Source of the DNA: a virus
IMG/VR virus record: IMGVR_UViG_3300013099_000024
Location: 1-55,286 of that record
Strand: one strand, 5' to 3'
Length of the DNA stretch: 55,286 bases
Below are positions 1 through 55,286 of this stretch, in pieces. The notes under the pieces were generated by a model. It made no database searches. It was not told the DNA's origin and saw nothing but the letters and a program-made list of their open reading frames with translations. The position numbers and the translations under genes were made by a program. Position 1 is the stretch's first letter. Each line of letters begins with the position of its first letter.

Positions 1-21
1 GGCTTTGGAGGAGGTGTCGTA

Positions 22-3000
22 ATGAAGGATTGGAGGAATTATGATCCACGGAGTATTCCTGACGATGAGTTACTATTTGATCATGCGATTGTTCACAGTT
101 GGTGGAATAATCCGAAGCTACGGCCTGTAGGGTGTACTGAGGAAGACGTCAAGCGTTTACATGACATGATCGTCCGCGAAATGGAACGCAGAGGAATGAA
201 GCATGATAGTCCGCTGAAGTTTGCAGATGTGAATTCCTTCCGCAATGAGCCAATGGGGAGAGAGGTTTCGTTGGAGGAGGTACTGAAGTATTTCAAGGAG
301 CCGATTGTCATCAGTCGTGGGTTTGTTACGTTAGTCGGTGGCCTTCCGAATCGTGGGAAGACAGATGGTGACATTGATATTCTCATCAGATGGCCAGAGA
401 ACACACCCGATGAGGTAGTTCATCCGATACGGTTTAGGTTGGGTAGAGCGTTGCCTGCTGAGTTGTCGAAGAGGGTGCAGTTCTTGATGGATAAGTATCA
501 TGGACCTTTTACGAGTCATGTGCCATTATACGATTTAGTACTAGTACCAGCGCAGCAACAGCTTGTGGCTATGTCTGTCGATGAGATCAAGGGCATCCTT
601 GACGAGAAGACAAGATCGATTTTCTTGGATCATATGGATATCCAGAACATACAAGTCTTGGTAGTTCCGTTTGCTGGTACAGGATTGTTCATTCATGATG
701 CGTTGAAGAGAAATCCGAATCTGGTAGTGTATGCCAACGATTTTGCTAGTTGGTCTCGTGTATGTCTGAAGAGCCTGCTGTTGGGAGTTGAGGAAGACAT
801 CGAACATGTGAAGGAGAAGTACGGATTGAAGGGTTATCCGAATTACGCTGTTATTCTAGCACTGGTCAAGTGGTTTAACGAAGGGAAAGAAGGTGACCTG
901 AAGCAATATGCGGAGTATTTTGCGCAAAAGTATAAACCGCTGAATGCGAAAAATGTGCACATCTTCCAGATGGATGCACGCGAATTTGTGAAGCAGGTCG
1001 AAGGTGACATTGCGTTCGTCAACCCGCCGAAGATGACAAGGAGAGGTGAAACGCTGTGGAAGAAGTTTGATGAGCTCGATTCGTTGATTGAAGGAAAACC
1101 GATCGCCCGAGAGCATGATTTAGATCTAGATCAGTTGTTGGGCGATGTAATCAAGAATCTAAGAGTGAAGAAGGTTTACGTCAATACGATCCGTGGAGGG
1201 AAGCCATCAGTTAGTAGGTTCAGTCATCAGGAGATTATCAAGGTAGGTCGTGATACTCTGTCATTGATCAACAAGGAGGACGATACGACTCCAAAAGTGG
1301 TTCTCGCCACGATATGTGGCAAGACGAAGGCAGACATCGATTACGGCTACCCACATGAGCTATGGGGAGAGAAGGAAGAGGTCAGTGAGTTACATAAGAC
1401 AGGATTGCCGTATGCAGTGATCAGCTATCGATATGGTTTAGCATGGTGGGATACAAAATATCCGTACTATGACGAATGGGAGAGTGAAGGATTACAACCG
1501 CTAATCGAAAAGGCTAAGCGGGCAATGAGACCAGGAGTTCAGGCAATGATAGTGTATCTTAAGAGTTTTCCACATGGACGTAAGATTGTGCACGAATTGC
1601 AGAAGGCATTACCTGATGTGGAGTTCTACGTGGCAACGGATTTGAAGCAGGCGCTAGAACTGTATGAGAAGTTGACTGGTGATGAGGTCGAAGATCCGAG
1701 ACAACAGAAGTTGTTTGAGCTTCGTGATGAGGAGGCCGAGAAGGAGGCTAAGCAGTCACGTGATGAGGACAAGATTGAGCCGCTAAGGTTCTTCTATCCG
1801 CTGAAGGCGACGTTAGGATACCATGAGGGTGAGGTCTATAATCTGGAGCAAATACTGTCGCACTTCAAGTATCCTGAGGACTACCCGGTCGTATGCCAGA
1901 AGAAGTATGATGGACTGAGGATCATATGGATGAGGAAGGGAGATAAAGTAATTGCACGCACCGACGATGGTACAAGATGTGACGACAGATTTCCGACGTT
2001 GGTGAAGATGCTCAAGGAATTACCTATTGATGCCATTGTCCTCGACAGTGAGGTTGAAGGCTGGACAAAAGATGGTGAACACTGGGGTAGAGAGATTACG
2101 GCTGGATATGCGAGAGCTCACGATCAACCAGCGGATGACGCCAATTTTGTTGCCAATGTGTTTGACGTCCTATATGTGGATGGTTTGCCCAAGCACCATG
2201 AGTTGGATATTCATGGAGATTTGCACAAGCAGCCGTATGAGGTACGACTGAGGGTATTGGAATATATCGGGTCATTAGCTGGATGGCAATCGACAGATGA
2301 GGTACCAAAGACTCCGGGTTTCAACATTGTACCGTCGTATTGGTTGAAGAAACCGGATCCAAAGGAGTTGGAGAGAATACTGAAACATATCAGGGATCTG
2401 CCTGGTAGTGAAGGTGCGATGTTGAAGAGTGCGAAGAGTGATTATCCACTAACAGGGCATACCAATCTGTGGTTGAAGTACAAGAAGTCAGCCGACATAC
2501 ATGCAGTAGTCATCGAGAGGTTACCAACGAGGACGGAAGGTGTATACCGCTACAGAGTGGGACTCCTCTTGCCTAGTGGATGGAAGGCTCCGAAGGATGA
2601 GATCAAGGAGATTACGTTGAAGAATGACCAGAAGGTAAAAGTGCTGGATGTTGGAAAGACGTTTAATACCAACAAGAAGCTGGAGCCTGGAGACATTGTG
2701 ACGGTAATGTTTCATACGTTGTTCGTCTACGATGATGGTCGAGTGAAGGTATATGAACCCAAGTTATACGAGGTGAGGCCAGATCAGATCATACCGGATA
2801 CTGTAACGGATGCAATTAGGATTGCGGAAAAGGCAGGAATTCTACAGAGGAAAGAGAGCAAGCAGTTTACAATAGGCGTTAGAGATATGACAGATGAAGA
2901 GTTGATAATGTTACATAGTATGCTTCATTGGCAGTTATGGTTTGGTGATAGTCAGCAGGAAGACTTAGAAGAGTTACATGCAGAGATTGCAGATGAACTT

Positions 3001-5436
3001 GAGGCCAGAGGATACATGCATCTTTCACCTTTATATGACTATTATGGTAATGTGCCCGAAATGCAAGATATTCAGGTAGGAGCAACAGATGGAGTAAGTC
3101 ACGAAGATATGACGAGAAACTTTGCAAAGTACGAAATTCGACAATGGGCAGTAAACTACCTAGCGAGACAAGGTAGGACAGTGGATGTTATTCTTGAGAT
3201 GTTTGGTGGTTATGGTTATTGTACTAAGTGGTACAGGGATGTCTTAGGTGTGAAACCAAAACGGCATATCGTTATGGAGGCTGATTCAGACAAGGTTGCT
3301 ATATTAAAGGAGAAGTTTGGAGACTCGATTGAGGTGATGCAAGGCAATAATGTACACTTACTACAGCAATTGTCTCTGGAGAAGGTCGATATATTGGATG
3401 TGGATCCCTATAACCATGCACATGAACAATTGGAAGTATTTTTGACGTCTTACAAGGGATCTGATCCTGTAGTAGTCGTAGGTACAGAAGGTCGTCTAAT
3501 GATGTTTATACGCAACTTCCGTCTAAACCTGAGGCGTCATTTCTACGTAGAAGATGCACCTGATGAGTTAGTAGAGCTAAGACCATATTTACCTGTATTT
3601 CCGAGAATTTTGCATGAATATCTGAGTAACTTGGCTGCTAAACATGGGTGGACGTTTCAACTTTTGGCGTTTAACTTCTTACCATCAGGTCATAGTTGTT
3701 ATTGGATGGGTGTTTTGACTCGCAAGAAGGCAATGTCGTCGGTACTATATGTAATACCTCATTGTCGGGCCAGTATAGATGTGCAAAAATTCAAGACGGT
3801 TTATCCATGGGAACTTTATAAGAGTGTATGGAATAACAGAATTTATGCTAAGTTAAGACACGAGAACCTACCATTTGCAGTACTGTCGAGTACCTATGGT
3901 ATTTGGTTCTGGGATGAGAGACGTCCACCTGTAAAAGAAGGCGATCCAACGACGGAGAGATTATTGGCAAAGTTCAAGGAGACTGTAGTACGTATTAAGG
4001 AGCGCGGTTTTTCAACGGTGGTATTCATCACTACAGCTGATGTAACTCATCCGTTCATCAAACAAATGCAACAGTTGCTGGATGAATATGGAATCAAGTT
4101 GATAATACGCAGGCCTGAGGAGTTGTCAAGGAAGGCAAGATATGTCATACAGTTTCACTTCCGTGGAGGGTCGGTGCACGCCGACTTGCGAATTGAGAAG
4201 CCTGATGGGGAGGCTCTCGAAGGTTGGACGTTGGCAATCCAGGAGGAGGATGCGTTCGAGAAGGAGGTAATGAAGCACTGGAAGGTTGAGAAGGACGGCA
4301 ACTTGCGCAAGGTCTACTGGGATGGAGAGCTGTATTATGTGTATGATATGAAGAACGATGAGGTTCTCGAGTGGAACAAGAAGTTGGACAAGAAGATCCT
4401 CGAATGGCACAAAAAGGCAGTATTCGAGCATCCCGAATGGTGGAAGATTGATCTCAAGACTGGTAAGCCGAAGGAAAGACCACCAGGTGAAGGTGTTGAC
4501 AGCAAGAGACCAGTTGTGGAAAAGATCTGGGCCACGAAGAAGCAAGATGAACCTGAGGAATGGTTAGAAGTAGAGGGAGTCTATCCTCCCAGAGAAATTG
4601 AACCGGTTCCCGGTGGTACTCGATTCTGGCCAGGTATTTTTGTGTTAGTAGACAAAGGCACAGTGGAGTATGGAGCTCAGAAGTCCTACTTCAAGGAGTA
4701 CTTCTTCCATGGTAAGGTTCTCAAGGGTCGTTATGTTGTTAGACTTGTGAATCGCAATGGTAAGATGCAATGGTTGTTCTGGAAGACGGACGATGAGCTG
4801 CCATACGTCATCAGTAAGCGGGCAGTCCAGATAGGTTGGATGCCTCCGAAGGGTGAATCGGCATTGCCTGAGGAATGGGAGAAGAAAGTTCCGAAGGAGT
4901 TAAGATGGTGGGAGACTGACGATTCGAAGGAGGCTAGGAGGAGGCGCGATGAGTTCGCGAAGATGGTGTGGGAGAAGAAGCTGGCGAAAACACCCGATTG
5001 GAAGTCAGTCAAGAGATGGTTGCTGCAGTATCAATGGTGGAGAGGTCCAATAATTGTCAGAAGAGGGCCGACGAGACAGAGGTATTACATGCGATTGATC
5101 AACAATCAGGGTGCGATCGAGATTGAGATGGAGAGCGATCCAAGGGAAGGTAAGACGCCTGCCATAATACGGGTAGTCGATTACGACGAGTTCTGGGATG
5201 TAGGTAAAGACGACATTGTGGAAGTGTCACCTGGAACGCCATACAATCAGACGAAAGCTACACCCAGCTATCTGATTACGCTGGATAGTGGTAAGGCCAA
5301 AGTTCTCGAGGCAGACCCGATGGTGATTAAGATCGATCTTGGGGAAAATCGCACATTTATGATGGTAAGAAGTAGTCCTGATGAAGATGTCTGGGAGGCT
5401 TGGATTGATTACGGTAGTCCGGAGGTGAAGGAGTGA
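22..5436 (+). CDS. Giant fusion: methyltransferase-like / ATP-dependent DNA ligase / methyltransferase-like / LigD-type 3'-phosphoesterase
   Basis: A 1,804-residue protein starting at ATG 22 behind GGAGGAGGTG. Visible order: helical LHxx repeat (about 14-60); nucleotidyltransferase-like patch with GG and DGDID (106-119); SAM-methyltransferase-like fold with PFAGTG (216-221) and NPP (334-336); DUF6884-like segment with YPHELW and YGLAWWD (about 424-540). Then comes an ATP ligase with KYDG lysine K628, LDSEVEG (674-680), EGAMLK (797-802), LWLKYKK (816-822) and an OB-like tail. A second LH repeat (956-1000), second methyltransferase-like domain (EMFGGYG, about 1059) and second DUF6884-like segment (YPWELY, YGIWFWD, about 1240-1350) follow. 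Next is a LigD phosphoesterase-like domain with H1386-x-D1388-x-R1390, then a C-terminal domain. It lies in the head operon next to the protease. Known family role: sealing nicks and cleaning 3' ends; viral role inferred. The methyltransferase and nucleotidyltransferase assignments are weaker than ligase and phosphoesterase. Confidence 0.85.
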   Translation: MKDWRNYDPRSIPDDELLFDHAIVHSWWNNPKLRPVGCTEEDVKRLHDMIVREMERRGMKHDSPLKFADVNSFRNEPMGREVSLEEVLKYFKEPIVISRGFVTLVGGLPNRGKTDGDIDILIRWPENTPDEVVHPIRFRLGRALPAELSKRVQFLMDKYHGPFTSHVPLYDLVLVPAQQQLVAMSVDEIKGILDEKTRSIFLDHMDIQNIQVLVVPFAGTGLFIHDALKRNPNLVVYANDFASWSRVCLKSLLLGVEEDIEHVKEKYGLKGYPNYAVILALVKWFNEGKEGDLKQYAEYFAQKYKPLNAKNVHIFQMDAREFVKQVEGDIAFVNPPKMTRRGETLWKKFDELDSLIEGKPIAREHDLDLDQLLGDVIKNLRVKKVYVNTIRGGKPSVSRFSHQEIIKVGRDTLSLINKEDDTTPKVVLATICGKTKADIDYGYPHELWGEKEEVSELHKTGLPYAVISYRYGLAWWDTKYPYYDEWESEGLQPLIEKAKRAMRPGVQAMIVYLKSFPHGRKIVHELQKALPDVEFYVATDLKQALELYEKLTGDEVEDPRQQKLFELRDEEAEKEAKQSRDEDKIEPLRFFYPLKATLGYHEGEVYNLEQILSHFKYPEDYPVVCQKKYDGLRIIWMRKGDKVIARTDDGTRCDDRFPTLVKMLKELPIDAIVLDSEVEGWTKDGEHWGREITAGYARAHDQPADDANFVANVFDVLYVDGLPKHHELDIHGDLHKQPYEVRLRVLEYIGSLAGWQSTDEVPKTPGFNIVPSYWLKKPDPKELERILKHIRDLPGSEGAMLKSAKSDYPLTGHTNLWLKYKKSADIHAVVIERLPTRTEGVYRYRVGLLLPSGWKAPKDEIKEITLKNDQKVKVLDVGKTFNTNKKLEPGDIVTVMFHTLFVYDDGRVKVYEPKLYEVRPDQIIPDTVTDAIRIAEKAGILQRKESKQFTIGVRDMTDEELIMLHSMLHWQLWFGDSQQEDLEELHAEIADELEARGYMHLSPLYDYYGNVPEMQDIQVGATDGVSHEDMTRNFAKYEIRQWAVNYLARQGRTVDVILEMFGGYGYCTKWYRDVLGVKPKRHIVMEADSDKVAILKEKFGDSIEVMQGNNVHLLQQLSLEKVDILDVDPYNHAHEQLEVFLTSYKGSDPVVVVGTEGRLMMFIRNFRLNLRRHFYVEDAPDELVELRPYLPVFPRILHEYLSNLAAKHGWTFQLLAFNFLPSGHSCYWMGVLTRKKAMSSVLYVIPHCRASIDVQKFKTVYPWELYKSVWNNRIYAKLRHENLPFAVLSSTYGIWFWDERRPPVKEGDPTTERLLAKFKETVVRIKERGFSTVVFITTADVTHPFIKQMQQLLDEYGIKLIIRRPEELSRKARYVIQFHFRGGSVHADLRIEKPDGEALEGWTLAIQEEDAFEKEVMKHWKVEKDGNLRKVYWDGELYYVYDMKNDEVLEWNKKLDKKILEWHKKAVFEHPEWWKIDLKTGKPKERPPGEGVDSKRPVVEKIWATKKQDEPEEWLEVEGVYPPREIEPVPGGTRFWPGIFVLVDKGTVEYGAQKSYFKEYFFHGKVLKGRYVVRLVNRNGKMQWLFWKTDDELPYVISKRAVQIGWMPPKGESALPEEWEKKVPKELRWWETDDSKEARRRRDEFAKMVWEKKLAKTPDWKSVKRWLLQYQWWRGPIIVRRGPTRQRYYMRLINNQGAIEIEMESDPREGKTPAIIRVVDYDEFWDVGKDDIVEVSPGTPYNQTKATPSYLITLDSGKAKVLEADPMVIKIDLGENRTFMMVRSSPDEDVWEAWIDYGSPEVKE

Positions 5437-6455
5437 TGCGATATGAGTCATTGGAGAAGGTCCAATTTGAGCCTGCTGGAGAAGTGCTACAAGTACAGGG
5501 AGTGCTCATTCATCCAGGCACATTTACTGGGTTGGATGGAAAGCCAGTGACGTTTACGAAGGAGGCAATCGAGGAGATTGCAGAAAACATAGATGGAAAT
5601 GTACCACTGAAGATTACACATTTCAGTGACAAAATCATAGGTTATGCAACACACTTCAGTCTGGATGATAAGACGAGTGAATTGAAGTTCAAGGGTTACG
5701 TCTTTGATGAGGACGCAATTGAGAAGATCCGTAATGATGGTTACGACAACATCTCGGGTGAGTTTGATGTCGATGTAGATGGAGATGGTAAAGTAGTAGG
5801 AGGTGTGTTAAAGGCAATCGCATTTGTTACGAATCCGGCTGTTCCGGATGCACATATTGAAGAGGCAAAGTCTGTAGCTTTATCGAAAGGAGGTGATGAT
5901 ATGGGTGAAGAGGTAGAGATGGCTAAGGATGAGAGACCCACAAAGGATGAGTTCTTGGCATATATCGAAGGGAAGTTAGTTGAAGCGGGTCTAGGTAAGG
6001 AAGCTATACAGAAGGTCATGAAGGTTCTCAAGGATGCCATCAAGGTGCCATATCCGTATCCATATCCACAGCCTGCGGCGATGAGTGAGGGAGAGGTGAC
6101 TGATATAAAGGAATACGAGAAGAAGCTGTCTGAGTATGAGACTGAAATTGAGAGACTAAGCAAGGAGCTCGAGGAGTATAAGACCAAGTTCGCAGAGATC
6201 AAGGAGAAGGAGTTGAAGACACTCGTTGACGAGCTCAAGAAGTTAGGACTCAGCAATCCGGAGGCCATTGTGGAGGGCATTGAGAATGTTGAGCAGAAGA
6301 TTGCGATTCTACAGAGGATCAAGGAGAATCTAGCCTTAAGCAGGCCTGCGGAGGAGGAGAGTGTTAAGGTTGTCGCAGAAGAGGAAGACGAAACGAAGGC
6401 TTTAGCCAAGGCATTTGGATTAAATGAGGAGGAAGTTAAGGAGATATTCGGTTAA
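5436..6455 (+). CDS. Prohead maturation protease with C-terminal scaffold
   Basis: A 339-residue protein (ATG 5436, SD GGAGGTGAAG) whose start overlaps the stop of the ligase fusion. The N-terminal half (about 1-150) has the Mu/HK97-like prohead protease look: a short beta-rich domain with NVPLKITHF, a YDNISGEFDV stretch and a closing NPAVPDAHI. The C-terminal half is acidic with a long predicted coiled coil (about 210-290, E/K-rich heptads), as in scaffolding proteins. Its place just before decoration and capsid genes is the normal one. A second in-frame start lies at 5901. Catalytic residues cannot be fixed by eye. Confidence 0.75.
   Translation: MRYESLEKVQFEPAGEVLQVQGVLIHPGTFTGLDGKPVTFTKEAIEEIAENIDGNVPLKITHFSDKIIGYATHFSLDDKTSELKFKGYVFDEDAIEKIRNDGYDNISGEFDVDVDGDGKVVGGVLKAIAFVTNPAVPDAHIEEAKSVALSKGGDDMGEEVEMAKDERPTKDEFLAYIEGKLVEAGLGKEAIQKVMKVLKDAIKVPYPYPYPQPAAMSEGEVTDIKEYEKKLSEYETEIERLSKELEEYKTKFAEIKEKELKTLVDELKKLGLSNPEAIVEGIENVEQKIAILQRIKENLALSRPAEEESVKVVAEEEDETKALAKAFGLNEEEVKEIFG
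5886..5897 (+). promoter_or_regulatory. Strong internal ribosome binding site of the nested scaffold
   Basis: AAAGGAGGTGAT, complementary to the 3' end of archaeal or bacterial 16S rRNA, three bases before ATG 5901 and inside the protease reading frame. Such a perfect site inside a gene is unlikely unless it is used. Confidence 0.7.
5901..6455 (+). CDS. Nested scaffolding protein (internal in-frame start)
   Basis: ATG 5901 is in frame with the protease and preceded by a full-strength ribosome binding site (positions 5886-5897), which is itself translated as SKGGDD in the long form. Initiation here would give a 184-residue protein with the acidic, coiled-coil scaffold half only, like lambda C/Nu3. 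The SD match and spacing are seen directly; the separate product is inferred. Confidence 0.65.
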   Translation: MGEEVEMAKDERPTKDEFLAYIEGKLVEAGLGKEAIQKVMKVLKDAIKVPYPYPYPQPAAMSEGEVTDIKEYEKKLSEYETEIERLSKELEEYKTKFAEIKEKELKTLVDELKKLGLSNPEAIVEGIENVEQKIAILQRIKENLALSRPAEEESVKVVAEEEDETKALAKAFGLNEEEVKEIFG

Positions 6456-6470
6456 GGAGGTGACTGATGT

Positions 6471-6884
6471 ATGGCAGTTGGATGCGTGATAAATGATGCA
6501 AACATTGTGCCTTTCGTCACGGAGGATGCTCTGGATAGCGCTGGATATGTTCTTACTACTGGATCTGCTGAGGGCAAGGTTAAGAAGGCTGCTGCTGGTG
6601 ATGTAGTGGTTGGTGTTGCATTCAAGGATACCAAGAACATGGATGGTACTCCGCAAGCTAACGTGGAGGTTGGTGTATTCATCAAAAGAGGCGCAGTTGT
6701 CTATCTCAAGCTTGCACCCGACAACCAGGAGGTCTACTATGGTGCTCCACTATGCATTGACAATGTCACTGCAGGTACGGTTGACTATAGAGATGGTACC
6801 AACGAGACAGGTGACGTAATTGCCATCGCTCTGGAGGCTAAGGCTGCGAATGATGGTGGTCTGATAAAAGCACTCCTACTGTAA
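6471..6884 (+). CDS. Head decoration / capsid cement protein
   Basis: A 137-residue protein rich in Gly, Ala, Val and short beta strands, with no charged coils. Length and position between protease/scaffold and major capsid protein match small capsid-stabilising proteins (gpD or DUF2190-type). ATG 6471 follows GGAGGTGACTGATGT. Gly-Asp turn pairs such as AAAGDVVVGVAF are typical of these beta barrels. Role inferred mainly from position. Confidence 0.65.
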   Translation: MAVGCVINDANIVPFVTEDALDSAGYVLTTGSAEGKVKKAAAGDVVVGVAFKDTKNMDGTPQANVEVGVFIKRGAVVYLKLAPDNQEVYYGAPLCIDNVTAGTVDYRDGTNETGDVIAIALEAKAANDGGLIKALLL

Positions 6885-6898
6885 TGGAGGTGAGATAA

Positions 6899-7759
6899 AT
6901 GGTATTAGGTGTTACGGTTTCTGATCCTGAGTTGAGGAAGATATCGGCCATACAGAAGGCAATCTTCAGAAAGGCAGAGGAACTTCTGGTTGGGAAGAAT
7001 GCCGTCCCCATTCAGAGGATTAAGAGTTTAGACATCAGGCTTGCAATTCCTAAGGCCAACTACATCGAGGCCAAGAAGGTTGCTGAGGGTGCAGTTGCGG
7101 ATGTCGAAACAATCGAATGGTTCCAGGCTAACTTTAGCATGGAGAAATGGCAGAACAGGGTGCGTGTCACTGACGAGGCTATTGCCAGGAATGCACTTGC
7201 AAATCAGCTCAGACTAAGCATTGATTCGGCAGCCAAAGGTCTGCAGATTGCCAAAGACAAGGAGATCTTCGCTACACTCCTCGACGGTGCTGGACAATCA
7301 ATACCTGCATCAGCTGCATGGAATGCTTCGGGTGCAACACCTGAGGATGATGTTGCTGCAGCAATACAGGCAATTATGGAGAATACGGTCATAACGGATG
7401 CTGATCTCAAGAACATGAATCTCTTTGTACCAGCTGGACTCATGGGTTATCTGAAGAAGAGAGTTGAGATTGCTAACATGCAGGTTCCTCTGGAGAAAGC
7501 GCTTCAGGAAGAATTCGGCATCAATATCTTCTACACTAAGAACTTGACAACTGATGCCTTACTGGTTATCAAGAGCAATGAGACTGCCATCCACTTCGAG
7601 TACAATGGTACTGATATAAAGACAACCGAGGAAGTCAGAATTCCTGGTGTTGGTACAGATTACATAATTACTCAGTACTTCAAGACGATTGTCATCCCAG
7701 ACGACGAAACTGTGACTACGTCAAGTAGGATCTGTAAGATAACGGGAGTTAAGGCATAA
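6899..7759 (+). CDS. Major capsid protein (HK97-fold type)
   Basis: A 286-residue protein, ATG 6899 behind GGAGGTGAGATAA. The sequence has the HK97-like plan: N-terminal helical arm (1-45), mixed alpha/beta core with a long helix (about 95-125), and a C-terminal strand-rich part containing TDALLVIKSNETAIHF. It sits in the canonical slot after the decoration gene and before the head-tail connector and is the best capsid candidate in the window. No HK97 crosslinking chemistry is claimed. Confidence 0.8.
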   Translation: MVLGVTVSDPELRKISAIQKAIFRKAEELLVGKNAVPIQRIKSLDIRLAIPKANYIEAKKVAEGAVADVETIEWFQANFSMEKWQNRVRVTDEAIARNALANQLRLSIDSAAKGLQIAKDKEIFATLLDGAGQSIPASAAWNASGATPEDDVAAAIQAIMENTVITDADLKNMNLFVPAGLMGYLKKRVEIANMQVPLEKALQEEFGINIFYTKNLTTDALLVIKSNETAIHFEYNGTDIKTTEEVRIPGVGTDYIITQYFKTIVIPDDETVTTSSRICKITGVKA

Positions 7760-7761
7760 TT

Positions 7762-8160
7762 ATGACGTTTGATCCTTCTCTTATTTTTTCGGTGCGCAGA
7801 GAATTGAATGATGTACCTGAGGACTATTTGTCGGATGAGGTTATTTATCAGGCACTTTCGCAAGCAGACGCATACCTGAACAAAGTTTTGGATCCTGATG
7901 TAGATGAAGTTTATCGTCAACATTGTTTGGTGGTCGTAGCAGCCTATTTTGCCTACGTCAAATACGTGGCATCCGTCGAGCGTGGACTCGGGAGTATTCC
8001 AGCGACATCGGCAGAGAGGTTGAGAGCACTAAGAGAGTTGGCAGTTGCACTGGTTAGGGTTGTTTCGAGGTTCAACATTCGAGATGACCTCAGTATTGAC
8101 GATGCGGTCGTTGGTAGTGCGATAGCAGTAGGCCTAACAGAGAGTGTTTTAGATGGTTGA
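7762..8160 (+). CDS. Head-tail connector (gp6-like adaptor)
   Basis: A 132-residue mostly helical protein whose N terminus reads as a short DPSLIFSVRRELNDVPEDYLSDEVIYQAL helix set, the usual pattern of head-tail adaptor proteins (in pieces: DPSLIF, LNDVP, YLSDEVIYQAL). It begins two bases after the capsid stop and overlaps the next gene by 8 bases. A weak SD suggests coupling to capsid translation. Confidence 0.6.
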   Translation: MTFDPSLIFSVRRELNDVPEDYLSDEVIYQALSQADAYLNKVLDPDVDEVYRQHCLVVVAAYFAYVKYVASVERGLGSIPATSAERLRALRELAVALVRVVSRFNIRDDLSIDDAVVGSAIAVGLTESVLDG

Positions 8161-8776
8161 GTTTATTTTACGTCCTATTTATCGTTTAGATTTGACGCAG
8201 TATCGTTTAGTCATGAAAATGTTGTTCCGTCTCGAGAAAAAGGACTGGGCTCGATTACGTAAGGCAGCAGGTCGCGGTTTAGTGAAGGCTTGGCAAGAGG
8301 CCGTTAAGAGGTCGAACATCCAGGAGCGCACGGGGTGGTTGTCGAGATCAGCGCGTTTTAGGTCGGTAGGAAAGTATGAAGTCGAGTTAGTCGTTATCGC
8401 ACATTATGCTCCAGCTTTATATTATGGAGCTAATCCATCACCCGGTAGGTATGTACCATACATGCCGTGTATTGGTAGAGGAGCAAGGCTAGTGAATCCT
8501 TGGAGACGAGTAAAAGTCAAGTTAAGGGAATATGTACCTGGATTGATTAAGCCTTCAGGTATTTCGATAGCTACCTACAAGCGATGGAAGCGAGGAGTTA
8601 AGAGAGGTCGTTGGCCCGTTGGTTGGAAGATCGTACAATACGATATTGGCATACATCCTGGTATTAATGCGAGGAAGTTGGGGTTGAGGAGAGAATTTGA
8701 GTATCTGGCACCTATTTATGCTGGTGTAAATGTAATCCGCACCACTGAACGTATCACTGGGGTGAAACTGGTATGA
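8153..8776 (+). CDS. Head-tail joining / neck protein (HK97 gp10-like)
   Basis: A 207-residue very basic protein. The middle has WQEAVKRS followed by RTGWLSRSARF, like the TGxLRxS signature of HK97 gp10-type neck proteins, then a HYAPALYYGA strand. It is longer than usual for the family (about 120-150), with an extra Trp/Arg-rich C-terminal half. Overlaps both neighbours, so it is translated as part of the connector block. Confidence 0.55.
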   Translation: MVEFILRPIYRLDLTQYRLVMKMLFRLEKKDWARLRKAAGRGLVKAWQEAVKRSNIQERTGWLSRSARFRSVGKYEVELVVIAHYAPALYYGANPSPGRYVPYMPCIGRGARLVNPWRRVKVKLREYVPGLIKPSGISIATYKRWKRGVKRGRWPVGWKIVQYDIGIHPGINARKLGLRREFEYLAPIYAGVNVIRTTERITGVKLV

Positions 8777-9138
8777 TGTCACAAATGTTGAAGGATGTTG
8801 TAGAGGCATTAGAAGCCGCTCACTTTAAGGTAAATTTGAAACCTCAAGAAAAGTTGGATCCATACAAAGAGTTAGTGGTAGATGTTAACGACATCTCAAT
8901 TGAGGTTGAAACTCCTCACACCTATATCATTACCTTACGATTATTCATCACATTTATTGCCATAGATCGTGCACGATTGCTGGATGTCATCGAAACTATT
9001 ATCCAGGCCATCGAAAAACATGGAGTTCCAAGTGCCGATAGCTACCAAATTACCGACGTCATGATCGACGTACCCGGTGAATTTGTAGTGGCAACAATTA
9101 GTGTTGACATAAGGGGGGTGATGTCTGTTGGTAATTAG
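8773..9138 (+). CDS. Tail terminator / tail completion protein
   Basis: A 121-residue alpha/beta protein with a helix (MLKDVVEALEAAHF), strands (ISIEV, YIITLRLFITFIA), a second helix and a last strand, the fold order of tail terminator proteins (gpU/gp17-like). Starts at ATG 8773 overlapping the previous stop and ends inside the next gene. Position between neck and tail tube agrees. Confidence 0.55.
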   Translation: MMSQMLKDVVEALEAAHFKVNLKPQEKLDPYKELVVDVNDISIEVETPHTYIITLRLFITFIAIDRARLLDVIETIIQAIEKHGVPSADSYQITDVMIDVPGEFVVATISVDIRGVMSVGN

Positions 9139-10051
9139 TAGATATGTGAAGGTTGGAATGGAAGATACATTTGGTGTCGCAGTGACTCCAACTCGAGGAG
9201 TGAGGGTGCAATCAGTGGAACCTAACATTGATAGACAGCCAATTTTTGATGAGACGATCGAGGACTTTCTACCACCTGATGCTGTTGGAGGACCGCTGAA
9301 GGTTGGTCTGTCGATGGAGTTGGTGGCAAGGCCGAATCAGATTACGGAGATTCTGCAGGCACTGATGGGAAGTTCAACAGTGACCTCAACTAGTGAAGAC
9401 GTGTACAAATGGGACTTTACGTTAGGCACTCCGCAATCGATGACGGTTGAGGTTGGAGATCCGTATGAGACATTACAGATCTATGGTGTAGGCGTCAACA
9501 GTGTGGAGTTTACATTCGAGGCCAGGGAGTTTGTGAAGATGTCAGTAGATTGCATTGCCAAGAACTATAAGCAGTCTTCGTTTTCGGAACCAACATACTC
9601 CAATGATAAGCCGTTTGTCTTCTATGAAGCACAGCTACGTGTCGATGGATCCAAAGTAGCAGGTACAAAGAGTGTGTCATTGACGGTTGATAGAGGTATT
9701 GCAGACGACGAATATGTGTTGGACGATTTCACACTCAATGCTCTACGACCAGAGAGAACAGAGATTACGGGAAGAATGACATTAACGGAAGACGAGATTG
9801 CAGAACTGAGAAGAGCACTATATGGCTCTACAACTGCTTCCTCGATCGGGCCAACGAATGACGTGGGTTCTGTGCAGTTGACGATCGTGTGTGATAGGGG
9901 TGACTACCAACTGAAACTTAATGCACCTATTGCCGTGTATACGACAGGTTCATACAGTGTCTCAGGGCGCGATAGGATTGATCGTGAGATTGAGTTCAAG
10001 GTGGTTGGAGATTTCACGATAACGTTGGTTAACAATGTCCCGGAGGTTTGA
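9128..10051 (+). CDS. Major tail tube protein
   Basis: A 307-residue beta-rich protein started by TTG 9128, chosen because GGGGGGTGATG lies eight bases upstream. The N terminus (RYVKVGMEDTFGVAV) and the closing VSGRDRIDREIEFKVVGDFTITLV are typical of siphovirus/myovirus tube proteins of this size, as are internal VDGSKVAGTKSVSLTVDRGI strands. Followed directly by the tail chaperone, as expected for a long tail. Confidence 0.75.
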   Translation: MVISRYVKVGMEDTFGVAVTPTRGVRVQSVEPNIDRQPIFDETIEDFLPPDAVGGPLKVGLSMELVARPNQITEILQALMGSSTVTSTSEDVYKWDFTLGTPQSMTVEVGDPYETLQIYGVGVNSVEFTFEAREFVKMSVDCIAKNYKQSSFSEPTYSNDKPFVFYEAQLRVDGSKVAGTKSVSLTVDRGIADDEYVLDDFTLNALRPERTEITGRMTLTEDEIAELRRALYGSTTASSIGPTNDVGSVQLTIVCDRGDYQLKLNAPIAVYTTGSYSVSGRDRIDREIEFKVVGDFTITLVNNVPEV

Positions 10052-10383
10052 TGAATATGAAGGTCATTGAAGTCGAAACGGCCAGTGGAGTGTATAAGGT
10101 CAAGAAGCCGGTAGGCCGAATTGGCGCGGTCCATATGAGTATTATGATGAAAGTCAATATGCCTAAAGGTGAACCCGAAGATTGGGGCGAACAACAGGTG
10201 CAAGCCTATTTGGAGAGCACCTCAAAGGTCTTCCTGGAATGGGCCGAAAAGGTTTTGCCACATATCTATGTAGATGGGCCATTCAAACCCGAGGAAATGC
10301 CAGGCGAAGATCAGTTTGTCATCTTCCTCAGTTTAGCTCAGGAGGTTCAGATGCCACAGAGTTTGTTTCAATCTTCCCCATGA
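10051..10383 (+). CDS. Tail assembly chaperone, G-type short product
   Basis: A 110-residue acidic protein, ATG 10051 overlapping the tube stop, behind CGGAGG. Between tube and tape measure this is the gpG slot. The frame ends at TGA 10381, while a well-conserved-looking second segment continues in the +1 frame to 10570. That is the usual G/GT arrangement: the short form and the fused form both chaperone the tape measure during tail assembly. Confidence 0.65.
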   Translation: MNMKVIEVETASGVYKVKKPVGRIGAVHMSIMMKVNMPKGEPEDWGEQQVQAYLESTSKVFLEWAEKVLPHIYVDGPFKPEEMPGEDQFVIFLSLAQEVQMPQSLFQSSP

Positions 10384-10570
10384 ATTCCGCGTTGCTATCG
10401 GCGTTCTCGCGACACGCACGGGCAAGCGACCCAGTGAACTTTTCGAGTGGAATGATCCAGAGGACTGGATGGAGAGACTAATGTTTGATATATATGTCAT
10501 CGAAGCACTACTACAGGAGGAGGCGAGGCAATGGCGGAAGGTAGGATCAGGTTTATCTTCGAGGCGATAG
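10337..10570 (+). CDS. T-domain of tail assembly chaperone, reached by +1 (or -2) frameshift
   Basis: Open frame without a usable early start, from just after TAG 10334 to TAG 10568. It encodes NLPHEFRVAIGVLATRTG, then RPSELFEWNDPEDWMERLMF and a helical end EALLQEEARQ, the usual T-domain character (a wPxxW segment and a helix) of G/GT chaperones. It is +1 relative to the G frame, so fusion needs a +1 or -2 shift between 10337 and 10383. A candidate is UUU-C at 10366-10369 (Phe UUU to UUC). The last 40 bases overlap the tape measure start. Shift direction is seen; site is inferred. Confidence 0.6.
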   Translation, partial: LRRFRCHRVCFNLPHEFRVAIGVLATRTGKRPSELFEWNDPEDWMERLMFDIYVIEALLQEEARQWRKVGSGLSSRR

Positions 10571-12267
10571 ATAAGTCGGCTGCTGTCATACGTAACATAC
10601 AGCGGAGACTGATGTCCCTTAGACAGCCGATGCCAGAGTTAACGCCGTTAGCGAGATTTGGTTTTAAAGAATTAGAGCGCATGTACAATCGACATTATAA
10701 GCGATGGGAACGTTTGAATGAGAAAGCTACCAGACAATCTGTTCGTACACGTGATCTGTTGGAGACTCAAATGGCAGCTATATCACAAGCATTGCAGAAC
10801 ATGGAAGAAGTCGGTTTGACTGCTGCAGGCTACTTCTTTGAGAGATGGGATGCATATAGTAGGCGATATAGGGTCTCTACAACAGAAAGGATTGCTAGAC
10901 CGTTGAGAAGATTGTCGAGGTCATTTGCACCATTATGGTCGGCAATGTCTGCGTTTGCTGCTAATGCTGATAAGTACATGAATCGTGCAGCATGGAACTT
11001 TACATGGGCAACACTGTCGATGATGGGTGTACTGTGGAACTTCCAGTGGATGTTGTCGACATTTATTGATCCGTTGAAGCAAACGTCACAGGGATTGATG
11101 AATTTTTCAGATGCAGCATTTGAGGTCGCAACCTGGTTAGCATATGCATCAGCGATGGGAATGGATTTCGCAGAGAAACTGGGTGGTACAGACGTAGCAG
11201 TTAGGGATGTTGTCGAAGCAGGAATGTTTCTACAGGCTACGTTGGCAGGTATTAGTGCAATGCTAATGGTAGCACTGGCAAGAGCACTAAAAGTACCTGG
11301 TGTAATGGATGCGATTGAAGATGCGATTGAAGCATGGATAGATGTGCTGACAGATCCAGAAATTATCAGGGCGATTGCAGATATCATTAAGGGTATGGCT
11401 GAGATGGCTGTCGTGATAATACCACAAATAAGGGACTCTCTACCATTAATCAAAATGTTAATTCAAAAATTCCTGGATGCCATACCCACGCTGTTATGGA
11501 TCTTGAGTATCATAACTGGAATGACTCCTGGTTTGAAAAATTTATCCAAACACATTTCAACCATTAACAATACGATAAGCACAGCTCAATCAACATGGGA
11601 ACAACTAGGGATGACACTAGGCTTTTTGAAGGTCGGCTTCATTCTACTACAACCTGCTATGTTACCACTTATGTTCATATTCTCTATGCTAACGGCAGTA
11701 ATAGTTCAGGTTATGATATGGGCAAGAGCACTAAAAGGTGTATGGAGTTTGCTGAGTGGAGTTGCAGGCAGATTAGGTATGTCAGTATCGCAACTGCTAG
11801 GACGTTTGCTAGGTCTTGCCGGTGGAATCTTCTTTGTGGTAACGGCTATTAGTGATATGATTCAACATGGAATAACGTTGCAAAATGTCATCACTGCACT
11901 GATCGGTGTAGGTTGGATTTTAGCTTCCATCTTCGGAGGACCGGTTGCTTGGGCAATAATGGCTGTAGTTACTGCCGTTAAACTTGTCATTGATTACTTC
12001 GGGTGGTGGGATGAGATTACTCAAGCTCTACAATCCACGTTCCAAGGATTCCTGGAGGTTTTACAGTCGGTCTATGATTGGATTAGTAAGTTAATAGGTC
12101 CGTTGTATTCGGTAGCGTCGCTATTTGGGCTTGGAGGTGGAGGACCGACAACAATGACAATATATCAGACTGTAAGCATTGGAACTATACGCGAGACGGC
12201 TGACAAGGATGAAGTCATCCGAGGGTTAGCACGTGAATCGTATAAAGCATTGTGGGGTGGTTACTGA
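10531..12267 (+). CDS. Tail tape measure protein
   Basis: A 578-residue protein, ATG 10531 behind GAGGAGGCGAGG. The N-terminal 120 residues are Arg-rich helix (possible coiled coil), the centre has several long hydrophobic helices (about 150-200, 230-300, 365-470), and the end is helical with a Gly run (LFGLGGGG). That is the tape-measure pattern, and it follows the G/GT chaperone. It is short for the family. By the rough rule of 0.15 nm per residue it would set a tail near 85-90 nm. Confidence 0.75.
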   Translation: MAEGRIRFIFEAIDKSAAVIRNIQRRLMSLRQPMPELTPLARFGFKELERMYNRHYKRWERLNEKATRQSVRTRDLLETQMAAISQALQNMEEVGLTAAGYFFERWDAYSRRYRVSTTERIARPLRRLSRSFAPLWSAMSAFAANADKYMNRAAWNFTWATLSMMGVLWNFQWMLSTFIDPLKQTSQGLMNFSDAAFEVATWLAYASAMGMDFAEKLGGTDVAVRDVVEAGMFLQATLAGISAMLMVALARALKVPGVMDAIEDAIEAWIDVLTDPEIIRAIADIIKGMAEMAVVIIPQIRDSLPLIKMLIQKFLDAIPTLLWILSIITGMTPGLKNLSKHISTINNTISTAQSTWEQLGMTLGFLKVGFILLQPAMLPLMFIFSMLTAVIVQVMIWARALKGVWSLLSGVAGRLGMSVSQLLGRLLGLAGGIFFVVTAISDMIQHGITLQNVITALIGVGWILASIFGGPVAWAIMAVVTAVKLVIDYFGWWDEITQALQSTFQGFLEVLQSVYDWISKLIGPLYSVASLFGLGGGGPTTMTIYQTVSIGTIRETADKDEVIRGLARESYKALWGGY

Positions 12268-12620
12268 TGGCAATCACGATTACGGATAGGACGAATACGT
12301 TGACGTTGAAGGTGAAGAGGATAATGGTCGAAGAACGTTGGAGACAGAAGAATATTCCGTTGGTGAACAAGGATCCAATGATCATTGATTTAGGTAGAGA
12401 GGAAAAATCGGTGGAAATCGAAGCTGTTGTATTCTCGTCGTCTGATCTACAAACGTTCTATGCGTTAAAAAATCCGGTACAAGTGACCGATTCCACGTAT
12501 CCTGAGATTGAAACAGGCTATTGGAGGCTATACGAGAGGCGTAGCGATCGTCGTCCCGGATGGGTATCGGCGTGGGTAATACGGTTTCGAATGAGACGTG
12601 ACTACTATCATACGGGGTGA
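12267..12620 (+). CDS. Distal tail / baseplate protein (small)
   Basis: A 117-residue beta-rich protein; start ATG 12267 overlaps the tape measure stop (TGATG). Contains KSVEIEAVVFSSSDLQTFYAL, the kind of strand-helix seen in small distal-tail proteins. Lies between tape measure and tail hub, where a distal tail or hub-adaptor protein is normal. No specific family recognised. Confidence 0.45.
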   Translation: MAITITDRTNTLTLKVKRIMVEERWRQKNIPLVNKDPMIIDLGREEKSVEIEAVVFSSSDLQTFYALKNPVQVTDSTYPEIETGYWRLYERRSDRRPGWVSAWVIRFRMRRDYYHTG

Positions 12621-12626
12621 TTGGTG

Positions 12627-15152
12627 ATGACGTGGAAGGTACAGAAGTGGGATGGATCGTCGTGGGTGGATGTTGCTTTTTCGGATTTGAGTGTCAGCAA
12701 ATCATTGGACGAGTTAGATTCAGCAACAATTACGATGCCTAAGACGGAAAATGTAGCGCGGGGTGATCTGATACGAATTACCTATGATACGACGACAGTA
12801 TTTGAGGGTTACGTACAAAGAATTGTTCGTCGTGTAGATGTCATGGAGGTTCAATGTCTTGAGAGGGCAGTTGAGTTACGCAAATCGATTGTCAATTATG
12901 GAGGATCATATACGCATACATGGGTTAATTTGACGGTAAACGATATCGTTGATCGTATACTGGACAGTACTTCATGGTCTCGTGGCAGTGATGATGCGAC
13001 TATTATTCCAGCAATCAGCTTGGAATATGTAGACAGACTGACAGCATTGTCGAAAGTCATCAAGGATATGCGAGGACTACACATGTGGTTCGAGGGAACG
13101 AAGGTCTATTTTGGTTCATCACGGACAGACCGCACGTCAACGATCATACGTTACCAGGAGATTGAGGATGATGAAGACGAGACCGAGATGTATGACAAGA
13201 TCATCGTCATTGGTGGAGGCAGTGTAAACAGGCACATAGTTGCGGAACGAGGTTCTGGAGACAAGGTTGGGATCTTTGAGTATCCAGATGCTGTTAGTCA
13301 GGAGGAACTGAATAAGATTGCGGATACGTTGTATGATTACTATTCGACGGAGCGTAAACGTGTGTCAGTTACGATGCCATTATGGCCAGAGGTGAATCCT
13401 GGAGATTTGGTGAACATTGATGGTACTACATACATCGTGTATGATGCACAGCATGATTTGGCGACGACGAGAATATCGGCAGGATATTATTCGCCGTCGT
13501 TGGGTAGGATCTTAAGGCAGTTGCGTAAGGTTCAGCAGGCAGTAGGTCGTGTGACGCAGGGCGTAGTAGAAACGTTTGAGATTCCACTTGGCTATCAGCA
13601 TGTAGGGTCGGGGTCGCCGGCGAGATGGAACATTTCGGTTCAGGATAAGGTGTTGTCGGCGAAGTTGAGATTGAAGTTGACGAAGTGGAAGAAGTTGACA
13701 GACATTCAGAATGCTACGACAGGTGTTTCTGTGAACAGTGGTTCTGCGAATATACAGTCGAATACGACGGGAGTGTCTATCGGGACAGGACATGCGAATA
13801 TAGAGTCATCTACTACAGGCATAACGGTTAGTTCAGGGAAGGCCAACATTGAATCGTCGACTACAGGAATAACCATTAGCTCTGGACAAGCCAACATAGG
13901 TTCTTCGACAACTGGCATTACAATTGGATCTGGTCAAGCTAACATAGGATCATCTGCTACAGGAATCACCATAGATTCGGGTGAAGCTGAAATTCAATCA
14001 AATACAACAGGAATCACATTGATGAAAGGTTATGCTGACATAGATAAGGCTTCTACCGGAATCTCAACAGCCTTTGGAGAGGCCGACATATCGAGAGAGT
14101 ACACGGGTGCTTCCATAATGGCAGGAGGTGAGTCAGGAATTGTAGTTGACTACGTGGATATTGAACCGTGGGAAGATTTACCATACGACCATAATTGGAC
14201 TTTCTATGGACCTGACGGATATTCGTTTGTAATTTGCGTGGTTAATCTGTTAATACATGCGCCCAGTGATAGCGGAACTGATGGAATGTGCTATCTCTAC
14301 TGGTGGAACGGATGGGAAGGTGAATGGGAAGAGAAGGATCGTCATAGGTATGTCATCAGGACGTCGGATGAATACGCACATGTAACACTGGTGGGAGTTG
14401 CACGCGGTTATAGTGGAGATACTGCAGATTGGAGGGTGAGGATTACAGAGTCGAATGGTGGTGAATTGAGGTGGCTACACATTAGGTGCTTCTTTGTAGA
14501 GCTTCATGAACATAGTTTGGATGAAGGTTCGGGACATACACACTATGACAGTGGGCATAGTCATGGCATTAATGATCCAGAGCATGATCATGATGATTTA
14601 GGTCATAGTCATGGGGTAGATGATCCTAAGCATGATCATATTGATTCAGGACACAGTCATGGATTGTCTGATCCGCAGCATTCACATACAGATAGCGGAC
14701 ATGACCATGGAGTTTCAGATCCAGGACATGGGCACTCGGATAGCGGTCATAGTCATGGGACGAACGATCCTGGGCATGGACATGAAGACAGTGGTCATGA
14801 GCACGGGGTTTCGGATCCTGGTCATGGGCATTCAGATAGTGGTCATGAACATAGTTTGAGTGATCCTGGACACAATCACACGGATTCAGGTCATGGACAT
14901 GGAATTACGGATCCTGGACATGCACATGGGATAGACAATGATGCTACAGAGTTGTCATTGTATCCATCGAATGTCAATGTAGTTTTCAATGGGTCGACCA
15001 TCGCAGGTCCATATTCGGGAGGGGCAGAAACGACGATTGAGATTGACATTACGGATTACCTTACTGAGGGTAATCATGTTTTGGAAATTACTTCTGATAC
15101 TGCAGGCGGTATTGAGGGTTCGTTAGTAGTTGAGAAATTCGTTAGGAGGTGA
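12627..15152 (+). CDS. Tail hub / tip protein with two 8x16-residue repeat arrays
   Basis: An 841-residue protein; ATG 12627 is preferred to TTG 12621 because GGGGTGA sits at the right distance. The first 300 residues resemble phage tail hub (gp27/Tal-like) domains, with YGGSYTHTWVNLTVNDIVDRIL and MRGLHMWFEGTKVYFG. From residue 362 there are eight 16-residue TTGIxxxSGxANIxSS units, then a globular beta domain (about 490-640). Eight 16-residue DSGHxHGxxDPxHxH units follow, and a closing beta domain. The His units resemble metal-binding tracts of tail spikes and fibres. Likely at the tail tip, contacting the host. Confidence 0.65.
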   Translation: MTWKVQKWDGSSWVDVAFSDLSVSKSLDELDSATITMPKTENVARGDLIRITYDTTTVFEGYVQRIVRRVDVMEVQCLERAVELRKSIVNYGGSYTHTWVNLTVNDIVDRILDSTSWSRGSDDATIIPAISLEYVDRLTALSKVIKDMRGLHMWFEGTKVYFGSSRTDRTSTIIRYQEIEDDEDETEMYDKIIVIGGGSVNRHIVAERGSGDKVGIFEYPDAVSQEELNKIADTLYDYYSTERKRVSVTMPLWPEVNPGDLVNIDGTTYIVYDAQHDLATTRISAGYYSPSLGRILRQLRKVQQAVGRVTQGVVETFEIPLGYQHVGSGSPARWNISVQDKVLSAKLRLKLTKWKKLTDIQNATTGVSVNSGSANIQSNTTGVSIGTGHANIESSTTGITVSSGKANIESSTTGITISSGQANIGSSTTGITIGSGQANIGSSATGITIDSGEAEIQSNTTGITLMKGYADIDKASTGISTAFGEADISREYTGASIMAGGESGIVVDYVDIEPWEDLPYDHNWTFYGPDGYSFVICVVNLLIHAPSDSGTDGMCYLYWWNGWEGEWEEKDRHRYVIRTSDEYAHVTLVGVARGYSGDTADWRVRITESNGGELRWLHIRCFFVELHEHSLDEGSGHTHYDSGHSHGINDPEHDHDDLGHSHGVDDPKHDHIDSGHSHGLSDPQHSHTDSGHDHGVSDPGHGHSDSGHSHGTNDPGHGHEDSGHEHGVSDPGHGHSDSGHEHSLSDPGHNHTDSGHGHGITDPGHAHGIDNDATELSLYPSNVNVVFNGSTIAGPYSGGAETTIEIDITDYLTEGNHVLEITSDTAGGIEGSLVVEKFVRR
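13710..14093 (+). repeat. Eight 16-codon repeats (TTGI-SG-ANI type)
   Basis: Exactly eight tandem 48-bp units inside the tail hub gene. The consensus protein unit is S-S-T-T-G-I-T-I-x-S-G-x-A-N-I-x with alternating hydrophobic and small residues, as expected for a beta-helix or collar-like stalk. The third to fifth units are the most alike. DNA identity between units is moderate, so the array is old or diversified. Confidence 0.85.
14544..14927 (+). repeat. Eight 16-codon His-rich repeats (DSGHxHGxxDPxHxH)
   Basis: Exactly eight tandem 48-bp units, about four His per unit, inside the tail hub gene. HxH pairs alternate with DP turns, a layout known from metal-binding fibre segments (HxH iron sites in T4 gp37 are the classic case). 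Same copy number and period as the array at 13710-14093, though unrelated in sequence. Confidence 0.9.
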
Positions 15153-15158
15153 TAGAGA

Positions 15159-15392
15159 GTGGCAGAAGTGGTAGATGTAGAGAAGATTCCAGGTGGATAT
15201 ACGTTGGTGGTGAAGACCAAGTGTGGAGAGGAAATTAGAGTGAATTTCAATCGGAAGCATTTCGAGAAGTTGACTGATGAAGAGCTGGAGAGAATCTTGC
15301 GCGAAGTCGACGAACACTATTGTGCTGAAGATGAAGAACCTGAGCATATTAGGACGAAAATTGCGGCAATTAAGGGACGGAAAGTTGAGTAG
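15159..15392 (+). CDS. Small tail-operon protein, unknown
   Basis: A 77-residue protein started by GTG 15159 behind TTAGGAGGTGAT. Reads as two beta hairpins (YTLVVKTKCGEEIRVNF) and a helix (LTDEELERILREV), with two Cys. Not recognised. Its place between tail hub and fibre-like genes suggests a baseplate or assembly role. Confidence 0.6.
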   Translation: MAEVVDVEKIPGGYTLVVKTKCGEEIRVNFNRKHFEKLTDEELERILREVDEHYCAEDEEPEHIRTKIAAIKGRKVE

Positions 15393-15426
15393 TGGCAATA
15401 TGAAGTTATTTAGGAGGTGATGGAGA

Positions 15427-15945
15427 ATGGTGAATGGTCTGGAGAAGTTGGGTGTTACAGATAGCTTGGAAGTACTACACATCAGGAATGGTAAAGTGAT
15501 CGACAGGAGAGAAACACTAGGACATTCGAAGTTGGCAATATGGTTCTCGAAGTTGCTCGCAAAACTGGGAATCAAGAGATACACGATTGATTTGATCACG
15601 AATGCGGGCAAGGCTGCTATCGCCGAGATGATTGGAGGGAGATTTACCTACGTTGCTATTGGAACAGATGATGGTTCGACGCTTGCACTTGATGCCTCGA
15701 ATACGGCGTTAGGTAATGAGGTAGCTAGACAAGCAGGAACAGTGTCTTATGAGACGACGAATGTAACTAATGATACAGTACACATTGAAGCTACGTTTAC
15801 CTTCGACTCCGATACTACTGTACAAGAATCCGGAGTATTTGATGCAGATACCGGAGGTACGATGATATGTAGGCAGACGTTTCCAGCACTCAACATGCAG
15901 GCAGGAGACCAGTTGGTGATGATTTGGAAGATTACAGTACAGTAA
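15427..15945 (+). CDS. Tail fibre / baseplate-like protein
   Basis: A 172-residue protein, start GTG-free ATG 15427 behind TTAGGAGGTGATGGAGA. The centre has NAGKAAIAEMIGG then YVAIGTDDGSTLA, and the end VQESGVFDA, MICRQTF and GDQLVMIWKITV. This series is common to a family of small phage tail proteins (NaGkaala-llgG ... yiAiGtG ... itEaGlF ... R-tf ... gd-l-i-W-i). Probably an external tail component. Exact role unknown. Confidence 0.55.
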   Translation: MVNGLEKLGVTDSLEVLHIRNGKVIDRRETLGHSKLAIWFSKLLAKLGIKRYTIDLITNAGKAAIAEMIGGRFTYVAIGTDDGSTLALDASNTALGNEVARQAGTVSYETTNVTNDTVHIEATFTFDSDTTVQESGVFDADTGGTMICRQTFPALNMQAGDQLVMIWKITVQ

Positions 15946-15973
15946 CGGTATCGACAGTCAGCGGTGATTAGTG

Positions 15974-16285
15974 ATGACCAGAGGTGACGCAGTAGTCGGA
16001 TTTCAGAAGGATGTTGCGTCAGGAGGTACAGTAGACATTCGACCTTCTGCTGATGAGGAGTGGACAATTCATAACATCTACGTTGGTGGTGCTGCATCAT
16101 TGATCAGGGTGTATGATGATGGTACTACGCAGTACGAAATACCCATTGATTCAGTTAGTAGTGCGGGAGGATGGTTGAACTATGTGTTTCATGTGACTAA
16201 TTCTCATTTTTTGCGTGTGAAGAATGATGATTCGTCATCCATACATGTAGCTTGGGATGGTGTAGTGACAGGACCCAATGTGTGA
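15974..16285 (+). CDS. Small beta-sandwich tail protein
   Basis: A 103-residue beta-rich protein with pairs of short strands (EWTIHNIYVGG, YVFHVTNSHFLRVKN). ATG 15974 directly follows GTG; the SD GGTGATTA is weak. Such proteins in fibre operons often decorate the baseplate. No named family recognised. Confidence 0.5.
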   Translation: MTRGDAVVGFQKDVASGGTVDIRPSADEEWTIHNIYVGGAASLIRVYDDGTTQYEIPIDSVSSAGGWLNYVFHVTNSHFLRVKNDDSSSIHVAWDGVVTGPNV

Positions 16286-16296
16286 GGTGATGATTG

Positions 16297-16629
16297 ATGA
16301 AGGTTGAAAGTAAGGAAGTTACTACTGCAACTGTTAAGGATGTGATTGCAGCAGTACAGCCTTATTTGGAGCAGCTGAGGACAGATGTTGGTGCTAAGTA
16401 TCCATTGACGGAGATTAGGGTGAATGTTAAGGAAGGGAGAGTGTTTGTTGTTTGGGAAGACTACAGTGAGGAGGAACAAAGGACGAATGCGTTGATTGAT
16501 GAGTATCTCCAGTTGAAGAGTCAGTTGACTGATCCGGTGAAACAGCCGAGTTTGATGGCGAGAATGATTGAGATTGCGAATGAATTCAAGCAGTTGACGG
16601 GATTGAATATCGAGGAGGTGGTCGGATAA
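16297..16629 (+). CDS. Unknown helical tail-operon protein
   Basis: A 110-residue protein with alternating helix and one beta hairpin (EIRVNVKEGRVFVVWEDY). ATG 16297 is chosen over TTG 16294 for spacing from GAGGTGATG. Stop overlaps the next ATG (TAATG), so the 38-residue peptide that follows is coupled to it. Function not recognised. Confidence 0.55.
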   Translation: MKVESKEVTTATVKDVIAAVQPYLEQLRTDVGAKYPLTEIRVNVKEGRVFVVWEDYSEEEQRTNALIDEYLQLKSQLTDPVKQPSLMARMIEIANEFKQLTGLNIEEVVG

Positions 16630-16745
16630 TGGCGTTGATTGATGATGTGAAGTCGTTGAAGGAACAGGGAATGACCGTAGCTCAGATTGCGGAGCAGTTG
16701 GGTATACCGTATTTTTTGGCAAGAGTTTTGTATAACAGAGTATGA
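16629..16745 (+). CDS. 38-residue helix-turn-helix-like micro-protein
   Basis: ATG 16629 overlaps the preceding stop and its own stop overlaps the next ATG (ATGA at 16742). The sequence has a compact HTH-like pattern: LKEQGMTVAQIAEQLGIP followed by a second helix. Very short, but both junctions are coupled as in its neighbours. Could be a leader that tunes translation of the fibre gene. Confidence 0.5.
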   Translation: MALIDDVKSLKEQGMTVAQIAEQLGIPYFLARVLYNRV

Positions 16746-17812
16746 CGGTCGTCGTAGGGCGTAGATGGACGACGTGGAAGAAGGACAATTATAGGCTTTA
16801 TGTTTGGGTGCCTGAGGGTAAGCAGTATGTGGAAGTGTACTCTTTTGGTTATGATGGTTTCGACAATAACGGTGGTGGAGCGTGGGAGAAATACATCAAT
16901 ATTCCAATTACGACGACACCCAGCGAGTACGCACAGTATCAGGTAGTCATTGATGCTACAAATGTTACAGTTCACTCGGCTGATGGAACACAGAAAGCTC
17001 AGGGTGCTGTTGCAAGTGATTTCTGGGCAAATGTAAAGTCGGATGGTTTGGATGTCAGGGTGTTTGATCAGGCTAAGGGGCAGTTGTATTTCTGGATTGA
17101 AGAGTTTGATTACAGCAATAAGAAAGCGGTGATTTGGGTTAACTTAACTGCTGGTTCAAGCGAGTTAAACATCGCTTATGGGAATCCGAGTGCGACTAAA
17201 TCAAGCTACGAAAATGGAGAGCAGGTTTTCGAGTTCTTTGACGATTTCGAAGGTAGTGAGTTAAATACAGCGAAATGGGATACAGCAGATTTATACGACA
17301 ATGCGGATATAAATGTCAGTAACGGAATTCTAACTTATTACAGAGGAGACACTACACTTAGCAGTATTAAAACTCTAAAAACATTTGCTCCAAACACAGT
17401 TCTGTATGCTAAAGTTTATTATGACACAAGCTATAATTATCCTGCAGAGTTTGGCTTCGCAGACTCACAAAAAACAGTGCCTGACAATTCGGCGGCAGTA
17501 GTTAGAACAACGGAGGACACATATGGTGCATACGCTTCGTCTGGAGGGACATATAGTGTATCGGAAGGATTGTCGTTGGATACTGGATGGACGAAATATA
17601 TGCTCAAATGGACAGATAGCGAGGTTGCCATGACTGATGGTGTTAATACACGAAGTGTTACAAGCAATATACCGACGTTCGAGCTACCATTGCGTTTAGG
17701 GAATTTCCTAGGCGGTGGAACGGGGAATGTTTACTTGCAATACGACTACATTTATGTTGCTAAGCTCGCCGACCCTGCCGACTTCGGAACTTCAACTATT
17801 CGTACGTTCTAA
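16742..17812 (+). CDS. DUF2341/LamG-like receptor-binding protein
   Basis: A 356-residue protein. Residues about 45-150 match the DUF2341 pattern: NIPITTTPSEYAQYQVVI, LDVRVFD, LYFWIEEFDY, AVIWVNLTAG and LNIAYGNPSA. Residues about 165-345 form a concanavalin/LamG-like sandwich starting FFDDFEGSELNTAKWD. DUF2341 plus LamG is frequent in archaeal surface and adhesion proteins, so this is a good candidate for the host-binding tail protein. The 17.1-17.5 kb stretch is visibly more AT-rich than its flanks, which may mean recent exchange. Confidence 0.65.
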   Translation: MTVVVGRRWTTWKKDNYRLYVWVPEGKQYVEVYSFGYDGFDNNGGGAWEKYINIPITTTPSEYAQYQVVIDATNVTVHSADGTQKAQGAVASDFWANVKSDGLDVRVFDQAKGQLYFWIEEFDYSNKKAVIWVNLTAGSSELNIAYGNPSATKSSYENGEQVFEFFDDFEGSELNTAKWDTADLYDNADINVSNGILTYYRGDTTLSSIKTLKTFAPNTVLYAKVYYDTSYNYPAEFGFADSQKTVPDNSAAVVRTTEDTYGAYASSGGTYSVSEGLSLDTGWTKYMLKWTDSEVAMTDGVNTRSVTSNIPTFELPLRLGNFLGGGTGNVYLQYDYIYVAKLADPADFGTSTIRTF

Positions 17813-17821
17813 GGTGATATT

Positions 17822-19438
17822 ATGCCTAACGATGAATATGGCTACTATGTAGGTCAATACACCGATGAATTTGGATATGCTGCAATCAATGGACTAAATG
17901 AGTTTGGTTTCTACTCTGGGGTATTGCAGAAAATCCTCGGTGAACAGCTGATTGTTAGTGATACCATGTTACGATCGGCATCATCATCATACACTGAACT
18001 TCTCACTTTTTCCGATACTCCCATGCGTAATGTACAACGTGCATCTATTGATACACTCTCATTTGTTGACAACTATACTCGTCAGCCTATCGGTCTTTAC
18101 GCCGATACTATCATTCTGTCTGAACTGTTATCGCGGATCGGCTCACATCTAGTGACTGAATCTCCTACCGTCACGGATACCACAACACGGAATGCTGCGC
18201 GAACTTTTAGTGACTTCTTTACAGTCGACGACATCGCAGCCAAGATGTCCACGTGCATGCAGACTGATATGATTACCATTCAGGACAGCTTCTGGCGTTC
18301 TGGTAAGCATGTCATAGAGCAGATAGTTAGCATTGTTGATTCGACCGCTAGGACAATGGCGAGAATGTTTAGCGAGTTTGTCACAACAATCGATACAAAA
18401 ATCCGAAATGTTACATCAACGTTGGTTGAAGTGATAGGACTTTCTGACGTAAATATACGTGGCAAACTTGTGTCACTAGCAGAAGCAATCAACATAACTG
18501 ATGCATTACGACATGCTGCTACAGTTGTACGTTCGGAGGTAGCGGATGTTGTAGATACAACAATGCGTCGTGGATTACATTGGTTACAGGAAATGCTATC
18601 GATTGCAGATGCTCGCATAGTAGCACGAGTATTGCAAGATGGCGTGACGTTAACGGATGTATTGTTCAGACAGTCATGGATACGGCTGGTGGAGATGATG
18701 AGAACAATAGATCAGCAGCTAAGCAGAGCGTATGCTGCACTGAAAGATGCGTTGAGGACAGATGACGAATCATTGAAGATTGCCGAATACAGCAGGAAGG
18801 AATCGGTTATGTTTGTCGATCGTGGTCAGCGTGATATAACAACGAGTAAGGTGGATGTTGTACAGGTTGTGGATGTACGTTCAACAGGAGCCTATAGAAT
18901 GGTTGATGAAAGGGTTGGTGTAGTAGATGTACTGAGAGAGTTTGTGGGAAGGTTGACAGCGGAATTGTTAGGTATTGTGGAAGCCGTTGCCAAGCGATTG
19001 AGCATGATACGTGAGGAGACGACGTTGCCTACGGATGTGCGATATGCGAATGTAAAACGTAGTGTGAGCGAAGATGTAGGTGTTTCAGATTCATTGAGAC
19101 ATATCGTCGGAAAGTTATCCGTAGAGCTGTGCAAAATTGGTGACTTAACATCAAGATGGTTGAGGACAGTGTATGAAGAGATTATGATAATTGTTGAAAA
19201 ACGAGTTGCAAATGTTAAACGTAGGCTCAACGAGGTTACACGAGTGTTTGGAACTGTAGCATCGTTATTGGGACAGTATGTACGGTTAATGTTGGAGTCA
19301 TTGACTATTGAAGATAAACTAGATAAGGCAATGACAAGGTTAACGGACGAAACAATAGGTATAAAAGACACCATAACTCGACATGTTAAGTTAATCTACC
19401 GCTACATATACAGTCGGTTACGGAATTGGAGGGGATAG
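17822..19438 (+). CDS. Tail fibre-like protein made of about 27 eighteen-residue repeats
   Basis: A 538-residue protein, ATG 17822 behind AAGGTGATATT. After a short aromatic start (DEYGYYVGQYTDEFGY) nearly all of it is a degenerate 18-residue repeat: (S/T/V)D-x-x-x-R-x5-hydrophobic-x-E-x-hydrophobic-x-hydrophobic, for example SDTMLRSASSSYTELLTF. The regular D, R and E positions suggest a fibrous coil or beta-solenoid. Together with the DUF2341 gene upstream it probably forms the tail fibre. Confidence 0.6.
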   Translation: MPNDEYGYYVGQYTDEFGYAAINGLNEFGFYSGVLQKILGEQLIVSDTMLRSASSSYTELLTFSDTPMRNVQRASIDTLSFVDNYTRQPIGLYADTIILSELLSRIGSHLVTESPTVTDTTTRNAARTFSDFFTVDDIAAKMSTCMQTDMITIQDSFWRSGKHVIEQIVSIVDSTARTMARMFSEFVTTIDTKIRNVTSTLVEVIGLSDVNIRGKLVSLAEAINITDALRHAATVVRSEVADVVDTTMRRGLHWLQEMLSIADARIVARVLQDGVTLTDVLFRQSWIRLVEMMRTIDQQLSRAYAALKDALRTDDESLKIAEYSRKESVMFVDRGQRDITTSKVDVVQVVDVRSTGAYRMVDERVGVVDVLREFVGRLTAELLGIVEAVAKRLSMIREETTLPTDVRYANVKRSVSEDVGVSDSLRHIVGKLSVELCKIGDLTSRWLRTVYEEIMIIVEKRVANVKRRLNEVTRVFGTVASLLGQYVRLMLESLTIEDKLDKAMTRLTDETIGIKDTITRHVKLIYRYIYSRLRNWRG

Positions 19439-19439
19439 T

Positions 19440-19739
19440 ATGTTGAAGATACGGAAGGGAACAACGGTGCAAGTACAAGTGGAAATTTTGTCAGATGATG
19501 ACCAGCCGGTGCCCTTAGTAGATGTGGCTCAAGTTGTGTTGAAACTTCTTGATCCAGAAACAAAAGAGGTTTTGCATATGGTTGACTGCCACGTAGTGGA
19601 TGAAGCACACGGTATCGTGGAATTTGATCCTGGAGTTATTCGAGAAGGAGTATATGAGAGGAAGTTCGAGATTACTTTCGTGGATGGTTCAGTATTGGTG
19701 ATACCGAATGCTAAACAAGAGTATGTGATGATTTGGTAA
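19440..19739 (+). CDS. Baseplate (BppU N-terminal-like) protein
   Basis: A 99-residue beta-sandwich protein, ATG 19440 one base after the fibre stop, behind GGAGGGGATA. The run IRKGTTVQVQVEIL, QVVLKLLDPETKEVL, GIVEFDPG, EGVYERKFEI and DGSVLVIPN matches the small N-terminal domain of baseplate upper proteins (Ig-like; known in lactococcal phages as the attachment domain). Likely links the fibre to the baseplate. Confidence 0.5.
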   Translation: MLKIRKGTTVQVQVEILSDDDQPVPLVDVAQVVLKLLDPETKEVLHMVDCHVVDEAHGIVEFDPGVIREGVYERKFEITFVDGSVLVIPNAKQEYVMIW

Positions 19740-19771
19740 GATGCATACTACTTCAACAAGGAGGTGATGAT

Positions 19772-20143
19772 ATGGAGATGATAGTATGGACTTATTGTGC
19801 GGCTATAATTGGAATCCTTATATACTGTGGCATCGATCTATGGAGCGAACGTAAGCAGATCAGCAATATGATTGGAGCTCTACTGCTCATAGTGCTAGGT
19901 GTGACGTTCATTCTGATGGCTGCAGAACTGTGGATGCAAGTAGTGATTCAATATGTAGCGATAGGAGGGCAGCAGTATATTGCGATATTAACGGAGGATT
20001 TCAGTAAGATACTTGGAGCTATCGGCTTGGGAACGGCTGGTATGGCGATAATAACGGGTGGATTTGGTTTGATTTCGGGAGGTAAATATGAATTACGCGT
20101 AAGTAGTACTGAGCCTGTACAGGGTGTGGAGATTAAGCGTTAA
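19772..20143 (+). CDS. Holin-like membrane protein
   Basis: A 123-residue protein; ATG 19772 is used because AAGGAGGTGATGAT stands immediately before it, though the frame is open from 19733. Three predicted membrane segments: about 4-22, 34-56 and 90-110, with short loops and a charged tail. End-of-tail-operon position and size fit a holin, but no lysis enzyme was recognised beside it, so a structural membrane role is also possible. Confidence 0.5.
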   Translation: MEMIVWTYCAAIIGILIYCGIDLWSERKQISNMIGALLLIVLGVTFILMAAELWMQVVIQYVAIGGQQYIAILTEDFSKILGAIGLGTAGMAIITGGFGLISGGKYELRVSSTEPVQGVEIKR

Positions 20144-20147
20144 GTTT

Positions 20148-20167
20148 GGTCTATTTTTCTTTTCTTC
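20148..20167 (+). terminator. T-rich archaeal-type terminator
   Basis: TCTATTTTTCTTTTCTTC between the holin-like gene and the next ATG, without a stem-loop, as for archaeal U-tract termination. It would end most late transcripts and leave the last three genes at lower level or on their own promoter. Confidence 0.4.
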
Positions 20168-20413
20168 ATGGAGGAGGAAATCATTTTCTGTAGGAGTGAT
20201 GGACATTACTATTTCTGTTTTGCGCGCTACAATCAATATGGTCGTATTATGATTGGTGAGCAAGTAGACGAGGACAATATTGACATGGTGTACTTTGATT
20301 TAAATCCAATGGATCTCATTGCGTTGGGAGTGTTGATGATAGAAATTGGGAAGGAGATTGTGAGAGATAGGAGGTTATTGGTAAGGGAGGTTGATAGCAG
20401 AGAGGTGATCTGA
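20168..20413 (+). CDS. Small unknown protein
   Basis: An 81-residue acidic protein with an aromatic N terminus (DGHYYFCFARYNQYGRIMIG) and a helix ending. ATG 20168 has no upstream SD and follows a T tract directly, so it may be read from a leaderless message. Its last base overlaps the phosphoesterase ATG. Not recognised. Confidence 0.5.
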   Translation: MEEEIIFCRSDGHYYFCFARYNQYGRIMIGEQVDEDNIDMVYFDLNPMDLIALGVLMIEIGKEIVRDRRLLVREVDSREVI

Positions 20414-21159
20414 TGGATTTTGTAGTGATGATTAGTGATACGCATGTAGGAAGGAGAACGCTGTGTTACGATGTGCAGCGATTTCGTGTGAGGATGAGGA
20501 AGTTGGTGATGAAAGTCAGGAAGCTGGATCAGGTTGCTGATGCCATGTATGTCTTTCTGTTGGGTGATATTGTTGATGGCGAAAATGTGTATCGTGGACA
20601 GCCGTATGAACAGGAGGCAGCGGTAGGAAAGATGATAGAAGTGGCATATGGGGCGCTAAAGGATTGGGACAATTTTGTGGATGGCATCTGGTGTGTTCCC
20701 GGGAATCATGGAAGGGTAGGGAGGCAAAATAGTGCGGAGGCCAACTGGGATCGAATGCTGTATAGGATGATGCAGGAAGGATTTGAGGTACCAGTACATG
20801 TGGCAGACGATTGGTATTTGGTAGCGAACATTAGAGGGTGGAAGTTCCTGTTAGTGCATGGCGACAACATCCGCATGTGGCAGCAGATACCGTTTTATGG
20901 GATTCATAGGATGGTGTTGAGATGGAAGGGAGGAGGGATCGAGGAAGACTTTGATGTGGTCTGCATGGGACACTTTCATACGGCTGCAGACTTCTGGGTG
21001 AACAATGTGAGGGTGCTGATGAATGGCACGATGCTATGTGGTGATGGATATTCGATGCGAATGGGACTTAGGCCTACGAATGTGTTTTGGTTGATAGGCG
21101 TCGACTCCAAGTCTGGAGTTTCGTGGCAGAAGCAGATGTGGGTTGGACCACATGCATAG
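20413..21159 (+). CDS. Calcineurin-like metallophosphoesterase
   Basis: A 248-residue protein with the full dimetal motif series: SDTHVG (8-13), GDIVDG (about 51), GNHG (about 95), VHGD (about 152) and GHFH (about 183). The family cleaves phosphodiesters or phosphomonoesters of nucleic acids, nucleotides or proteins. SD GAGGTGATCTG. Viral substrates unknown; a nuclease role in DNA processing (SbcD/Mre11-like family) or defence evasion is possible. Confidence 0.75.
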   Translation: MDFVVMISDTHVGRRTLCYDVQRFRVRMRKLVMKVRKLDQVADAMYVFLLGDIVDGENVYRGQPYEQEAAVGKMIEVAYGALKDWDNFVDGIWCVPGNHGRVGRQNSAEANWDRMLYRMMQEGFEVPVHVADDWYLVANIRGWKFLLVHGDNIRMWQQIPFYGIHRMVLRWKGGGIEEDFDVVCMGHFHTAADFWVNNVRVLMNGTMLCGDGYSMRMGLRPTNVFWLIGVDSKSGVSWQKQMWVGPHA

Positions 21160-21209
21160 ACGTGCATGCAATTACCATTTGCCAAATGCTTATAGGAGGT
21201 TTGATACAT

Positions 21210-21494
21210 ATGGGAGGTGACATCGGAGAACGAGTTGCGGTGTTGGAAGCAAAGATTGGGATGATGGAGAGTATGATGCGAGAGATGAAGGAGGACATCA
21301 GGTGGATCAGGGAGAATATGGCAAAGAGGGATGAGATGGTGAGGTTGTCACAGAGGGTGAATGGAATAAGTCAGGATGTAGCAGAAAATAGGGGAATGAG
21401 GGATTATGTAAAAATCATCATCCAGTGGCTAATACAAGGGGGTGTCATGGGAGGTTGTGTGGTTGTGATAGTGAAGATGGTTTTAGGTATATAG
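21210..21494 (+). CDS. Coiled-coil plus membrane-anchor protein (XhlA-like)
   Basis: A 94-residue protein; ATG 21210 is placed by TAGGAGGTTTGATAC upstream. Residues 5-65 form a coiled coil (RVAVLEAKIGMMESMMREMK...), residues 70-92 one membrane helix. This is the plan of XhlA/hemolysin-type phage lysis accessory proteins. Its 3' end overlaps the convergent MCM-like gene by 50 bases, so the two transcription units collide here. Confidence 0.55.
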   Translation: MGGDIGERVAVLEAKIGMMESMMREMKEDIRWIRENMAKRDEMVRLSQRVNGISQDVAENRGMRDYVKIIIQWLIQGGVMGGCVVVIVKMVLGI

Positions 21495-22605
21495 TGCCAC
21501 CTTTGACCATAATAAGGCCATTTTTGCGCATGTTGTCAAGGATGCTGCCAACCTTGCGGATGTCGAGACCCAGCATGATGCATTCTTCCATGAGGCGTTG
21601 GCGTTCGATGGATCCGCCGAAAGATTTGATGATAGCTGCAAGTTGTGAGGCTTCGGCATCAAGCATGATTTGGCGGCGCCACTGGAGTTCGAGGTTAATC
21701 AACCGACGGAGTTCGAGGTCGTTGAGGTCGATGTAGACTTTTTTCTCGGGGCCATAGGCTGCGAGGTGGTAGCCAATAAGTAGGCGATCGAAGTATGTGC
21801 CTTCGAATGGGAAGAGGCCAAGGCGTTGGTATTCGCGGAGAATGCTGTCGGAGAAGTCGACCTGGCGGATAGTTTTGATGTCCTTGATGAATTGGCGAAT
21901 ACGATTGCGGAGTTTGTCGAGTTCGGAGGTATTTGGTTTGATGTTTTTGGATTTCCACCAAGCCTCCATGAGTTCGTCGGCTTCGTTGTGAGTAGGAAAG
22001 AAGGCAAGATAGATGAATCGGCGACCCATACCTGAGGTGAGATCGAAGCGTGCTGGCTGGACTCCCGCCCAGAGGGTGAGTTGGGTTTCGTATTCGATTT
22101 TGCCTGCGCCAAGACGTTTGCAGACGAGGCCGTGGTCGAGTGCGGCGAGAAGTTGGGTGTCTAATAAGGTGGAGTGTTGTTGTTGAAGTGCTTTGATGAT
22201 GGCGGAAAATTCGTCAATTCCGAGGATGCCGTCGGAGTAGATTTTGGCGGCACCATCGATGACGAGGATTTCGCCCATTTCTTGGCGAATGGTTCCGACA
22301 AAGCCCGCCTCTGTTATGGTCAGTTCGAAGCCATAATTTAGTCCTGTTCCTCGGAATATGGCGTATTTTCCTTGGAGAAATTGCTTCATGTAAAACGACT
22401 TACTCCATCCTGCAGGAGCTACGAAAAGGATATGCATCCTGAGACTTGGAATTTCACGCGCCTCAAAATACACCTCATGTTTGCGATTATGAAGGTTGAA
22501 AAAATGACACGCAAAACTACACACATAAAATGGACCAAACGTCTCATACTTATACACATGCCTCGCCTTCAACTCCTCCAAGATTGGCTCATAGATATCT
22601 ACCAC
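21445..22605 (-). CDS. MCM-like AAA+ ATPase (replicative helicase candidate)
   Basis: A 386-residue protein, GTG 22605 behind AGGAGGTGAGTGA. P-loop-like APAGWSKSF (about 63) has the MCM signature G-x-x-K/S-K-S rather than GxxGxGK. Walker B is LGIDEFSAI (about 128) and the arginine-finger-like SGMGRRFIYLAFFP (about 196) equals the MCM LSRFDL region. The last 60 residues form a winged helix. Much shorter than cellular MCM and without its N-terminal DNA-binding part. First in a cluster with nuclease, primase and polymerase, so a viral helicase is likely. Confidence 0.6.
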   Translation of the reverse strand: MVDIYEPILEELKARHVYKYETFGPFYVCSFACHFFNLHNRKHEVYFEAREIPSLRMHILFVAPAGWSKSFYMKQFLQGKYAIFRGTGLNYGFELTITEAGFVGTIRQEMGEILVIDGAAKIYSDGILGIDEFSAIIKALQQQHSTLLDTQLLAALDHGLVCKRLGAGKIEYETQLTLWAGVQPARFDLTSGMGRRFIYLAFFPTHNEADELMEAWWKSKNIKPNTSELDKLRNRIRQFIKDIKTIRQVDFSDSILREYQRLGLFPFEGTYFDRLLIGYHLAAYGPEKKVYIDLNDLELRRLINLELQWRRQIMLDAEASQLAAIIKSFGGSIERQRLMEECIMLGLDIRKVGSILDNMRKNGLIMVKGGTIYLKPSSLSQPHNLP

Positions 22606-22609
22606 TCAC

Positions 22610-23257
22610 TCACCTCCTGAAGTCTGTGTTTAAGACCTCCTTAATCCTGTTTGCCTTCCTCTCCCCAATCCCATACACTTGGCGTAATGTCTTCTCGGAG
22701 GCCAAACCTATGCCTACCAGCGACCCACAACGATCGAGGAGATCATCCAACTGCCAAGTCGTGATGCCTAACAATCTGGCCGCCAAAACCTTGGGATCTC
22801 GCCTGCGTGGTTGCAGCCATTTGCCTTCTTCGACCTTCTTGAGGACTTTCACCAAAACCATCATAGCCTCCTGATCAGTAGGCACCCAGATGACATTCGC
22901 ACCCATGCGAGTCACCAGGCTACTGATGGCGCCGATGGCTACGTAGGGATCACCGTGGATGTTCAACTGGTCGTAAACTTCCTTCGCCTCCTGGATGCTG
23001 CCGTGGATGAGGATGAATGGAATCTTGTCCTCCACATCGGCTTGCAGACAGATGCCTTCCTGCTGGCGTTCGTAGCGCTTGTCGAAGATGGATGAGAGAA
23101 GGTCAAAAATTGACTTCCGTTCGACGATAGCTTTGGATGTCATATAATCGCCGAACTTCAGCGGTTGGATATTGACCTCAAAGCCCTCGTGCTTGGCTAA
23201 CCGTTGGATGGCATCCTTCCAAACCTGTGGTTCGCGACTATCGATGATGAGCTTCAT
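22610..23257 (-). CDS. XPF/ERCC4-type structure-specific nuclease
   Basis: A 215-residue protein starting MKLIIDSREP at ATG 23257, which overlaps the stop of the zinc micro-protein upstream. The ERCC4 nuclease motif is complete: DSREP (6-10), GDY (about 36), and VERKSIFDLLSSI followed by RYERQ (about 45-65, the ERKxxxD core). Residues about 150-215 form a tandem helix-hairpin-helix (LLGITTWQLDDLL ... VYGIGERKANRI). This is the archaeal XPF short form without helicase. It would cut forks or flaps during replication and recombination. Confidence 0.8.
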   Translation of the reverse strand: MKLIIDSREPQVWKDAIQRLAKHEGFEVNIQPLKFGDYMTSKAIVERKSIFDLLSSIFDKRYERQQEGICLQADVEDKIPFILIHGSIQEAKEVYDQLNIHGDPYVAIGAISSLVTRMGANVIWVPTDQEAMMVLVKVLKKVEEGKWLQPRRRDPKVLAARLLGITTWQLDDLLDRCGSLVGIGLASEKTLRQVYGIGERKANRIKEVLNTDFRR

Positions 23258-23364
23258 TCCTTCAACCCCGCACATTTGGGACAGACCAGTTTCCAGCCGC
23301 CATACTTCTTGGTCCAGATCCATTGGGAGGACTTTCGCCCACAGACTTGGCAGGTAATCGTCAT
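23254..23364 (-). CDS. 36-residue zinc-ribbon micro-protein
   Basis: ATG 23364 overlaps the stop of the primase-like gene and its stop overlaps the nuclease ATG (both ATGA). The sequence is a minimal zinc ribbon, CQVCG ... CPKC, with WIWTKKYGGWKL between. SD AAAGGTGATAAACC. It is short but coupled on both sides, with a recognisable fold. Confidence 0.65.
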   Translation of the reverse strand: MTITCQVCGRKSSQWIWTKKYGGWKLVCPKCAGLKE

Positions 23365-24101
23365 GGTTTATCACCTTTCACAAAGTATCCTCCTTGCATT
23401 GATCCAGGAACAGGCGTTTGCGCTTGATCGTAGTGCACTTCGACATGAGGCAACCGTAGCTCTTCTCTCTTATCGTCATGCATCCAGATGATCGATCGCT
23501 TCTTCCTATCGAAATAGAACCTTGCCCCTGGGTTCTCGTTGTTTATGATTATATGATAGCCTCCTCTCGTTTCTGTGATCCATAGTACATCTGATTCTAG
23601 GCAATTGACTACTTGCTGTAAGACATCCTGGTCCTTCACATCTATATCCACCAAGTACACTGGTTTCCTTGTCCTACTGCGACAAATACATGAGAACCAA
23701 TGTCGATCCAAATTCTTAAACTTCTGTGCCACAGTTGTACTCTGCTTTACAAACATTGCTTCAACCAGGCTCTCAGCTATCAACTTCTCGTATGCCTTCA
23801 ACACTGACTTTGGATGGAGATCCACATATAATGTCATCGCCTTTGCGGGGATAGGTTTTCCTGTCTTGTAGTCCACATAGATGTTCTTCACATATCCTAA
23901 CCTCTTTAGTCTACGCCAGACATACGAGAAATCATCGTGCTTCAATATCTCATATGCCAGCAACTCCTCGCTCCTCGAGATGTTGGCATACTTCTTCCTC
24001 GCAACGATAACTGCCGTAAGAACCTCATCACCAGTCAACCTTGGCCAGACTGCCTTGTAGAACTTCCTAAACACTGACTTCCCTTTCTCAGTCAGTAACA
24101 T
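23361..24101 (-). CDS. Archaeo-eukaryotic primase (AEP)-like protein
   Basis: A 246-residue protein; ATG 24101 is chosen for GAGGTG six bases upstream. The C-terminal half has the three AEP landmarks in order: VDIDV (D-x-D, about 160), GGYHIII (s-x-H motif, about 185), and VEVHYDQ followed by PVPGSMQGG (about 225). The N-terminal 120 residues are helical with a winged-helix look. Probably makes primers for the nearby family B polymerase. Assignment is by motif spacing only; an RNA-ligase or other Rossmann-like domain cannot be excluded. Confidence 0.5.
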   Translation of the reverse strand: MLLTEKGKSVFRKFYKAVWPRLTGDEVLTAVIVARKKYANISRSEELLAYEILKHDDFSYVWRRLKRLGYVKNIYVDYKTGKPIPAKAMTLYVDLHPKSVLKAYEKLIAESLVEAMFVKQSTTVAQKFKNLDRHWFSCICRSRTRKPVYLVDIDVKDQDVLQQVVNCLESDVLWITETRGGYHIIINNENPGARFYFDRKKRSIIWMHDDKREELRLPHVEVHYDQAQTPVPGSMQGGYFVKGDKP

Positions 24102-24106
24102 TAGCA

Positions 24107-24895
24107 TCACCTCAATTCCTTTCCACGCCATGCCACTGCCACCACATTATGCTCATGAATGCTCTCCTCATGCTCAGCTACAATCACCCAGTCATCGATC
24201 CAACTCCACTCATTTACTACCTTCACTGCCTTTCTTGCGACATCCTCTACAAACATCGGATGATCTTCTGCCTGTTGACACCAATATAGTTCTTCTACCC
24301 TCTTCATCTCGGCCCATGGCATCAACTTCAGTTCGTCCACCAAATCAGTAATCATCCACGAAGTATACTGAGGGAGCGATTCATTGAACTCACTCAACCG
24401 CACAGTAATCGTCATCCGACTGCGTTGCATGTGTGGAATACCTCTTCCTGTAGCTCTCACCATCTCCAGACTACACGGACATACGCTGGCATATGGTAGG
24501 GTAAACGTCAGATACCATCTACAGTTGTCCTGGAAACGGCGGCCTTCGAGAACAAAATTCACAGTGAAACGTGGACCAACGGCATAGTCGATGATATAGG
24601 ACCATTTGCACTTCCAGTAGGTATTGCTGCTATCATGAGTGGAGGCTAATTCCTCAAGGAAGTTATCGTCGCACGCAATTTCCTCACCTTCCCAGTCGAG
24701 AAGGACGCCTGCCAATCGACTCATATGAATGCCCTTTCGATCGGTGAGACTGACATAGGCAGATTGCCTAGTGATCACAGGAGCTCCATCCCACGTGCGT
24801 CTGACGTTGAGTCCACGGATGCCGACCTTTTGGAGAGAAATGCCGCTGTCGTCCGATTGGCTTGCGTAGTCAGGCAGAAACTTTACCGATGACAA
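24107..24895 (-). CDS. folE2: GTP cyclohydrolase I, type IB
   Basis: A 262-residue protein, TTG 24895 start set by GGAGGTGATAGTC. Family signs: KVGIRGLNVRRTWDG near the start, then VSLTDRKGIHMSRL, a zinc/catalytic YASVCPCSLEM (about 140-150) and GIPHMQRS. The family turns GTP into dihydroneopterin triphosphate, first step of the 7-deazaguanine pathway. It is followed on the same message by the replication genes and preceded by queE and queD. Confidence 0.85.
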   Translation of the reverse strand: MSSVKFLPDYASQSDDSGISLQKVGIRGLNVRRTWDGAPVITRQSAYVSLTDRKGIHMSRLAGVLLDWEGEEIACDDNFLEELASTHDSSNTYWKCKWSYIIDYAVGPRFTVNFVLEGRRFQDNCRWYLTFTLPYASVCPCSLEMVRATGRGIPHMQRSRMTITVRLSEFNESLPQYTSWMITDLVDELKLMPWAEMKRVEELYWCQQAEDHPMFVEDVARKAVKVVNEWSWIDDWVIVAEHEESIHEHNVVAVAWRGKELR

Positions 24896-24900
24896 GACTA

Positions 24901-25563
24901 TCACCTCCAACCTGCTGTGATATGCAACCTTGGTGAAATTCTCGTCTGCACTATCCCATTCTCCCACATCCACTGGCGGATACCTTCCAAACTTTTCGCA
25001 ATCTCCTCAACCGTCGTGCCTTGCGGCATGAGATACACATTCGGACTATCGATCAACTCCAAATATGGTTCCAACGTATCCATCGAATACCTTCCAATTC
25101 CCCATCGTTCTCCATCCGACACAATCTTGACAAACAACTTCCTCTTATGCTTCCCTCTCCTCACCTTCTTCAACCACCACTCGAGATCTCCCAGCCTCTT
25201 CGGTGACACCACAATGCGGCTAAACAACCCAAAATCAAACCTCTTCACCGTTCCATTCGTCTCCAACCCAACATACTCCGACCAGTCCCATTGCCACCAA
25301 CGAACTAACAACTCTCTCAACTCCTTCCACTGTAACAATGGCTCACCACCCGTGACGATGAGATGAGGATTCGCATAGTCCCATAGTTGGCGGAGTATTT
25401 CATCAACAGACATAGTCGGATGACGACTAGAGTTAGACCACGCGTGTTTGGAGTCACATTGTTCACAACCAAGATTGCAGCCCCTTAACCTAAGGAAAAC
25501 TGCCCTCAGCCCGATGTCAGGTCCCTCCCCCTGAATACTTTCGTATATCTCGGTAACTTTCAT
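24901..25563 (-). CDS. queE: 7-carboxy-7-deazaguanine synthase (radical SAM)
   Basis: A 220-residue protein starting MKVTEIYESIQGEG (ATG 25563, SD GAGGTGATAGGC). Iron-sulfur motif GCNLGCEQC (C-x3-C-x2-C, about 33-40) and VTGGEPLLQW are the QueE core. NGT and SPKR follow as expected. It makes CDG from the QueD product. It lies between folE2 and queD, and a T6 run sits just before its SD. Confidence 0.9.
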   Translation of the reverse strand: MKVTEIYESIQGEGPDIGLRAVFLRLRGCNLGCEQCDSKHAWSNSSRHPTMSVDEILRQLWDYANPHLIVTGGEPLLQWKELRELLVRWWQWDWSEYVGLETNGTVKRFDFGLFSRIVVSPKRLGDLEWWLKKVRRGKHKRKLFVKIVSDGERWGIGRYSMDTLEPYLELIDSPNVYLMPQGTTVEEIAKSLEGIRQWMWENGIVQTRISPRLHITAGWR

Positions 25564-25585
25564 GCCTATCACCTCAAAAAATAGG
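25564..25585 (-). terminator. T-run between queD and queE
   Basis: On the minus strand CCTATTTTTTGAGGTG: T6 (25581-25576) followed at once by the SD of queE. The same 16-base string occurs before the third QueC-like gene. It could be an archaeal U-tract terminator or a partial one that lowers queE. Confidence 0.35.
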
Positions 25586-25591
25586 AAGACA

Positions 25592-25987
25592 CTATGGACC
25601 ATCTACTGGAATGGAATACGTCGCTGACTGCTTCTCGGACTCCCAGATGGTGACTTTTATGTAAGAGATCTGTTTGCCTGCAACATTAATCACTCTGTCT
25701 GCTATCCACTTTGCTATGCACTCACAGGTGGGGTCTGATTGAAATCCTATGACAGAATCCAATACCTCAAACAGAGGGTCGGATACATTTAGCAATGTCT
25801 TGTGATCCAACTGTTGGATGATCTCTTTGATACATCCAAAATCCACTACCATTCCTGTCTGCTTGTCTGGAACCCCTTCTAACTCGACTCTCACCTTCCA
25901 CGTATGTCCATGCAGATTTCTACACTTCCCGGGATGCTTCATCAACCTATGTGCAGCCGCGAACGAATCCTCAACAACTAGTCTCAT
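25592..25987 (-). CDS. queD: 6-carboxytetrahydropterin synthase
   Basis: A 131-residue protein, ATG 25987 with GGGGGTGAT five bases upstream. Zinc and catalytic landmarks of the PTPS/QueD family are present: AAHRL (12-16), CRNLHGHTW (24-32), MVVDFG (about 50), LDHKTLLN (about 62), PTCECIA (about 85) and KVTIWES (about 112). Converts the FolE2 product to CPH4. Part of the 7-deazaguanine block. Confidence 0.9.
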   Translation of the reverse strand: MRLVVEDSFAAAHRLMKHPGKCRNLHGHTWKVRVELEGVPDKQTGMVVDFGCIKEIIQQLDHKTLLNVSDPLFEVLDSVIGFQSDPTCECIAKWIADRVINVAGKQISYIKVTIWESEKQSATYSIPVDGP

Positions 25988-26071
25988 CCTCAATCACCCC
26001 CGAACGGTTTGTGATACACATTACTACTATCTGACCATAGCAATCGACTACAGGAATCATCTACTATCACC

Positions 26072-26251
26072 TCACAATAATACCTTAATCTCCACGCTAT
26101 ACACCTCGGCCTTCTCTCCCGTCTTATAGATGTGCAACAACTCAATGCCATCTACTGTTACGTCAAACTTGTCCTCGAACTCTCGCAGCATTCTGAGGAT
26201 TTCTCCTTCCAACCATTGCTTATACTCCCTCAACTCCTCTACAGATGGCAT
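26072..26251 (-). CDS. Small unknown protein
   Basis: A 59-residue protein, ATG 26251 behind CAGGGTGGTTGAT. One long acidic helix (VEELREYKQWLEGEILRML) then two strands (VTVDGIELLHI, VYSVEIKVLL), the build of a small dimerising alpha/beta protein. Overlaps the upstream single-membrane-span ORF. Not recognised. Confidence 0.5.
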   Translation of the reverse strand: MPSVEELREYKQWLEGEILRMLREFEDKFDVTVDGIELLHIYKTGEKAEVYSVEIKVLL

Positions 26252-26346
26252 ATCAACCACCCTGATAGGAGGCCTAACACCCATCCGACTATCAGACTGT
26301 AAACAAATTCCCAATCATGTCCTCCCTCAAAGACAGCTTGCGACAT
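26239..26346 (-). CDS. 35-residue single-span membrane micro-protein
   Basis: ATG 26346 lies just after the ribonucleotide reductase stop. Residues 14-33 (FVYSLIVGWVLGLLSGWLIC) would span a membrane. SD is weak (TTGAGG directly before ATG). Supported by tight packing with its neighbours only. Confidence 0.35.
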   Translation of the reverse strand: MSQAVFEGGHDWEFVYSLIVGWVLGLLSGWLICHL

Positions 26347-26348
26347 CC

Positions 26349-28403
26349 TCAACTACATCCACTCCATCCACAATTTGGACAACTGCCAGTCATGCACCCC
26401 TCTCCAAACGTCAGTGGCTGGCCACACTCTGGACAGCGACGACCTTCAGTCGTAGTTGTTTTGCCCACGACCTCCTCGAGTAACTTACCAATGACGTCTG
26501 CGCAGCTCTTGCCTTCCGACTTCTCTGACCTCATCGCATTGATGCATTTCACCTTCCGCAACTGACGGATGACCTTCTCGACTGGAATCCCATTGCGCAA
26601 TACCAACGAGATCAACCTCCCAATCGCCTCATTATTAGCCTCGCAGCCTCCTGCCGTCCTCACGAACACTTCGTATGGATGACCGTCAGCACCAAAGTTT
26701 ATCGTCACATACATCTTGCCACAGCCACTCCTTGCCTTGATGGTAGTCCCACTCAGTGCCCTTGGCCTACCGTTTGCCTGCTTCACTGACATCACTTCTT
26801 CCTGTCGACTACCTACCCTATAGATCGTGATGCCTTTGCAGCCTAACCTCCATGCCATCATTATCGCCCTCCTCACATCCTCAACCGTCGTTGTCTGTGG
26901 CATGTTGATCGTCTTACTCACTGCATTATGTACCCATCTCTGGAAGGCTGCCTGCATCCTGATATGCCATTCCCAGCTGATGTCAAGGGCAGTCTTGAAC
27001 AATCGCGGATCCTCCTTCACGCGATCCTCCCAACGGTCTCCGAACATCTCAATCAACAGTGGATGTACTACATCGTACTGACCATACTCCGTCATCCGAC
27101 GATATGACCACTGGAAGATAGGTTCGATCGATGGACTGCAACCAGCGATGAGGCTGATCGATCCTGTTGGTGCGATAGTCGTGAGGGTAGCGTTTCGTAG
27201 TCGAATGCCTTCCTTCTCCCACGTACTGCCTTCCCAGGCTGGAAAGACGCCACGTTCTTCAGCTAACTGCATCGATGTATGTGTAGCAGTCTCAGTGATA
27301 AACCTCATTACCTTCATGGCTAACCGCAAGGCCTCATCACTGTCATATGGTATGCCCAACTTTATCAACATATCATGCCAACCCATAATCCCGAGGCCAA
27401 TCTTCCTGGTGCGTAGGGTAGCCTTCTCAATCTCCGGAATTGGGTACTTGTTGACGGTGATGACGTCATCCAAGAACCTGACGGCGATCCTGATCGTCTC
27501 CTCTAACTTATCCCAGTCGATCTTGCCGTCGATGACATGAGCTGAAAGATTGATGGATCCGAGGTTACATGACTCATACGGTAGCAATGGTTGTTCGCCG
27601 CATGGATTAGTCGCTTCGATTCTTCCGAGATGTGGACATGTATTAGCACGATTTACGTTATCAATGAACATGACACCTGGTTCCCCATTCAGCCATGCAT
27701 GGTAGGCGATCAGGTCAAACAGCTCTCTTACCTTCACCGTTTTCCACACACTACTATCACGCGGATTGATCAGTTGCCACTCGCCATTCGTCTCGACATC
27801 CTTCATGAAGTCATCCGTCACTGCCACACTGATGTTGAAGTGCCTTAGCACACCCTCTCGAGACTTACAAGTGATAAACTCCTCAATGTCTGGATGACTA
27901 ACCTCCAAAATACCCATGTTTGCGCCTTCTCTACGACCTCCCTGACGGACAGCGTCTGCGCTCGCATCAAACAACCTCATAAATGCTACCGGACCTGCTG
28001 CCTGACCACCAGTGCTACTGATGACATCACCCTTCGGTCTCAACCTACTGAACGAGAACCCAGTTCCGCCGAATGCCTTGTGAACCTTCGCGGCATCAGT
28101 AAGTGCCTTGTAGATGCCTTCCAAGCTGTCTTCGATCGGAACCACAAAGCATGAGGACAACGTTCCAGCCTCAGTTCCAGCATTCACAAGCGTTGGTGAC
28201 GATGCCATGAACCGTTTAGACGTTAGCACTTCGAAGAACTTCTTCTCCCACTCTTGTGGATCATCCTCAGCCTTCGCAATTGCAACAGCCACCCTCTCGA
28301 ACATCTCCTCAGGAGTCTCTTCCAACAATCTCCCATTCTCATCACGCAAATAATACCGCTTGCGCAAGACATCTTCCACTAAACGCTCGTAGCCTTCATT
28401 CAT
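26349..28403 (-). CDS. nrdJ: Class II (B12-dependent) ribonucleotide reductase
   Basis: A 684-residue protein, ATG 28403, SD GGAGG. Class II features: ASSPTLVNAG (about 70), TLSSCFVVP with the first redox Cys, GGTGFSFSRLRP, NPCGEQPLLPYESCNLGSINL region with the N-x-C-x-E thiyl centre (in pieces NPCGEQ, CNLGS), and TIAPTGSISLIAG. The end carries a zinc-ribbon (CPECGQ ... CPNCGWSGC), as in NrdJ. No ATP-cone is seen at the N terminus. It reduces ribonucleotides for viral DNA synthesis; oxygen-independent activity fits an anaerobic host. Confidence 0.9.
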   Translation of the reverse strand: MNEGYERLVEDVLRKRYYLRDENGRLLEETPEEMFERVAVAIAKAEDDPQEWEKKFFEVLTSKRFMASSPTLVNAGTEAGTLSSCFVVPIEDSLEGIYKALTDAAKVHKAFGGTGFSFSRLRPKGDVISSTGGQAAGPVAFMRLFDASADAVRQGGRREGANMGILEVSHPDIEEFITCKSREGVLRHFNISVAVTDDFMKDVETNGEWQLINPRDSSVWKTVKVRELFDLIAYHAWLNGEPGVMFIDNVNRANTCPHLGRIEATNPCGEQPLLPYESCNLGSINLSAHVIDGKIDWDKLEETIRIAVRFLDDVITVNKYPIPEIEKATLRTRKIGLGIMGWHDMLIKLGIPYDSDEALRLAMKVMRFITETATHTSMQLAEERGVFPAWEGSTWEKEGIRLRNATLTTIAPTGSISLIAGCSPSIEPIFQWSYRRMTEYGQYDVVHPLLIEMFGDRWEDRVKEDPRLFKTALDISWEWHIRMQAAFQRWVHNAVSKTINMPQTTTVEDVRRAIMMAWRLGCKGITIYRVGSRQEEVMSVKQANGRPRALSGTTIKARSGCGKMYVTINFGADGHPYEVFVRTAGGCEANNEAIGRLISLVLRNGIPVEKVIRQLRKVKCINAMRSEKSEGKSCADVIGKLLEEVVGKTTTTEGRRCPECGQPLTFGEGCMTGSCPNCGWSGCS

Positions 28404-29127
28404 CAGACTCAACCTCCTCCCATATATCGCAACTGTCTGCTAAATCACAGAACATACACACATACAAATTCTTTGTCTTGGGCCAAACATTATTTGCCAA
28501 CGAAAAACGAATCTGTTGTAACCTCTTCTTCACCGCAGCCTCCGACCATGGGTTGACGTTTTCATACCAAATCTCATTGAGTCTTGGGTTGATGCATGCA
28601 ATGCCGACGACCTTGCCAATTGTAGGTTGATCTGCATGTTCGTAGAGTAGTTTGTAGAAATGCAGCTGTCTTCTCAATGACGTGATATCCATTGACAACG
28701 TACATTTGTACTCCACCAATACCACCAACTGTTGACTACGATCATACCAATCCACTCGATCAATATGGCCCTCAATACCCAATTCCGTTGACGTCAAATA
28801 CAACTCTCTCGCAACTGGAAACCATTCAGCCAGCCTACCTTCAGCCTTCAACAGTCGCCATCTCCGCTGTTCGAATCGTATGAAGTTCATCGCCCACCTG
28901 CGTTCTTCAGCATTAAATGAATGTGGAATCAACTGCACCCATTGATTGGGATCGACTTCCGACGCTGCATCGAAGAACACATTCGCCCATTCGTGAAATC
29001 GAGTACCTAAGGCTGCGAATTGACTGTCAGATGGACTCTCTTCGGGATTGTCTACGAACCTAATCTTGCACATCCGTGGACAGCGGACGTAGGCCTCTAG
29101 CATAGATTTACGAATCAGAAACACCAT
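28396..29127 (-). CDS. Cas4/RecB-like PD-(D/E)XK nuclease
   Basis: A 243-residue protein, ATG 29127 (SD GGTGAGAGG). Order fits Cas4/RecB-type nucleases: early Cys pair YVRCPRMC (about 12-19), GTRFHEW (about 42), GHIDRVDWYD then LVVLVEYKC (catalytic D and E-x-K, about 140-160), QLHFYKLLY (motif QxxxY), and C-terminal CMFCDLADSC. The four Cys suggest an iron-sulfur cluster. Likely processes DNA ends in replication or recombination. Start overlaps none of polB; stop overlaps nrdJ. Confidence 0.75.
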   Translation of the reverse strand: MVFLIRKSMLEAYVRCPRMCKIRFVDNPEESPSDSQFAALGTRFHEWANVFFDAASEVDPNQWVQLIPHSFNAEERRWAMNFIRFEQRRWRLLKAEGRLAEWFPVARELYLTSTELGIEGHIDRVDWYDRSQQLVVLVEYKCTLSMDITSLRRQLHFYKLLYEHADQPTIGKVVGIACINPRLNEIWYENVNPWSEAAVKKRLQQIRFSLANNVWPKTKNLYVCMFCDLADSCDIWEEVESDE

Positions 29128-29131
29128 CCTC

Positions 29132-31420
29132 TCACCACCAAGAGTCGAGGGTTGTTTGACCTTCAACAACAACTTCCCACGACAAGCCTAACGCCTCGAT
29201 TAGGGGCTTGAACTTATGTACAATGGTCTTTTCCTTCATCATCTCCCAATCCACCTCGAAATCATCTGGCAACTTTTCCACATCCTCTGTGATACATAAC
29301 CTCTTCACTGGCCTCTTCAAATACAACAACCTCGGCTTTCTGTCCTGTCGGAACCTTAATCCCAGCAACTGCTGAGCATTTCTGATACCCACAATCCATG
29401 CCGACTCCGATTTGTAGTCCTCCAAATCCCTCGTCACACCCTTCGGAATGGCTACCTTCTGCAATGGCAGACGGTCAAATGTCCTCAAAGTCTTGCGGAT
29501 GAGTCTGCCCGCAGCATCGATATCACCTTGCTTGAGTACCAGCTCCAAGAACCTTCCCATCAACTCTTTCGTAATCTCTGCGACGTCCGACCTTCTTGTC
29601 TCCATACCAACGATCTTTATCTCGTCGACTTCGTGACCATCCTCCCAGATCAGCCAGCCTGCATAGCGTTTCTTCGCGGCTTCCTCGCTGCCGATCTTGC
29701 GCTTGAACATGATGCGGCGGAACAGTTTTTCGAATTTGATGCGAGGAGGAATTTTTGCATCGACATTTTGAGCCCATTCCTGAAGACGTTCATTGAAGTA
29801 GTCTTGTAATTCTAAGCCTTGCTCAGGAGTTTTCACACCTTTCACAAAGATGCTGTCGGTATCCCCATAGATTGCGGTGTATCCTTTTTCTCTCGCACAT
29901 CGTTGCAGAAACATGTTAATTTCCCTTCCCTTCGTCGTAATAAACTCTGCATGCTCCCTACTATATAACCTAAATCCTGACCATCCCAGTACCCCATAGA
30001 ATGAGTTCGCAAGGAACTTCAATACCACCTCCTTCATCTTGGTCACTTCGTCGGCCTTCCCTTCTAATCTCAACTTCCTTAGCCTCTCACGTTCCTGTAG
30101 CACCGTCGTTATGACCTTCGGAATCATCTTATCGACATCAGGACTTACATCAAAAGCCATGATTATCGACGGATATAGTGACGCGAGGTCAAAGACACCC
30201 ACCCACTCATGCACACCTAATGGAGGCTGCAAAACCAACGCACCAGTATAGCGGTCTTCTTCATCTATCCGATCATAGCGTCTCGTAGGCATCGGCTTTA
30301 TCCCTGCACGCATCAACAGCATCTCGATGATTTTGCTGTTCTTCATCGTATCTTCCAACTTGCACCCAACGACGAACCGTATGTACTCATAGAACTCGAA
30401 CAATCCGATCGCCTGATCGATTGCCCTCAACGCCAAGACATCATTCTTACAATAATCAATCAACGTCTCCCAATCTTGTTCTCGATACAACCGATCAATG
30501 CTGTCACCATAGTCCTCATACTCAAATCCCGCAAATTTCTTGGCAACGAACTTCAAATCATAAGTCTCCAACTCACCCTTCGCCTTATGCCATTTCTTGA
30601 ATGCTTCCAACATATCCACACACTGCCTGCCCACAATCCTCACCGTCCATCCTCCTGCACGCAACTGATTGGCTCTCGGATAACTTCTTCCAGGCAACCT
30701 TGTCAGCTTGTCCAATGGCACTGCTAAAATCCGTGCACGATTGATGAGATAAGGCAAGTCGAAGCCTGAACTAAACCACCCTGTCAAGACGTCCGGATCT
30801 ACCCTCTGCACATAGTCTGCAAACCTCAGTAGAAGCTCACGTTCCGTTTGACAACTAACAACTGCGTCATCCGCTTGCGAAGGGACATCCAGCGCGAACA
30901 CCTTCAGTTCTCCCGTATAGCTGTCCAACGTCTGGATCGCCACAATTGGCCATTCTGGTTTCTCGGGTTTAGCCATCACTTCCTCTGGGCTCCTCACCTC
31001 GATATCCAGATACATGATCCTTGGCTGTAGTGGCTTGTCCACCTCGACTGGCCGCACTTCGTCATCGAACGCATACTTGATACCTGCATCGACCACAAAA
31101 CGCACATCAAACAGAATGTCGGCCTCATCTGTCCACTCGAAGTGTTTCCTCACCTTCGGGACATCCGATGGTAGGTTCACAATGATCTTCTTAACCTTCC
31201 TCCCTAACGCATCCGTGTAAGGACCCCCGACACTCTGGATTTCTGGGAGCTTAGGCACCTCGGCATTAATGTTGACGTAAAAATAAGGATTAAAGCCTTT
31301 CACTGCAATCGTCTGAGTTTTCATCGGATCATCATAGTCCCTCCCAAACAGCACTACTCTTGGTCTTCCATCAAAACCCTTGATCCACGTTCCATCAATC
31401 CACACATACCTGGACTTCAT
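29132..31420 (-). CDS. polB: Family B DNA polymerase
   Basis: A 762-residue protein. Exonuclease motifs: YLDIEV (ExoI, about 138), GWFSSGFDLPYL (ExoII, with S in place of the usual N) and YCKNDVLAL (ExoIII). Polymerase motifs: FDLASLYPSII (A), KFLANSFYGVLG (B), YGDTDSIF (C) and a KKRYAG segment. The ATG at 31420 lies inside the 33-residue Cys peptide upstream, so translation is coupled. A full-length archaeal-type replicative polymerase. Confidence 0.95.
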   Translation of the reverse strand: MKSRYVWIDGTWIKGFDGRPRVVLFGRDYDDPMKTQTIAVKGFNPYFYVNINAEVPKLPEIQSVGGPYTDALGRKVKKIIVNLPSDVPKVRKHFEWTDEADILFDVRFVVDAGIKYAFDDEVRPVEVDKPLQPRIMYLDIEVRSPEEVMAKPEKPEWPIVAIQTLDSYTGELKVFALDVPSQADDAVVSCQTERELLLRFADYVQRVDPDVLTGWFSSGFDLPYLINRARILAVPLDKLTRLPGRSYPRANQLRAGGWTVRIVGRQCVDMLEAFKKWHKAKGELETYDLKFVAKKFAGFEYEDYGDSIDRLYREQDWETLIDYCKNDVLALRAIDQAIGLFEFYEYIRFVVGCKLEDTMKNSKIIEMLLMRAGIKPMPTRRYDRIDEEDRYTGALVLQPPLGVHEWVGVFDLASLYPSIIMAFDVSPDVDKMIPKVITTVLQERERLRKLRLEGKADEVTKMKEVVLKFLANSFYGVLGWSGFRLYSREHAEFITTKGREINMFLQRCAREKGYTAIYGDTDSIFVKGVKTPEQGLELQDYFNERLQEWAQNVDAKIPPRIKFEKLFRRIMFKRKIGSEEAAKKRYAGWLIWEDGHEVDEIKIVGMETRRSDVAEITKELMGRFLELVLKQGDIDAAGRLIRKTLRTFDRLPLQKVAIPKGVTRDLEDYKSESAWIVGIRNAQQLLGLRFRQDRKPRLLYLKRPVKRLCITEDVEKLPDDFEVDWEMMKEKTIVHKFKPLIEALGLSWEVVVEGQTTLDSWW

Positions 31421-31496
31421 AACACAATCTCTTCGGACATTCCTCTGGATCCCAATCGTCACACAAACCCTTGGCTGCTGCACGACAAATCCTCAT
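31395..31496 (-). CDS. 33-residue Cys-rich micro-protein upstream of polB
   Basis: ATG 31496 overlaps the stop of the DpdA-like gene (ATGA), and the 3' end overlaps the polymerase start by 26 bases. Four spaced Cys: C-x7-C-x7-C-x4-C (CRAAAKGLC, EECPKRLC). The same kind of spacing appears in the 36-residue peptide at 32228. Possibly a zinc or iron-sulfur binding regulator. Confidence 0.5.
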   Translation of the reverse strand: MRICRAAAKGLCDDWDPEECPKRLCYEVQVCVD

Positions 31497-32221
31497 GGTC
31501 CACACCACTTGAGGATTGTTTCTACATTCTTCCTCGCTAACCTCCTAACACGTTCGTCGAAGGCTTCTCCCAGAAGATTGACTCGCTTCACTCTCTTGAT
31601 GATCAAATTGTGTTCCAAATCCAATCCATGTACAGCCGCCGTAAATGGCATGCTGGTGTCGAACGATTCTACGAAACCTTGTAGCTCCTTAAGTTCAAGT
31701 AGACAATCCAGACCTAGGGCATGCCAATATTTCTCACGCGTTTCAGGTATTACTTCCTTAAACCACTTAACTACACCTGCTCTGCACCAACCCTTGCGAT
31801 ACATCCAAATAGGCACTGCATATGCGTCGACATACGGATCGACCTTCTCAGCGAAGTCTGGTAGCACTGCAATCGTTTCGCCTTGGAGGACTACCATCAC
31901 CTCATATGGTTTTGTTCCCGAGTACTTCTTCACAAACTCTCTCACAGCTTGCACTGTTCCTATACTACTCTTCATGACTTCTGGCGCCACAACAAACACT
32001 CTTTCGCCGCTGATCTGCCTACCAATCGCATCCAACTCTGCCTCCGTTACAGGAGCACCTTCGTAGATACCATTGTCCACGATCACAATCTCCCAGTCGT
32101 GTTCGAGATAGAACCTCCGGTACTTCTCATGTGGCCAATACTGTGCAAGGACGAAGGCATATGGGATGTCTTCGATGAGATCAAAGAAGTCCAACGGACT
32201 GATAGGATGATAGTGAATCAT
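31493..32221 (-). CDS. DpdA-like DNA 7-deazaguanine transglycosylase (TGT superfamily)
   Basis: A 242-residue protein. Signs of the phage DpdA branch of TGT: IVDNGIYEG (about 47), a VAPEVMKSS... stretch, EVMVVLQGETIA (about 110), AYAVPIWMYRKGW, ALGLDCLLEL (about 170) and GFVESFDTSMPF (about 185), which parallel the D-(N/S)-G, V-Q-G and closing s-x-D-(S/T) signatures. The family exchanges guanine for preQ0 or derivatives in DNA. With folE2, queD, queE and queC nearby the assignment is well supported by context. Confidence 0.7.
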   Translation of the reverse strand: MIHYHPISPLDFFDLIEDIPYAFVLAQYWPHEKYRRFYLEHDWEIVIVDNGIYEGAPVTEAELDAIGRQISGERVFVVAPEVMKSSIGTVQAVREFVKKYSGTKPYEVMVVLQGETIAVLPDFAEKVDPYVDAYAVPIWMYRKGWCRAGVVKWFKEVIPETREKYWHALGLDCLLELKELQGFVESFDTSMPFTAAVHGLDLEHNLIIKRVKRVNLLGEAFDERVRRLARKNVETILKWCGP

Positions 32222-32227
32222 CCTCCT

Positions 32228-32338
32228 TCACACCTCCACGTATGCATATAGGGGACAATATCCATCAAACCTACACTCCTTGGTCTGCAGATCCTTGTGA
32301 ATACAGTTCTCGTTTCTGTAACAGATCTTCCTTCTCAC
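32228..32338 (-). CDS. 36-residue Cys-rich micro-protein
   Basis: GTG 32338 stands five bases after AGGTGAC, inside the 3' end of the 165-residue gene in another frame. Cys spacing C-x5-C-x9-C-x5-C (ICYRNENC, ECRFDGYCPLY). Ends seven bases before the DpdA-like ATG. Similar to the peptide before polB; likely a small metal-binding protein. Confidence 0.5.
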   Translation of the reverse strand: MRRKICYRNENCIHKDLQTKECRFDGYCPLYAYVEV

Positions 32339-32768
32339 GGCTCGTCACCTCGACATACCGCATGTCACTGATGATGATCTTTGGTCTTTCTACCACATCA
32401 AACACCCCTCTCCTTTCATCGACAACGCACTGCTGACCTTTGATGTCAATCGTCAGCACATCATCATGATCATGACCTAACCGTCTCACTGGAATACGAA
32501 TAGTTGCACCATCGGAAGTTTCGTGGATCTCCATCTTCCTATTGGCAACGTCATACCATCTTTCTGCCAACCTTAGGCCGTATGCCAGTAGGTCTATGAG
32601 GTCGTCGAACTGTTTCGCGATGTGTTGGCCATGTTTGATTCGCAGAAGTTTCATGTGCATTACGGCAATTAATTCGTCATCTTCCATCACATCAATGGGT
32701 TCTACATCATACAATCCTCTGCGTTGCTGCAGAGTTTTCTTCACTAACTCAATCACATCCTCAACCAC
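32271..32768 (-). CDS. Unknown protein in 7-deazaguanine block
   Basis: A 165-residue protein, GTG 32768 behind GGAGGTGAGAGTGA. First half helical (IAVMHMKLLRIKHGQHIAKQFDDLIDLLAYGLRLAERW), second half beta with ATIRIPVRRLGHDHDDVLTIDIKG. It may be a nucleotide-related helper, judging from its place between the dpdA-like and queC genes; no family recognised. Confidence 0.6.
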   Translation of the reverse strand: MVEDVIELVKKTLQQRRGLYDVEPIDVMEDDELIAVMHMKLLRIKHGQHIAKQFDDLIDLLAYGLRLAERWYDVANRKMEIHETSDGATIRIPVRRLGHDHDDVLTIDIKGQQCVVDERRGVFDVVERPKIIISDMRYVEVTSREKEDLLQKRELYSQGSADQGV

Positions 32769-32774
32769 TCACTC

Positions 32775-33419
32775 TCACCTCCTCCACAACGGGTCCTCTA
32801 TTCTAGCCATCTCAAAGGCCATCTTCCTCTCAACACATGCGGAACACTTACCACAGGGTTTGCGTTGACCTTCATAACATGTCCATGTTTTCTCGAATGG
32901 AACACCCAGTTTGTGGCCGATGGCAACAATGTCGGCCTTCGACTTATACAAAAATGGGGTATGAATCACTGGTTCTTGCAGATCGTTGCCTATCATCAAC
33001 GCCAAATTCAATGCCTGATAGAATTCAGGTCGACAGTCAGGATAAGTCTCCCAATCATTTCGATGTGTAGCAATATATACTCTGTAGATATGACGACTCA
33101 GTGCATAACCTACCGCAATCGACAATAGAATCATATTCCTATTCGGCACGACGGTAGATCCTTGACCATTGACCAACAGAGACGATGACTGGAACACAGT
33201 CTTCGGCAACTTTATGACTTCATGCTCAAATCCCAACTGCTTGGCTACCCATTCTGCGCATCTGAGCTCCTTCCTGGCCTTCTGACCGTAGTCGAACGTC
33301 AGAGCAATCGCACTGTAGCCTCGATTCTTCAGCCAATAGGCCAACACTGTGCTGTCCAAGCCTCCAGATAGTAGCATCACGGCATCATATTTGGGGTATG
33401 TAGATGTGTCGTCAGTCAT
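32775..33419 (-). CDS. queC: 7-cyano-7-deazaguanine (preQ0) synthase
   Basis: A 214-residue protein, ATG 33419 with AAAGGTGA upstream. All QueC signs: PP-loop LLSGGLDST (about 16), FDYGQKARKE, VPNRNMILLSIA (about 92), YPDCRPEFY and the four-Cys zinc site C...PCGKCSAC. Turns CDG into preQ0 with ATP and ammonia. Of the three QueC-like proteins in the window this is the canonical one. Confidence 0.92.
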   Translation of the reverse strand: MTDDTSTYPKYDAVMLLSGGLDSTVLAYWLKNRGYSAIALTFDYGQKARKELRCAEWVAKQLGFEHEVIKLPKTVFQSSSLLVNGQGSTVVPNRNMILLSIAVGYALSRHIYRVYIATHRNDWETYPDCRPEFYQALNLALMIGNDLQEPVIHTPFLYKSKADIVAIGHKLGVPFEKTWTCYEGQRKPCGKCSACVERKMAFEMARIEDPLWRR

Positions 33420-34219
33420 AAGACTTTCACCTTTGCTTTCTCCTCGACAAACTTCACCAATTTGTCCCACGTACAATCGACTATTGTGCCACTAATATTC
33501 CAGGCCCTGCACTTCACAATCGTAAACTGTCTCACTGGTGTTGTCTTACCAGGCGGTATCATCACCTCAGCCTTCATCACAATGTCCAACCAATGCTCCG
33601 TATCTTTCTGCCAGCGACTCCTATAGCGACCGGTAGGCGTACCATCTTCGGTAAACACCTCCTGTACCTTCCCGGTTAATACGACATGCCACTTCGATCT
33701 CAACAGCTTGTAGATCATCTGTAAATACCTCTTATTTGCCCTTCCCCACTCGAACCGTGGTACTTCCCCACTTTTCGTCCTGCGCCTAGCACCTTCTTCC
33801 TCCAACCAGACTCCGATCCACTGCCAAATATCAGACGCCGAATCGATGACGATCGTTCCTCTCACATCCGAGTGATCCTGGACATACTTGACGACTGCCT
33901 TCAGTGCCTTCTCAACCTCCTCCAACGACTGTATCGGATCAGGTTCCATGGTCTCAGGATCAAGCTGTAGAGCCTCAAAGATGTAGACCTTATCCCTTTC
34001 CTCTGGGGGTACAGCATTGTCGACTACTAAGCGACTGCCAAACTCAGTGTCAATAACGAAAATCGGTTTGGGAGCCGTCAGTGCGAAGTGGCTTTTACCA
34101 GAACCAGGCAAGCCGTACACACCCACCTTTAGGCCTTCGACTGGAGGCAATTCTGTTGATGGCTTGAAGAACTCATCAACATTCGGGACTTCTAACTCCT
34201 CCTTCTTATTCCATGCCAC
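33416..34219 (-). CDS. RecA-like ATPase (Sak4/AAA_24 type)
   Basis: A 267-residue protein; GTG 34219 is set by GAGGTGA five bases upstream. Walker A YGLPGSGKSHF (about 36), Walker B GTIVIDSASDIW (about 120), FEWGRANKRYLQMI and a KVQEVF strand as in phage Sak4/RecA-like proteins. The family aids strand annealing or recombination with the viral SSB. It sits between two queC genes, an odd position but on the same message. Confidence 0.7.
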   Translation of the reverse strand: MAWNKKEELEVPNVDEFFKPSTELPPVEGLKVGVYGLPGSGKSHFALTAPKPIFVIDTEFGSRLVVDNAVPPEERDKVYIFEALQLDPETMEPDPIQSLEEVEKALKAVVKYVQDHSDVRGTIVIDSASDIWQWIGVWLEEEGARRRTKSGEVPRFEWGRANKRYLQMIYKLLRSKWHVVLTGKVQEVFTEDGTPTGRYRSRWQKDTEHWLDIVMKAEVMIPPGKTTPVRQFTIVKCRAWNISGTIVDCTWDKLVKFVEEKAKVKVL

Positions 34220-34904
34220 TAACCTCACCTCTCAACACAATTTCGTAATCATTTATGCCTTCTACCCCAACCTTCTTACCTAACACCTCTCTCTCAACAC
34301 ACGCCTGACACTGTTTACAGGGCCTAACAACATTCTCATCAACAATTGGCTCATAACACGTAAGTGTCTTCCTCCAATCCACACCCAACTCCAATGCTCT
34401 CCTAACAATCTGCGCTTTATCCCATTCGACGAACGGCACATAGACCTTGATGTTTGTCGTATAGTTGTGATTTAACAACATCTGCAATGACTCTGCGAAC
34501 CAAGGCGTTATATCCCAGTATTCGCGGTATGTCGTGTGTCGGTGGATAGCTAATCCGATGTAGATCTCGTTGAGATCATTCTCGATTGCAAAGAACTCCG
34601 CGTACACTGCGAGATAGACTGCGAACAGCAAATTCCTACTCGGAAAATACTGCGTGAGACCGTAGCGTTCATCCATCTTCTGTTTGACTACCTTCCTACT
34701 TGGCACATGATCCCTCAGATCCACAACGATGGGTTCGAGGTCTAATGCCTCATAGTGTAGTTCCTTACAGATCTGAGCCTCCAGTAGGCTGCGTTTTGAA
34801 TACACGAAGTTGACGGGATGAACTACGAAACCCTCTTCCAGTGCATGATACAGTAGTGTCGTGCTGTCTAAACCTCCACTGTGAGCCAAAAATAGGTGTT
34901 TCAT
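34206..34904 (-). CDS. QueC-like protein, divergent paralogue 2
   Basis: A 232-residue protein, ATG 34904 behind GAGGAGGACAGGATC. Keeps the PP-loop (HSGGLDSTTLL, 8-18), FPSRNLLFAVYLA (about 89) and the zinc site C...PCKQCQAC (about 185-200). It lacks the FDYGQ motif (NFVYSKRS instead) and has IHRHTTYREYWDITPWF where QueC has its substrate loop. So ATP and zinc chemistry are kept but the substrate pocket differs. It may act on CDG, ADG or preQ0 to give another final base. Confidence 0.75.
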   Translation of the reverse strand: MKHLFLAHSGGLDSTTLLYHALEEGFVVHPVNFVYSKRSLLEAQICKELHYEALDLEPIVVDLRDHVPSRKVVKQKMDERYGLTQYFPSRNLLFAVYLAVYAEFFAIENDLNEIYIGLAIHRHTTYREYWDITPWFAESLQMLLNHNYTTNIKVYVPFVEWDKAQIVRRALELGVDWRKTLTCYEPIVDENVVRPCKQCQACVEREVLGKKVGVEGINDYEIVLRGEVSGME

Positions 34905-35281
34905 TGATCCTGTCCTCCTCGAAACACCTTCAGAGCTAATCTCTGTGCCTCCAAGACGGCCTCTCTCTCATCCCAGGTGTTGATACATACCAATAGATTG
35001 CCATTCACATCGAAATCTGGCTTTTCTACCGTCCAAGGTGGATGTTTGGTGACCCATCGTTCAGCTTCAAGAGCATTGAAATTCCTACCCATCCTGACGA
35101 AGGTCCACTGAAATTGGCGTTCATCAGGATCCAGTTCGTATTCTTCTACATTGAATACCTCATCGGGTTCCACTTCTCTGAACTTTTGGCAGACCTCTTG
35201 TGCCTTTGTCTTATCACTGTAAATAGCTATGATGTGATATTCGTCATATTCCCCTCTACTGATGGCGTAAACTTTCATCAT
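34901..35281 (-). CDS. Unknown phage-type small protein (KVYAIS-type)
   Basis: A 126-residue protein with KVYAISRGEYDEYHIIAIYS, then KAQEVCQKF, a pattern of many phage hypothetical proteins that start with a ferredoxin-like strand-helix unit. ATG 35281 or 35278; SD GAGAGGATTA. The end overlaps the QueC-like ATG. Function unknown. Confidence 0.6.
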   Translation of the reverse strand: MMKVYAISRGEYDEYHIIAIYSDKTKAQEVCQKFREVEPDEVFNVEEYELDPDERQFQWTFVRMGRNFNALEAERWVTKHPPWTVEKPDFDVNGNLLVCINTWDEREAVLEAQRLALKVFRGGQDQ

Positions 35282-35396
35282 TAATCCTCTCCCATAACAG
35301 TTCGATCTCTCTCGCTAATTGTACCAACACCATACAAGGTTGACCTCGACAATGACTACACACATTTGCTCGACCATCTCGACTAACCCACCCACG
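35256..35396 (-). pseudogene. Zinc-knuckle ORF in frame behind the nucleotidyltransferase stop, no own start
   Basis: After TGA 35399-35397 the nucleotidyltransferase frame stays open for 46 codons and encodes a clear small protein: SRDGRANVCSHCRGQPC followed by a helix MVLVQLAREIELLWERI. No start codon with an SD precedes it in this frame. Either stop readthrough gives a longer protein, the stop is a point mutation, or an indel near the GGGTGGG run hides the true start (ATG 35401 region). I cannot tell these apart. Confidence 0.5.
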
Positions 35397-35864
35397 TCAG
35401 TCATCCTCCTTAAGCCAATGATACAACCTTCTCAACCACTTCACCGTATGCTTCTCCAAGTGCTGCTCCGAGAAGAACTTCGTCACGTCAACTATCACGA
35501 CCCCCGATTCCAATGCATATAAACACTCTTCTGTTGCAACGACGTTATACGATTGCCAATCAATCGCGATCTGCGTAATCGACAGCGGAAACCTTGCAAA
35601 CAGCTCCTCGATCGTCTTTGCTTCTGTGTAGACAACCTGCACACCTGGTTCGTCAATAATCGTATATTCGTATTCGCTCTGACTACCTAGAATGAAGACA
35701 TCTACATCCGTATGAAACGCCCTACCTGTGTAGAAGGCTAATGCTGCACCACCTGCAATGACTTTCTTGCCTTCAAGCTGGTTGATTCTGTCCACAACGT
35801 CCTTACCGAAGAACCGTTCAACCTCCTCGCTTGCGACCTGCTTCAGAACTCGTGTTCTTCCCAT
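35397..35864 (-). CDS. Minimal nucleotidyltransferase-like protein
   Basis: A 155-residue protein starting MGRTRV at ATG 35864. Nucleotidyltransferase core: VIAGGAALAFYTGRAFHTDVDVFI (about 35-58; GG and D-x-D). The rest is alpha/beta. Such stand-alone domains add nucleotides to proteins, RNA or small molecules; the target is unknown. A T10 run lies just upstream on the same strand, so it may be transcribed separately from the SSB gene. Confidence 0.55.
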   Translation of the reverse strand: MGRTRVLKQVASEEVERFFGKDVVDRINQLEGKKVIAGGAALAFYTGRAFHTDVDVFILGSQSEYEYTIIDEPGVQVVYTEAKTIEELFARFPLSITQIAIDWQSYNVVATEECLYALESGVVIVDVTKFFSEQHLEKHTVKWLRRLYHWLKEDD

Positions 35865-35873
35865 TGTATCACC

Positions 35874-35897
35874 AAACAAAAAAAAAAGGAAGAGAAA
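35874..35897 (-). terminator. T10 terminator behind the SSB gene
   Basis: On the minus strand CTTCC followed by ten T (35887-35878) directly after the SSB stop and before the nucleotidyltransferase start; no hairpin. This is the longest T run between genes in the cluster and a good archaeal terminator. Confidence 0.55.
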
Positions 35898-35901
35898 GTC
35901 T

Positions 35902-36882
35902 TCAACCCCACAGCACTTCATCCAGCTGCTCCATGACATCCGCATACGTCATAGTCTCCGGATTGAGTATAGCACCAAACGCATTGAGGATGACTCTCGT
36001 CTCCTCTTCGTTGACATTCACTGTCGTCCTACCAAACGCAATGACTTCCACACCCACGCTCACTGGACCACTGATTACTGCTGGATTGGCGAACACAGGC
36101 ACTCCGTCACCTGTTGGTTCGTCGAGATCGTCAATCACCATGAGGTTGTTGCCAGTAGAAGTCTCAGTGACATAAGTTACCACACCCTTGATGGCTGCGA
36201 TCCTTGCTGGGTTGTTTGCGTGTTCTTCATGCCAATCCAGAAGGCTGTTGATGTCCACAGCATAGTCCTCTAGCACATTGTAGGCAACCTGCCAGAGTTC
36301 CTTGTCGCCTATGTTCCCTTCCTTAGCAAACGGCCTAATTCTGCTGAGCGCAATCACATTCTCGCTCCTCGGATTGCCAGCGAACACATAGACTCCACCA
36401 ACCTCTGGTTCTTCCTTGATGTTACCGTAGACTTGCACAAACTTGCCGTCGACAGCCATGAAGACGTCTCTCCTCCAGATCTCAGGCACCGGCTTACCGA
36501 AGTTTGGATTCGGATCACCAGACGGCAATGTCGGCCTGTTGTCAATCGGTATTACCTTATCGCCCTCGATCCTCACGAGGCCTTCCGCAATCGCCTTCTG
36601 TGGATCCGATTCGTAATCTGCCAAAATGGATTGCTTAATACCAGCCAGCATATCCCTGTATTCGTTGAATCCCAAGCAAATGCCCTTGAAGATCTTGGCT
36701 CCTGATCTCTTGGCGACCTGGATGTATTGTTTCACCTTCAGCCTCACTATCGCCCAGATCTTGTCCTCGGTGTCTTGCGGCCTAATTTGTTTGACGGTAT
36801 TGTAGAGGGTAGTAACTTTCTTCTCTGCTTCAGCTTGCTCCACTCCAGCATCTACCAACATCTTAACTAACTCGTTCTTCAT
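35902..36882 (-). CDS. Single-stranded DNA-binding (RPA-like, OB-fold) protein
   Basis: A 326-residue acidic protein; ATG 36882 is eight bases after AGGAGG. The N-terminal third is helical. Two OB-like beta regions follow: RRDVFMAVDGKFVQVYGNI (about 138) and IKGVVTYVTETSTGNNLMVID (about 230), with VEVIAFGRTTV and an acidic tail (YADVMEQLDEVLW), typical of SSB/RPA proteins. It stands in the replication cluster with its own T10 terminator, fitting high expression. The family call is from fold pattern and context. Confidence 0.5.
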   Translation of the reverse strand: MKNELVKMLVDAGVEQAEAEKKVTTLYNTVKQIRPQDTEDKIWAIVRLKVKQYIQVAKRSGAKIFKGICLGFNEYRDMLAGIKQSILADYESDPQKAIAEGLVRIEGDKVIPIDNRPTLPSGDPNPNFGKPVPEIWRRDVFMAVDGKFVQVYGNIKEEPEVGGVYVFAGNPRSENVIALSRIRPFAKEGNIGDKELWQVAYNVLEDYAVDINSLLDWHEEHANNPARIAAIKGVVTYVTETSTGNNLMVIDDLDEPTGDGVPVFANPAVISGPVSVGVEVIAFGRTTVNVNEEETRVILNAFGAILNPETMTYADVMEQLDEVLWG

Positions 36883-36933
36883 TCTCATCACCTCCTACTA
36901 ACCATGTTTCACACACTCTGCGGAAAAAGCAAA

Positions 36934-36943
36934 TGGTTAACCA
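36934..36943. promoter_or_regulatory. Perfect 10-bp palindrome TGGTTAACCA
   Basis: Lies in the 60-base gap upstream of the SSB reading frame's neighbour, between the 76-residue gene stop and the SSB start on the minus strand, 50 bases ahead of ATG 36882. A half-site-like TAACCA recurs at 36898. Possible operator. Confidence 0.3.
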
Positions 36944-36945
36944 AT

Positions 36946-37176
36946 TCACTTCCTCACCAGGAAGATCCTATCTCCTCTCTTCACAACCTTCACACCATCA
37001 ACCTTCTTACACACCTTCAGTAGTTGCTGATAGACCGTCTGAGGCTTAGCCTTAAACCCAGTTACTTCGGCTTGCGCCAGCTTAGCTTCCATAAACTTTT
37101 GCACAATCTCCTCATACTGCTTGCTCCTTCCCTTGACCTCCTTCTTTGGAAGCTCATCTACCTTCTTCAACTCCAT
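36946..37176 (-). CDS. Small DNA-binding protein (paralogue family A)
   Basis: A 76-residue basic protein, ATG 37176 behind GGAGGTGATAGT. A Lys-rich start is followed by KPQTVYQQLLKVCKKVDGVKVVKRGDRIFLVRK, a winged-helix-like end with a beta wing. The same build is found at 38403, 43470 and 52454. Probably a small viral transcription regulator or chromatin protein. Confidence 0.6.
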   Translation of the reverse strand: MELKKVDELPKKEVKGRSKQYEEIVQKFMEAKLAQAEVTGFKAKPQTVYQQLLKVCKKVDGVKVVKRGDRIFLVRK

Positions 37177-37253
37177 ACTATCACCTCCTTCAAATCGAAC
37201 CATCTCCCACATTCTGGACACTCAACTTCTACATCAAAACCTCTTCTCAACAT
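37167..37253 (-). CDS. 28-residue single zinc-knuckle micro-ORF
   Basis: ATG 37253 inside the preceding micro-ORF; encodes VEVECPECGRWFDL, one CxxC knuckle. Its 3' end contains the SD of the next gene. Pairs with the similar CPFCGRW peptide upstream; together they could make one zinc site as a heterodimer, or they may be two halves of one broken ribbon. Confidence 0.35.
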   Translation of the reverse strand: MLRRGFDVEVECPECGRWFDLKEVIVWS

Positions 37254-37299
37254 ACACCCACCGACCACAGAATGGACATTCCACCTCAATCTCGACCAC
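37234..37299 (-). CDS. 21-residue single zinc-knuckle micro-ORF
   Basis: GTG 37299 follows GGGAGGTGAGATT at ideal distance and encodes VEIEVECPFCGRWVYVEKRF. One CxxC knuckle only. Very small, but the start signal is among the best in the region. Confidence 0.4.
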   Translation of the reverse strand: MVEIEVECPFCGRWVYVEKRF

Positions 37300-37322
37300 A
37301 ATCTCACCTCCCTCAGGACTCC

Positions 37323-37434
37323 TCCACTCGTAGGAGGCGTCGGCTACAAGCAAGCCGACGGGTGCCGGAAAATCAGTTGATGTATTGCAGTCAACGGTAC
37401 ACCCTCCCTACGAGCGCTTAAGGCTTGAGGGAGA
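37323..37434. ncRNA. Structured element, three-way junction plus hairpin
   Basis: Outer stem CTCGTAGG (37327-37334) pairs with CCTACGAG (37407-37414). Inside are hairpin GTCGGCT/AGCCGAC (37339-37359) and an arm GGGTGCCG/CGG-CACCC (37360-37367 with 37395-37404) topped by GTTGA/TCAAC (37376-37395). An alternative hairpin CTCCCT/AGGGAG (37404-37433) competes with the outer stem. It lies in the only coding gap of this part. Could be a cis-regulatory RNA on the minus strand, or on the plus strand a TnpB-type (IS605 right-end, omega-RNA-like) guide remnant. Strand unknown. Confidence 0.45.
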
Positions 37435-37569
37435 CTAATCGTAGCTGCATACGATTGTATGGTCACCAACATTCGCATGGATATACTTACACTCCGAACA
37501 GACACTTATGGGTACGAACGCTTTGTGTAATGTACATTCTACATAGCCTACAACCTTCAAGCGCCTCAT
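37435..37569 (-). CDS. 44-residue zinc-finger protein
   Basis: ATG 37569 overlaps the stop of the winged-helix gene (ATGA), SD AAGGTGAGAAA. Metal ligands: VECTLH ... VPISVCSECKY ... IVCSY (C-x2-H, C-x2-C, C). Reads like small archaeal zinc proteins that begin YVECTLHKxFVP. Unknown function. Confidence 0.6.
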   Translation of the reverse strand: MRRLKVVGYVECTLHKAFVPISVCSECKYIHANVGDHTIVCSYD

Positions 37570-37850
37570 TTTCTCACCTTAAACCATCCACCGCTCATTT
37601 GTTCGAAAACATCATCCAATGACTTCAACACACCCATCAGTTCTCGTCTCCCGAAAAACATCCTATGACCCCAATCGACTCTCACCAAGTGACCTTCTCT
37701 CATCAGCCGATTGAGATAATATCTCACCAACCGATGCTTTTCAGGAATACCCAACCATTCGGCGACATCAGTAGCTTCATACAATAGATCCAAATCAAAC
37801 CTACTTAGGCATACATATAGGACTACCCAACGATTGAATCGTTTAGACAT
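37566..37850 (-). CDS. Winged helix-turn-helix protein
   Basis: A 94-residue protein, ATG 37850. HTH core DVAEWLGIPEKHRLVRYYLNRLMREGHLVRVDWGHRMFFG (about 30-70, read in pieces: VAEWLGIPEKH, YYLNRLMREGHLVRV) is a wHTH with wing. Its start overlaps the end of the third QueC-like gene. Likely DNA-binding regulator. Confidence 0.6.
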   Translation of the reverse strand: MSKRFNRWVVLYVCLSRFDLDLLYEATDVAEWLGIPEKHRLVRYYLNRLMREGHLVRVDWGHRMFFGRRELMGVLKSLDDVFEQMSGGWFKVRK

Positions 37851-38373
37851 CGAACTCCACAACGTCCTCAATCTGTGCTCTCTCAAAGGCTTCCTTGCGT
37901 CTTAGACACGATGAACATCGTCCACAATGAACGTCCCATCCCTTCTCGCAGCTGTAGGTCAACTCGAATGGCACATTCAGTTGTTGTCCCAATCTCACCA
38001 CATCAACTGCTGACATCCCTGACAATGGCGTTTCGACAGTAGTCCTGAAGACTTCTCTCGCCACATCGCTGTATGCCTTACCATCTCCATAACAGCCGAC
38101 ATACACCTTACCATCAGGCATTGCACGATCGATGCCAATTGCCATCAACACACCAGGAACGAACCTCTCGATTGGAGGCATGATGACTACAATCTCAGTG
38201 ACAACGTCATAGTACTCTCTCAGTGCTACAATGGATTCTCTCTCACGCTCTGCAGTTCTCTGACCGTAGTTCACCCAAACAGCCAGGATATTGTCACGAC
38301 CATATTCCTCGATCATCTTTGCTAACAACACTGTACTACCGATGCCTCCATTGAACAAAATCACATGGCGCAT
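37843..38373 (-). CDS. QueC-like protein, paralogue 3 with altered PP-loop
   Basis: A 176-residue protein, ATG 38373 behind GAGGTGCAATCGTC. Whole-length QueC similarity: FNGGIGSTVLL at the PP-loop (SGGxDS has become NGGIGS, losing the Asp), VNYGQRTAERE, VETPLSGMSAVDVVRLG, VPFELTYSCEKG and zinc Cys HCGRCSSCLRRKEAF. The PNRN segment is replaced by VPGVLMAIGI, and the protein is about 40 residues shorter. May have a changed reaction, or act as a partner subunit of another QueC. Confidence 0.75.
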   Translation of the reverse strand: MRHVILFNGGIGSTVLLAKMIEEYGRDNILAVWVNYGQRTAERERESIVALREYYDVVTEIVVIMPPIERFVPGVLMAIGIDRAMPDGKVYVGCYGDGKAYSDVAREVFRTTVETPLSGMSAVDVVRLGQQLNVPFELTYSCEKGWDVHCGRCSSCLRRKEAFERAQIEDVVEFDV

Positions 38374-38382
38374 GACGATTGC

Positions 38383-38397
38383 ACCTCAAAAAATAGG
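38383..38397 (-). terminator. T-run before QueC paralogue 3
   Basis: CCTATTTTTTGAGGTG on the minus strand, T6 at 38393-38388, identical to the string before queE. Sits between the regulator-like gene stop and the QueC-like SD. Confidence 0.35.
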
Positions 38398-38402
38398 AGT
38401 AA

Positions 38403-38690
38403 TCATTGAACCACTATGTAAATCCTTCCATTCTGTTTCTCCAGTTTGAACCCTCTCTTGACAACCTGCATGAAGTAAGATCTCTCCACCTTGACATTCT
38501 GTTCAGCCAATGCAGCTCTAACCGCCTGATAGACGGCAGAAGCCAGGAGCTTTCTTTCGCCCGTTTTCTGAGCAATCTCTTTGACCATCTTCCTGATCCT
38601 CTCAGCTTTACCGCTCGACGTTCCTGGAGTAGGTCTCTTCATGCTCTCCTCCTTCGCCTGCTTATATAGACTCGCAATATCAACTACCAT
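38403..38690 (-). CDS. Small DNA-binding protein (paralogue family A)
   Basis: A 95-residue basic protein, ATG 38690 behind GGAGGTGAGAGCGT. Shares with 52454-52726 the order DIASLYKQAKEE, KAERIRKMVKEI, a helical middle and a closing FKLEKQNGRIYIVV wing. It has its own TATA-like promoter, so it is first in its transcript and may be an abundant regulator. Confidence 0.65.
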   Translation of the reverse strand: MVVDIASLYKQAKEESMKRPTPGTSSGKAERIRKMVKEIAQKTGERKLLASAVYQAVRAALAEQNVKVERSYFMQVVKRGFKLEKQNGRIYIVVQ

Positions 38691-38737
38691 ACGCTCTCAC
38701 CTCCTGGCTGTTTGCAAGATTATTAAGGCTCTCGGGA

Positions 38738-38752
38738 TTTAAATACTTTGTG
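38738..38752 (-). promoter_or_regulatory. Archaeal BRE/TATA promoter
   Basis: Minus-strand AAAGTATTTAAATCCC: purine-rich BRE-like AAAG then TATTTAAAT. With the usual 25-base spacing transcription would start near 38717, leaving a short leader with SD GGAGGTGAG before ATG 38690. The best promoter match inside the leftward cluster. Confidence 0.5.
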
Positions 38753-38778
38753 ATTCAAATGTTGAGACCATCACACAA

Positions 38779-38943
38779 TTAGATGCCTGCCTCCTCTTCG
38801 GTTTCCTCGACTATCTTTTCAACCTCCCATTTGAAGTCGTCCCAACTGCAATCGTAGCCGAGACTTTCGACAACCTTCTTGTATCGCGTGTAGAGGCGAA
38901 GAATCCACTTTCCTACTATCTCTACATCAGGTGTCTCATCCAT
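38779..38943 (-). CDS. Small acidic helical protein
   Basis: A 54-residue protein, ATG 38943, with a long helix WILRLYTRYKKVVESLGYD and an acidic end KIVEETEEEAGI. Starts five bases before the stop-side of the zinc protein upstream. Unknown. Confidence 0.5.
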   Translation of the reverse strand: MDETPDVEIVGKWILRLYTRYKKVVESLGYDCSWDDFKWEVEKIVEETEEEAGI

Positions 38944-38947
38944 AGTA

Positions 38948-39064
38948 TCACTCTTCATACCCACAGTTTACACATCTTTTCGGCGTCGGTGTTGTTCCAT
39001 ACCAAACCATAGGCGAGATCATTCTTCCTCCACATTTAGGACATCTACCTACATCTACCCACAT
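38948..39064 (-). CDS. 38-residue zinc-ribbon micro-protein
   Basis: ATG 39064 behind GGAGGTGATGATCA. Two knuckles GRCPKCGGRM and KRCVNCGYEE around VWYGTTPTP: a full minimal zinc ribbon. Unknown role; one of many in this virus. Confidence 0.65.
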   Translation of the reverse strand: MWVDVGRCPKCGGRMISPMVWYGTTPTPKRCVNCGYEE

Positions 39065-39081
39065 TGATCATCACCTCCAAC

Positions 39082-39363
39082 TCAGGCTTTTCTCACCAAT
39101 ACTCTCCGCTTCCCACATTTGGGGCACTCAAAATACACATACCTTGTCGTTTCATGTTTTACCTCGCTCCACCAATCCATCTTAGCTCCGCACTGTCGAC
39201 ATCTCGCATCGAAAGGTTCACTGCCACAATCAAAGATAATCACATCCAGTATCCTCTCCAACTTTGACCGATATGCTTGCACAAGGCATTCTGCGCAGAT
39301 GATCTGGCCATCCTTCCAAACGCGTACACCTTCGATTGTCCTTCCACAGATTGCACATCTCAT
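39082..39363 (-). CDS. Double zinc-finger protein
   Basis: A 93-residue protein, ATG 39363 (ATG 39378 possible). First finger MRCAICGRTIEG ... IICAECL, second CRQCGAKMDWW ... FECPKCGKRR. The start lies in the end of the thymidylate synthase gene. DNA- or RNA-binding is possible; no named family. Confidence 0.6.
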   Translation of the reverse strand: MRCAICGRTIEGVRVWKDGQIICAECLVQAYRSKLERILDVIIFDCGSEPFDARCRQCGAKMDWWSEVKHETTRYVYFECPKCGKRRVLVRKA

Positions 39364-39364
39364 A

Positions 39365-39967
39365 CTACACATATACATGAGCCGAAATACTCAACGTCCT
39401 GATTCTCTTGACTCTAATCCCCAACTCGGCTGCTACCCGGTAGCTTAATGTTAATAACTCAAAGTAATTCCCTGGCCATCCATTTTCCATATCGTTTGAT
39501 CTAAATACCGCAAAAGTATTTAGTCCTCCATCCCTAATCTTGAAGTCTACCATCACCATACAAGGTGGATTCTCACTTACCGTATCTGAAGGCCAATACA
39601 ATACGCATGCTGCTTGTCGGGTCTCTGGATGTTTGCGTAACTTAGCAATCACATTCTCGACCTGATTGCCTTCTGCCAATCTCTCTCCATAGCTATACTC
39701 CCATTCACCTGGTTCTGCCTTACATTCAGCGACATTAAGTGCATACTGCCAAACGAATGTTTCGCCCCATCGTTGGACGAAGTACCCTGGTAGTACTTCT
39801 GACGGTTTCTCAAATACTGGATCCTCAATGATAATCAATATTGGGTCCGCCTCCTTGTATTTTTGGCCACGTTCACTTTCGTAAATCTTGCCGTAATCAT
39901 CAATATATTCCAGGACTTTGTGGTATGCCTCCCCAGGCTTATGTCTAAATTTGAAGATTTTCACCAT
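39365..39967 (-). CDS. thyA: Thymidylate synthase (ThyA family, archaeal type)
   Basis: A 200-residue protein. Family landmarks: YGERLAEGNQVENVI (about 92), TRQAACVLYWP, NPPCMVMVDFKIR with the catalytic Cys (about 134), and FRSNDMENGWPGNYFELL (about 158). Asn in WPGN (folate/dUMP contact) is kept, which favours thymidylate rather than hydroxymethyl-cytosine formation. Shorter than bacterial ThyA, like archaeal forms. Supplies dTMP together with nrdJ. Confidence 0.8.
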   Translation of the reverse strand: MVKIFKFRHKPGEAYHKVLEYIDDYGKIYESERGQKYKEADPILIIIEDPVFEKPSEVLPGYFVQRWGETFVWQYALNVAECKAEPGEWEYSYGERLAEGNQVENVIAKLRKHPETRQAACVLYWPSDTVSENPPCMVMVDFKIRDGGLNTFAVFRSNDMENGWPGNYFELLTLSYRVAAELGIRVKRIRTLSISAHVYV

Positions 39968-40464
39968 TACATCATCACCTTCGTCCTAATGACCTCGCCA
40001 TCCCTCTTCAACCTCACAGGATGTTCTCTTCCCAACTCAACCTCTGTGATCGGTCTTCCTATCCTCTCAATCTCGGCTCGTCTCTTCGCCAAATTGAACT
40101 TCCTCACCCTTACCTCCTGTGTCACTACACTGAGATGATGACCTTCCTGCGGTCTTGCAAACATTTTCCATCGTCTCACATCCCTCACAATTCGATGCTT
40201 CCTCACAGGCGCGAAGACCTCGAGCCATACGATGTAGACGTTCTTGTAGACTGGCATGTGTAGCGATAATGATGACCTATAATCTCGATGAATCCTATGC
40301 GCACAATATGTGTAGAAGTTCACTGTTCCCTCTTTCATAGGTACTCGATCGGAAATGTCATATTCTAATAGCAATTGTTCGAAGTCCTTCGTCTGCCAGT
40401 TGTCATGGATTATCCCACAGAATGGGCATTCGATCTTTGCCTTGATCACATCAAACATACCCAT
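39967..40464 (-). CDS. Phage-type zinc-ribbon protein (MGMFDVI family)
   Basis: A 165-residue protein. The opening MGMFDVIKAKIECPFCG, the WQTKDFEQLLLEYDISD segment and FYTYC are known from many phage hypothetical proteins (GMFDxVxxxxxCPxCG ... FQTKDLE). Basic C-terminal half. The function of this family is unknown. Confidence 0.65.
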   Translation of the reverse strand: MGMFDVIKAKIECPFCGIIHDNWQTKDFEQLLLEYDISDRVPMKEGTVNFYTYCAHRIHRDYRSSLSLHMPVYKNVYIVWLEVFAPVRKHRIVRDVRRWKMFARPQEGHHLSVVTQEVRVRKFNLAKRRAEIERIGRPITEVELGREHPVRLKRDGEVIRTKVMM

Positions 40465-40624
40465 ACGTCAACCCTCCAAATGTTTCCAGCCATCCGGCTA
40501 CTATCCTCAACTTCTTTGCTGTCTCCCGATTATCAACCACCTCCGCTGTCAACCTCAATCTGCTGGCAAACACCCTCATCTCCTCAGGCTTCACCATCAA
40601 ACGCCTAAGATCGCGTGTATCCAT
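40451..40624 (-). CDS. Small helical protein
   Basis: A 57-residue protein, ATG 40624, SD GGGGATGATATT. Amphipathic helix VKPEEMRVFASRLRLTAEVVDN and a second helix RETAKKLRIVAGWLETFG. Its stop lies past the next gene's ATG, so translation is coupled. Unknown. Confidence 0.5.
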   Translation of the reverse strand: MDTRDLRRLMVKPEEMRVFASRLRLTAEVVDNRETAKKLRIVAGWLETFGGLTYGYV

Positions 40625-40800
40625 AATATCATCCCCGTTGCGATACTACCTACTATTATGGCTTCAATATCGTTCTCTACAATGCTGATTCCCAACCATT
40701 TAGATGCCGAGTCTCCAATCACACAGCCAAAACATAAACGAATATAGACAGTTCCATCAACTGACCTATCAACCATACTACCCCAATCATCAGTAGTCAT
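40597..40800 (-). CDS. Small protein with C-terminal membrane helix
   Basis: A 67-residue protein, ATG 40800 overlapping the previous stop. Residues about 45-67 (IEAIIVGSIATGMILWIHAI) form a membrane span; the front has two Cys (LCFGC). Unknown. Confidence 0.45.
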   Translation of the reverse strand: MTTDDWGSMVDRSVDGTVYIRLCFGCVIGDSASKWLGISIVENDIEAIIVGSIATGMILWIHAILGV

Positions 40801-41044
40801 CTCCCACCTCATACACAAACTTGTAGAAAGTACCACACTTCTTGCAGCGACACACATGTATCGATGCCTCATGTAGATTCTTCCTGTATATCAGTTCCTT
40901 GTCTATTGATCCGCACTGAGGACAATCAACAGACGACGGTATTGTATCGAAAATGCAATCTTCCATAGACTCAATCGCCTTCCGCAACTCTCGATACACA
41001 TCCCACAATTTGATCATTGCATCATATACATTCATCCTCATCAT
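40790..41044 (-). CDS. Zinc-ribbon protein
   Basis: An 84-residue protein; several adjacent ATGs (41044, 41041, 41035). Helical start, then VDCPQCGSIDKELIYRK ... HVCRCKKCGTFYKFVY, a full zinc ribbon of the TFIIS/RpoM-like shape. May touch transcription, but the family cannot be fixed. Confidence 0.6.
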   Translation of the reverse strand: MMRMNVYDAMIKLWDVYRELRKAIESMEDCIFDTIPSSVDCPQCGSIDKELIYRKNLHEASIHVCRCKKCGTFYKFVYEVGDDY

Positions 41045-41147
41045 CCTTGTCTACAAACAGTCTTATTATCGGTACGCCCTCTCTCAACACGTCCAAAGAT
41101 ATCGCTATCCTATTGAACGTGCATGTACCACCGGACGAGAAGAACAT
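41022..41147 (-). CDS. 41-residue unknown protein
   Basis: ATG 41147; encodes TCTFNRIAISLDVLREGVPIIRLFVDKDDEDEC. The end overlaps the next gene's start by 23 bases, like its neighbours. Amphipathic beta-helix-beta. No good SD. Confidence 0.4.
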   Translation of the reverse strand: MFFSSGGTCTFNRIAISLDVLREGVPIIRLFVDKDDEDECI

Positions 41148-41254
41148 ACATTGTCCAATAGGCAATGATCTCTTAGCAATGGACAATACTTGGGTTGTCT
41201 CTCATATGTCTCTACCACAATTTTGACTCTCTTCTTTCGCCACTCGGGCATCAT
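41105..41254 (-). CDS. 49-residue Cys protein (CPLLRDHC type)
   Basis: ATG 41254, SD AGGTTGG. Basic start WRKKRVKIVVETYE, then YCPLLRDHCLLDNVC, close to the CPLT-x3-C-x3-C ends of the genes at 44528 and 45938. Probably a stand-alone version of that Cys motif. Confidence 0.5.
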   Translation of the reverse strand: MMPEWRKKRVKIVVETYERQPKYCPLLRDHCLLDNVCSSRPVVHARSIG

Positions 41255-41264
41255 CGTGTCCAAC

Positions 41265-41440
41265 CTATCGATCACACTTATGGTCTTTTACCTTTAGTTC
41301 CCGATATTCTTCTTGCTCTTGTGGTAACAAATGATCTTTGCGTTGCAATTCCTCAAACCTATCCCTATCTTCCTCAGAATCAAAGAGCCATATCACATAA
41401 TCTTCTGTTGCTACATATCTTCAAACACCAATCTCATCAT
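41265..41440 (-). pseudogene. Small gene with apparent -1 frameshift
   Basis: ATG 41440/41437, coupled to the upstream stop and with SD GAGGTGGTGATG, reads MRLVFED then stops at TAG. The -1 frame continues RYVATEDYVIWLFDSEEDRDRFEELQ ... to TAG 41265, a convincing protein of the KVYAIS/IWLFDS type (compare 34901). An alternative is GTG 41396 as a separate 43-residue start. Real frameshift, sequencing indel or recoding not separable. Confidence 0.45.
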
Positions 41441-41838
41441 CACCACCTCTGCAACCTCCTTACACCTACAACTCTCCCTCTCCTTCTCACCACACTTCTT
41501 GGACTTGTGTCAGGAGCCAGCAAATCTTTGCGTTTATGCAGCATTTTACTTACGAACGAGGGCACCAAATACATCACTCTTGGCTGTTGCATATGACAAT
41601 GCATCCTCCCATCTTGATGTTTGCAGTCTCTCCTACAATTCTCACATACGGATGGCAGCCCAACAACCTCTATTACCTCATTCTGGACAATTGGGATCTC
41701 CACCCCCTTGATGAAGGCGTATCCTACTACCTTCTGCCTCGTTCGTATGCGTACCACTCTTCCTGATGGAGGGAGAACTACCTTGCGGCCATCCACAAAG
41801 AACACAGCGGGATGTCGCAAACAGTTGATGATTTTCAT
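41440..41838 (-). CDS. Conserved phage protein with inserted Cys cluster
   Basis: A 132-residue protein, ATG 41838. Front: INCLRHPAVFFVDG ... LPPSGRVVRI, back: VMYLVPSFVSKMLHKRKDLLAPDTSP and GRVVGVRRL. This is a widespread phage family (front PhxV-i-pPSG-R, back YiVSs-Va-R-DllaP ... G-vigCr-L). Between the halves sits CENCRRDCKHQDGRMHC, absent in the usual family members I know, likely a zinc site. Function unknown. Confidence 0.6.
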   Translation of the reverse strand: MKIINCLRHPAVFFVDGRKVVLPPSGRVVRIRTRQKVVGYAFIKGVEIPIVQNEVIEVVGLPSVCENCRRDCKHQDGRMHCHMQQPRVMYLVPSFVSKMLHKRKDLLAPDTSPRSVVRRRGRVVGVRRLQRW

Positions 41839-42041
41839 TCTTTCAACCTCCATACCTTGCGATCAGGCGCTAGTTTTACCCTCTTGCTTCTTTTCAAAAT
41901 ACTCCACACTTCGGCTGGACTGATGTGAATCCTACTTTCCGCAGTAACCTTAGCTGCCAGCATCTGGATGTGCCAAACATCTCGTGGTATCAACCCACCT
42001 ATCTGCCGGAGAGCCTCAAGCACCAGTTCAACCTTGTTCAT
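41835..42041 (-). CDS. Small winged-helix protein
   Basis: A 68-residue protein, ATG 42041. HTH-like VWHIQMLAAKVTAESRIHISPAEVWSILKRSKRVKLAPDRKVWRL (in pieces: LAAKVTAESRIH, PAEVWSILKRS), with a final wing strand. Stop overlaps the next ATG. Likely DNA-binding. Confidence 0.5.
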   Translation of the reverse strand: MNKVELVLEALRQIGGLIPRDVWHIQMLAAKVTAESRIHISPAEVWSILKRSKRVKLAPDRKVWRLKE

Positions 42042-42044
42042 CTG

Positions 42045-42494
42045 TCAGCCCTCCATCACCAAAGACGTGCCCATCCTCTTCACAGGCTTGGCTGCCTTCA
42101 ATCGCTCCAACAACACATTCCTCAACTGCCTGTTATCCACCTCTCTCTCCACTGCTTCAATCACTACAGGCATTACCATATCCTTCAATTCCTCCAGTCC
42201 AAATCCTACTGGCAGCAATGGATCAGACACCTCGATGTAGTTAGTGGCAAATTCAATACGTAGACTACCACTTTCAACTACAATCACATCCTCCTTCAAT
42301 AATCCTCCCACCTTCACCAACACTTCCACTGCCTCCCTCACTTCTTCCTCCGACACAAGCGGCTCAGTCCTCATTACGGTTTGCAATTCATCCCACGAAA
42401 TGATGCCTTTACGATAGGCTTCCCATAGGCTTTGGTCATCGATCTCCCATAGCTTCGGAGTAGCAGATAACTTCCAATCTCGGTACCAAGGCAT
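42045..42494 (-). CDS. Unknown protein, paralogue family B
   Basis: A 149-residue protein, ATG 42494 behind GAGGTGATGTG. Shares its plan with 45535-45921: WYRDW front, LWEAYRKGIISWDELQ (compare FRRAYENGIITREEYE), VSEEEVREAVEVLVKVGGLL, then an IEF-NYIEVSDP strand and a helical end with LRNVLLERL. Two copies suggest lineage-specific duplication. Function unknown. Confidence 0.6.
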   Translation of the reverse strand: MPWYRDWKLSATPKLWEIDDQSLWEAYRKGIISWDELQTVMRTEPLVSEEEVREAVEVLVKVGGLLKEDVIVVESGSLRIEFATNYIEVSDPLLPVGFGLEELKDMVMPVVIEAVEREVDNRQLRNVLLERLKAAKPVKRMGTSLVMEG

Positions 42495-42670
42495 CACATC
42501 ACCTCGACAGTGAATATAATGCCTCTGCACTCCAATTCGTCGACAAGCTCTTCGCTGTAGGGTAGTACTACGGCCTCTCGATCACCGTCACAATAGCCTC
42601 CGAATGCTTCCATGAAGTCGTAGATGTCCATTAGGCTGGCTACTTCATAACCTACCAGGATGCGTTTCAT
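42494..42670 (-). CDS. 58-residue unknown protein
   Basis: ATG 42670; KRILVGYEVASLMDIYDFMEAFGGYCDGDREAVVLPYSEELVDEL (beta-helix-beta-helix, read in pieces LVGYEVASLMD, AVVLPYSEEL). Its first bases overlap the end of the homing endonuclease gene, which seems to have landed just in front of it. Confidence 0.5.
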   Translation of the reverse strand: MKRILVGYEVASLMDIYDFMEAFGGYCDGDREAVVLPYSEELVDELECRGIIFTVEVM

Positions 42671-43412
42671 AACAGTCATCATCCCTCAATTCCTCAGGCC
42701 ATTTGATACATGGACGAATCCAACATAAGAATCTTTTTACTTCCCCTTTACCTCCCCTCAATCTCAAATTTTCCATCCTAACTTTAGGATGTGATACCCA
42801 GCGCTTTACATCGAAATTATGTTGACACAATATGCTTTCTACTACATCCATTAGCTTGGTATTTGTATTACATACGACGTGTACATACCATGAATATCCA
42901 TTGAAGTAAATGCATCCTTCGCTCTCATATAGACCTCTCACAAATGCTCCTTGTAAATCAGGAGACCATCGTAACGGTTCGTCTATGGGTGTTTGTGTTA
43001 ACCGCTCATACAATTGTTTGCTGTAGCAAAACACTCGGTATAGTTTGTATTCATACAATTTCGGATTCAGACCAAGCCGTTTGAGCACATCTCTAACGCT
43101 ACATGCAAACTCGTAATCTTTGACCTGTAATTGAAAGCCATAGCTGTACATCTCTTCATTTCGAAACACTGAACCGTCCCCCAAATACACTCCGAAGATG
43201 TATGCCAAATCCTCCGTTATCTCGTCTGGTAATTTCTTCTCACATCTTAACCTTGTCGCCTCTCTACGATTGCGTCGAGGTATGCCATACATAGCCATCC
43301 AATCCCAAACTGTAGTGTACGATACTCCCAATCGTTTAGCTATCTGGTTGATACTCAAGCCTTCTTCCCAATACATACGATATAGGTCCTCCTTCGAAAT
43401 TCTCCTCGTCAT
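42645..43412 (-). CDS. Free-standing LAGLIDADG homing endonuclease
   Basis: A 255-residue protein, ATG 43412. N-terminal HTH: LSINQIAKRLGVSYTTVWDWM (in pieces). Two LAGLIDADG helices: LAYIFGVYLGDGSVF (about 70) and LQGAFVRGLYESEGCIY (about 158), with acidic D and E metal ligands. No intein or intron frame is around it, so it is a free-standing selfish gene that cuts an empty allele. It is flanked upstream by a hairpin with T9 loop. Confidence 0.8.
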   Translation of the reverse strand: MTRRISKEDLYRMYWEEGLSINQIAKRLGVSYTTVWDWMAMYGIPRRNRREATRLRCEKKLPDEITEDLAYIFGVYLGDGSVFRNEEMYSYGFQLQVKDYEFACSVRDVLKRLGLNPKLYEYKLYRVFCYSKQLYERLTQTPIDEPLRWSPDLQGAFVRGLYESEGCIYFNGYSWYVHVVCNTNTKLMDVVESILCQHNFDVKRWVSHPKVRMENLRLRGGKGEVKRFLCWIRPCIKWPEELRDDDCYETHPGRL

Positions 43413-43433
43413 GAGAATTTCACAATTTTGCCT

Positions 43434-43475
43434 GAATAACTACCAAATCACCAAAAAAAAATGGTGAAGTTATTC
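43434..43475 (-). terminator. Nested hairpin with nine-T loop
   Basis: GAATAACT (43434-43441) pairs with AGTTATTC (43468-43475), and inside TCACC/GGTGA (43448-43452, 43463-43467) encloses A9 on the plus strand, T9 on the minus strand. Lies between the paralogue-A gene at 43470 and the endonuclease start. A terminator, or the mark of endonuclease gene insertion. Confidence 0.5.
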
Positions 43476-43778
43476 ATCCTTCTGCTTCATGTCTATTACT
43501 ACGATGCTTCCAGACTCATCGATCCCAAACGCAAATCCTGCAGTCTTCGCCGACAATGCCATCCTCACTTTGCTGTAGATTTGCCTTCTATCAATACCCC
43601 ATCGTTCGTGGTAATTATTCTCCCTAAAATAGGCAACGATGTCCCTGAGCTTCATGTACTTCCTTCCGGCCATCAACTTCCTAACTTCCTGTCTGATTGT
43701 TTCACTCACACCACTGCGACTTCTAACACCCAATTTCTTCAGTTCCTCATACCTCTTTATCATCTCTTTCACATCCAT
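43470..43778 (-). CDS. Small DNA-binding protein (paralogue family A)
   Basis: A 102-residue protein, ATG 43778 behind GGAGGTGATGCGTG. VKEMIKRYEELKKLGVRSR, TIRQEVRKLM, a middle RDIVAYFRENNYHERW and a closing FGIDESGSIVVI. Same order as the genes at 38403 and 52454. Ends inside a hairpin terminator. Confidence 0.55.
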   Translation of the reverse strand: MDVKEMIKRYEELKKLGVRSRSGVSETIRQEVRKLMAGRKYMKLRDIVAYFRENNYHERWGIDRRQIYSKVRMALSAKTAGFAFGIDESGSIVVIDMKQKDE

Positions 43779-43792
43779 CACGCATCACCTCC

Positions 43793-43930
43793 TCATAGTG
43801 GCAAGCACTCCGGGTGTACATACATATAGTCTTCCTCGACTATAAACTCATCATCTGATACATATCCAAACCTGATCTGATAGCATCTCTCCCCTTCCAC
43901 AATTTCTTGACCACAAACATCACATTTCAT
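43793..43930 (-). CDS. 45-residue zinc protein
   Basis: ATG 43930; MKCDVCGQEIVEGERC ... YMYVHPECLPL, a C-x2-C ... C ... H-x2-C finger like those of small phage treble-clef proteins. The stop is before the SD of the next gene. Confidence 0.6.
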   Translation of the reverse strand: MKCDVCGQEIVEGERCYQIRFGYVSDDEFIVEEDYMYVHPECLPL

Positions 43931-43934
43931 CTAT

Positions 43935-44102
43935 TCAACACCACCCTAACCTCCTCCACATACAGCCAAAGGTCATCGCCGCACACGCTACCTTGACAGA
44001 TTCGTCTTCAATCTTCATACTTATATACTCCATCCATTTCCTACCTTCATCAGTTTTCATCCATTCCTCAAACTCTCTAACCATATCCTCATCCATCTTC
44101 AT
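43935..44102 (-). CDS. 55-residue unknown helical protein
   Basis: ATG 44102 with GAGGTGAGATTC upstream. Met- and acid-rich helices (DMVREFEEWMKTDEGRKWMEY) and a Cys-containing end FGCMWRRLGWC. Unknown. Confidence 0.5.
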   Translation of the reverse strand: MKMDEDMVREFEEWMKTDEGRKWMEYISMKIEDESVKVACAAMTFGCMWRRLGWC

Positions 44103-44163
44103 TTTGAATCTCACCTCTAATTACCTTCTCCACGATCTCCTTATGTCTCCTCCACAACTTCAT
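44089..44163 (-). CDS. 24-residue ORF, start uncertain
   Basis: ATG 44163 gives LWRRHKEIVEKVIRGE; the same frame is open upstream for 20 codons (WYDQEVYSEGHGWETDP) but without a standard start. The overlap with the next SD is like that of true genes here. Weak call; perhaps an ATT start or a broken gene. Confidence 0.3.
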   Translation of the reverse strand: MKLWRRHKEIVEKVIRGEIQNEDG

Positions 44164-44219
44164 TGGATCGGTCTCCCATCCATGACCTTCCGAATAGACC
44201 TCTTGATCATACCAAATGC

Positions 44220-44405
44220 TTACCTCATCTCCCTAAATACTCCAGTCTCAGCACACCTACCTACTCCAATCGGAATGTCCCAAGCCACTGTCGACACCCA
44301 GACACCCTTATGTTCAATCCATGTCTGATAGCACACCAACCTTTGGTCATATTTATCACTTCCTCCTTCTCTTTGCCTTCTCAACCGCACTATATGAGGA
44401 TACAC
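44220..44405 (-). CDS. 61-residue unknown protein
   Basis: GTG 44405 (SD GAGGATCA) lies inside the zinc-finger gene upstream in another frame. The C-terminal part reads like a real protein: RLVCYQTWIEHKGVWVSTVAWDIPIGVG. The start is not sure; the first 18 residues overlap coding sequence and are basic. Confidence 0.45.
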   Translation of the reverse strand: MYPHIVRLRRQREGGSDKYDQRLVCYQTWIEHKGVWVSTVAWDIPIGVGRCAETGVFREMR

Positions 44406-44517
44406 TGATCCTCAAATGTTTAGGAGGATAGCCAGTAGGCCATCCTCCGCACATTCTGAGGTGATGTCTCCATCTGGATTTCCTCACATACACTCCACAC
44501 TTAGGGCAGATAGGCAT
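44356..44517 (-). CDS. 53-residue C2HC zinc-finger protein
   Basis: ATG 44517 after GGTGAGGACGG. ICPKCGVYVRKSRWRHHLRMCGG has C-x2-C-x12-H-x4-C, a classic DNA-binding zinc-finger spacing, followed by a basic tail ending KAKRRRK. One of the few small proteins here with a finger of the TFIIIA-like shape. Confidence 0.6.
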   Translation of the reverse strand: MPICPKCGVYVRKSRWRHHLRMCGGWPTGYPPKHLRISVSSYSAVEKAKRRRK

Positions 44518-44527
44518 CCGTCCTCAC

Positions 44528-44932
44528 CTACTCACAGTACACTTCTATGTCCATCAGCCTACAGCTTTCCGTCTTCCAATCGTACATCATACATTCTTCC
44601 CTCAAACAATCCTCCCTGGTCAATGGACACTTGCGCCTGTCTTCGATTTGTAACTCATACTTCAAATACCTCATCGCAGTTTCTACCTTTCCATATGTAT
44701 CCAGCAACCATCTGCTAAATCTCTCAATATCCCTCCTCACCATTCCAATGACATCCATGATTTCTCTCTCGCCTACATCATACCTCAGTTCCACACACTT
44801 CAGAGTCTTCATCACCGTCACATCGTCTGCCTCCCACTCTACATCTACCTTGCCTAACGACACCCAATGCTTGCACTGTAGTCGGACTTCCAATGTGTGT
44901 TCATCTACTATGTCTACTTCCACCTTAAACAA
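44528..44932 (-). CDS. Unknown protein with CPLT Cys motif (paralogue family C)
   Basis: A 134-residue protein, TTG 44932 behind AGGTGATGACAG. Beta-rich front (FKVEVDIVDEHTLEVRL), long helix, then KCPLTREDCLREECMMYDWKTESCRL. The gene at 45938 has the same order and ending (CPLTGVECTPRCKWY ... DCCLL). The C-x6-C-x4-C-x8-C tail is a small metal-binding knot seen in phage proteins. Confidence 0.55.
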   Translation of the reverse strand: MFKVEVDIVDEHTLEVRLQCKHWVSLGKVDVEWEADDVTVMKTLKCVELRYDVGEREIMDVIGMVRRDIERFSRWLLDTYGKVETAMRYLKYELQIEDRRKCPLTREDCLREECMMYDWKTESCRLMDIEVYCE

Positions 44933-44938
44933 CTGTCA

Positions 44939-45184
44939 TCACCTCACATTACATTCTTCCCTCAGTTTACACACATCACAAAACCTTTCCTCCATTCCTT
45001 CGAATCTGATGGGCACTAGCCATCGACCGTTTTTGGTGCAACAGACACAATCGCAGTTTGGTATTGGATACGGTCTTAGGAATGCTTTAGAATCTCTCAA
45101 CGCTATACCGTCATGGTGAGGACATTTCTCGCATTCTTCTAAACTTTTCTTCTCTCCATCTGGACATTCAACCCAATACTCCAT
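44939..45184 (-). CDS. Cys-rich protein
   Basis: An 81-residue protein, ATG 45184, SD GAGGTGACAATAAC. Ten Cys in pairs: VECPDG, CEKCPHH, NCDCVCC and FCDVCKLREEC. Two zinc or iron-sulfur sites are plausible. Unknown. Confidence 0.6.
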   Translation of the reverse strand: MEYWVECPDGEKKSLEECEKCPHHDGIALRDSKAFLRPYPIPNCDCVCCTKNGRWLVPIRFEGMEERFCDVCKLREECNVR

Positions 45185-45196
45185 GTTATTGTCACC

Positions 45197-45538
45197 TCAC
45201 TCAAACAACAAATCCGTTACCACCAACCTAAACTCGTCATTGACCACATGCGTTACCCACACCACCACATACGAATCTGCAAACCATGGTTCATCTCGAC
45301 CCAACACTCTACACAAGTCACCTAGCGTCATTACCAAGAACTCGCCATCGCCAGCAGGATGCTCCTCAACGACCTTGGCCTCTCTCTCCAGCTGTCTCAC
45401 TTTCTCGAGGTCTACAATTCCCACATCCCAGATATTAAACAATCCGTGGCCATCCACAGTCACCAACATGTCTTTACACTCGACCTCACAGACATCCCTA
45501 CCTGAGCCTACACCGAACCTCCTCAGACCTAACCTCAT
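45197..45538 (-). CDS. Unknown protein (paralogue family D)
   Basis: A 113-residue protein, ATG 45538. VECKDMLV ... VGIVDLEKVRQLEREAKVVEE then beta strands. The LEKVRQLEREAKVVE stretch and following strand order recur at 47948 (EEEVKRLEREGEVVD) and 50313 (EEEVEKIGKLEEEGEVV). Unknown. Confidence 0.55.
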   Translation of the reverse strand: MRLGLRRFGVGSGRDVCEVECKDMLVTVDGHGLFNIWDVGIVDLEKVRQLEREAKVVEEHPAGDGEFLVMTLGDLCRVLGRDEPWFADSYVVVWVTHVVNDEFRLVVTDLLFE

Positions 45539-45921
45539 ACCTCTCTCACCCAACCTTCGATTACCAATCTCTCTATCAACCTCTCCTTCAGCTCCCTATC
45601 TTCCACTTCCTCTTCCACCAACCTCCTTGGATCTCTAATGCCATATACCTCAATTTGTTTTGATCCAAAGACTACAGCATTTCCCTTACCATCATACACC
45701 ACTGGACACTTGACCTTCCGCAACACTCCCATCTTAGCCATGGCCTCCATCGTCAAGCAAATTTTCTCTTCATCCACCCCCTCCACATTGCTAATTGCTG
45801 CTTCATACTCCTCCCTTGTAATAATTCCGTTCTCGTAGGCTCTCCTAAAATCCTCACTTGACAGTTGCAACAACCTCTCTTTCTCCACAGTCTCAAACCT
45901 TTCCTCCCAATCAATTGGCAT
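45535..45921 (-). CDS. Unknown protein, paralogue family B
   Basis: A 128-residue protein, ATG 45921 behind AGGAGGTGATAGTAT. FRRAYENGIITREEYEAAI, DEEKICLTMEAMAKMGVLRKV, VVFGSKQIEVYGI and ELKERLIERLV correspond to the gene at 42045. Start and stop coupled to neighbours. Confidence 0.6.
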   Translation of the reverse strand: MPIDWEERFETVEKERLLQLSSEDFRRAYENGIITREEYEAAISNVEGVDEEKICLTMEAMAKMGVLRKVKCPVVYDGKGNAVVFGSKQIEVYGIRDPRRLVEEEVEDRELKERLIERLVIEGWVREV

Positions 45922-45937
45922 ATACTATCACCTCCTA

Positions 45938-46354
45938 TCAGATTTGGTTTACATCCACCCTCAACAAACAACAATCCCATGGTCTATAATACCACTTACA
46001 CCTCGGAGTACACTCAACTCCTGTTAATGGGCAAATCTCTACATTCACCACATTATATTTGGCTTTCAACTTCTCCACCAACTCTTCCATAGGCCTCGCC
46101 AATTCGTGTATAACCTCTCGTATCCTATCAATGTCATGTTCTATGGCCTTCTTTGCCTCTCCAACATCCGATACCTCATAATCTAGTCTTATACAATTGA
46201 GTTCCTTAGCAAACGATATCTTATCGACTGTCAAATCCCTTAGTAAATCCTTTGCCATTCTCTCCAATTCGACACAAATCCACCTATCTGTATATATCCA
46301 TACTGATAATTTGCAACCCTCCAGAACTTCTATTTCGACTTCAAATCTCGGCAT
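45938..46354 (-). CDS. Unknown protein with CPLT Cys motif (paralogue family C)
   Basis: A 138-residue protein. FEVEIEVLEGCKLSVWIYTDRWICVELE front, long helix EAKKAIEHDIDRIREVIHEL, Cys end EICPLTGVECTPRCKWYYRPWDCCLL. Sister of the gene at 44528. ATG 46354. Confidence 0.55.
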   Translation of the reverse strand: MPRFEVEIEVLEGCKLSVWIYTDRWICVELERMAKDLLRDLTVDKISFAKELNCIRLDYEVSDVGEAKKAIEHDIDRIREVIHELARPMEELVEKLKAKYNVVNVEICPLTGVECTPRCKWYYRPWDCCLLRVDVNQI

Positions 46355-46541
46355 ACGACATTACCTCCTCTACAAACGCATCCAACACGTTCTCCTCAAT
46401 CTCTAACCCAACATACTCAACGAACTTCCGAAGAATCTCCCTTAATGCCAAAATCCATCTTGCCTTCTCCAACTCTTCCAAACTGATCCATTCACCCTTC
46501 TCGAATGCCTCCACAATTGTCTCAGCTTCTTCGACTTTCAC
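46341..46541 (-). CDS. 66-residue acidic helical protein
   Basis: GTG 46541 overlaps the stop of the winged-helix gene (GTGA). EAETIVEAFEKGEWISLEELEKARWILALREILRKFVEYV is nearly all helix (read in pieces). Possibly a partner or antitoxin-like protein of its neighbour. Unknown. Confidence 0.5.
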   Translation of the reverse strand: MKVEEAETIVEAFEKGEWISLEELEKARWILALREILRKFVEYVGLEIEENVLDAFVEEVMSYAEI

Positions 46542-46804
46542 CTCCTCTCCAAATACTTCTCTCCTAACTCAGTCAAACAATAACATCCCCGTCTAACCCT
46601 GATCACATACCCTTTCCTCATCAACGCCGCCAACGCCTTCCTTACACCTTGCGTATTCCAATTTAACTCCCTTACAATCGTTCGCAGTGCACAGTTACCA
46701 TGTCGCTGAATAACTTTCAATACAAGCATCTGCATCACTGTACATCCCTCATGAACATCCTCTCGGTCTCTGGATGCAACCCCACCAGTTCGCTTGGCCA
46801 TCAT
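46538..46804 (-). CDS. Winged helix-turn-helix regulator
   Basis: An 88-residue protein, ATG 46804, SD GGAGGAAGTAATCGA. The DNA-binding part is LVLKVIQRHGNCALRTIVRELNWNTQGVRKALAALMRKGYVIRVRRGCYCLTELGEKYLE (in pieces: CALRTIVRELNWNTQGV, ALMRKGYVIRV), a MarR/ArsR-like wHTH. Confidence 0.65.
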   Translation of the reverse strand: MMAKRTGGVASRDREDVHEGCTVMQMLVLKVIQRHGNCALRTIVRELNWNTQGVRKALAALMRKGYVIRVRRGCYCLTELGEKYLERR

Positions 46805-47220
46805 TCGATTACTTCCTCCAACTCTTTCACTTTGGCTTTCACTCTCTCCACAAAATCCCAATACCTTTTCAACCACCATTGATAGACCTCATATTCACCC
46901 AATCTCTGCTCATTAGGTTCCATATCAATAATACGTCCTTCCTTGACAGCCTTCTCAATTGCTTCCTTAGTCACCCCCTTCATCCTTCCCTCTGTTGGAT
47001 AAGCCCAATACACCACCAAGCATGTCCAACCCTCCAGCACGGGCTCACATGGCAGACATACTTTCCAACCTTCCTCACCCTCACTATCACTCCATTTACC
47101 CTCGATAAACCCTCGATATCTCAACATCCAATACACATAAAAAGGATAGTGTATCAAGCTATCCCTGAAGTTACCAGTCTTCCACAACTTCACAACCCAA
47201 GGCAGCCTACCAGATTCCAT
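46801..47220 (-). CDS. Unknown Trp-rich protein
   Basis: A 139-residue protein, ATG 47220, with many Trp/Tyr (FYVYWMLRYRGFIEGKW, CLVVYWAYPTEGRMKG) and a helical end VERVKAKVKELEEVI. The stop overlaps the next gene. Unknown. Confidence 0.55.
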   Translation of the reverse strand: MESGRLPWVVKLWKTGNFRDSLIHYPFYVYWMLRYRGFIEGKWSDSEGEEGWKVCLPCEPVLEGWTCLVVYWAYPTEGRMKGVTKEAIEKAVKEGRIIDMEPNEQRLGEYEVYQWWLKRYWDFVERVKAKVKELEEVIE

Positions 47221-47437
47221 CCAATATCACCTTGACTTCCAACCTACCACTATTCACCACATATTTGATTTCCTTTACATCCTCATCTAACAGCCATACG
47301 CAACCACTATGAATGGCTACCAAAACCGTTCCAATCTTCAGCCAAACTTTACTTGCAGTATATGCTAATGTAGTCTCAATTACTCGACCCCTATGAATCC
47401 TCTCGAGAACCCACCTTCCTTCCTCTCCAAAAAACAT
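47207..47437 (-). CDS. 76-residue unknown beta-rich protein
   Basis: ATG 47437, with AAAGGTGATTTAGA upstream. WVLERIHRGRVIETTLAY, VWLKIGTVLVAIHSG and a helix-strand close. Stop overlaps the next gene. Unknown. Confidence 0.5.
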   Translation of the reverse strand: MFFGEEGRWVLERIHRGRVIETTLAYTASKVWLKIGTVLVAIHSGCVWLLDEDVKEIKYVVNSGRLEVKVILDGIW

Positions 47438-47443
47438 TCTAAA

Positions 47444-47623
47444 TCACCTTTCACGTTGCCTTACCAAATCTGCCACAATCCTTGCACACTCACTACAAAT
47501 CCAAGGTATCGGCAGGAACTCCTCATTCGCGATGACTTCCTCTTCCTCATCTACCGGAGAATTACATAACGCACAATATCTTTGGGCATACCCTCGGATA
47601 TTCCCATACCTAACTCGATCCAT
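47444..47623 (-). CDS. 59-residue zinc-ribbon protein
   Basis: ATG 47623 behind GAGGTGATGTGAA. YCALCNSPVDEEEEV ... PWICSECARIVADL, a complete ribbon. Stop is close to the next gene's SD. Unknown role. Confidence 0.6.
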   Translation of the reverse strand: MDRVRYGNIRGYAQRYCALCNSPVDEEEEVIANEEFLPIPWICSECARIVADLVRQRER

Positions 47624-47634
47624 TTCACATCACC

Positions 47635-47946
47635 TCAACCCCATACCAACTTTACCTCCCTATCTGGATCCTCCATATAATGCTTCCTCAACTCCTGCAA
47701 CGGCCATATCAATCTCATTGCACCCTCGATGTCTCCAATTTCCAAGTAAAATTGAACCCACTTCTTTAGGCTCTCCCAAATCTCATACAGTTTCACTACA
47801 ATTAATCCTTCCTCACCTACCTCTTCCATACCTCGTGCTCTACAAAAACTTACCAACCAATGGAGATGCTCTTCCTTGGCATTACACCCGATGTCGGCCA
47901 ACCATTCATCATTCCAATAATCCACTACCTTAATACAAATCCCCAT
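47635..47946 (-). CDS. 103-residue unknown helical protein
   Basis: ATG 47946 behind GGGTGATTAGG. CIKVVDYWNDEWLADIGC front, then HLHWLVSFCRARGM and long helices ending LQELRKHYME. Unknown; packed between zinc and family D genes. Confidence 0.5.
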   Translation of the reverse strand: MGICIKVVDYWNDEWLADIGCNAKEEHLHWLVSFCRARGMEEVGEEGLIVVKLYEIWESLKKWVQFYLEIGDIEGAMRLIWPLQELRKHYMEDPDREVKLVWG

Positions 47947-47947
47947 C

Positions 47948-48157
47948 CTAATCACCCACCTTTATCCTCAAAACCTCATACAACCCATCCCCATCCTCCA
48001 CTCCTTTAATCACATACACCTCTCTACCTACTATCACAACTTCGACGACTTCCCTTTCATCTACCTTCAAGTCCACAACCTCCCCCTCCCTTTCCAACCT
48101 CTTGACTTCCTCCTCACCAACTAACATTCCCTCAACTTCCATACTCCCGAACCTCAT
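47948..48157 (-). CDS. Unknown protein (paralogue family D)
   Basis: A 69-residue protein, ATG 48157 coupled to the upstream stop (ATGA). MEVEGMLVGEEEVKRLEREGEVVDLKV then VVEVVIVGREVYVIKG. Closely like 50313-50492. A small beta barrel with one helix. Unknown. Confidence 0.55.
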   Translation of the reverse strand: MRFGSMEVEGMLVGEEEVKRLEREGEVVDLKVDEREVVEVVIVGREVYVIKGVEDGDGLYEVLRIKVGD

Positions 48158-48354
48158 AGCATCGTCACCTCCTCCTGCGGAACTATCTCCACCTTATCCA
48201 TATCCAAATCCCCAGGCTTACCCAACCACAACCAACAAATCACCTTCAACGACCTCTCGTGCCACCTCTCTCTCGCCTACTTTGGCACACGAAAGATCAC
48301 TCTATCCTTCGACCCAGACCGTACTACACCTTCATTCCAATCTACAACTATCAC
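48154..48354 (-). pseudogene. 66-codon ORF with in-frame TAG
   Basis: GTG 48354, perfect SD GGGAGGTAGG. Reads VIVVDWNEGVVRSGSKDRVIFRVPK, TAG at 48279-48277, then in the same frame ARERWHERSLKVICWLWLGKPGDL ... to TGA 48154, which overlaps the next ATG. The second part has no start with SD at its head (GTG 48243 region possible). Sense frame and coupling argue for one gene with an amber codon: mutated, suppressed or misread. Confidence 0.5.
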
Positions 48355-48355
48355 A

Positions 48356-48838
48356 CTACCTACCTCCCATCATCCTCCAAATCTCCAAATATCTCCGCAA
48401 CTCAAAATCTGGCTTCAACTGCCTCACTTCCTCCACCACCTTCACCACATTCGGATCCCTCATCATTGCTTCCTCATCAAACGCATGAATCTCCGCCATC
48501 TGCCTGAGCCTCTGCACCAACTTCTGCAACCTGGCCAACCTCTGTTCCAGGCGGATGTCCTCCAGCTGTCCGCGCAACCTCCTTTCCAACTCCTCCAACA
48601 TCTTCAACCTATCCCTCAACTCCGCTATCTGCCTCTCAATCGCCCTCTTATTCTCCTCAATCACCCTCAACTGATCCTCTACAACCCTCTCCTTCAACAC
48701 CATCCTCCAATCCTCACTCCCAGTCGCTCCTATCGCCGCTCTCAATGCTATATCCAACAACTCACTCGGCTTCAATCCCATCGCTTTCACCGCCTTATAC
48801 AGTTCTGCATCCGCCGTCAGAGTGACCGTCTGTCGCAC
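48356..48838 (-). CDS. RHH/coiled-coil regulator-like protein
   Basis: A 160-residue protein; GTG 48838 is set by GAGGTGAT four bases before. N terminus RQTVTLTADAELYKAVKAMGLKPSELLDIAL is a ribbon-helix-helix pattern (as in CcdA/MetJ-like regulators). Residues about 55-110 form a long coiled coil. The end is helical and basic. Likely a multimeric DNA-binding protein. Confidence 0.6.
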   Translation of the reverse strand: MRQTVTLTADAELYKAVKAMGLKPSELLDIALRAAIGATGSEDWRMVLKERVVEDQLRVIEENKRAIERQIAELRDRLKMLEELERRLRGQLEDIRLEQRLARLQKLVQRLRQMAEIHAFDEEAMMRDPNVVKVVEEVRQLKPDFELRRYLEIWRMMGGR

Positions 48839-48849
48839 ATCAATCACCT

Positions 48850-49320
48850 CTAGACATATTTCACCCTAACAAAGTCACATACCATTCCATCAGATATCAC
48901 TGCTGCCAATTTCAGATTTCTAAGCACCCGAAGCTTGTATTTGCCTCCTGAGTAATCGAATACTTTCTGCCCTTCACGATATATTTCAACTACACAACCC
49001 ATGTAACTTCCATCAGTATAAGAATACACCTCATATTGTGGTGCTGAGTTAATCTCCCGATAAATTAGAACTTCTTGGTTTCGCTTGACTTTCCACTTCG
49101 AATGAACGGTGGCGTCCGTTTTGAACAGCGGTCTTCCGCGGACTACTTGAACCTCGCCGTATGTAATTGCAACTATTAGATCTGGTGCTGGATTGTACAC
49201 TTCGCCCTTAGCCGGAATCCAAATTACATTCTCGTCCTTTCCAAGCTCATACACTCCATCGCTTCGTCCTCCAAATTGAACCACTTTCTTACCGTCAATC
49301 TCGTAAATTCCACCCATCAT
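48850..49320 (-). CDS. Unknown beta-rich protein, first gene after the repeat region
   Basis: A 156-residue protein, ATG 49320 (ATG 49317 possible), SD AAGGAGGTGTTTTAG. Repeated short strands (IYEIDGKKVVQFG, VYELGKDENVIWI, YKLRVLRNLKLAAVI) suggest a beta sandwich. It is the first reading frame downstream of the 49.3-49.8 kb repeats and so probably controlled by them. Confidence 0.55.
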   Translation of the reverse strand: MMGGIYEIDGKKVVQFGGRSDGVYELGKDENVIWIPAKGEVYNPAPDLIVAITYGEVQVVRGRPLFKTDATVHSKWKVKRNQEVLIYREINSAPQYEVYSYTDGSYMGCVVEIYREGQKVFDYSGGKYKLRVLRNLKLAAVISDGMVCDFVRVKYV

Positions 49321-49344
49321 CACTAAAACACCTCCTTATACAGC

Positions 49345-49790
49345 AGACTTTTCGTTTATCCGTCACGAATCATCCAAAAACTTTTCGCTTTCATACCACA
49401 GGATTAATCTTCAGATAAAGATCCATGAAAAACACCTTAGGACATGTGTCAAATGCCATTTGCATACATCTTTATGTATTTGCAGATGTGCAACCGTTTG
49501 TGTTTTTGTGAAGAGAAAGAGTCATATCTGTCATGGATGATCCGCAGACTTTGTGTTTTCCGAAATGATTGGAGCATTCTATGTCCACAATTGATCCGCA
49601 AAACTTTTGTTTTCACGATTGCACACACCATTTCCATCATGATTGATCGTTGCATCGATCTATCACAAATCATCTGCAAACTTGAAGTCTTTCCATCACG
49701 ATTGATCCATGCAAACATTTCGCTTTTCTGTGAGACTCTTCACCTTTCCATCACGATTGATCCACACACAACCTTTCTTCATCCAAACCA
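49345..49790 (-). repeat. Non-coding array of degenerate direct repeats (origin or operator candidate)
   Basis: About 500 bases without a believable gene. On the minus strand an approximate unit (G)TTTGCGGATCAATCGTGATGG followed by A/G-rich GAAAA(G/C)AAA recurs about seven times, 30-60 bases apart. Best copies: near 49757, 49702, 49641, 49587 and 49537; the last is near 49352. Long, irregular spacing and decay rule out CRISPR. Iteron-type origin or multi-site operator for the gene at 49320 are the leading ideas. Confidence 0.55.
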
Positions 49791-49819
49791 CAACTCCACT
49801 GTGTCTGTCATGACTCAAC

Positions 49820-50041
49820 CTACGATTCCTCCCACTCCACTTCCTTCCACTGCTGCTCCTCCTCACAATCACACGGATAATGGCAGAAACACACTGGGCA
49901 CCAATCGCAAGCCGACAACCTACAGCACTTATGCGCAACACTGATGATCAATGGCTTCAACTCATCAGGTATGCGCTCGCCCAATCTCCTTTCTACACAT
50001 GCAAAACAAACCTTTCCTTTCTCCTTTCTCACCAACACCAA
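49820..50041 (-). CDS. 73-residue Cys-rich protein
   Basis: TTG 50041 (weak SD). VCFACVERRLGERIPDELKPLI then KCCRLSACDWCPVCFCHYPCDC, eleven Cys in two clusters. Similar front to the interrupted gene at 50762. Probably binds two or more metal ions. Unknown. Confidence 0.55.
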   Translation of the reverse strand: MVLVRKEKGKVCFACVERRLGERIPDELKPLIISVAHKCCRLSACDWCPVCFCHYPCDCEEEQQWKEVEWEES

Positions 50042-50109
50042 TCATATCCTGCTTTGTTCAACATCTCCACAATGTCATCAATTGTTTTCCTCCCGCCAAA
50101 AGTCGTCAC
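50029..50109 (-). CDS. 26-residue micro-ORF
   Basis: GTG 50109, SD AAGGA at good distance; TTFGGRKTIDDIVEMLNKAGYDWCW. Bridges the ends of two genes in another frame and reads like a helix. Weak but possible. Confidence 0.3.
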   Translation of the reverse strand: MTTFGGRKTIDDIVEMLNKAGYDWCW

Positions 50110-50254
50110 CGAATTCCTTGATCACCTTCCGAACTAACGCTTTTGCTTCCTCCATCATTCTCACATCACCCGCCGATAACTTGACATCGACAACCAGAAC
50201 ATCGCGCCCACAAAAATTGAGAAAGTTGACCTTTCACTCAACCTCAATCCTCAC
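50078..50254 (-). pseudogene. 58-codon ORF with in-frame TGA
   Basis: GTG 50254 gives RIEVE, TGA at 50236-50234, then the same frame continues KVNFLNFCGRDVLVVDVKLSAG and a helix MMEEAKALVRKVIKEFGDDFW to TGA 50078. The second part is clearly protein-like and has no proper start right after the stop. Broken, read through or misread. Confidence 0.45.
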
Positions 50255-50312
50255 ATCCCCCGAACTTCATCCATGCCTGCATCAAACAACTCTGCTAACT
50301 GTTACGGATCCA

Positions 50313-50492
50313 TCACCTCACCCTGACGACAATCCATCCATCAAACCATTCACTGACTACAATCACTTCGTTTTCCTTTACGATAACCTCTTTTCCACTC
50401 TCATCAGGCTCAACATACACCACTTCGCCTTCTTCCTCAAGCTTTCCTATCTTCTCCACTTCCTCTTCACCTACGAACTCAACACTCAACAT
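50313..50492 (-). CDS. Unknown protein (paralogue family D)
   Basis: A 59-residue protein, ATG 50492 behind AGGTGATGTGAG. LSVEFVGEEEVEKIGKLEEEGEVVYVEP then EVIVKENEVIVVSEW. Sister of 47948. Unknown. Confidence 0.55.
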   Translation of the reverse strand: MLSVEFVGEEEVEKIGKLEEEGEVVYVEPDESGKEVIVKENEVIVVSEWFDGWIVVRVR

Positions 50493-50493
50493 C

Positions 50494-50718
50494 TCACATC
50501 ACCTCACCCTTCCATCTAAGCCATTTCTCACATACCTTCAAAAATCCATCCACCAAAATCATATCATCCCTACCCATCAAACTCAACACTCCCTGCAATC
50601 CTGGCATCAACTTCTCCATTTCAGTTATCACTCTCACTACCTCCTCAACAATCTCCTCATCGCTGTACCAGTTCCTCAACTACTCCCTATACGTCTTGAC
50701 CCAAGACTGATCTTCCAT
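50494..50718 (-). pseudogene. 74-codon ORF with in-frame TAG at codon 13
   Basis: ATG 50718 is behind an ideal GAGGTGATGAGTG and reads MEDQSWVKTYRE, TAG (50682-50680), then LRNWYSDEEIVEEVVRVI ... to the stop at 50494. A TTG start right after the amber (50679, SD GGGAG) could give a 61-residue protein, so a split into two is possible, but the frame joins smoothly (TYRE-x-LRNWYSDEE). Confidence 0.5.
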
Positions 50719-50761
50719 CACTCATCACCTCAACATCTCCACAACTTCCGTGATAATCACC

Positions 50762-50926
50762 TCATTCTATGGCGGCATAACACTCATCACAAAAACATGT
50801 TTGTAGTTAACGTTGCCTTATCTTCCAATCCATTGCTGCTACGAACTCATCTCTTCCAATCATACCCAACTTTTTCACACACCTATCGCACTTCCCATAA
50901 CAACTCACACTACATCTCCACACCAT
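50762..50926 (-). pseudogene. Zinc-ribbon ORF with in-frame TAA
   Basis: ATG 50926, SD GAGGTGGTGGAAA. VWRCSVSCYGKCDRCVKKLGM ... WKIRQR, TAA (50809-50807), then LQTCFCDECYAAIE and TGA. Without the stop it is a full two-knuckle zinc protein similar to 49820 in front. The last knuckle is lost if the stop is obeyed. Confidence 0.45.
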
Positions 50927-50999
50927 TTTCCACCACCTCTCCCAAATCTTTTATCCATCCTTTCTCTCTCAACCATTCTTCAAACTTCCAATCAAACAT
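50910..50999 (-). CDS. 29-residue micro-protein
   Basis: ATG 50999 with GAGGTGATTGG upstream; FDWKFEEWLREKGWIKDLGEVVENGVEM, one amphipathic helix. Short but with a good start signal and overlap with the next gene. Confidence 0.45.
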   Translation of the reverse strand: MFDWKFEEWLREKGWIKDLGEVVENGVEM

Positions 51000-51003
51000 C
51001 CAA

Positions 51004-51210
51004 TCACCTCACTCTCTCCACAATCACTTCCAACTCATCCAACAACACTCTTGCTCTTCCCGAACATCTCAGCTCCATCCAAACTTCATCAATCATCTCA
51101 CTTACCGTGCACAATTTGCCCTCGTCATTCACAAAGAAGTCATTCATCACCACAAACCGCCTGATAAACCTTTCCAATTCCTCTTTACTCCTCACCTCAA
51201 CCTCCATCAT
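51004..51210 (-). CDS. 68-residue unknown protein
   Basis: ATG 51210 or 51207. EVEVRSKEELERFIRRFVVMNDFFVNDEGKLC then a helical end (ARVLLDELEVIVERV). A T-rich run (TTTTTGTTTTTTC, 51222-51240) just upstream could terminate the previous unit. Unknown. Confidence 0.5.
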   Translation of the reverse strand: MMEVEVRSKEELERFIRRFVVMNDFFVNDEGKLCTVSEMIDEVWMELRCSGRARVLLDELEVIVERVR

Positions 51211-51242
51211 GTTACCACCACCGAGAAAAAACAAAAATGGAG

Positions 51243-51698
51243 TCAACCATCCAACCTTTTACGTACCTTTCCATCAACCGTAACCTCTAAGCCTGCCTTC
51301 TCAATCCATTTTCTACCTTTCTTCCTCCACAACCCTTTCGGTATGCTACAACCCAACAAATACTCCACTACTCTCAGCCATGCATTTCCATCTAACTCTT
51401 GCTCTCCTAACCGTTTGCTGATCTCCTCAAACGCCATCTTCATACACCTAACGACCTCGTCGTCGTCCAACTCCACTCTCTTCAACCTTGGATTCACCAT
51501 CCCACATCTTGTGCATACCGTCTCTCTTTTACCAGCCTTCACACTACTCCAAACCCTTTTGACCTCTCCACCGCACTCAGCGCAATACCCAACCACCGTC
51601 CCATTACGTATCTTCGCTTCATAACCTCTGTCTCCATAGCCCGCTGGTGAAAAACACCTTCTAATCTCCTCAACTGCTTCCTCTGCTAATTTTACCAT
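51243..51698 (-). CDS. Unknown protein with central zinc ribbon
   Basis: A 151-residue protein, ATG 51698 (SD GAGGTG). Helical front with two Cys, then GYCAECGGEVKRVWSSVKAGKRETVCTRCGM (zinc ribbon, about 45-75), helical middle, and a basic end GLWRKKGRKWIEKAG. Likely nucleic-acid binding. Followed by a T-rich stretch. Confidence 0.55.
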   Translation of the reverse strand: MVKLAEEAVEEIRRCFSPAGYGDRGYEAKIRNGTVVGYCAECGGEVKRVWSSVKAGKRETVCTRCGMVNPRLKRVELDDDEVVRCMKMAFEEISKRLGEQELDGNAWLRVVEYLLGCSIPKGLWRKKGRKWIEKAGLEVTVDGKVRKRLDG

Positions 51699-51709
51699 AG
51701 CCATCACCT

Positions 51710-51868
51710 CTAACAATTGGAGATCTGCATACTTTTCCATATCAGATAATCCACCACTATCTCTCCATACTTACCTATCTGCTCTATCCACCAGTCAATT
51801 TCCTTGTCTGTAAAACCACACTCTTTTAGCTCTTCTTCCCAAACTTCTACCCAATCTACTTCCATCAT
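51710..51868 (-). CDS. 52-residue acidic helical protein
   Basis: ATG 51868 behind GGAGGAGGGATGAAGC. EVDWVEVWEEELKECGFTDKEIDWWIEQIGKYGEIVVDYL (in pieces). Trp-rich, very acidic, as in DNA-mimic or inhibitor proteins, but that is only a guess from charge. Confidence 0.5.
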   Translation of the reverse strand: MMEVDWVEVWEEELKECGFTDKEIDWWIEQIGKYGEIVVDYLIWKSMQISNC

Positions 51869-51871
51869 GCT

Positions 51872-52114
51872 TCATCCCTCCTCCTTTCCAATATACTTCC
51901 TCCACATCTCCTCATAAAACTCAGCCATCTCCACATCCCCACACTCCCGATAAATCTCCGCAATCTCTCTCAACGCCCCATTCCACCCTTGCATATGCCA
52001 CTGAGATAACAACCCCATAATCTCCTCCTTGTCCCTTGACGTCATCCTTACCTTTACATAATAGGCCCTGATAACCTTACTCAAAAACTGCCTCTCCTTA
52101 AACACCCTAACCAT
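51872..52114 (-). CDS. 80-residue helical protein
   Basis: ATG 52114 behind GAGAGGTGGGTTAA. Basic front (VRVFKERQFLSKVIRAYYVKVRM) and two TPR-like helices (WNGALREIAEIYRECGDVEMAEFYEEMW). Unknown. Confidence 0.5.
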   Translation of the reverse strand: MVRVFKERQFLSKVIRAYYVKVRMTSRDKEEIMGLLSQWHMQGWNGALREIAEIYRECGDVEMAEFYEEMWRKYIGKEEG

Positions 52115-52144
52115 TTAACCCACCTCTCTACCAACCTAAAAAAA

Positions 52145-52420
52145 TTACTCTAACCTCAACACATACCCCTCTCCTACATCACTCTCACTACCATCCCTTT
52201 CAAATCCCAACTTTTCCACAATTCTTCTCATCCTTTCACTCCACACATCCATCCTAATCTCTCTACAACCACATTTTTTACACAACTCCACTACTTCCTC
52301 CACCAACTTTCTTCCATACCCCTTCCCCCTCATTTCTTCATTCACCCATACATCCAAAACATAACATACATCCCCCTCAAATTCCATATCAACCCAACCA
52401 TACTCCTTATCAATTCTCAT
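52145..52420 (-). CDS. GNAT acetyltransferase
   Basis: A 91-residue protein, ATG 52420. The acetyl-CoA loop RGKGYG with VLDVWVNEEMRGKGYGRKLVEEVVELCKK (motif A, about 28-55) and motif B-like RIVEKLGFERDG. Short for GNAT but with the core. It may acetylate a host protein early in infection; target unknown. Confidence 0.75.
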   Translation of the reverse strand: MRIDKEYGWVDMEFEGDVCYVLDVWVNEEMRGKGYGRKLVEEVVELCKKCGCREIRMDVWSERMRRIVEKLGFERDGSESDVGEGYVLRLE

Positions 52421-52431
52421 CCCCATCACCT

Positions 52432-52461
52432 TAAAAAAAATAATAGGGGGCCCTCAGGCCC
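52432..52461 (-). terminator. Hairpin plus T-run terminator
   Basis: GGGCC/GGCCC stem with four-base loop (52448-52461), then on the minus strand CCTATTATTTTTTTT. Overlaps the stop of the first leftward gene. Looks like a bacterial intrinsic terminator and would uncouple that gene from the rest. Confidence 0.6.
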
Positions 52462-52726
52462 TTACTATTACCAAACCATCATCCCTCTTTTCCAACCTCA
52501 ACCCACTACTTTTTGCCTGCACCGCCGTCACTATCCACCCTCTTACCTTCCTATAATTTTCCTCCTCATATACCTTCATCAAGACCCTCGTCAAGGCCCC
52601 CAGGTAAACCACTTCTCCTGCATCCAGCAATTCCCTTATAGCCTTCCTTATTTCCTCTGCCCTACCTCCTCTACCCACAACCTTCCTCCTTTCTTTTTCC
52701 TCCTTATACAACCCCACTATATCCAT
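52454..52726 (-). CDS. Small DNA-binding protein (paralogue family A), first leftward gene
   Basis: A 90-residue basic protein, ATG 52726. DIVGLYKEEKERRKVVGRGGRAEEIRKAIRELL, helical middle, RGWIVTAVQAKSSGLRLEKRDDGLVIVR. Closest to 38403. First gene after the divergent control region and closed by its own hairpin terminator: placed like a master regulator that may bind the inverted repeats next to it. Confidence 0.65.
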   Translation of the reverse strand: MDIVGLYKEEKERRKVVGRGGRAEEIRKAIRELLDAGEVVYLGALTRVLMKVYEEENYRKVRGWIVTAVQAKSSGLRLEKRDDGLVIVRA

Positions 52727-52823
52727 TCTTTTCCACCTCCTTTTTTTTCTTCAATTTTAACTTTAATTTTGCATTTAAAAAAGCTTTTGGATTTGTGCAT
52801 TTTTATTTTTTTGCTTTATGCGC

Positions 52824-52858
52824 TTGTTGCTAAAAATTTTTTAAAATTGCAGCAACAA
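52824..52858. promoter_or_regulatory. Inverted repeat 1 (8-19-8)
   Basis: TTGTTGCT (52824-52831) and AGCAACAA (52851-52858) around a 19-base spacer of A/T tracts. Likely a binding site of a dimeric regulator. Confidence 0.55.
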
Positions 52859-52870
52859 ATTTAAAAATCG

Positions 52871-52905
52871 TTTATCGCTCAAAATTTATAAAAATGTGCG
52901 ATAAA
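52871..52905. promoter_or_regulatory. Inverted repeat 2 (8-19-8) over TATA-like box
   Basis: TTTATCGC (52871-52878) and GCGATAAA (52898-52905), spacer again 19 bases and containing TTTATAAAAA. Same geometry as repeat 1, 47 bases away centre to centre, but different arms. Confidence 0.6.
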
Positions 52906-53016
52906 AATCTAGTAGGACCTGTCTATCCCAGGGGGCGGGGGCCCCAATGTTGGCCGTGTTAGGCAGACTCTCGCTTGGCTGTCGAGACTATCGTCTGGCA
53001 AGTTGTGAGAGAGATC

Positions 53017-53499
53017 ATGAAAGAGTGCCGTATTTGTAAGGCAGGGATGTTAGGAATTAAGTGGAGTTTGGATGTGGTGGAGGGAAAGAAGTCGGCGAAG
53101 CAGATGGCGGAGTTTTTTGGTGTGACAGTTGAGGAGGTGTGGAGGCATGTGGAAGAGCATTTGAGACCAGAGGAGGTGAGGAGATGGGTTGAGGAGGATG
53201 ATGAGATTATGGGAAAGATGAGGAAGATAGTCAGAGTGTTGGAGGATTATGTGGATTTGTTGGCGGATGCCTATGAACCGGATGTGGGAAAGATTAGGGC
53301 GTTGACGGGAGTGGTGAAGGAGTTGAGGAGTGCGTTGATGGATTATGCGGAGTTGGCGGGGAGAATTCAGAGAGGGCAGATTGTTGTGCAAGTGCAGCAG
53401 GTGGAAAAGAGGGTGCAGGAGCTGACGATGGTGGTGCTGGAGGAGTGTTGTGAGGAGTGTAGAGAGAGGATATTGAGGAGGTTGGAGGCCTTTCAGTAG
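53017..53499 (+). CDS. terS: Small terminase subunit
   Basis: A 160-residue protein from ATG 53017 (TTG 52975 would add 14 residues). HTH near the front: KSAKQMAEFFGVTVEEVWRHVEEHL (about 27-50), preceded by CRIC. A long helix (MRKIVRVLEDYVDLL) and coiled-coil end follow, with CCEEC near the tail. Directly upstream of the large terminase, the usual place; recognises viral DNA for packaging. Confidence 0.65.
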   Translation: MKECRICKAGMLGIKWSLDVVEGKKSAKQMAEFFGVTVEEVWRHVEEHLRPEEVRRWVEEDDEIMGKMRKIVRVLEDYVDLLADAYEPDVGKIRALTGVVKELRSALMDYAELAGRIQRGQIVVQVQQVEKRVQELTMVVLEECCEECRERILRRLEAFQ

Positions 53500-53642
53500 G
53501 CTGTAGGCAGTCTGGAGGCCGTGTGGTAGGCCGAGATGTCAACGAATATGCCGATGGAGTTGTATGCTGACGATCGGATGGCCTTACGCCAATGGATGGA
53601 AGGCCTTAGGACTACCGTCATGCAATATGAGCGTAGGCCGGC
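53486..53642. other. GGCC cluster (possible pac/cos signal)
   Basis: Seven GGCC tetramers within about 155 bases at the end of terS and in the gap after it, mostly as (A/T)GGCC at 13-50 base spacing, ending GGCCGGCC. Strong local excess for this sequence. Position next to terS is where packaging signals often lie. Confidence 0.35.
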
Positions 53643-53652
53643 CAAGGTGTGA
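53536..53652 (+). CDS. 38-residue ORF between terminase genes
   Basis: ATG 53536 to TGA 53652; MELYADDRMALRQWMEGLRTTV, helical. SD-like sequence is poor and the base composition is shaped by the GGCC cluster, so it may not be a true gene. Confidence 0.35.
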   Translation: MSTNMPMELYADDRMALRQWMEGLRTTVMQYERRPAKV

Positions 53653-53675
53653 CCAAGCGTAGGAGGTGATGTGTG

Positions 53676-55286
53676 ATGTTAGGTGATCCGGTTGACTACT
53701 TTCGGACGGTTGTCAAGGCGCATAAGGATCCGGTTTGGTTTGCGGAGAATGTGGTAGGTGTGAAGTTGTTCCCGAAGCAGGCAGAGATATTGAGGGAGTT
53801 TTATGAGGGTGGGTATAAGAAGTTGATTTGGATTAGTGGAATGCGATGTTTGACAGCGGATACGAAGGTCTTGACGCCGGATGGCTACAAACGGATGACG
53901 CACTGTATTGTTGCGAGAAATCCGGTGGGCCGTGATGCGAGGTGTAAGCTATATTACAATGGTGTTCGACCCGTGTGGAAGGTCGAGACGGAGAGAGGGT
54001 TTAGCGTTAGGGCGACGTGGAATCATCCAGTGTGGACGAGGGATGGGTGGAGATTGGTGTGGCAGTTGGGAGAAGGTATAGAAGTTGGTACGGTTGATGG
54101 TTGGGATGTAGTTGAGAGGATTAAGTATGTGGGTTGGAGACCAGTGTATGATTTGGGAATAGAGGATGACACCCATGCATTTGTAGCGAATGGTATGATC
54201 GTACACAACAGTGGGAAGTCGACGTTGGCCGCGTTGATTGCAGTTTATGAGTTCTTCAAGCTCATTACGTTGAGCAATCCCGCAGAGCATTTTGGGTTGT
54301 TGAAGAATGATCCAATATTCATTTCCATCGTAGCTGTGTCAGAAGAGCAGGCGATGGATACGGTATTTGCGAAGGCTAAGGCAATGGTCGAGGATAGTCA
54401 GTGGTTACAGGATCATTTTGATGTTAAGGTTAGAGAGTCAAAGATCATGTGTGATGTGAAGAATGTGACCATTAGAACGATTAGCAGTTGGTCAACGACA
54501 GCGGTGGGTAGGTCGAATAAGGCGGTTATCTTCGACGAGCTTGCAAATTTCGAGGAGACCGTCAGTAAGCGAGGCGCATGGGAGATTTGGAGTAGGTTGA
54601 CAAAGTCAACGGATACGTTTGGGAAGGAAGGCAAGATTGTTGCCATTAGTAGTCCTCGCCATCCGAATGATATCATCATGACGTTATACCGCAGAGCACT
54701 ACAGGATCCAGAGGAGCAAAAGCAGACGTTAGCACTCCTGACGCCTACATGGGAGGTGAATCCGAACATTAGTCGGGAGGAGTTGTTGAAGGCTCATAAG
54801 CACGATTTGGCGACCTTCCTCAGGGATTTTGCATGCCAGCCACAGGCTACGAATGCCTTACAGTTCCCGGAGGGCGTGAATTTGGATCTACCGTACAATG
54901 TGTTGGCTGATCCTCAATATGTGGATCGTGAGCATCTGAGGGTGATGGCCATCGATCCGGCGGTAAGAAATGATGCGTTTGGAGTTGCTGTTGGATATAA
55001 GGTTGGAGATGACATCTACATCGATGGTGCATGGCGCTTCCAGAGGATGGATCGAGCGTACATAAGTCCGCGGGAAGTAAAGCAGTGGATGGAGGATGCA
55101 ATAAGTCGTTTGAATGTGGCTGTTTTGGTGTTCGATACGTGGATGTTTCCAGAGCTGATTGAATGGGCTGAACAGGATTTAGGTTTGGTGGTTGAGAAGC
55201 ATATTGTGACGAAGAAGGATTATGATAGATGGAGGGAATTACAACAAGCTGGCAGGCTACATGTGTGCCAGTATGATGTACTTAAA
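53676..55286 (+). CDS. terL: Large terminase subunit with intein (3' end missing)
   Basis: ATG 53676 behind AGGAGGTGATGTGTG; open to the window edge (537 codons). Outside the intein: Walker A split as GMR / SGKSTLAAL, VAVSEEQAMDTVF, Walker B KAVIFDELANF, and the coupling motif AISSPRHPND. The start of the nuclease domain is visible (VMAIDPAVRNDAFGVAVGY, VLVFDTWMFPELI). Pumps DNA into proheads; works only after intein removal since the P-loop is interrupted. The last nuclease Asp is beyond the edge. Confidence 0.9.
   Translation, partial: MLGDPVDYFRTVVKAHKDPVWFAENVVGVKLFPKQAEILREFYEGGYKKLIWISGMRCLTADTKVLTPDGYKRMTHCIVARNPVGRDARCKLYYNGVRPVWKVETERGFSVRATWNHPVWTRDGWRLVWQLGEGIEVGTVDGWDVVERIKYVGWRPVYDLGIEDDTHAFVANGMIVHNSGKSTLAALIAVYEFFKLITLSNPAEHFGLLKNDPIFISIVAVSEEQAMDTVFAKAKAMVEDSQWLQDHFDVKVRESKIMCDVKNVTIRTISSWSTTAVGRSNKAVIFDELANFEETVSKRGAWEIWSRLTKSTDTFGKEGKIVAISSPRHPNDIIMTLYRRALQDPEEQKQTLALLTPTWEVNPNISREELLKAHKHDLATFLRDFACQPQATNALQFPEGVNLDLPYNVLADPQYVDREHLRVMAIDPAVRNDAFGVAVGYKVGDDIYIDGAWRFQRMDRAYISPREVKQWMEDAISRLNVAVLVFDTWMFPELIEWAEQDLGLVVEKHIVTKKDYDRWRELQQAGRLHVCQYDVLK
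53847..54209 (+). other. Mini-intein of 121 residues in TerL Walker A
   Basis: Starts at Cys (CLTADTKVLTPDG, block A), has block B TWNHPVWT with T-x-x-H, and ends with block F/G VYDLGIEDDTHAFVANGMIVHN (H-N at 54204-54209) before Ser+1 of SGKS. No endonuclease domain. Unusually short. All residues needed for splicing are present: C1, block B Thr/His, penultimate His, Asn, Ser+1. Confidence 0.9.

Follow-up and report, generated by a model that had tools for sequence, protein, structure and literature searches.

A giant open reading frame (ORF) in the window, by which we mean the whole 55,286-base virus record analyzed here, encodes a protein with a DNA end-repair core and lies at the edge of the head genes. 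Fusion of the related proteins to a prohead protease in many uncultured viruses points to a DNA-repair kit as cargo of the particle. The domain identities, the retention of most catalytic residues, the gene order and the protease fusion are all read from the sequence. Taking these together, we consider it somewhat probable that the giant protein belongs to a new family of "polyvalent" head-module proteins, and that it serves as a kit for end joining and repair, which enters the procapsid together with the protease and reaches the cell along with the genome.

A single giant ORF

The ORF is one uninterrupted frame of 1,804 codons (Table 1). A strong Shine-Dalgarno sequence (GGAGGAGGTG) lies just 5' of the ATG at position 22, and this start is therefore credible, even though the window begins there. 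No terminal repeat was seen in the window, so its left end is probably missing. No terminase was detected in the window with a profile based on the archaeal virus ANMV-1. The repeats found towards the right end were discarded as probable chance occurrences. The ORF itself is real, with a Shine-Dalgarno sequence and a core that recurs in other viral contigs, and chance is ruled out as the source of its domains because of the length of the ORF and the homology described below.

The initial annotation had called a single 1,804-residue fusion of a ligase and a LigD-type phosphoesterase (PE). This call was largely right, and is backed by the single frame, Pfam, a PE profile and the predicted fold, but it underestimated the content of the ORF. 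Beyond these two enzymes there are a pol-beta-like nucleotidyltransferase (NTase), an OB domain, a pair of helical repeats and, in degenerate form, a further copy of the PE (PE2).

Table 1. Features of the giant ORF and of other genes in the window.
Feature	Position	Strand	Details
Shine-Dalgarno GGAGGAGGTG	7..16	+	read directly, immediately 5' of ATG 22
Giant ORF, NTase-ligase-PE polyvalent protein (probable)	22..5436	+	1,804 aa
Helical hairpin module 1	43..210	+	aa 8-63; weak Pyr_excise (pyrimidine dimer glycosylase) match; AF2 pLDDT about 90-95
Pol-beta-like NTase (candidate)	256..543	+	aa 79-174; motif GGLPNRGKTDGDIDILI; Asp117/Asp119, third Asp171; weak PDB matches to NTase/MNT proteins
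Methyltransferase-like domain 1 (MT1)	607..1281	+	aa 196-420; PFAGTG / ANDF / NPPK motifs; Pfam D12 0.0012, sub-threshold; Foldseek class I MTases
DUF6884 (YaaA-like) copy a	1276..1701	+	aa 419-560; motifs CGKTK, ISYRYG
ATP-dependent DNA ligase nucleotidyltransferase domain	1786..2532	+	aa 589-837; catalytic Lys628
Ligase OB domain	2527..2853	+	aa 836-944
Helical hairpin module 2	2881..3024	+	aa 954-1001
Methyltransferase-like segment 2 (MT2), tentative	3109..3756	+	aa 1030-1245; EMFGGYG and DVDPY motifs; RrnaAD 0.12
DUF6884-like copy b	3748..4146	+	about aa 1243-1375; LSSTYG retained, CxxxK lysine lost
LigD-type 3'-phosphoesterase domain 1 (PE1)	4138..4746	+	about aa 1373-1575; Q1377, H1379, H1386, D1388, R1390 kept
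Degenerate second PE-like copy (PE2)	4999..5391	+	about aa 1660-1790; family profile positions 288-398 match PE structure 3p43
Prohead (head maturation) protease and scaffold gene	5433..6455	+	phrog_976 1.2e-12; Phage_scaffold 5.9e-6, below cut-off
Capsid cement-like protein	6471..6884	+	PF22758 4e-5, below cut-off
Major capsid protein	6899..7759	+	Phage_capsid_4 7.4e-9
FolE2	24107-24973	-	PreQ0/7-deazaguanine gene
QueE	24901-25602	-	PreQ0/7-deazaguanine gene
QueD-like	25592-25993	-	PreQ0/7-deazaguanine gene
Three QueC homologues	32775-33476, 34206-34904, 37843-38373	-	last one short, divergent

The ligase and nucleotidyltransferase domains

Pfam DNA_ligase_A_M matches residues 619-821 of the giant ORF (E = 4e-14), and PHROG and NCBIfam concur. 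Ligase motifs I, III, IIIa, IV and V are all present (KKYDGLR 627-633, DSEVEGW 675-681, NVFDVLYV 712-719, GSEGAML 795-801 and LWLKYKKS 816-823), together with the OB domain; motifs I, III, IV and V, from which the KYDG ligase had first been recognized, are intact. An alignment of 26 family ligases matched the archaeal DNA ligase 3rr5 at 7e-26. Lys628, Glu797 (motif IV) and Lys819 are each retained in 25 of these 26 members.

These matches bear on the idea that the protein is an RNA-repair machine, directed against host RNases that cut tRNA, in which the ligase and the PE would seal RNA. Some relatives do carry 2H/LigT phosphoesterase domains, and a few members have weak RNA_ligase matches. However, the latter are at about 1e-3 in two members, whereas DNA_ligase_A_M is found in 27 of 32 members (best 3e-27). 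Given also the match to 3rr5 and the OB domain, we regard RNA repair as highly improbable.

The motif GGLPNRGKTDGDIDILI and weak fold matches suggest that residues 79-174 are a pol-beta-like NTase. The Pol-beta/MNT signature G[GS]..GDxD and a third acidic residue are present in the window. The first glycine precedes the first aspartate by 11 residues, presumably the same spacing as in pol beta, which we take only as a lead. The GG and GDID elements are conserved in the family (Asp117 in 21/22 members and Asp119 in 22/22), and the third acidic residue, Asp171, is found in 16/22. The domain is kept across 22 members and is 40% identical between the window and ANMV-1. The window and ANMV-1 proteins were aligned domain by domain; a full-length MAFFT alignment misplaces the NTase. 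There was no significant Pfam match for the NTase, and its matches to PDB nucleotidyltransferases were weak. The giant ORF had no Pfam match to an AEP (LigD-type) polymerase domain.

Helical hairpin modules occur one to several times in most family members. We do not claim homology of these modules to Pyr_excise: the score was 23.2 against a cut-off of 23, and fell below threshold when the segment was excised.

The phosphoesterase domains

An H-x-D-x-R motif like that of LigD had originally pointed to the PE, and both profile and fold comparisons bear this out. The motif QFHFRGGSVHADLRIE lies at residues 1377-1392, and the family PE profile matches the archaeal LigD-type PE structures 3p43 (2e-6) and 3p4h (4e-6). 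An AlphaFold2 model of residues 950-1804 was mostly of high confidence over the PE region. In a Foldseek search with the PE model, the top seven PDB matches were all LigD-type PEs with a probability of 1.00; against 3p43, the target TM-score was 0.81. Fold prediction, which had been proposed as a check of four segments of the protein, recovered the PE fold.

In LigD, His42, His48 and Asp50 form the metal triad, Arg52, His84 and Tyr88 hold the phosphate, and Gln40 supports the site; point mutants of His84 and of Tyr88 are both inactive (PMC8656161). PE1 has counterparts of the metal triad (H1379, H1386, D1388), Gln40 (Q1377) and Arg52 (R1390), each present in 29-32 of 32 members. They are in the same order as in LigD, with one residue more between the two histidines. 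In an alignment with 5dmp, Glu1510 of PE1 occupies the His84 position and Trp1514 the Tyr88 position. Across the 32 members, the His84 position is Glu in 20 and Gln in 7, and the Tyr88 position is Trp in all 32. PE1 keeps the metal site and has an altered phosphate site. Its chemistry is uncertain: PE1 may act differently or be dead, because His84 and Tyr88, which are both needed in LigD (PMC8656161), are replaced.

The replacement of His84, the degeneration of PE2 and the loss of the motif lysine from DUF6884 copy b (DUF6884b) would also fit a mainly structural protein, in which the enzyme folds were inherited and now serve in an internal head or core protein with most active sites dead. We give this explanation very little probability, as the catalytic residues of the ligase and the two signature aspartates of the NTase are retained in all but at most one of the members aligned.

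The methyltransferase-like and DUF6884-like inserts

Two blocks interrupt the core. MT1 and DUF6884 copy a (DUF6884a) lie between the NTase and the ligase, and MT2 and DUF6884b lie between the ligase and the PE. The initial annotation described these as duplicated methyltransferase/DUF6884 modules with two methyltransferase-like glycine loops. The DUF6884 duplication is upheld by the similarity of DUF6884b to DUF6884a (BLASTP 3e-6). Residues 419-560 match the Pfam DUF6884 domains of two relatives (L022 and L003); copy a had no direct Pfam match to DUF6884 (PF21818; CxxxK and LSAxxG motifs). The methyltransferase part, however, is not a duplication, with no detectable similarity between MT1 and MT2. 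Profile and fold matches weakly indicate that MT1 is a D12-like class I methyltransferase. MT2 is tentatively considered a methyltransferase from its motifs, and the AlphaFold2 model is poor over this segment.

DUF6884 is a YaaA-like DNA-binding domain linked to damage recognition; among its members, YfjM recognizes lesions of the abasic and RNA-base kinds (PMC11701544). Lesion binding by YfjM fits a repair role for the giant protein.

Relatives in uncultured viruses

Using core alignments to scan viral contigs, we identified 58 loci on 56 contigs that carry relatives. Nothing was recovered from viral contigs with the whole giant ORF as a single query, or with the MT2-DUF6884b segment. The NTase-ligase-OB-PE-PE2 core is constant in most loci, and in some is split over two or three genes; a few loci are without one core part or have a diverged form of it. 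Around the core, accessory domains are swapped. They include uracil-DNA glycosylase, D12 and C5 methyltransferases, a metallo-beta-lactamase fold, 2H/LigT phosphoesterase and a TGT-like domain, which likewise act on DNA or nucleic-acid ends, as well as DUF6884 and inteins. A D12 methyltransferase occupies the MT1 slot of the window in one relative (L029) and the MT2 slot in another (L027). Inteins and LAGLIDADG domains interrupt giant ORFs within the ligase (L007:6578-11782) and within the PE region (L027:8819-13942 and L021:6821-12475).

Of 50,697 catalogued phage records, ANMV-1 was the only one with the core. Two scans of genome contigs found no relatives, and therefore no named host was obtained, and a search of a viral structure library gave one uninformative match. 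Weakly scoring ligases of Rhizobium and Bradyrhizobium phages were set aside; they are short and their genes do not adjoin annotated head genes. The domain order was first thought to be undescribed, and a search of viral metagenomes had been proposed. This holds for the exact window architecture, of which there was no second case in the collections searched. The core, in contrast, has a precedent in ANMV-1, and the polyvalent concept has one in a published study (PMC5512222).

Association with the head module and the prohead protease

In contigs that reach both sides, the terminase gene is followed by a gene in the portal position (product 490-580 aa) and then by those for the giant protein, the protease and the major capsid protein. 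The prohead protease is fused to the giant protein in 28 loci (26 distinct contigs), at the C-terminus every time; the proteases that form part of the ligase/PE protein in relatives are homologous to that of the window. In the window, the start of the protease gene overlaps the stop of the giant ORF (TGATG). Where the protease is a separate gene, it starts at most about 120 bp from the giant ORF in the window and in 16 of 23 other such loci. On the ligase tree, loci with a fused protease are intermingled with loci where it is separate, with at least two changes forced and five by parsimony, and the protease association has therefore been maintained through repeated fusion or fission. The ANMV-1 protease is about 21 kb away, and its core protein is still directly after what reads as the portal.

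This fusion or adjacency is the strongest evidence tying the giant protein to capsid assembly. It strengthens the original proposal of a viral DNA-end-repair multi-enzyme that is perhaps packaged, by placing the core between portal and prohead protease; packaging itself we infer. The window protease is a separate gene, and co-packaging there would be expected from the relatives.

Could the protein simply be a replication or repair enzyme that is not packaged, lies in a late operon, and works inside infected cells on nicks and on DNA that is being replicated or is concatemeric, ahead of packaging? All three core enzymes (ligase, NTase and PE) have repair activities, cellular ligases are produced by many phages (PMC7824862), and in the window the giant protein and the protease are separate. 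However, the protease fusion in 26 contigs and the conserved adjacency to capsid genes are hard to explain in this way, and the other replication genes of the window (DNA polymerase B, RNR and nucleases) are on the opposite strand; we consider such an enzyme unlikely.

Location between portal and protease would also suit a protein that acts during packaging, bound within the procapsid or close to the portal, to repair nicks, gaps and blocked ends of the entering DNA, and that is not ejected. The end-processing chemistry is appropriate for nick repair. We rate this possibility as quite unlikely: a packaging-specific domain was not found, and the polyvalent precedents in passages of PMC5512222 are ejected with DNA. 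Nothing that we found separates repair during packaging cleanly from delivery with the genome, the explanation that we prefer.

Two ANMV-1 genes (L002, KP703175) are probably misannotated: a "MutT-like phage hydrolase" (1913-3193) and a "hypothetical" (5868-9368) read by eye like a portal and a cysteine-rich MuF-like head protein, respectively. The tail protein at 12621-15152 of the window has His/Asp-rich repeats (DSGHSHGxxDPxHxH) at about residues 660-780, towards its C-terminal part, that are possibly metal-binding.

Comparison with known systems

Passages of Iyer et al. 2017 (PMC5512222) describe polyvalent proteins, which phages and conjugative elements encode, as large and multi-domain, and predict their delivery together with DNA. 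Where an assemblin-like peptidase is present, it is, according to these passages, always C-terminal and thought to process the proteins during assembly; P1 DarB is given there as a head protein that protects incoming DNA. The giant protein is likewise very large, joins enzyme domains of different kinds in a single polypeptide and is encoded among head/packaging genes, and the same passages list methyltransferases, pol-beta NTases and 2H phosphoesterases among polyvalent domains. A prohead protease is C-terminal in the 26 related contigs, and is encoded by the next, overlapping gene in the window. Unlike the polyvalent proteins in the passages found in PMC5512222, where ligase appears only as RNA ligase and LigD never, this family has a constant ligase-PE-NTase core around which the rest is swapped. 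The family thus appears to fit the polyvalent class, with a constant DNA end-repair core added.

ANMV-1 is a virus of archaea, with an ANME archaeon as its presumed host (PMC4372165). Its AJP62006, annotated as an "ATP-dependent DNA ligase" (KP703175; PMC4372165), has the same NTase-ligase-OB-PE-PE2 core at 32-40% identity, directly after the presumed portal. It is only 866 aa, without either MT/DUF6884 block or the helical modules, and its protease gene is elsewhere.

Like bacterial LigD (PMC8656161), the giant protein unites in one chain a domain that adds nucleotides, a 3'-phosphoesterase and an ATP-dependent ligase, and the PE fold and metal-site residues match. The polymerase slot, in contrast, holds an unrelated pol-beta-like NTase fold with a GG...GDID motif in place of an AEP; the PE is without His84 and is duplicated; and the ligase is by score nearer to archaeal and eukaryotic replicative ligases. 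A further difference from LigD is that no Ku was recognized among the annotated genes.

In Pseudomonas PAK_P1-like and Rhizobium phages, a D12 methyltransferase, also a DNA-modifying enzyme, is annotated as fused to the prohead protease, beside the portal. These fusions are without ligase, NTase and phosphoesterase, all three of which are in the giant protein.

Proposed role of the giant protein

We propose that the pol-beta-like NTase, the ATP-dependent ligase with its OB domain, and the LigD-type PE with its degenerate copy make up a three-enzyme end-joining unit, with putative lesion-binding DUF6884 domains and methyltransferases inserted in slots between the core domains. Judging from the gene fusion or overlap, the protein would enter the procapsid alongside the prohead protease and scaffold, and would probably be cut into separate enzymes at maturation. 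The cut enzymes would remain with the packaged DNA and be ejected together with it. After delivery they could clean, extend and ligate ends, nicks or damaged sites of the incoming linear genome, while the methyltransferases might mark it. In a narrower form that we hold tentatively, and as falling somewhat short of probable, this would be a capsid-borne, protease-released NHEJ/BER kit, a LigD-like trio with a pol-beta-type NTase, that repairs or circularizes the genome on entry before viral gene expression.

If delivery with the genome is correct, tailed viruses of archaea, and perhaps of bacteria, import DNA-repair chemistry as virion cargo, much as phages are already known to carry enzymes of replication and antirestriction. 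Enzymes N-terminal to a fused prohead protease would provide a rule for finding further packaged enzymes. The family is on 56 uncultured viral contigs, yet the catalogued records hold the core only in ANMV-1, and its mix of DNA-end enzymes can be drawn on for ligases, end-cleaning enzymes and lesion-binding domains that are new.

7-Deazaguanine genes and the host

The window has the PreQ0/7-deazaguanine genes of Table 1. Action of the giant protein on 7-deazaguanine-modified DNA, as first suggested, is no more than a possibility. QueC is present in only 5 of 36 family records, and DUF6884 is tied to damage recognition and not to deazaguanine (PMC11701544). No transglycosylase was identified in the window. 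A 242-aa protein encoded within the 7-deazaguanine/replication block (31493-32221, minus strand) was considered as a transglycosylase (DpdA/TGT); it matched nothing in Pfam or PHROG and did not resemble the TGT-like domains that relatives carry, and this assignment was rejected as unproven. Three relatives (L005, L042 and L044) carry a TGT-like domain (phrog_887) as the N-terminal part of the ligase/PE polypeptide itself. QueE lies 5' of these fusion genes, accompanied in some by QueD and QueC. The L005 and L042 proteins also carry the protease; the L044 contig ends before that point.

The window DNA polymerase B is closest to those of tailed viruses of haloarchaea (27-28% identity), and an XPF-type (ERCC4) nuclease domain is encoded in the window. 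The virus is tailed and probably infects an archaeon. Across window positions 40000-52500, mostly small ORFs without assignment are accompanied by a GC skew on the plus strand that is very pronounced, reaching -0.61, and by extreme purine loading of the minus-strand genes.
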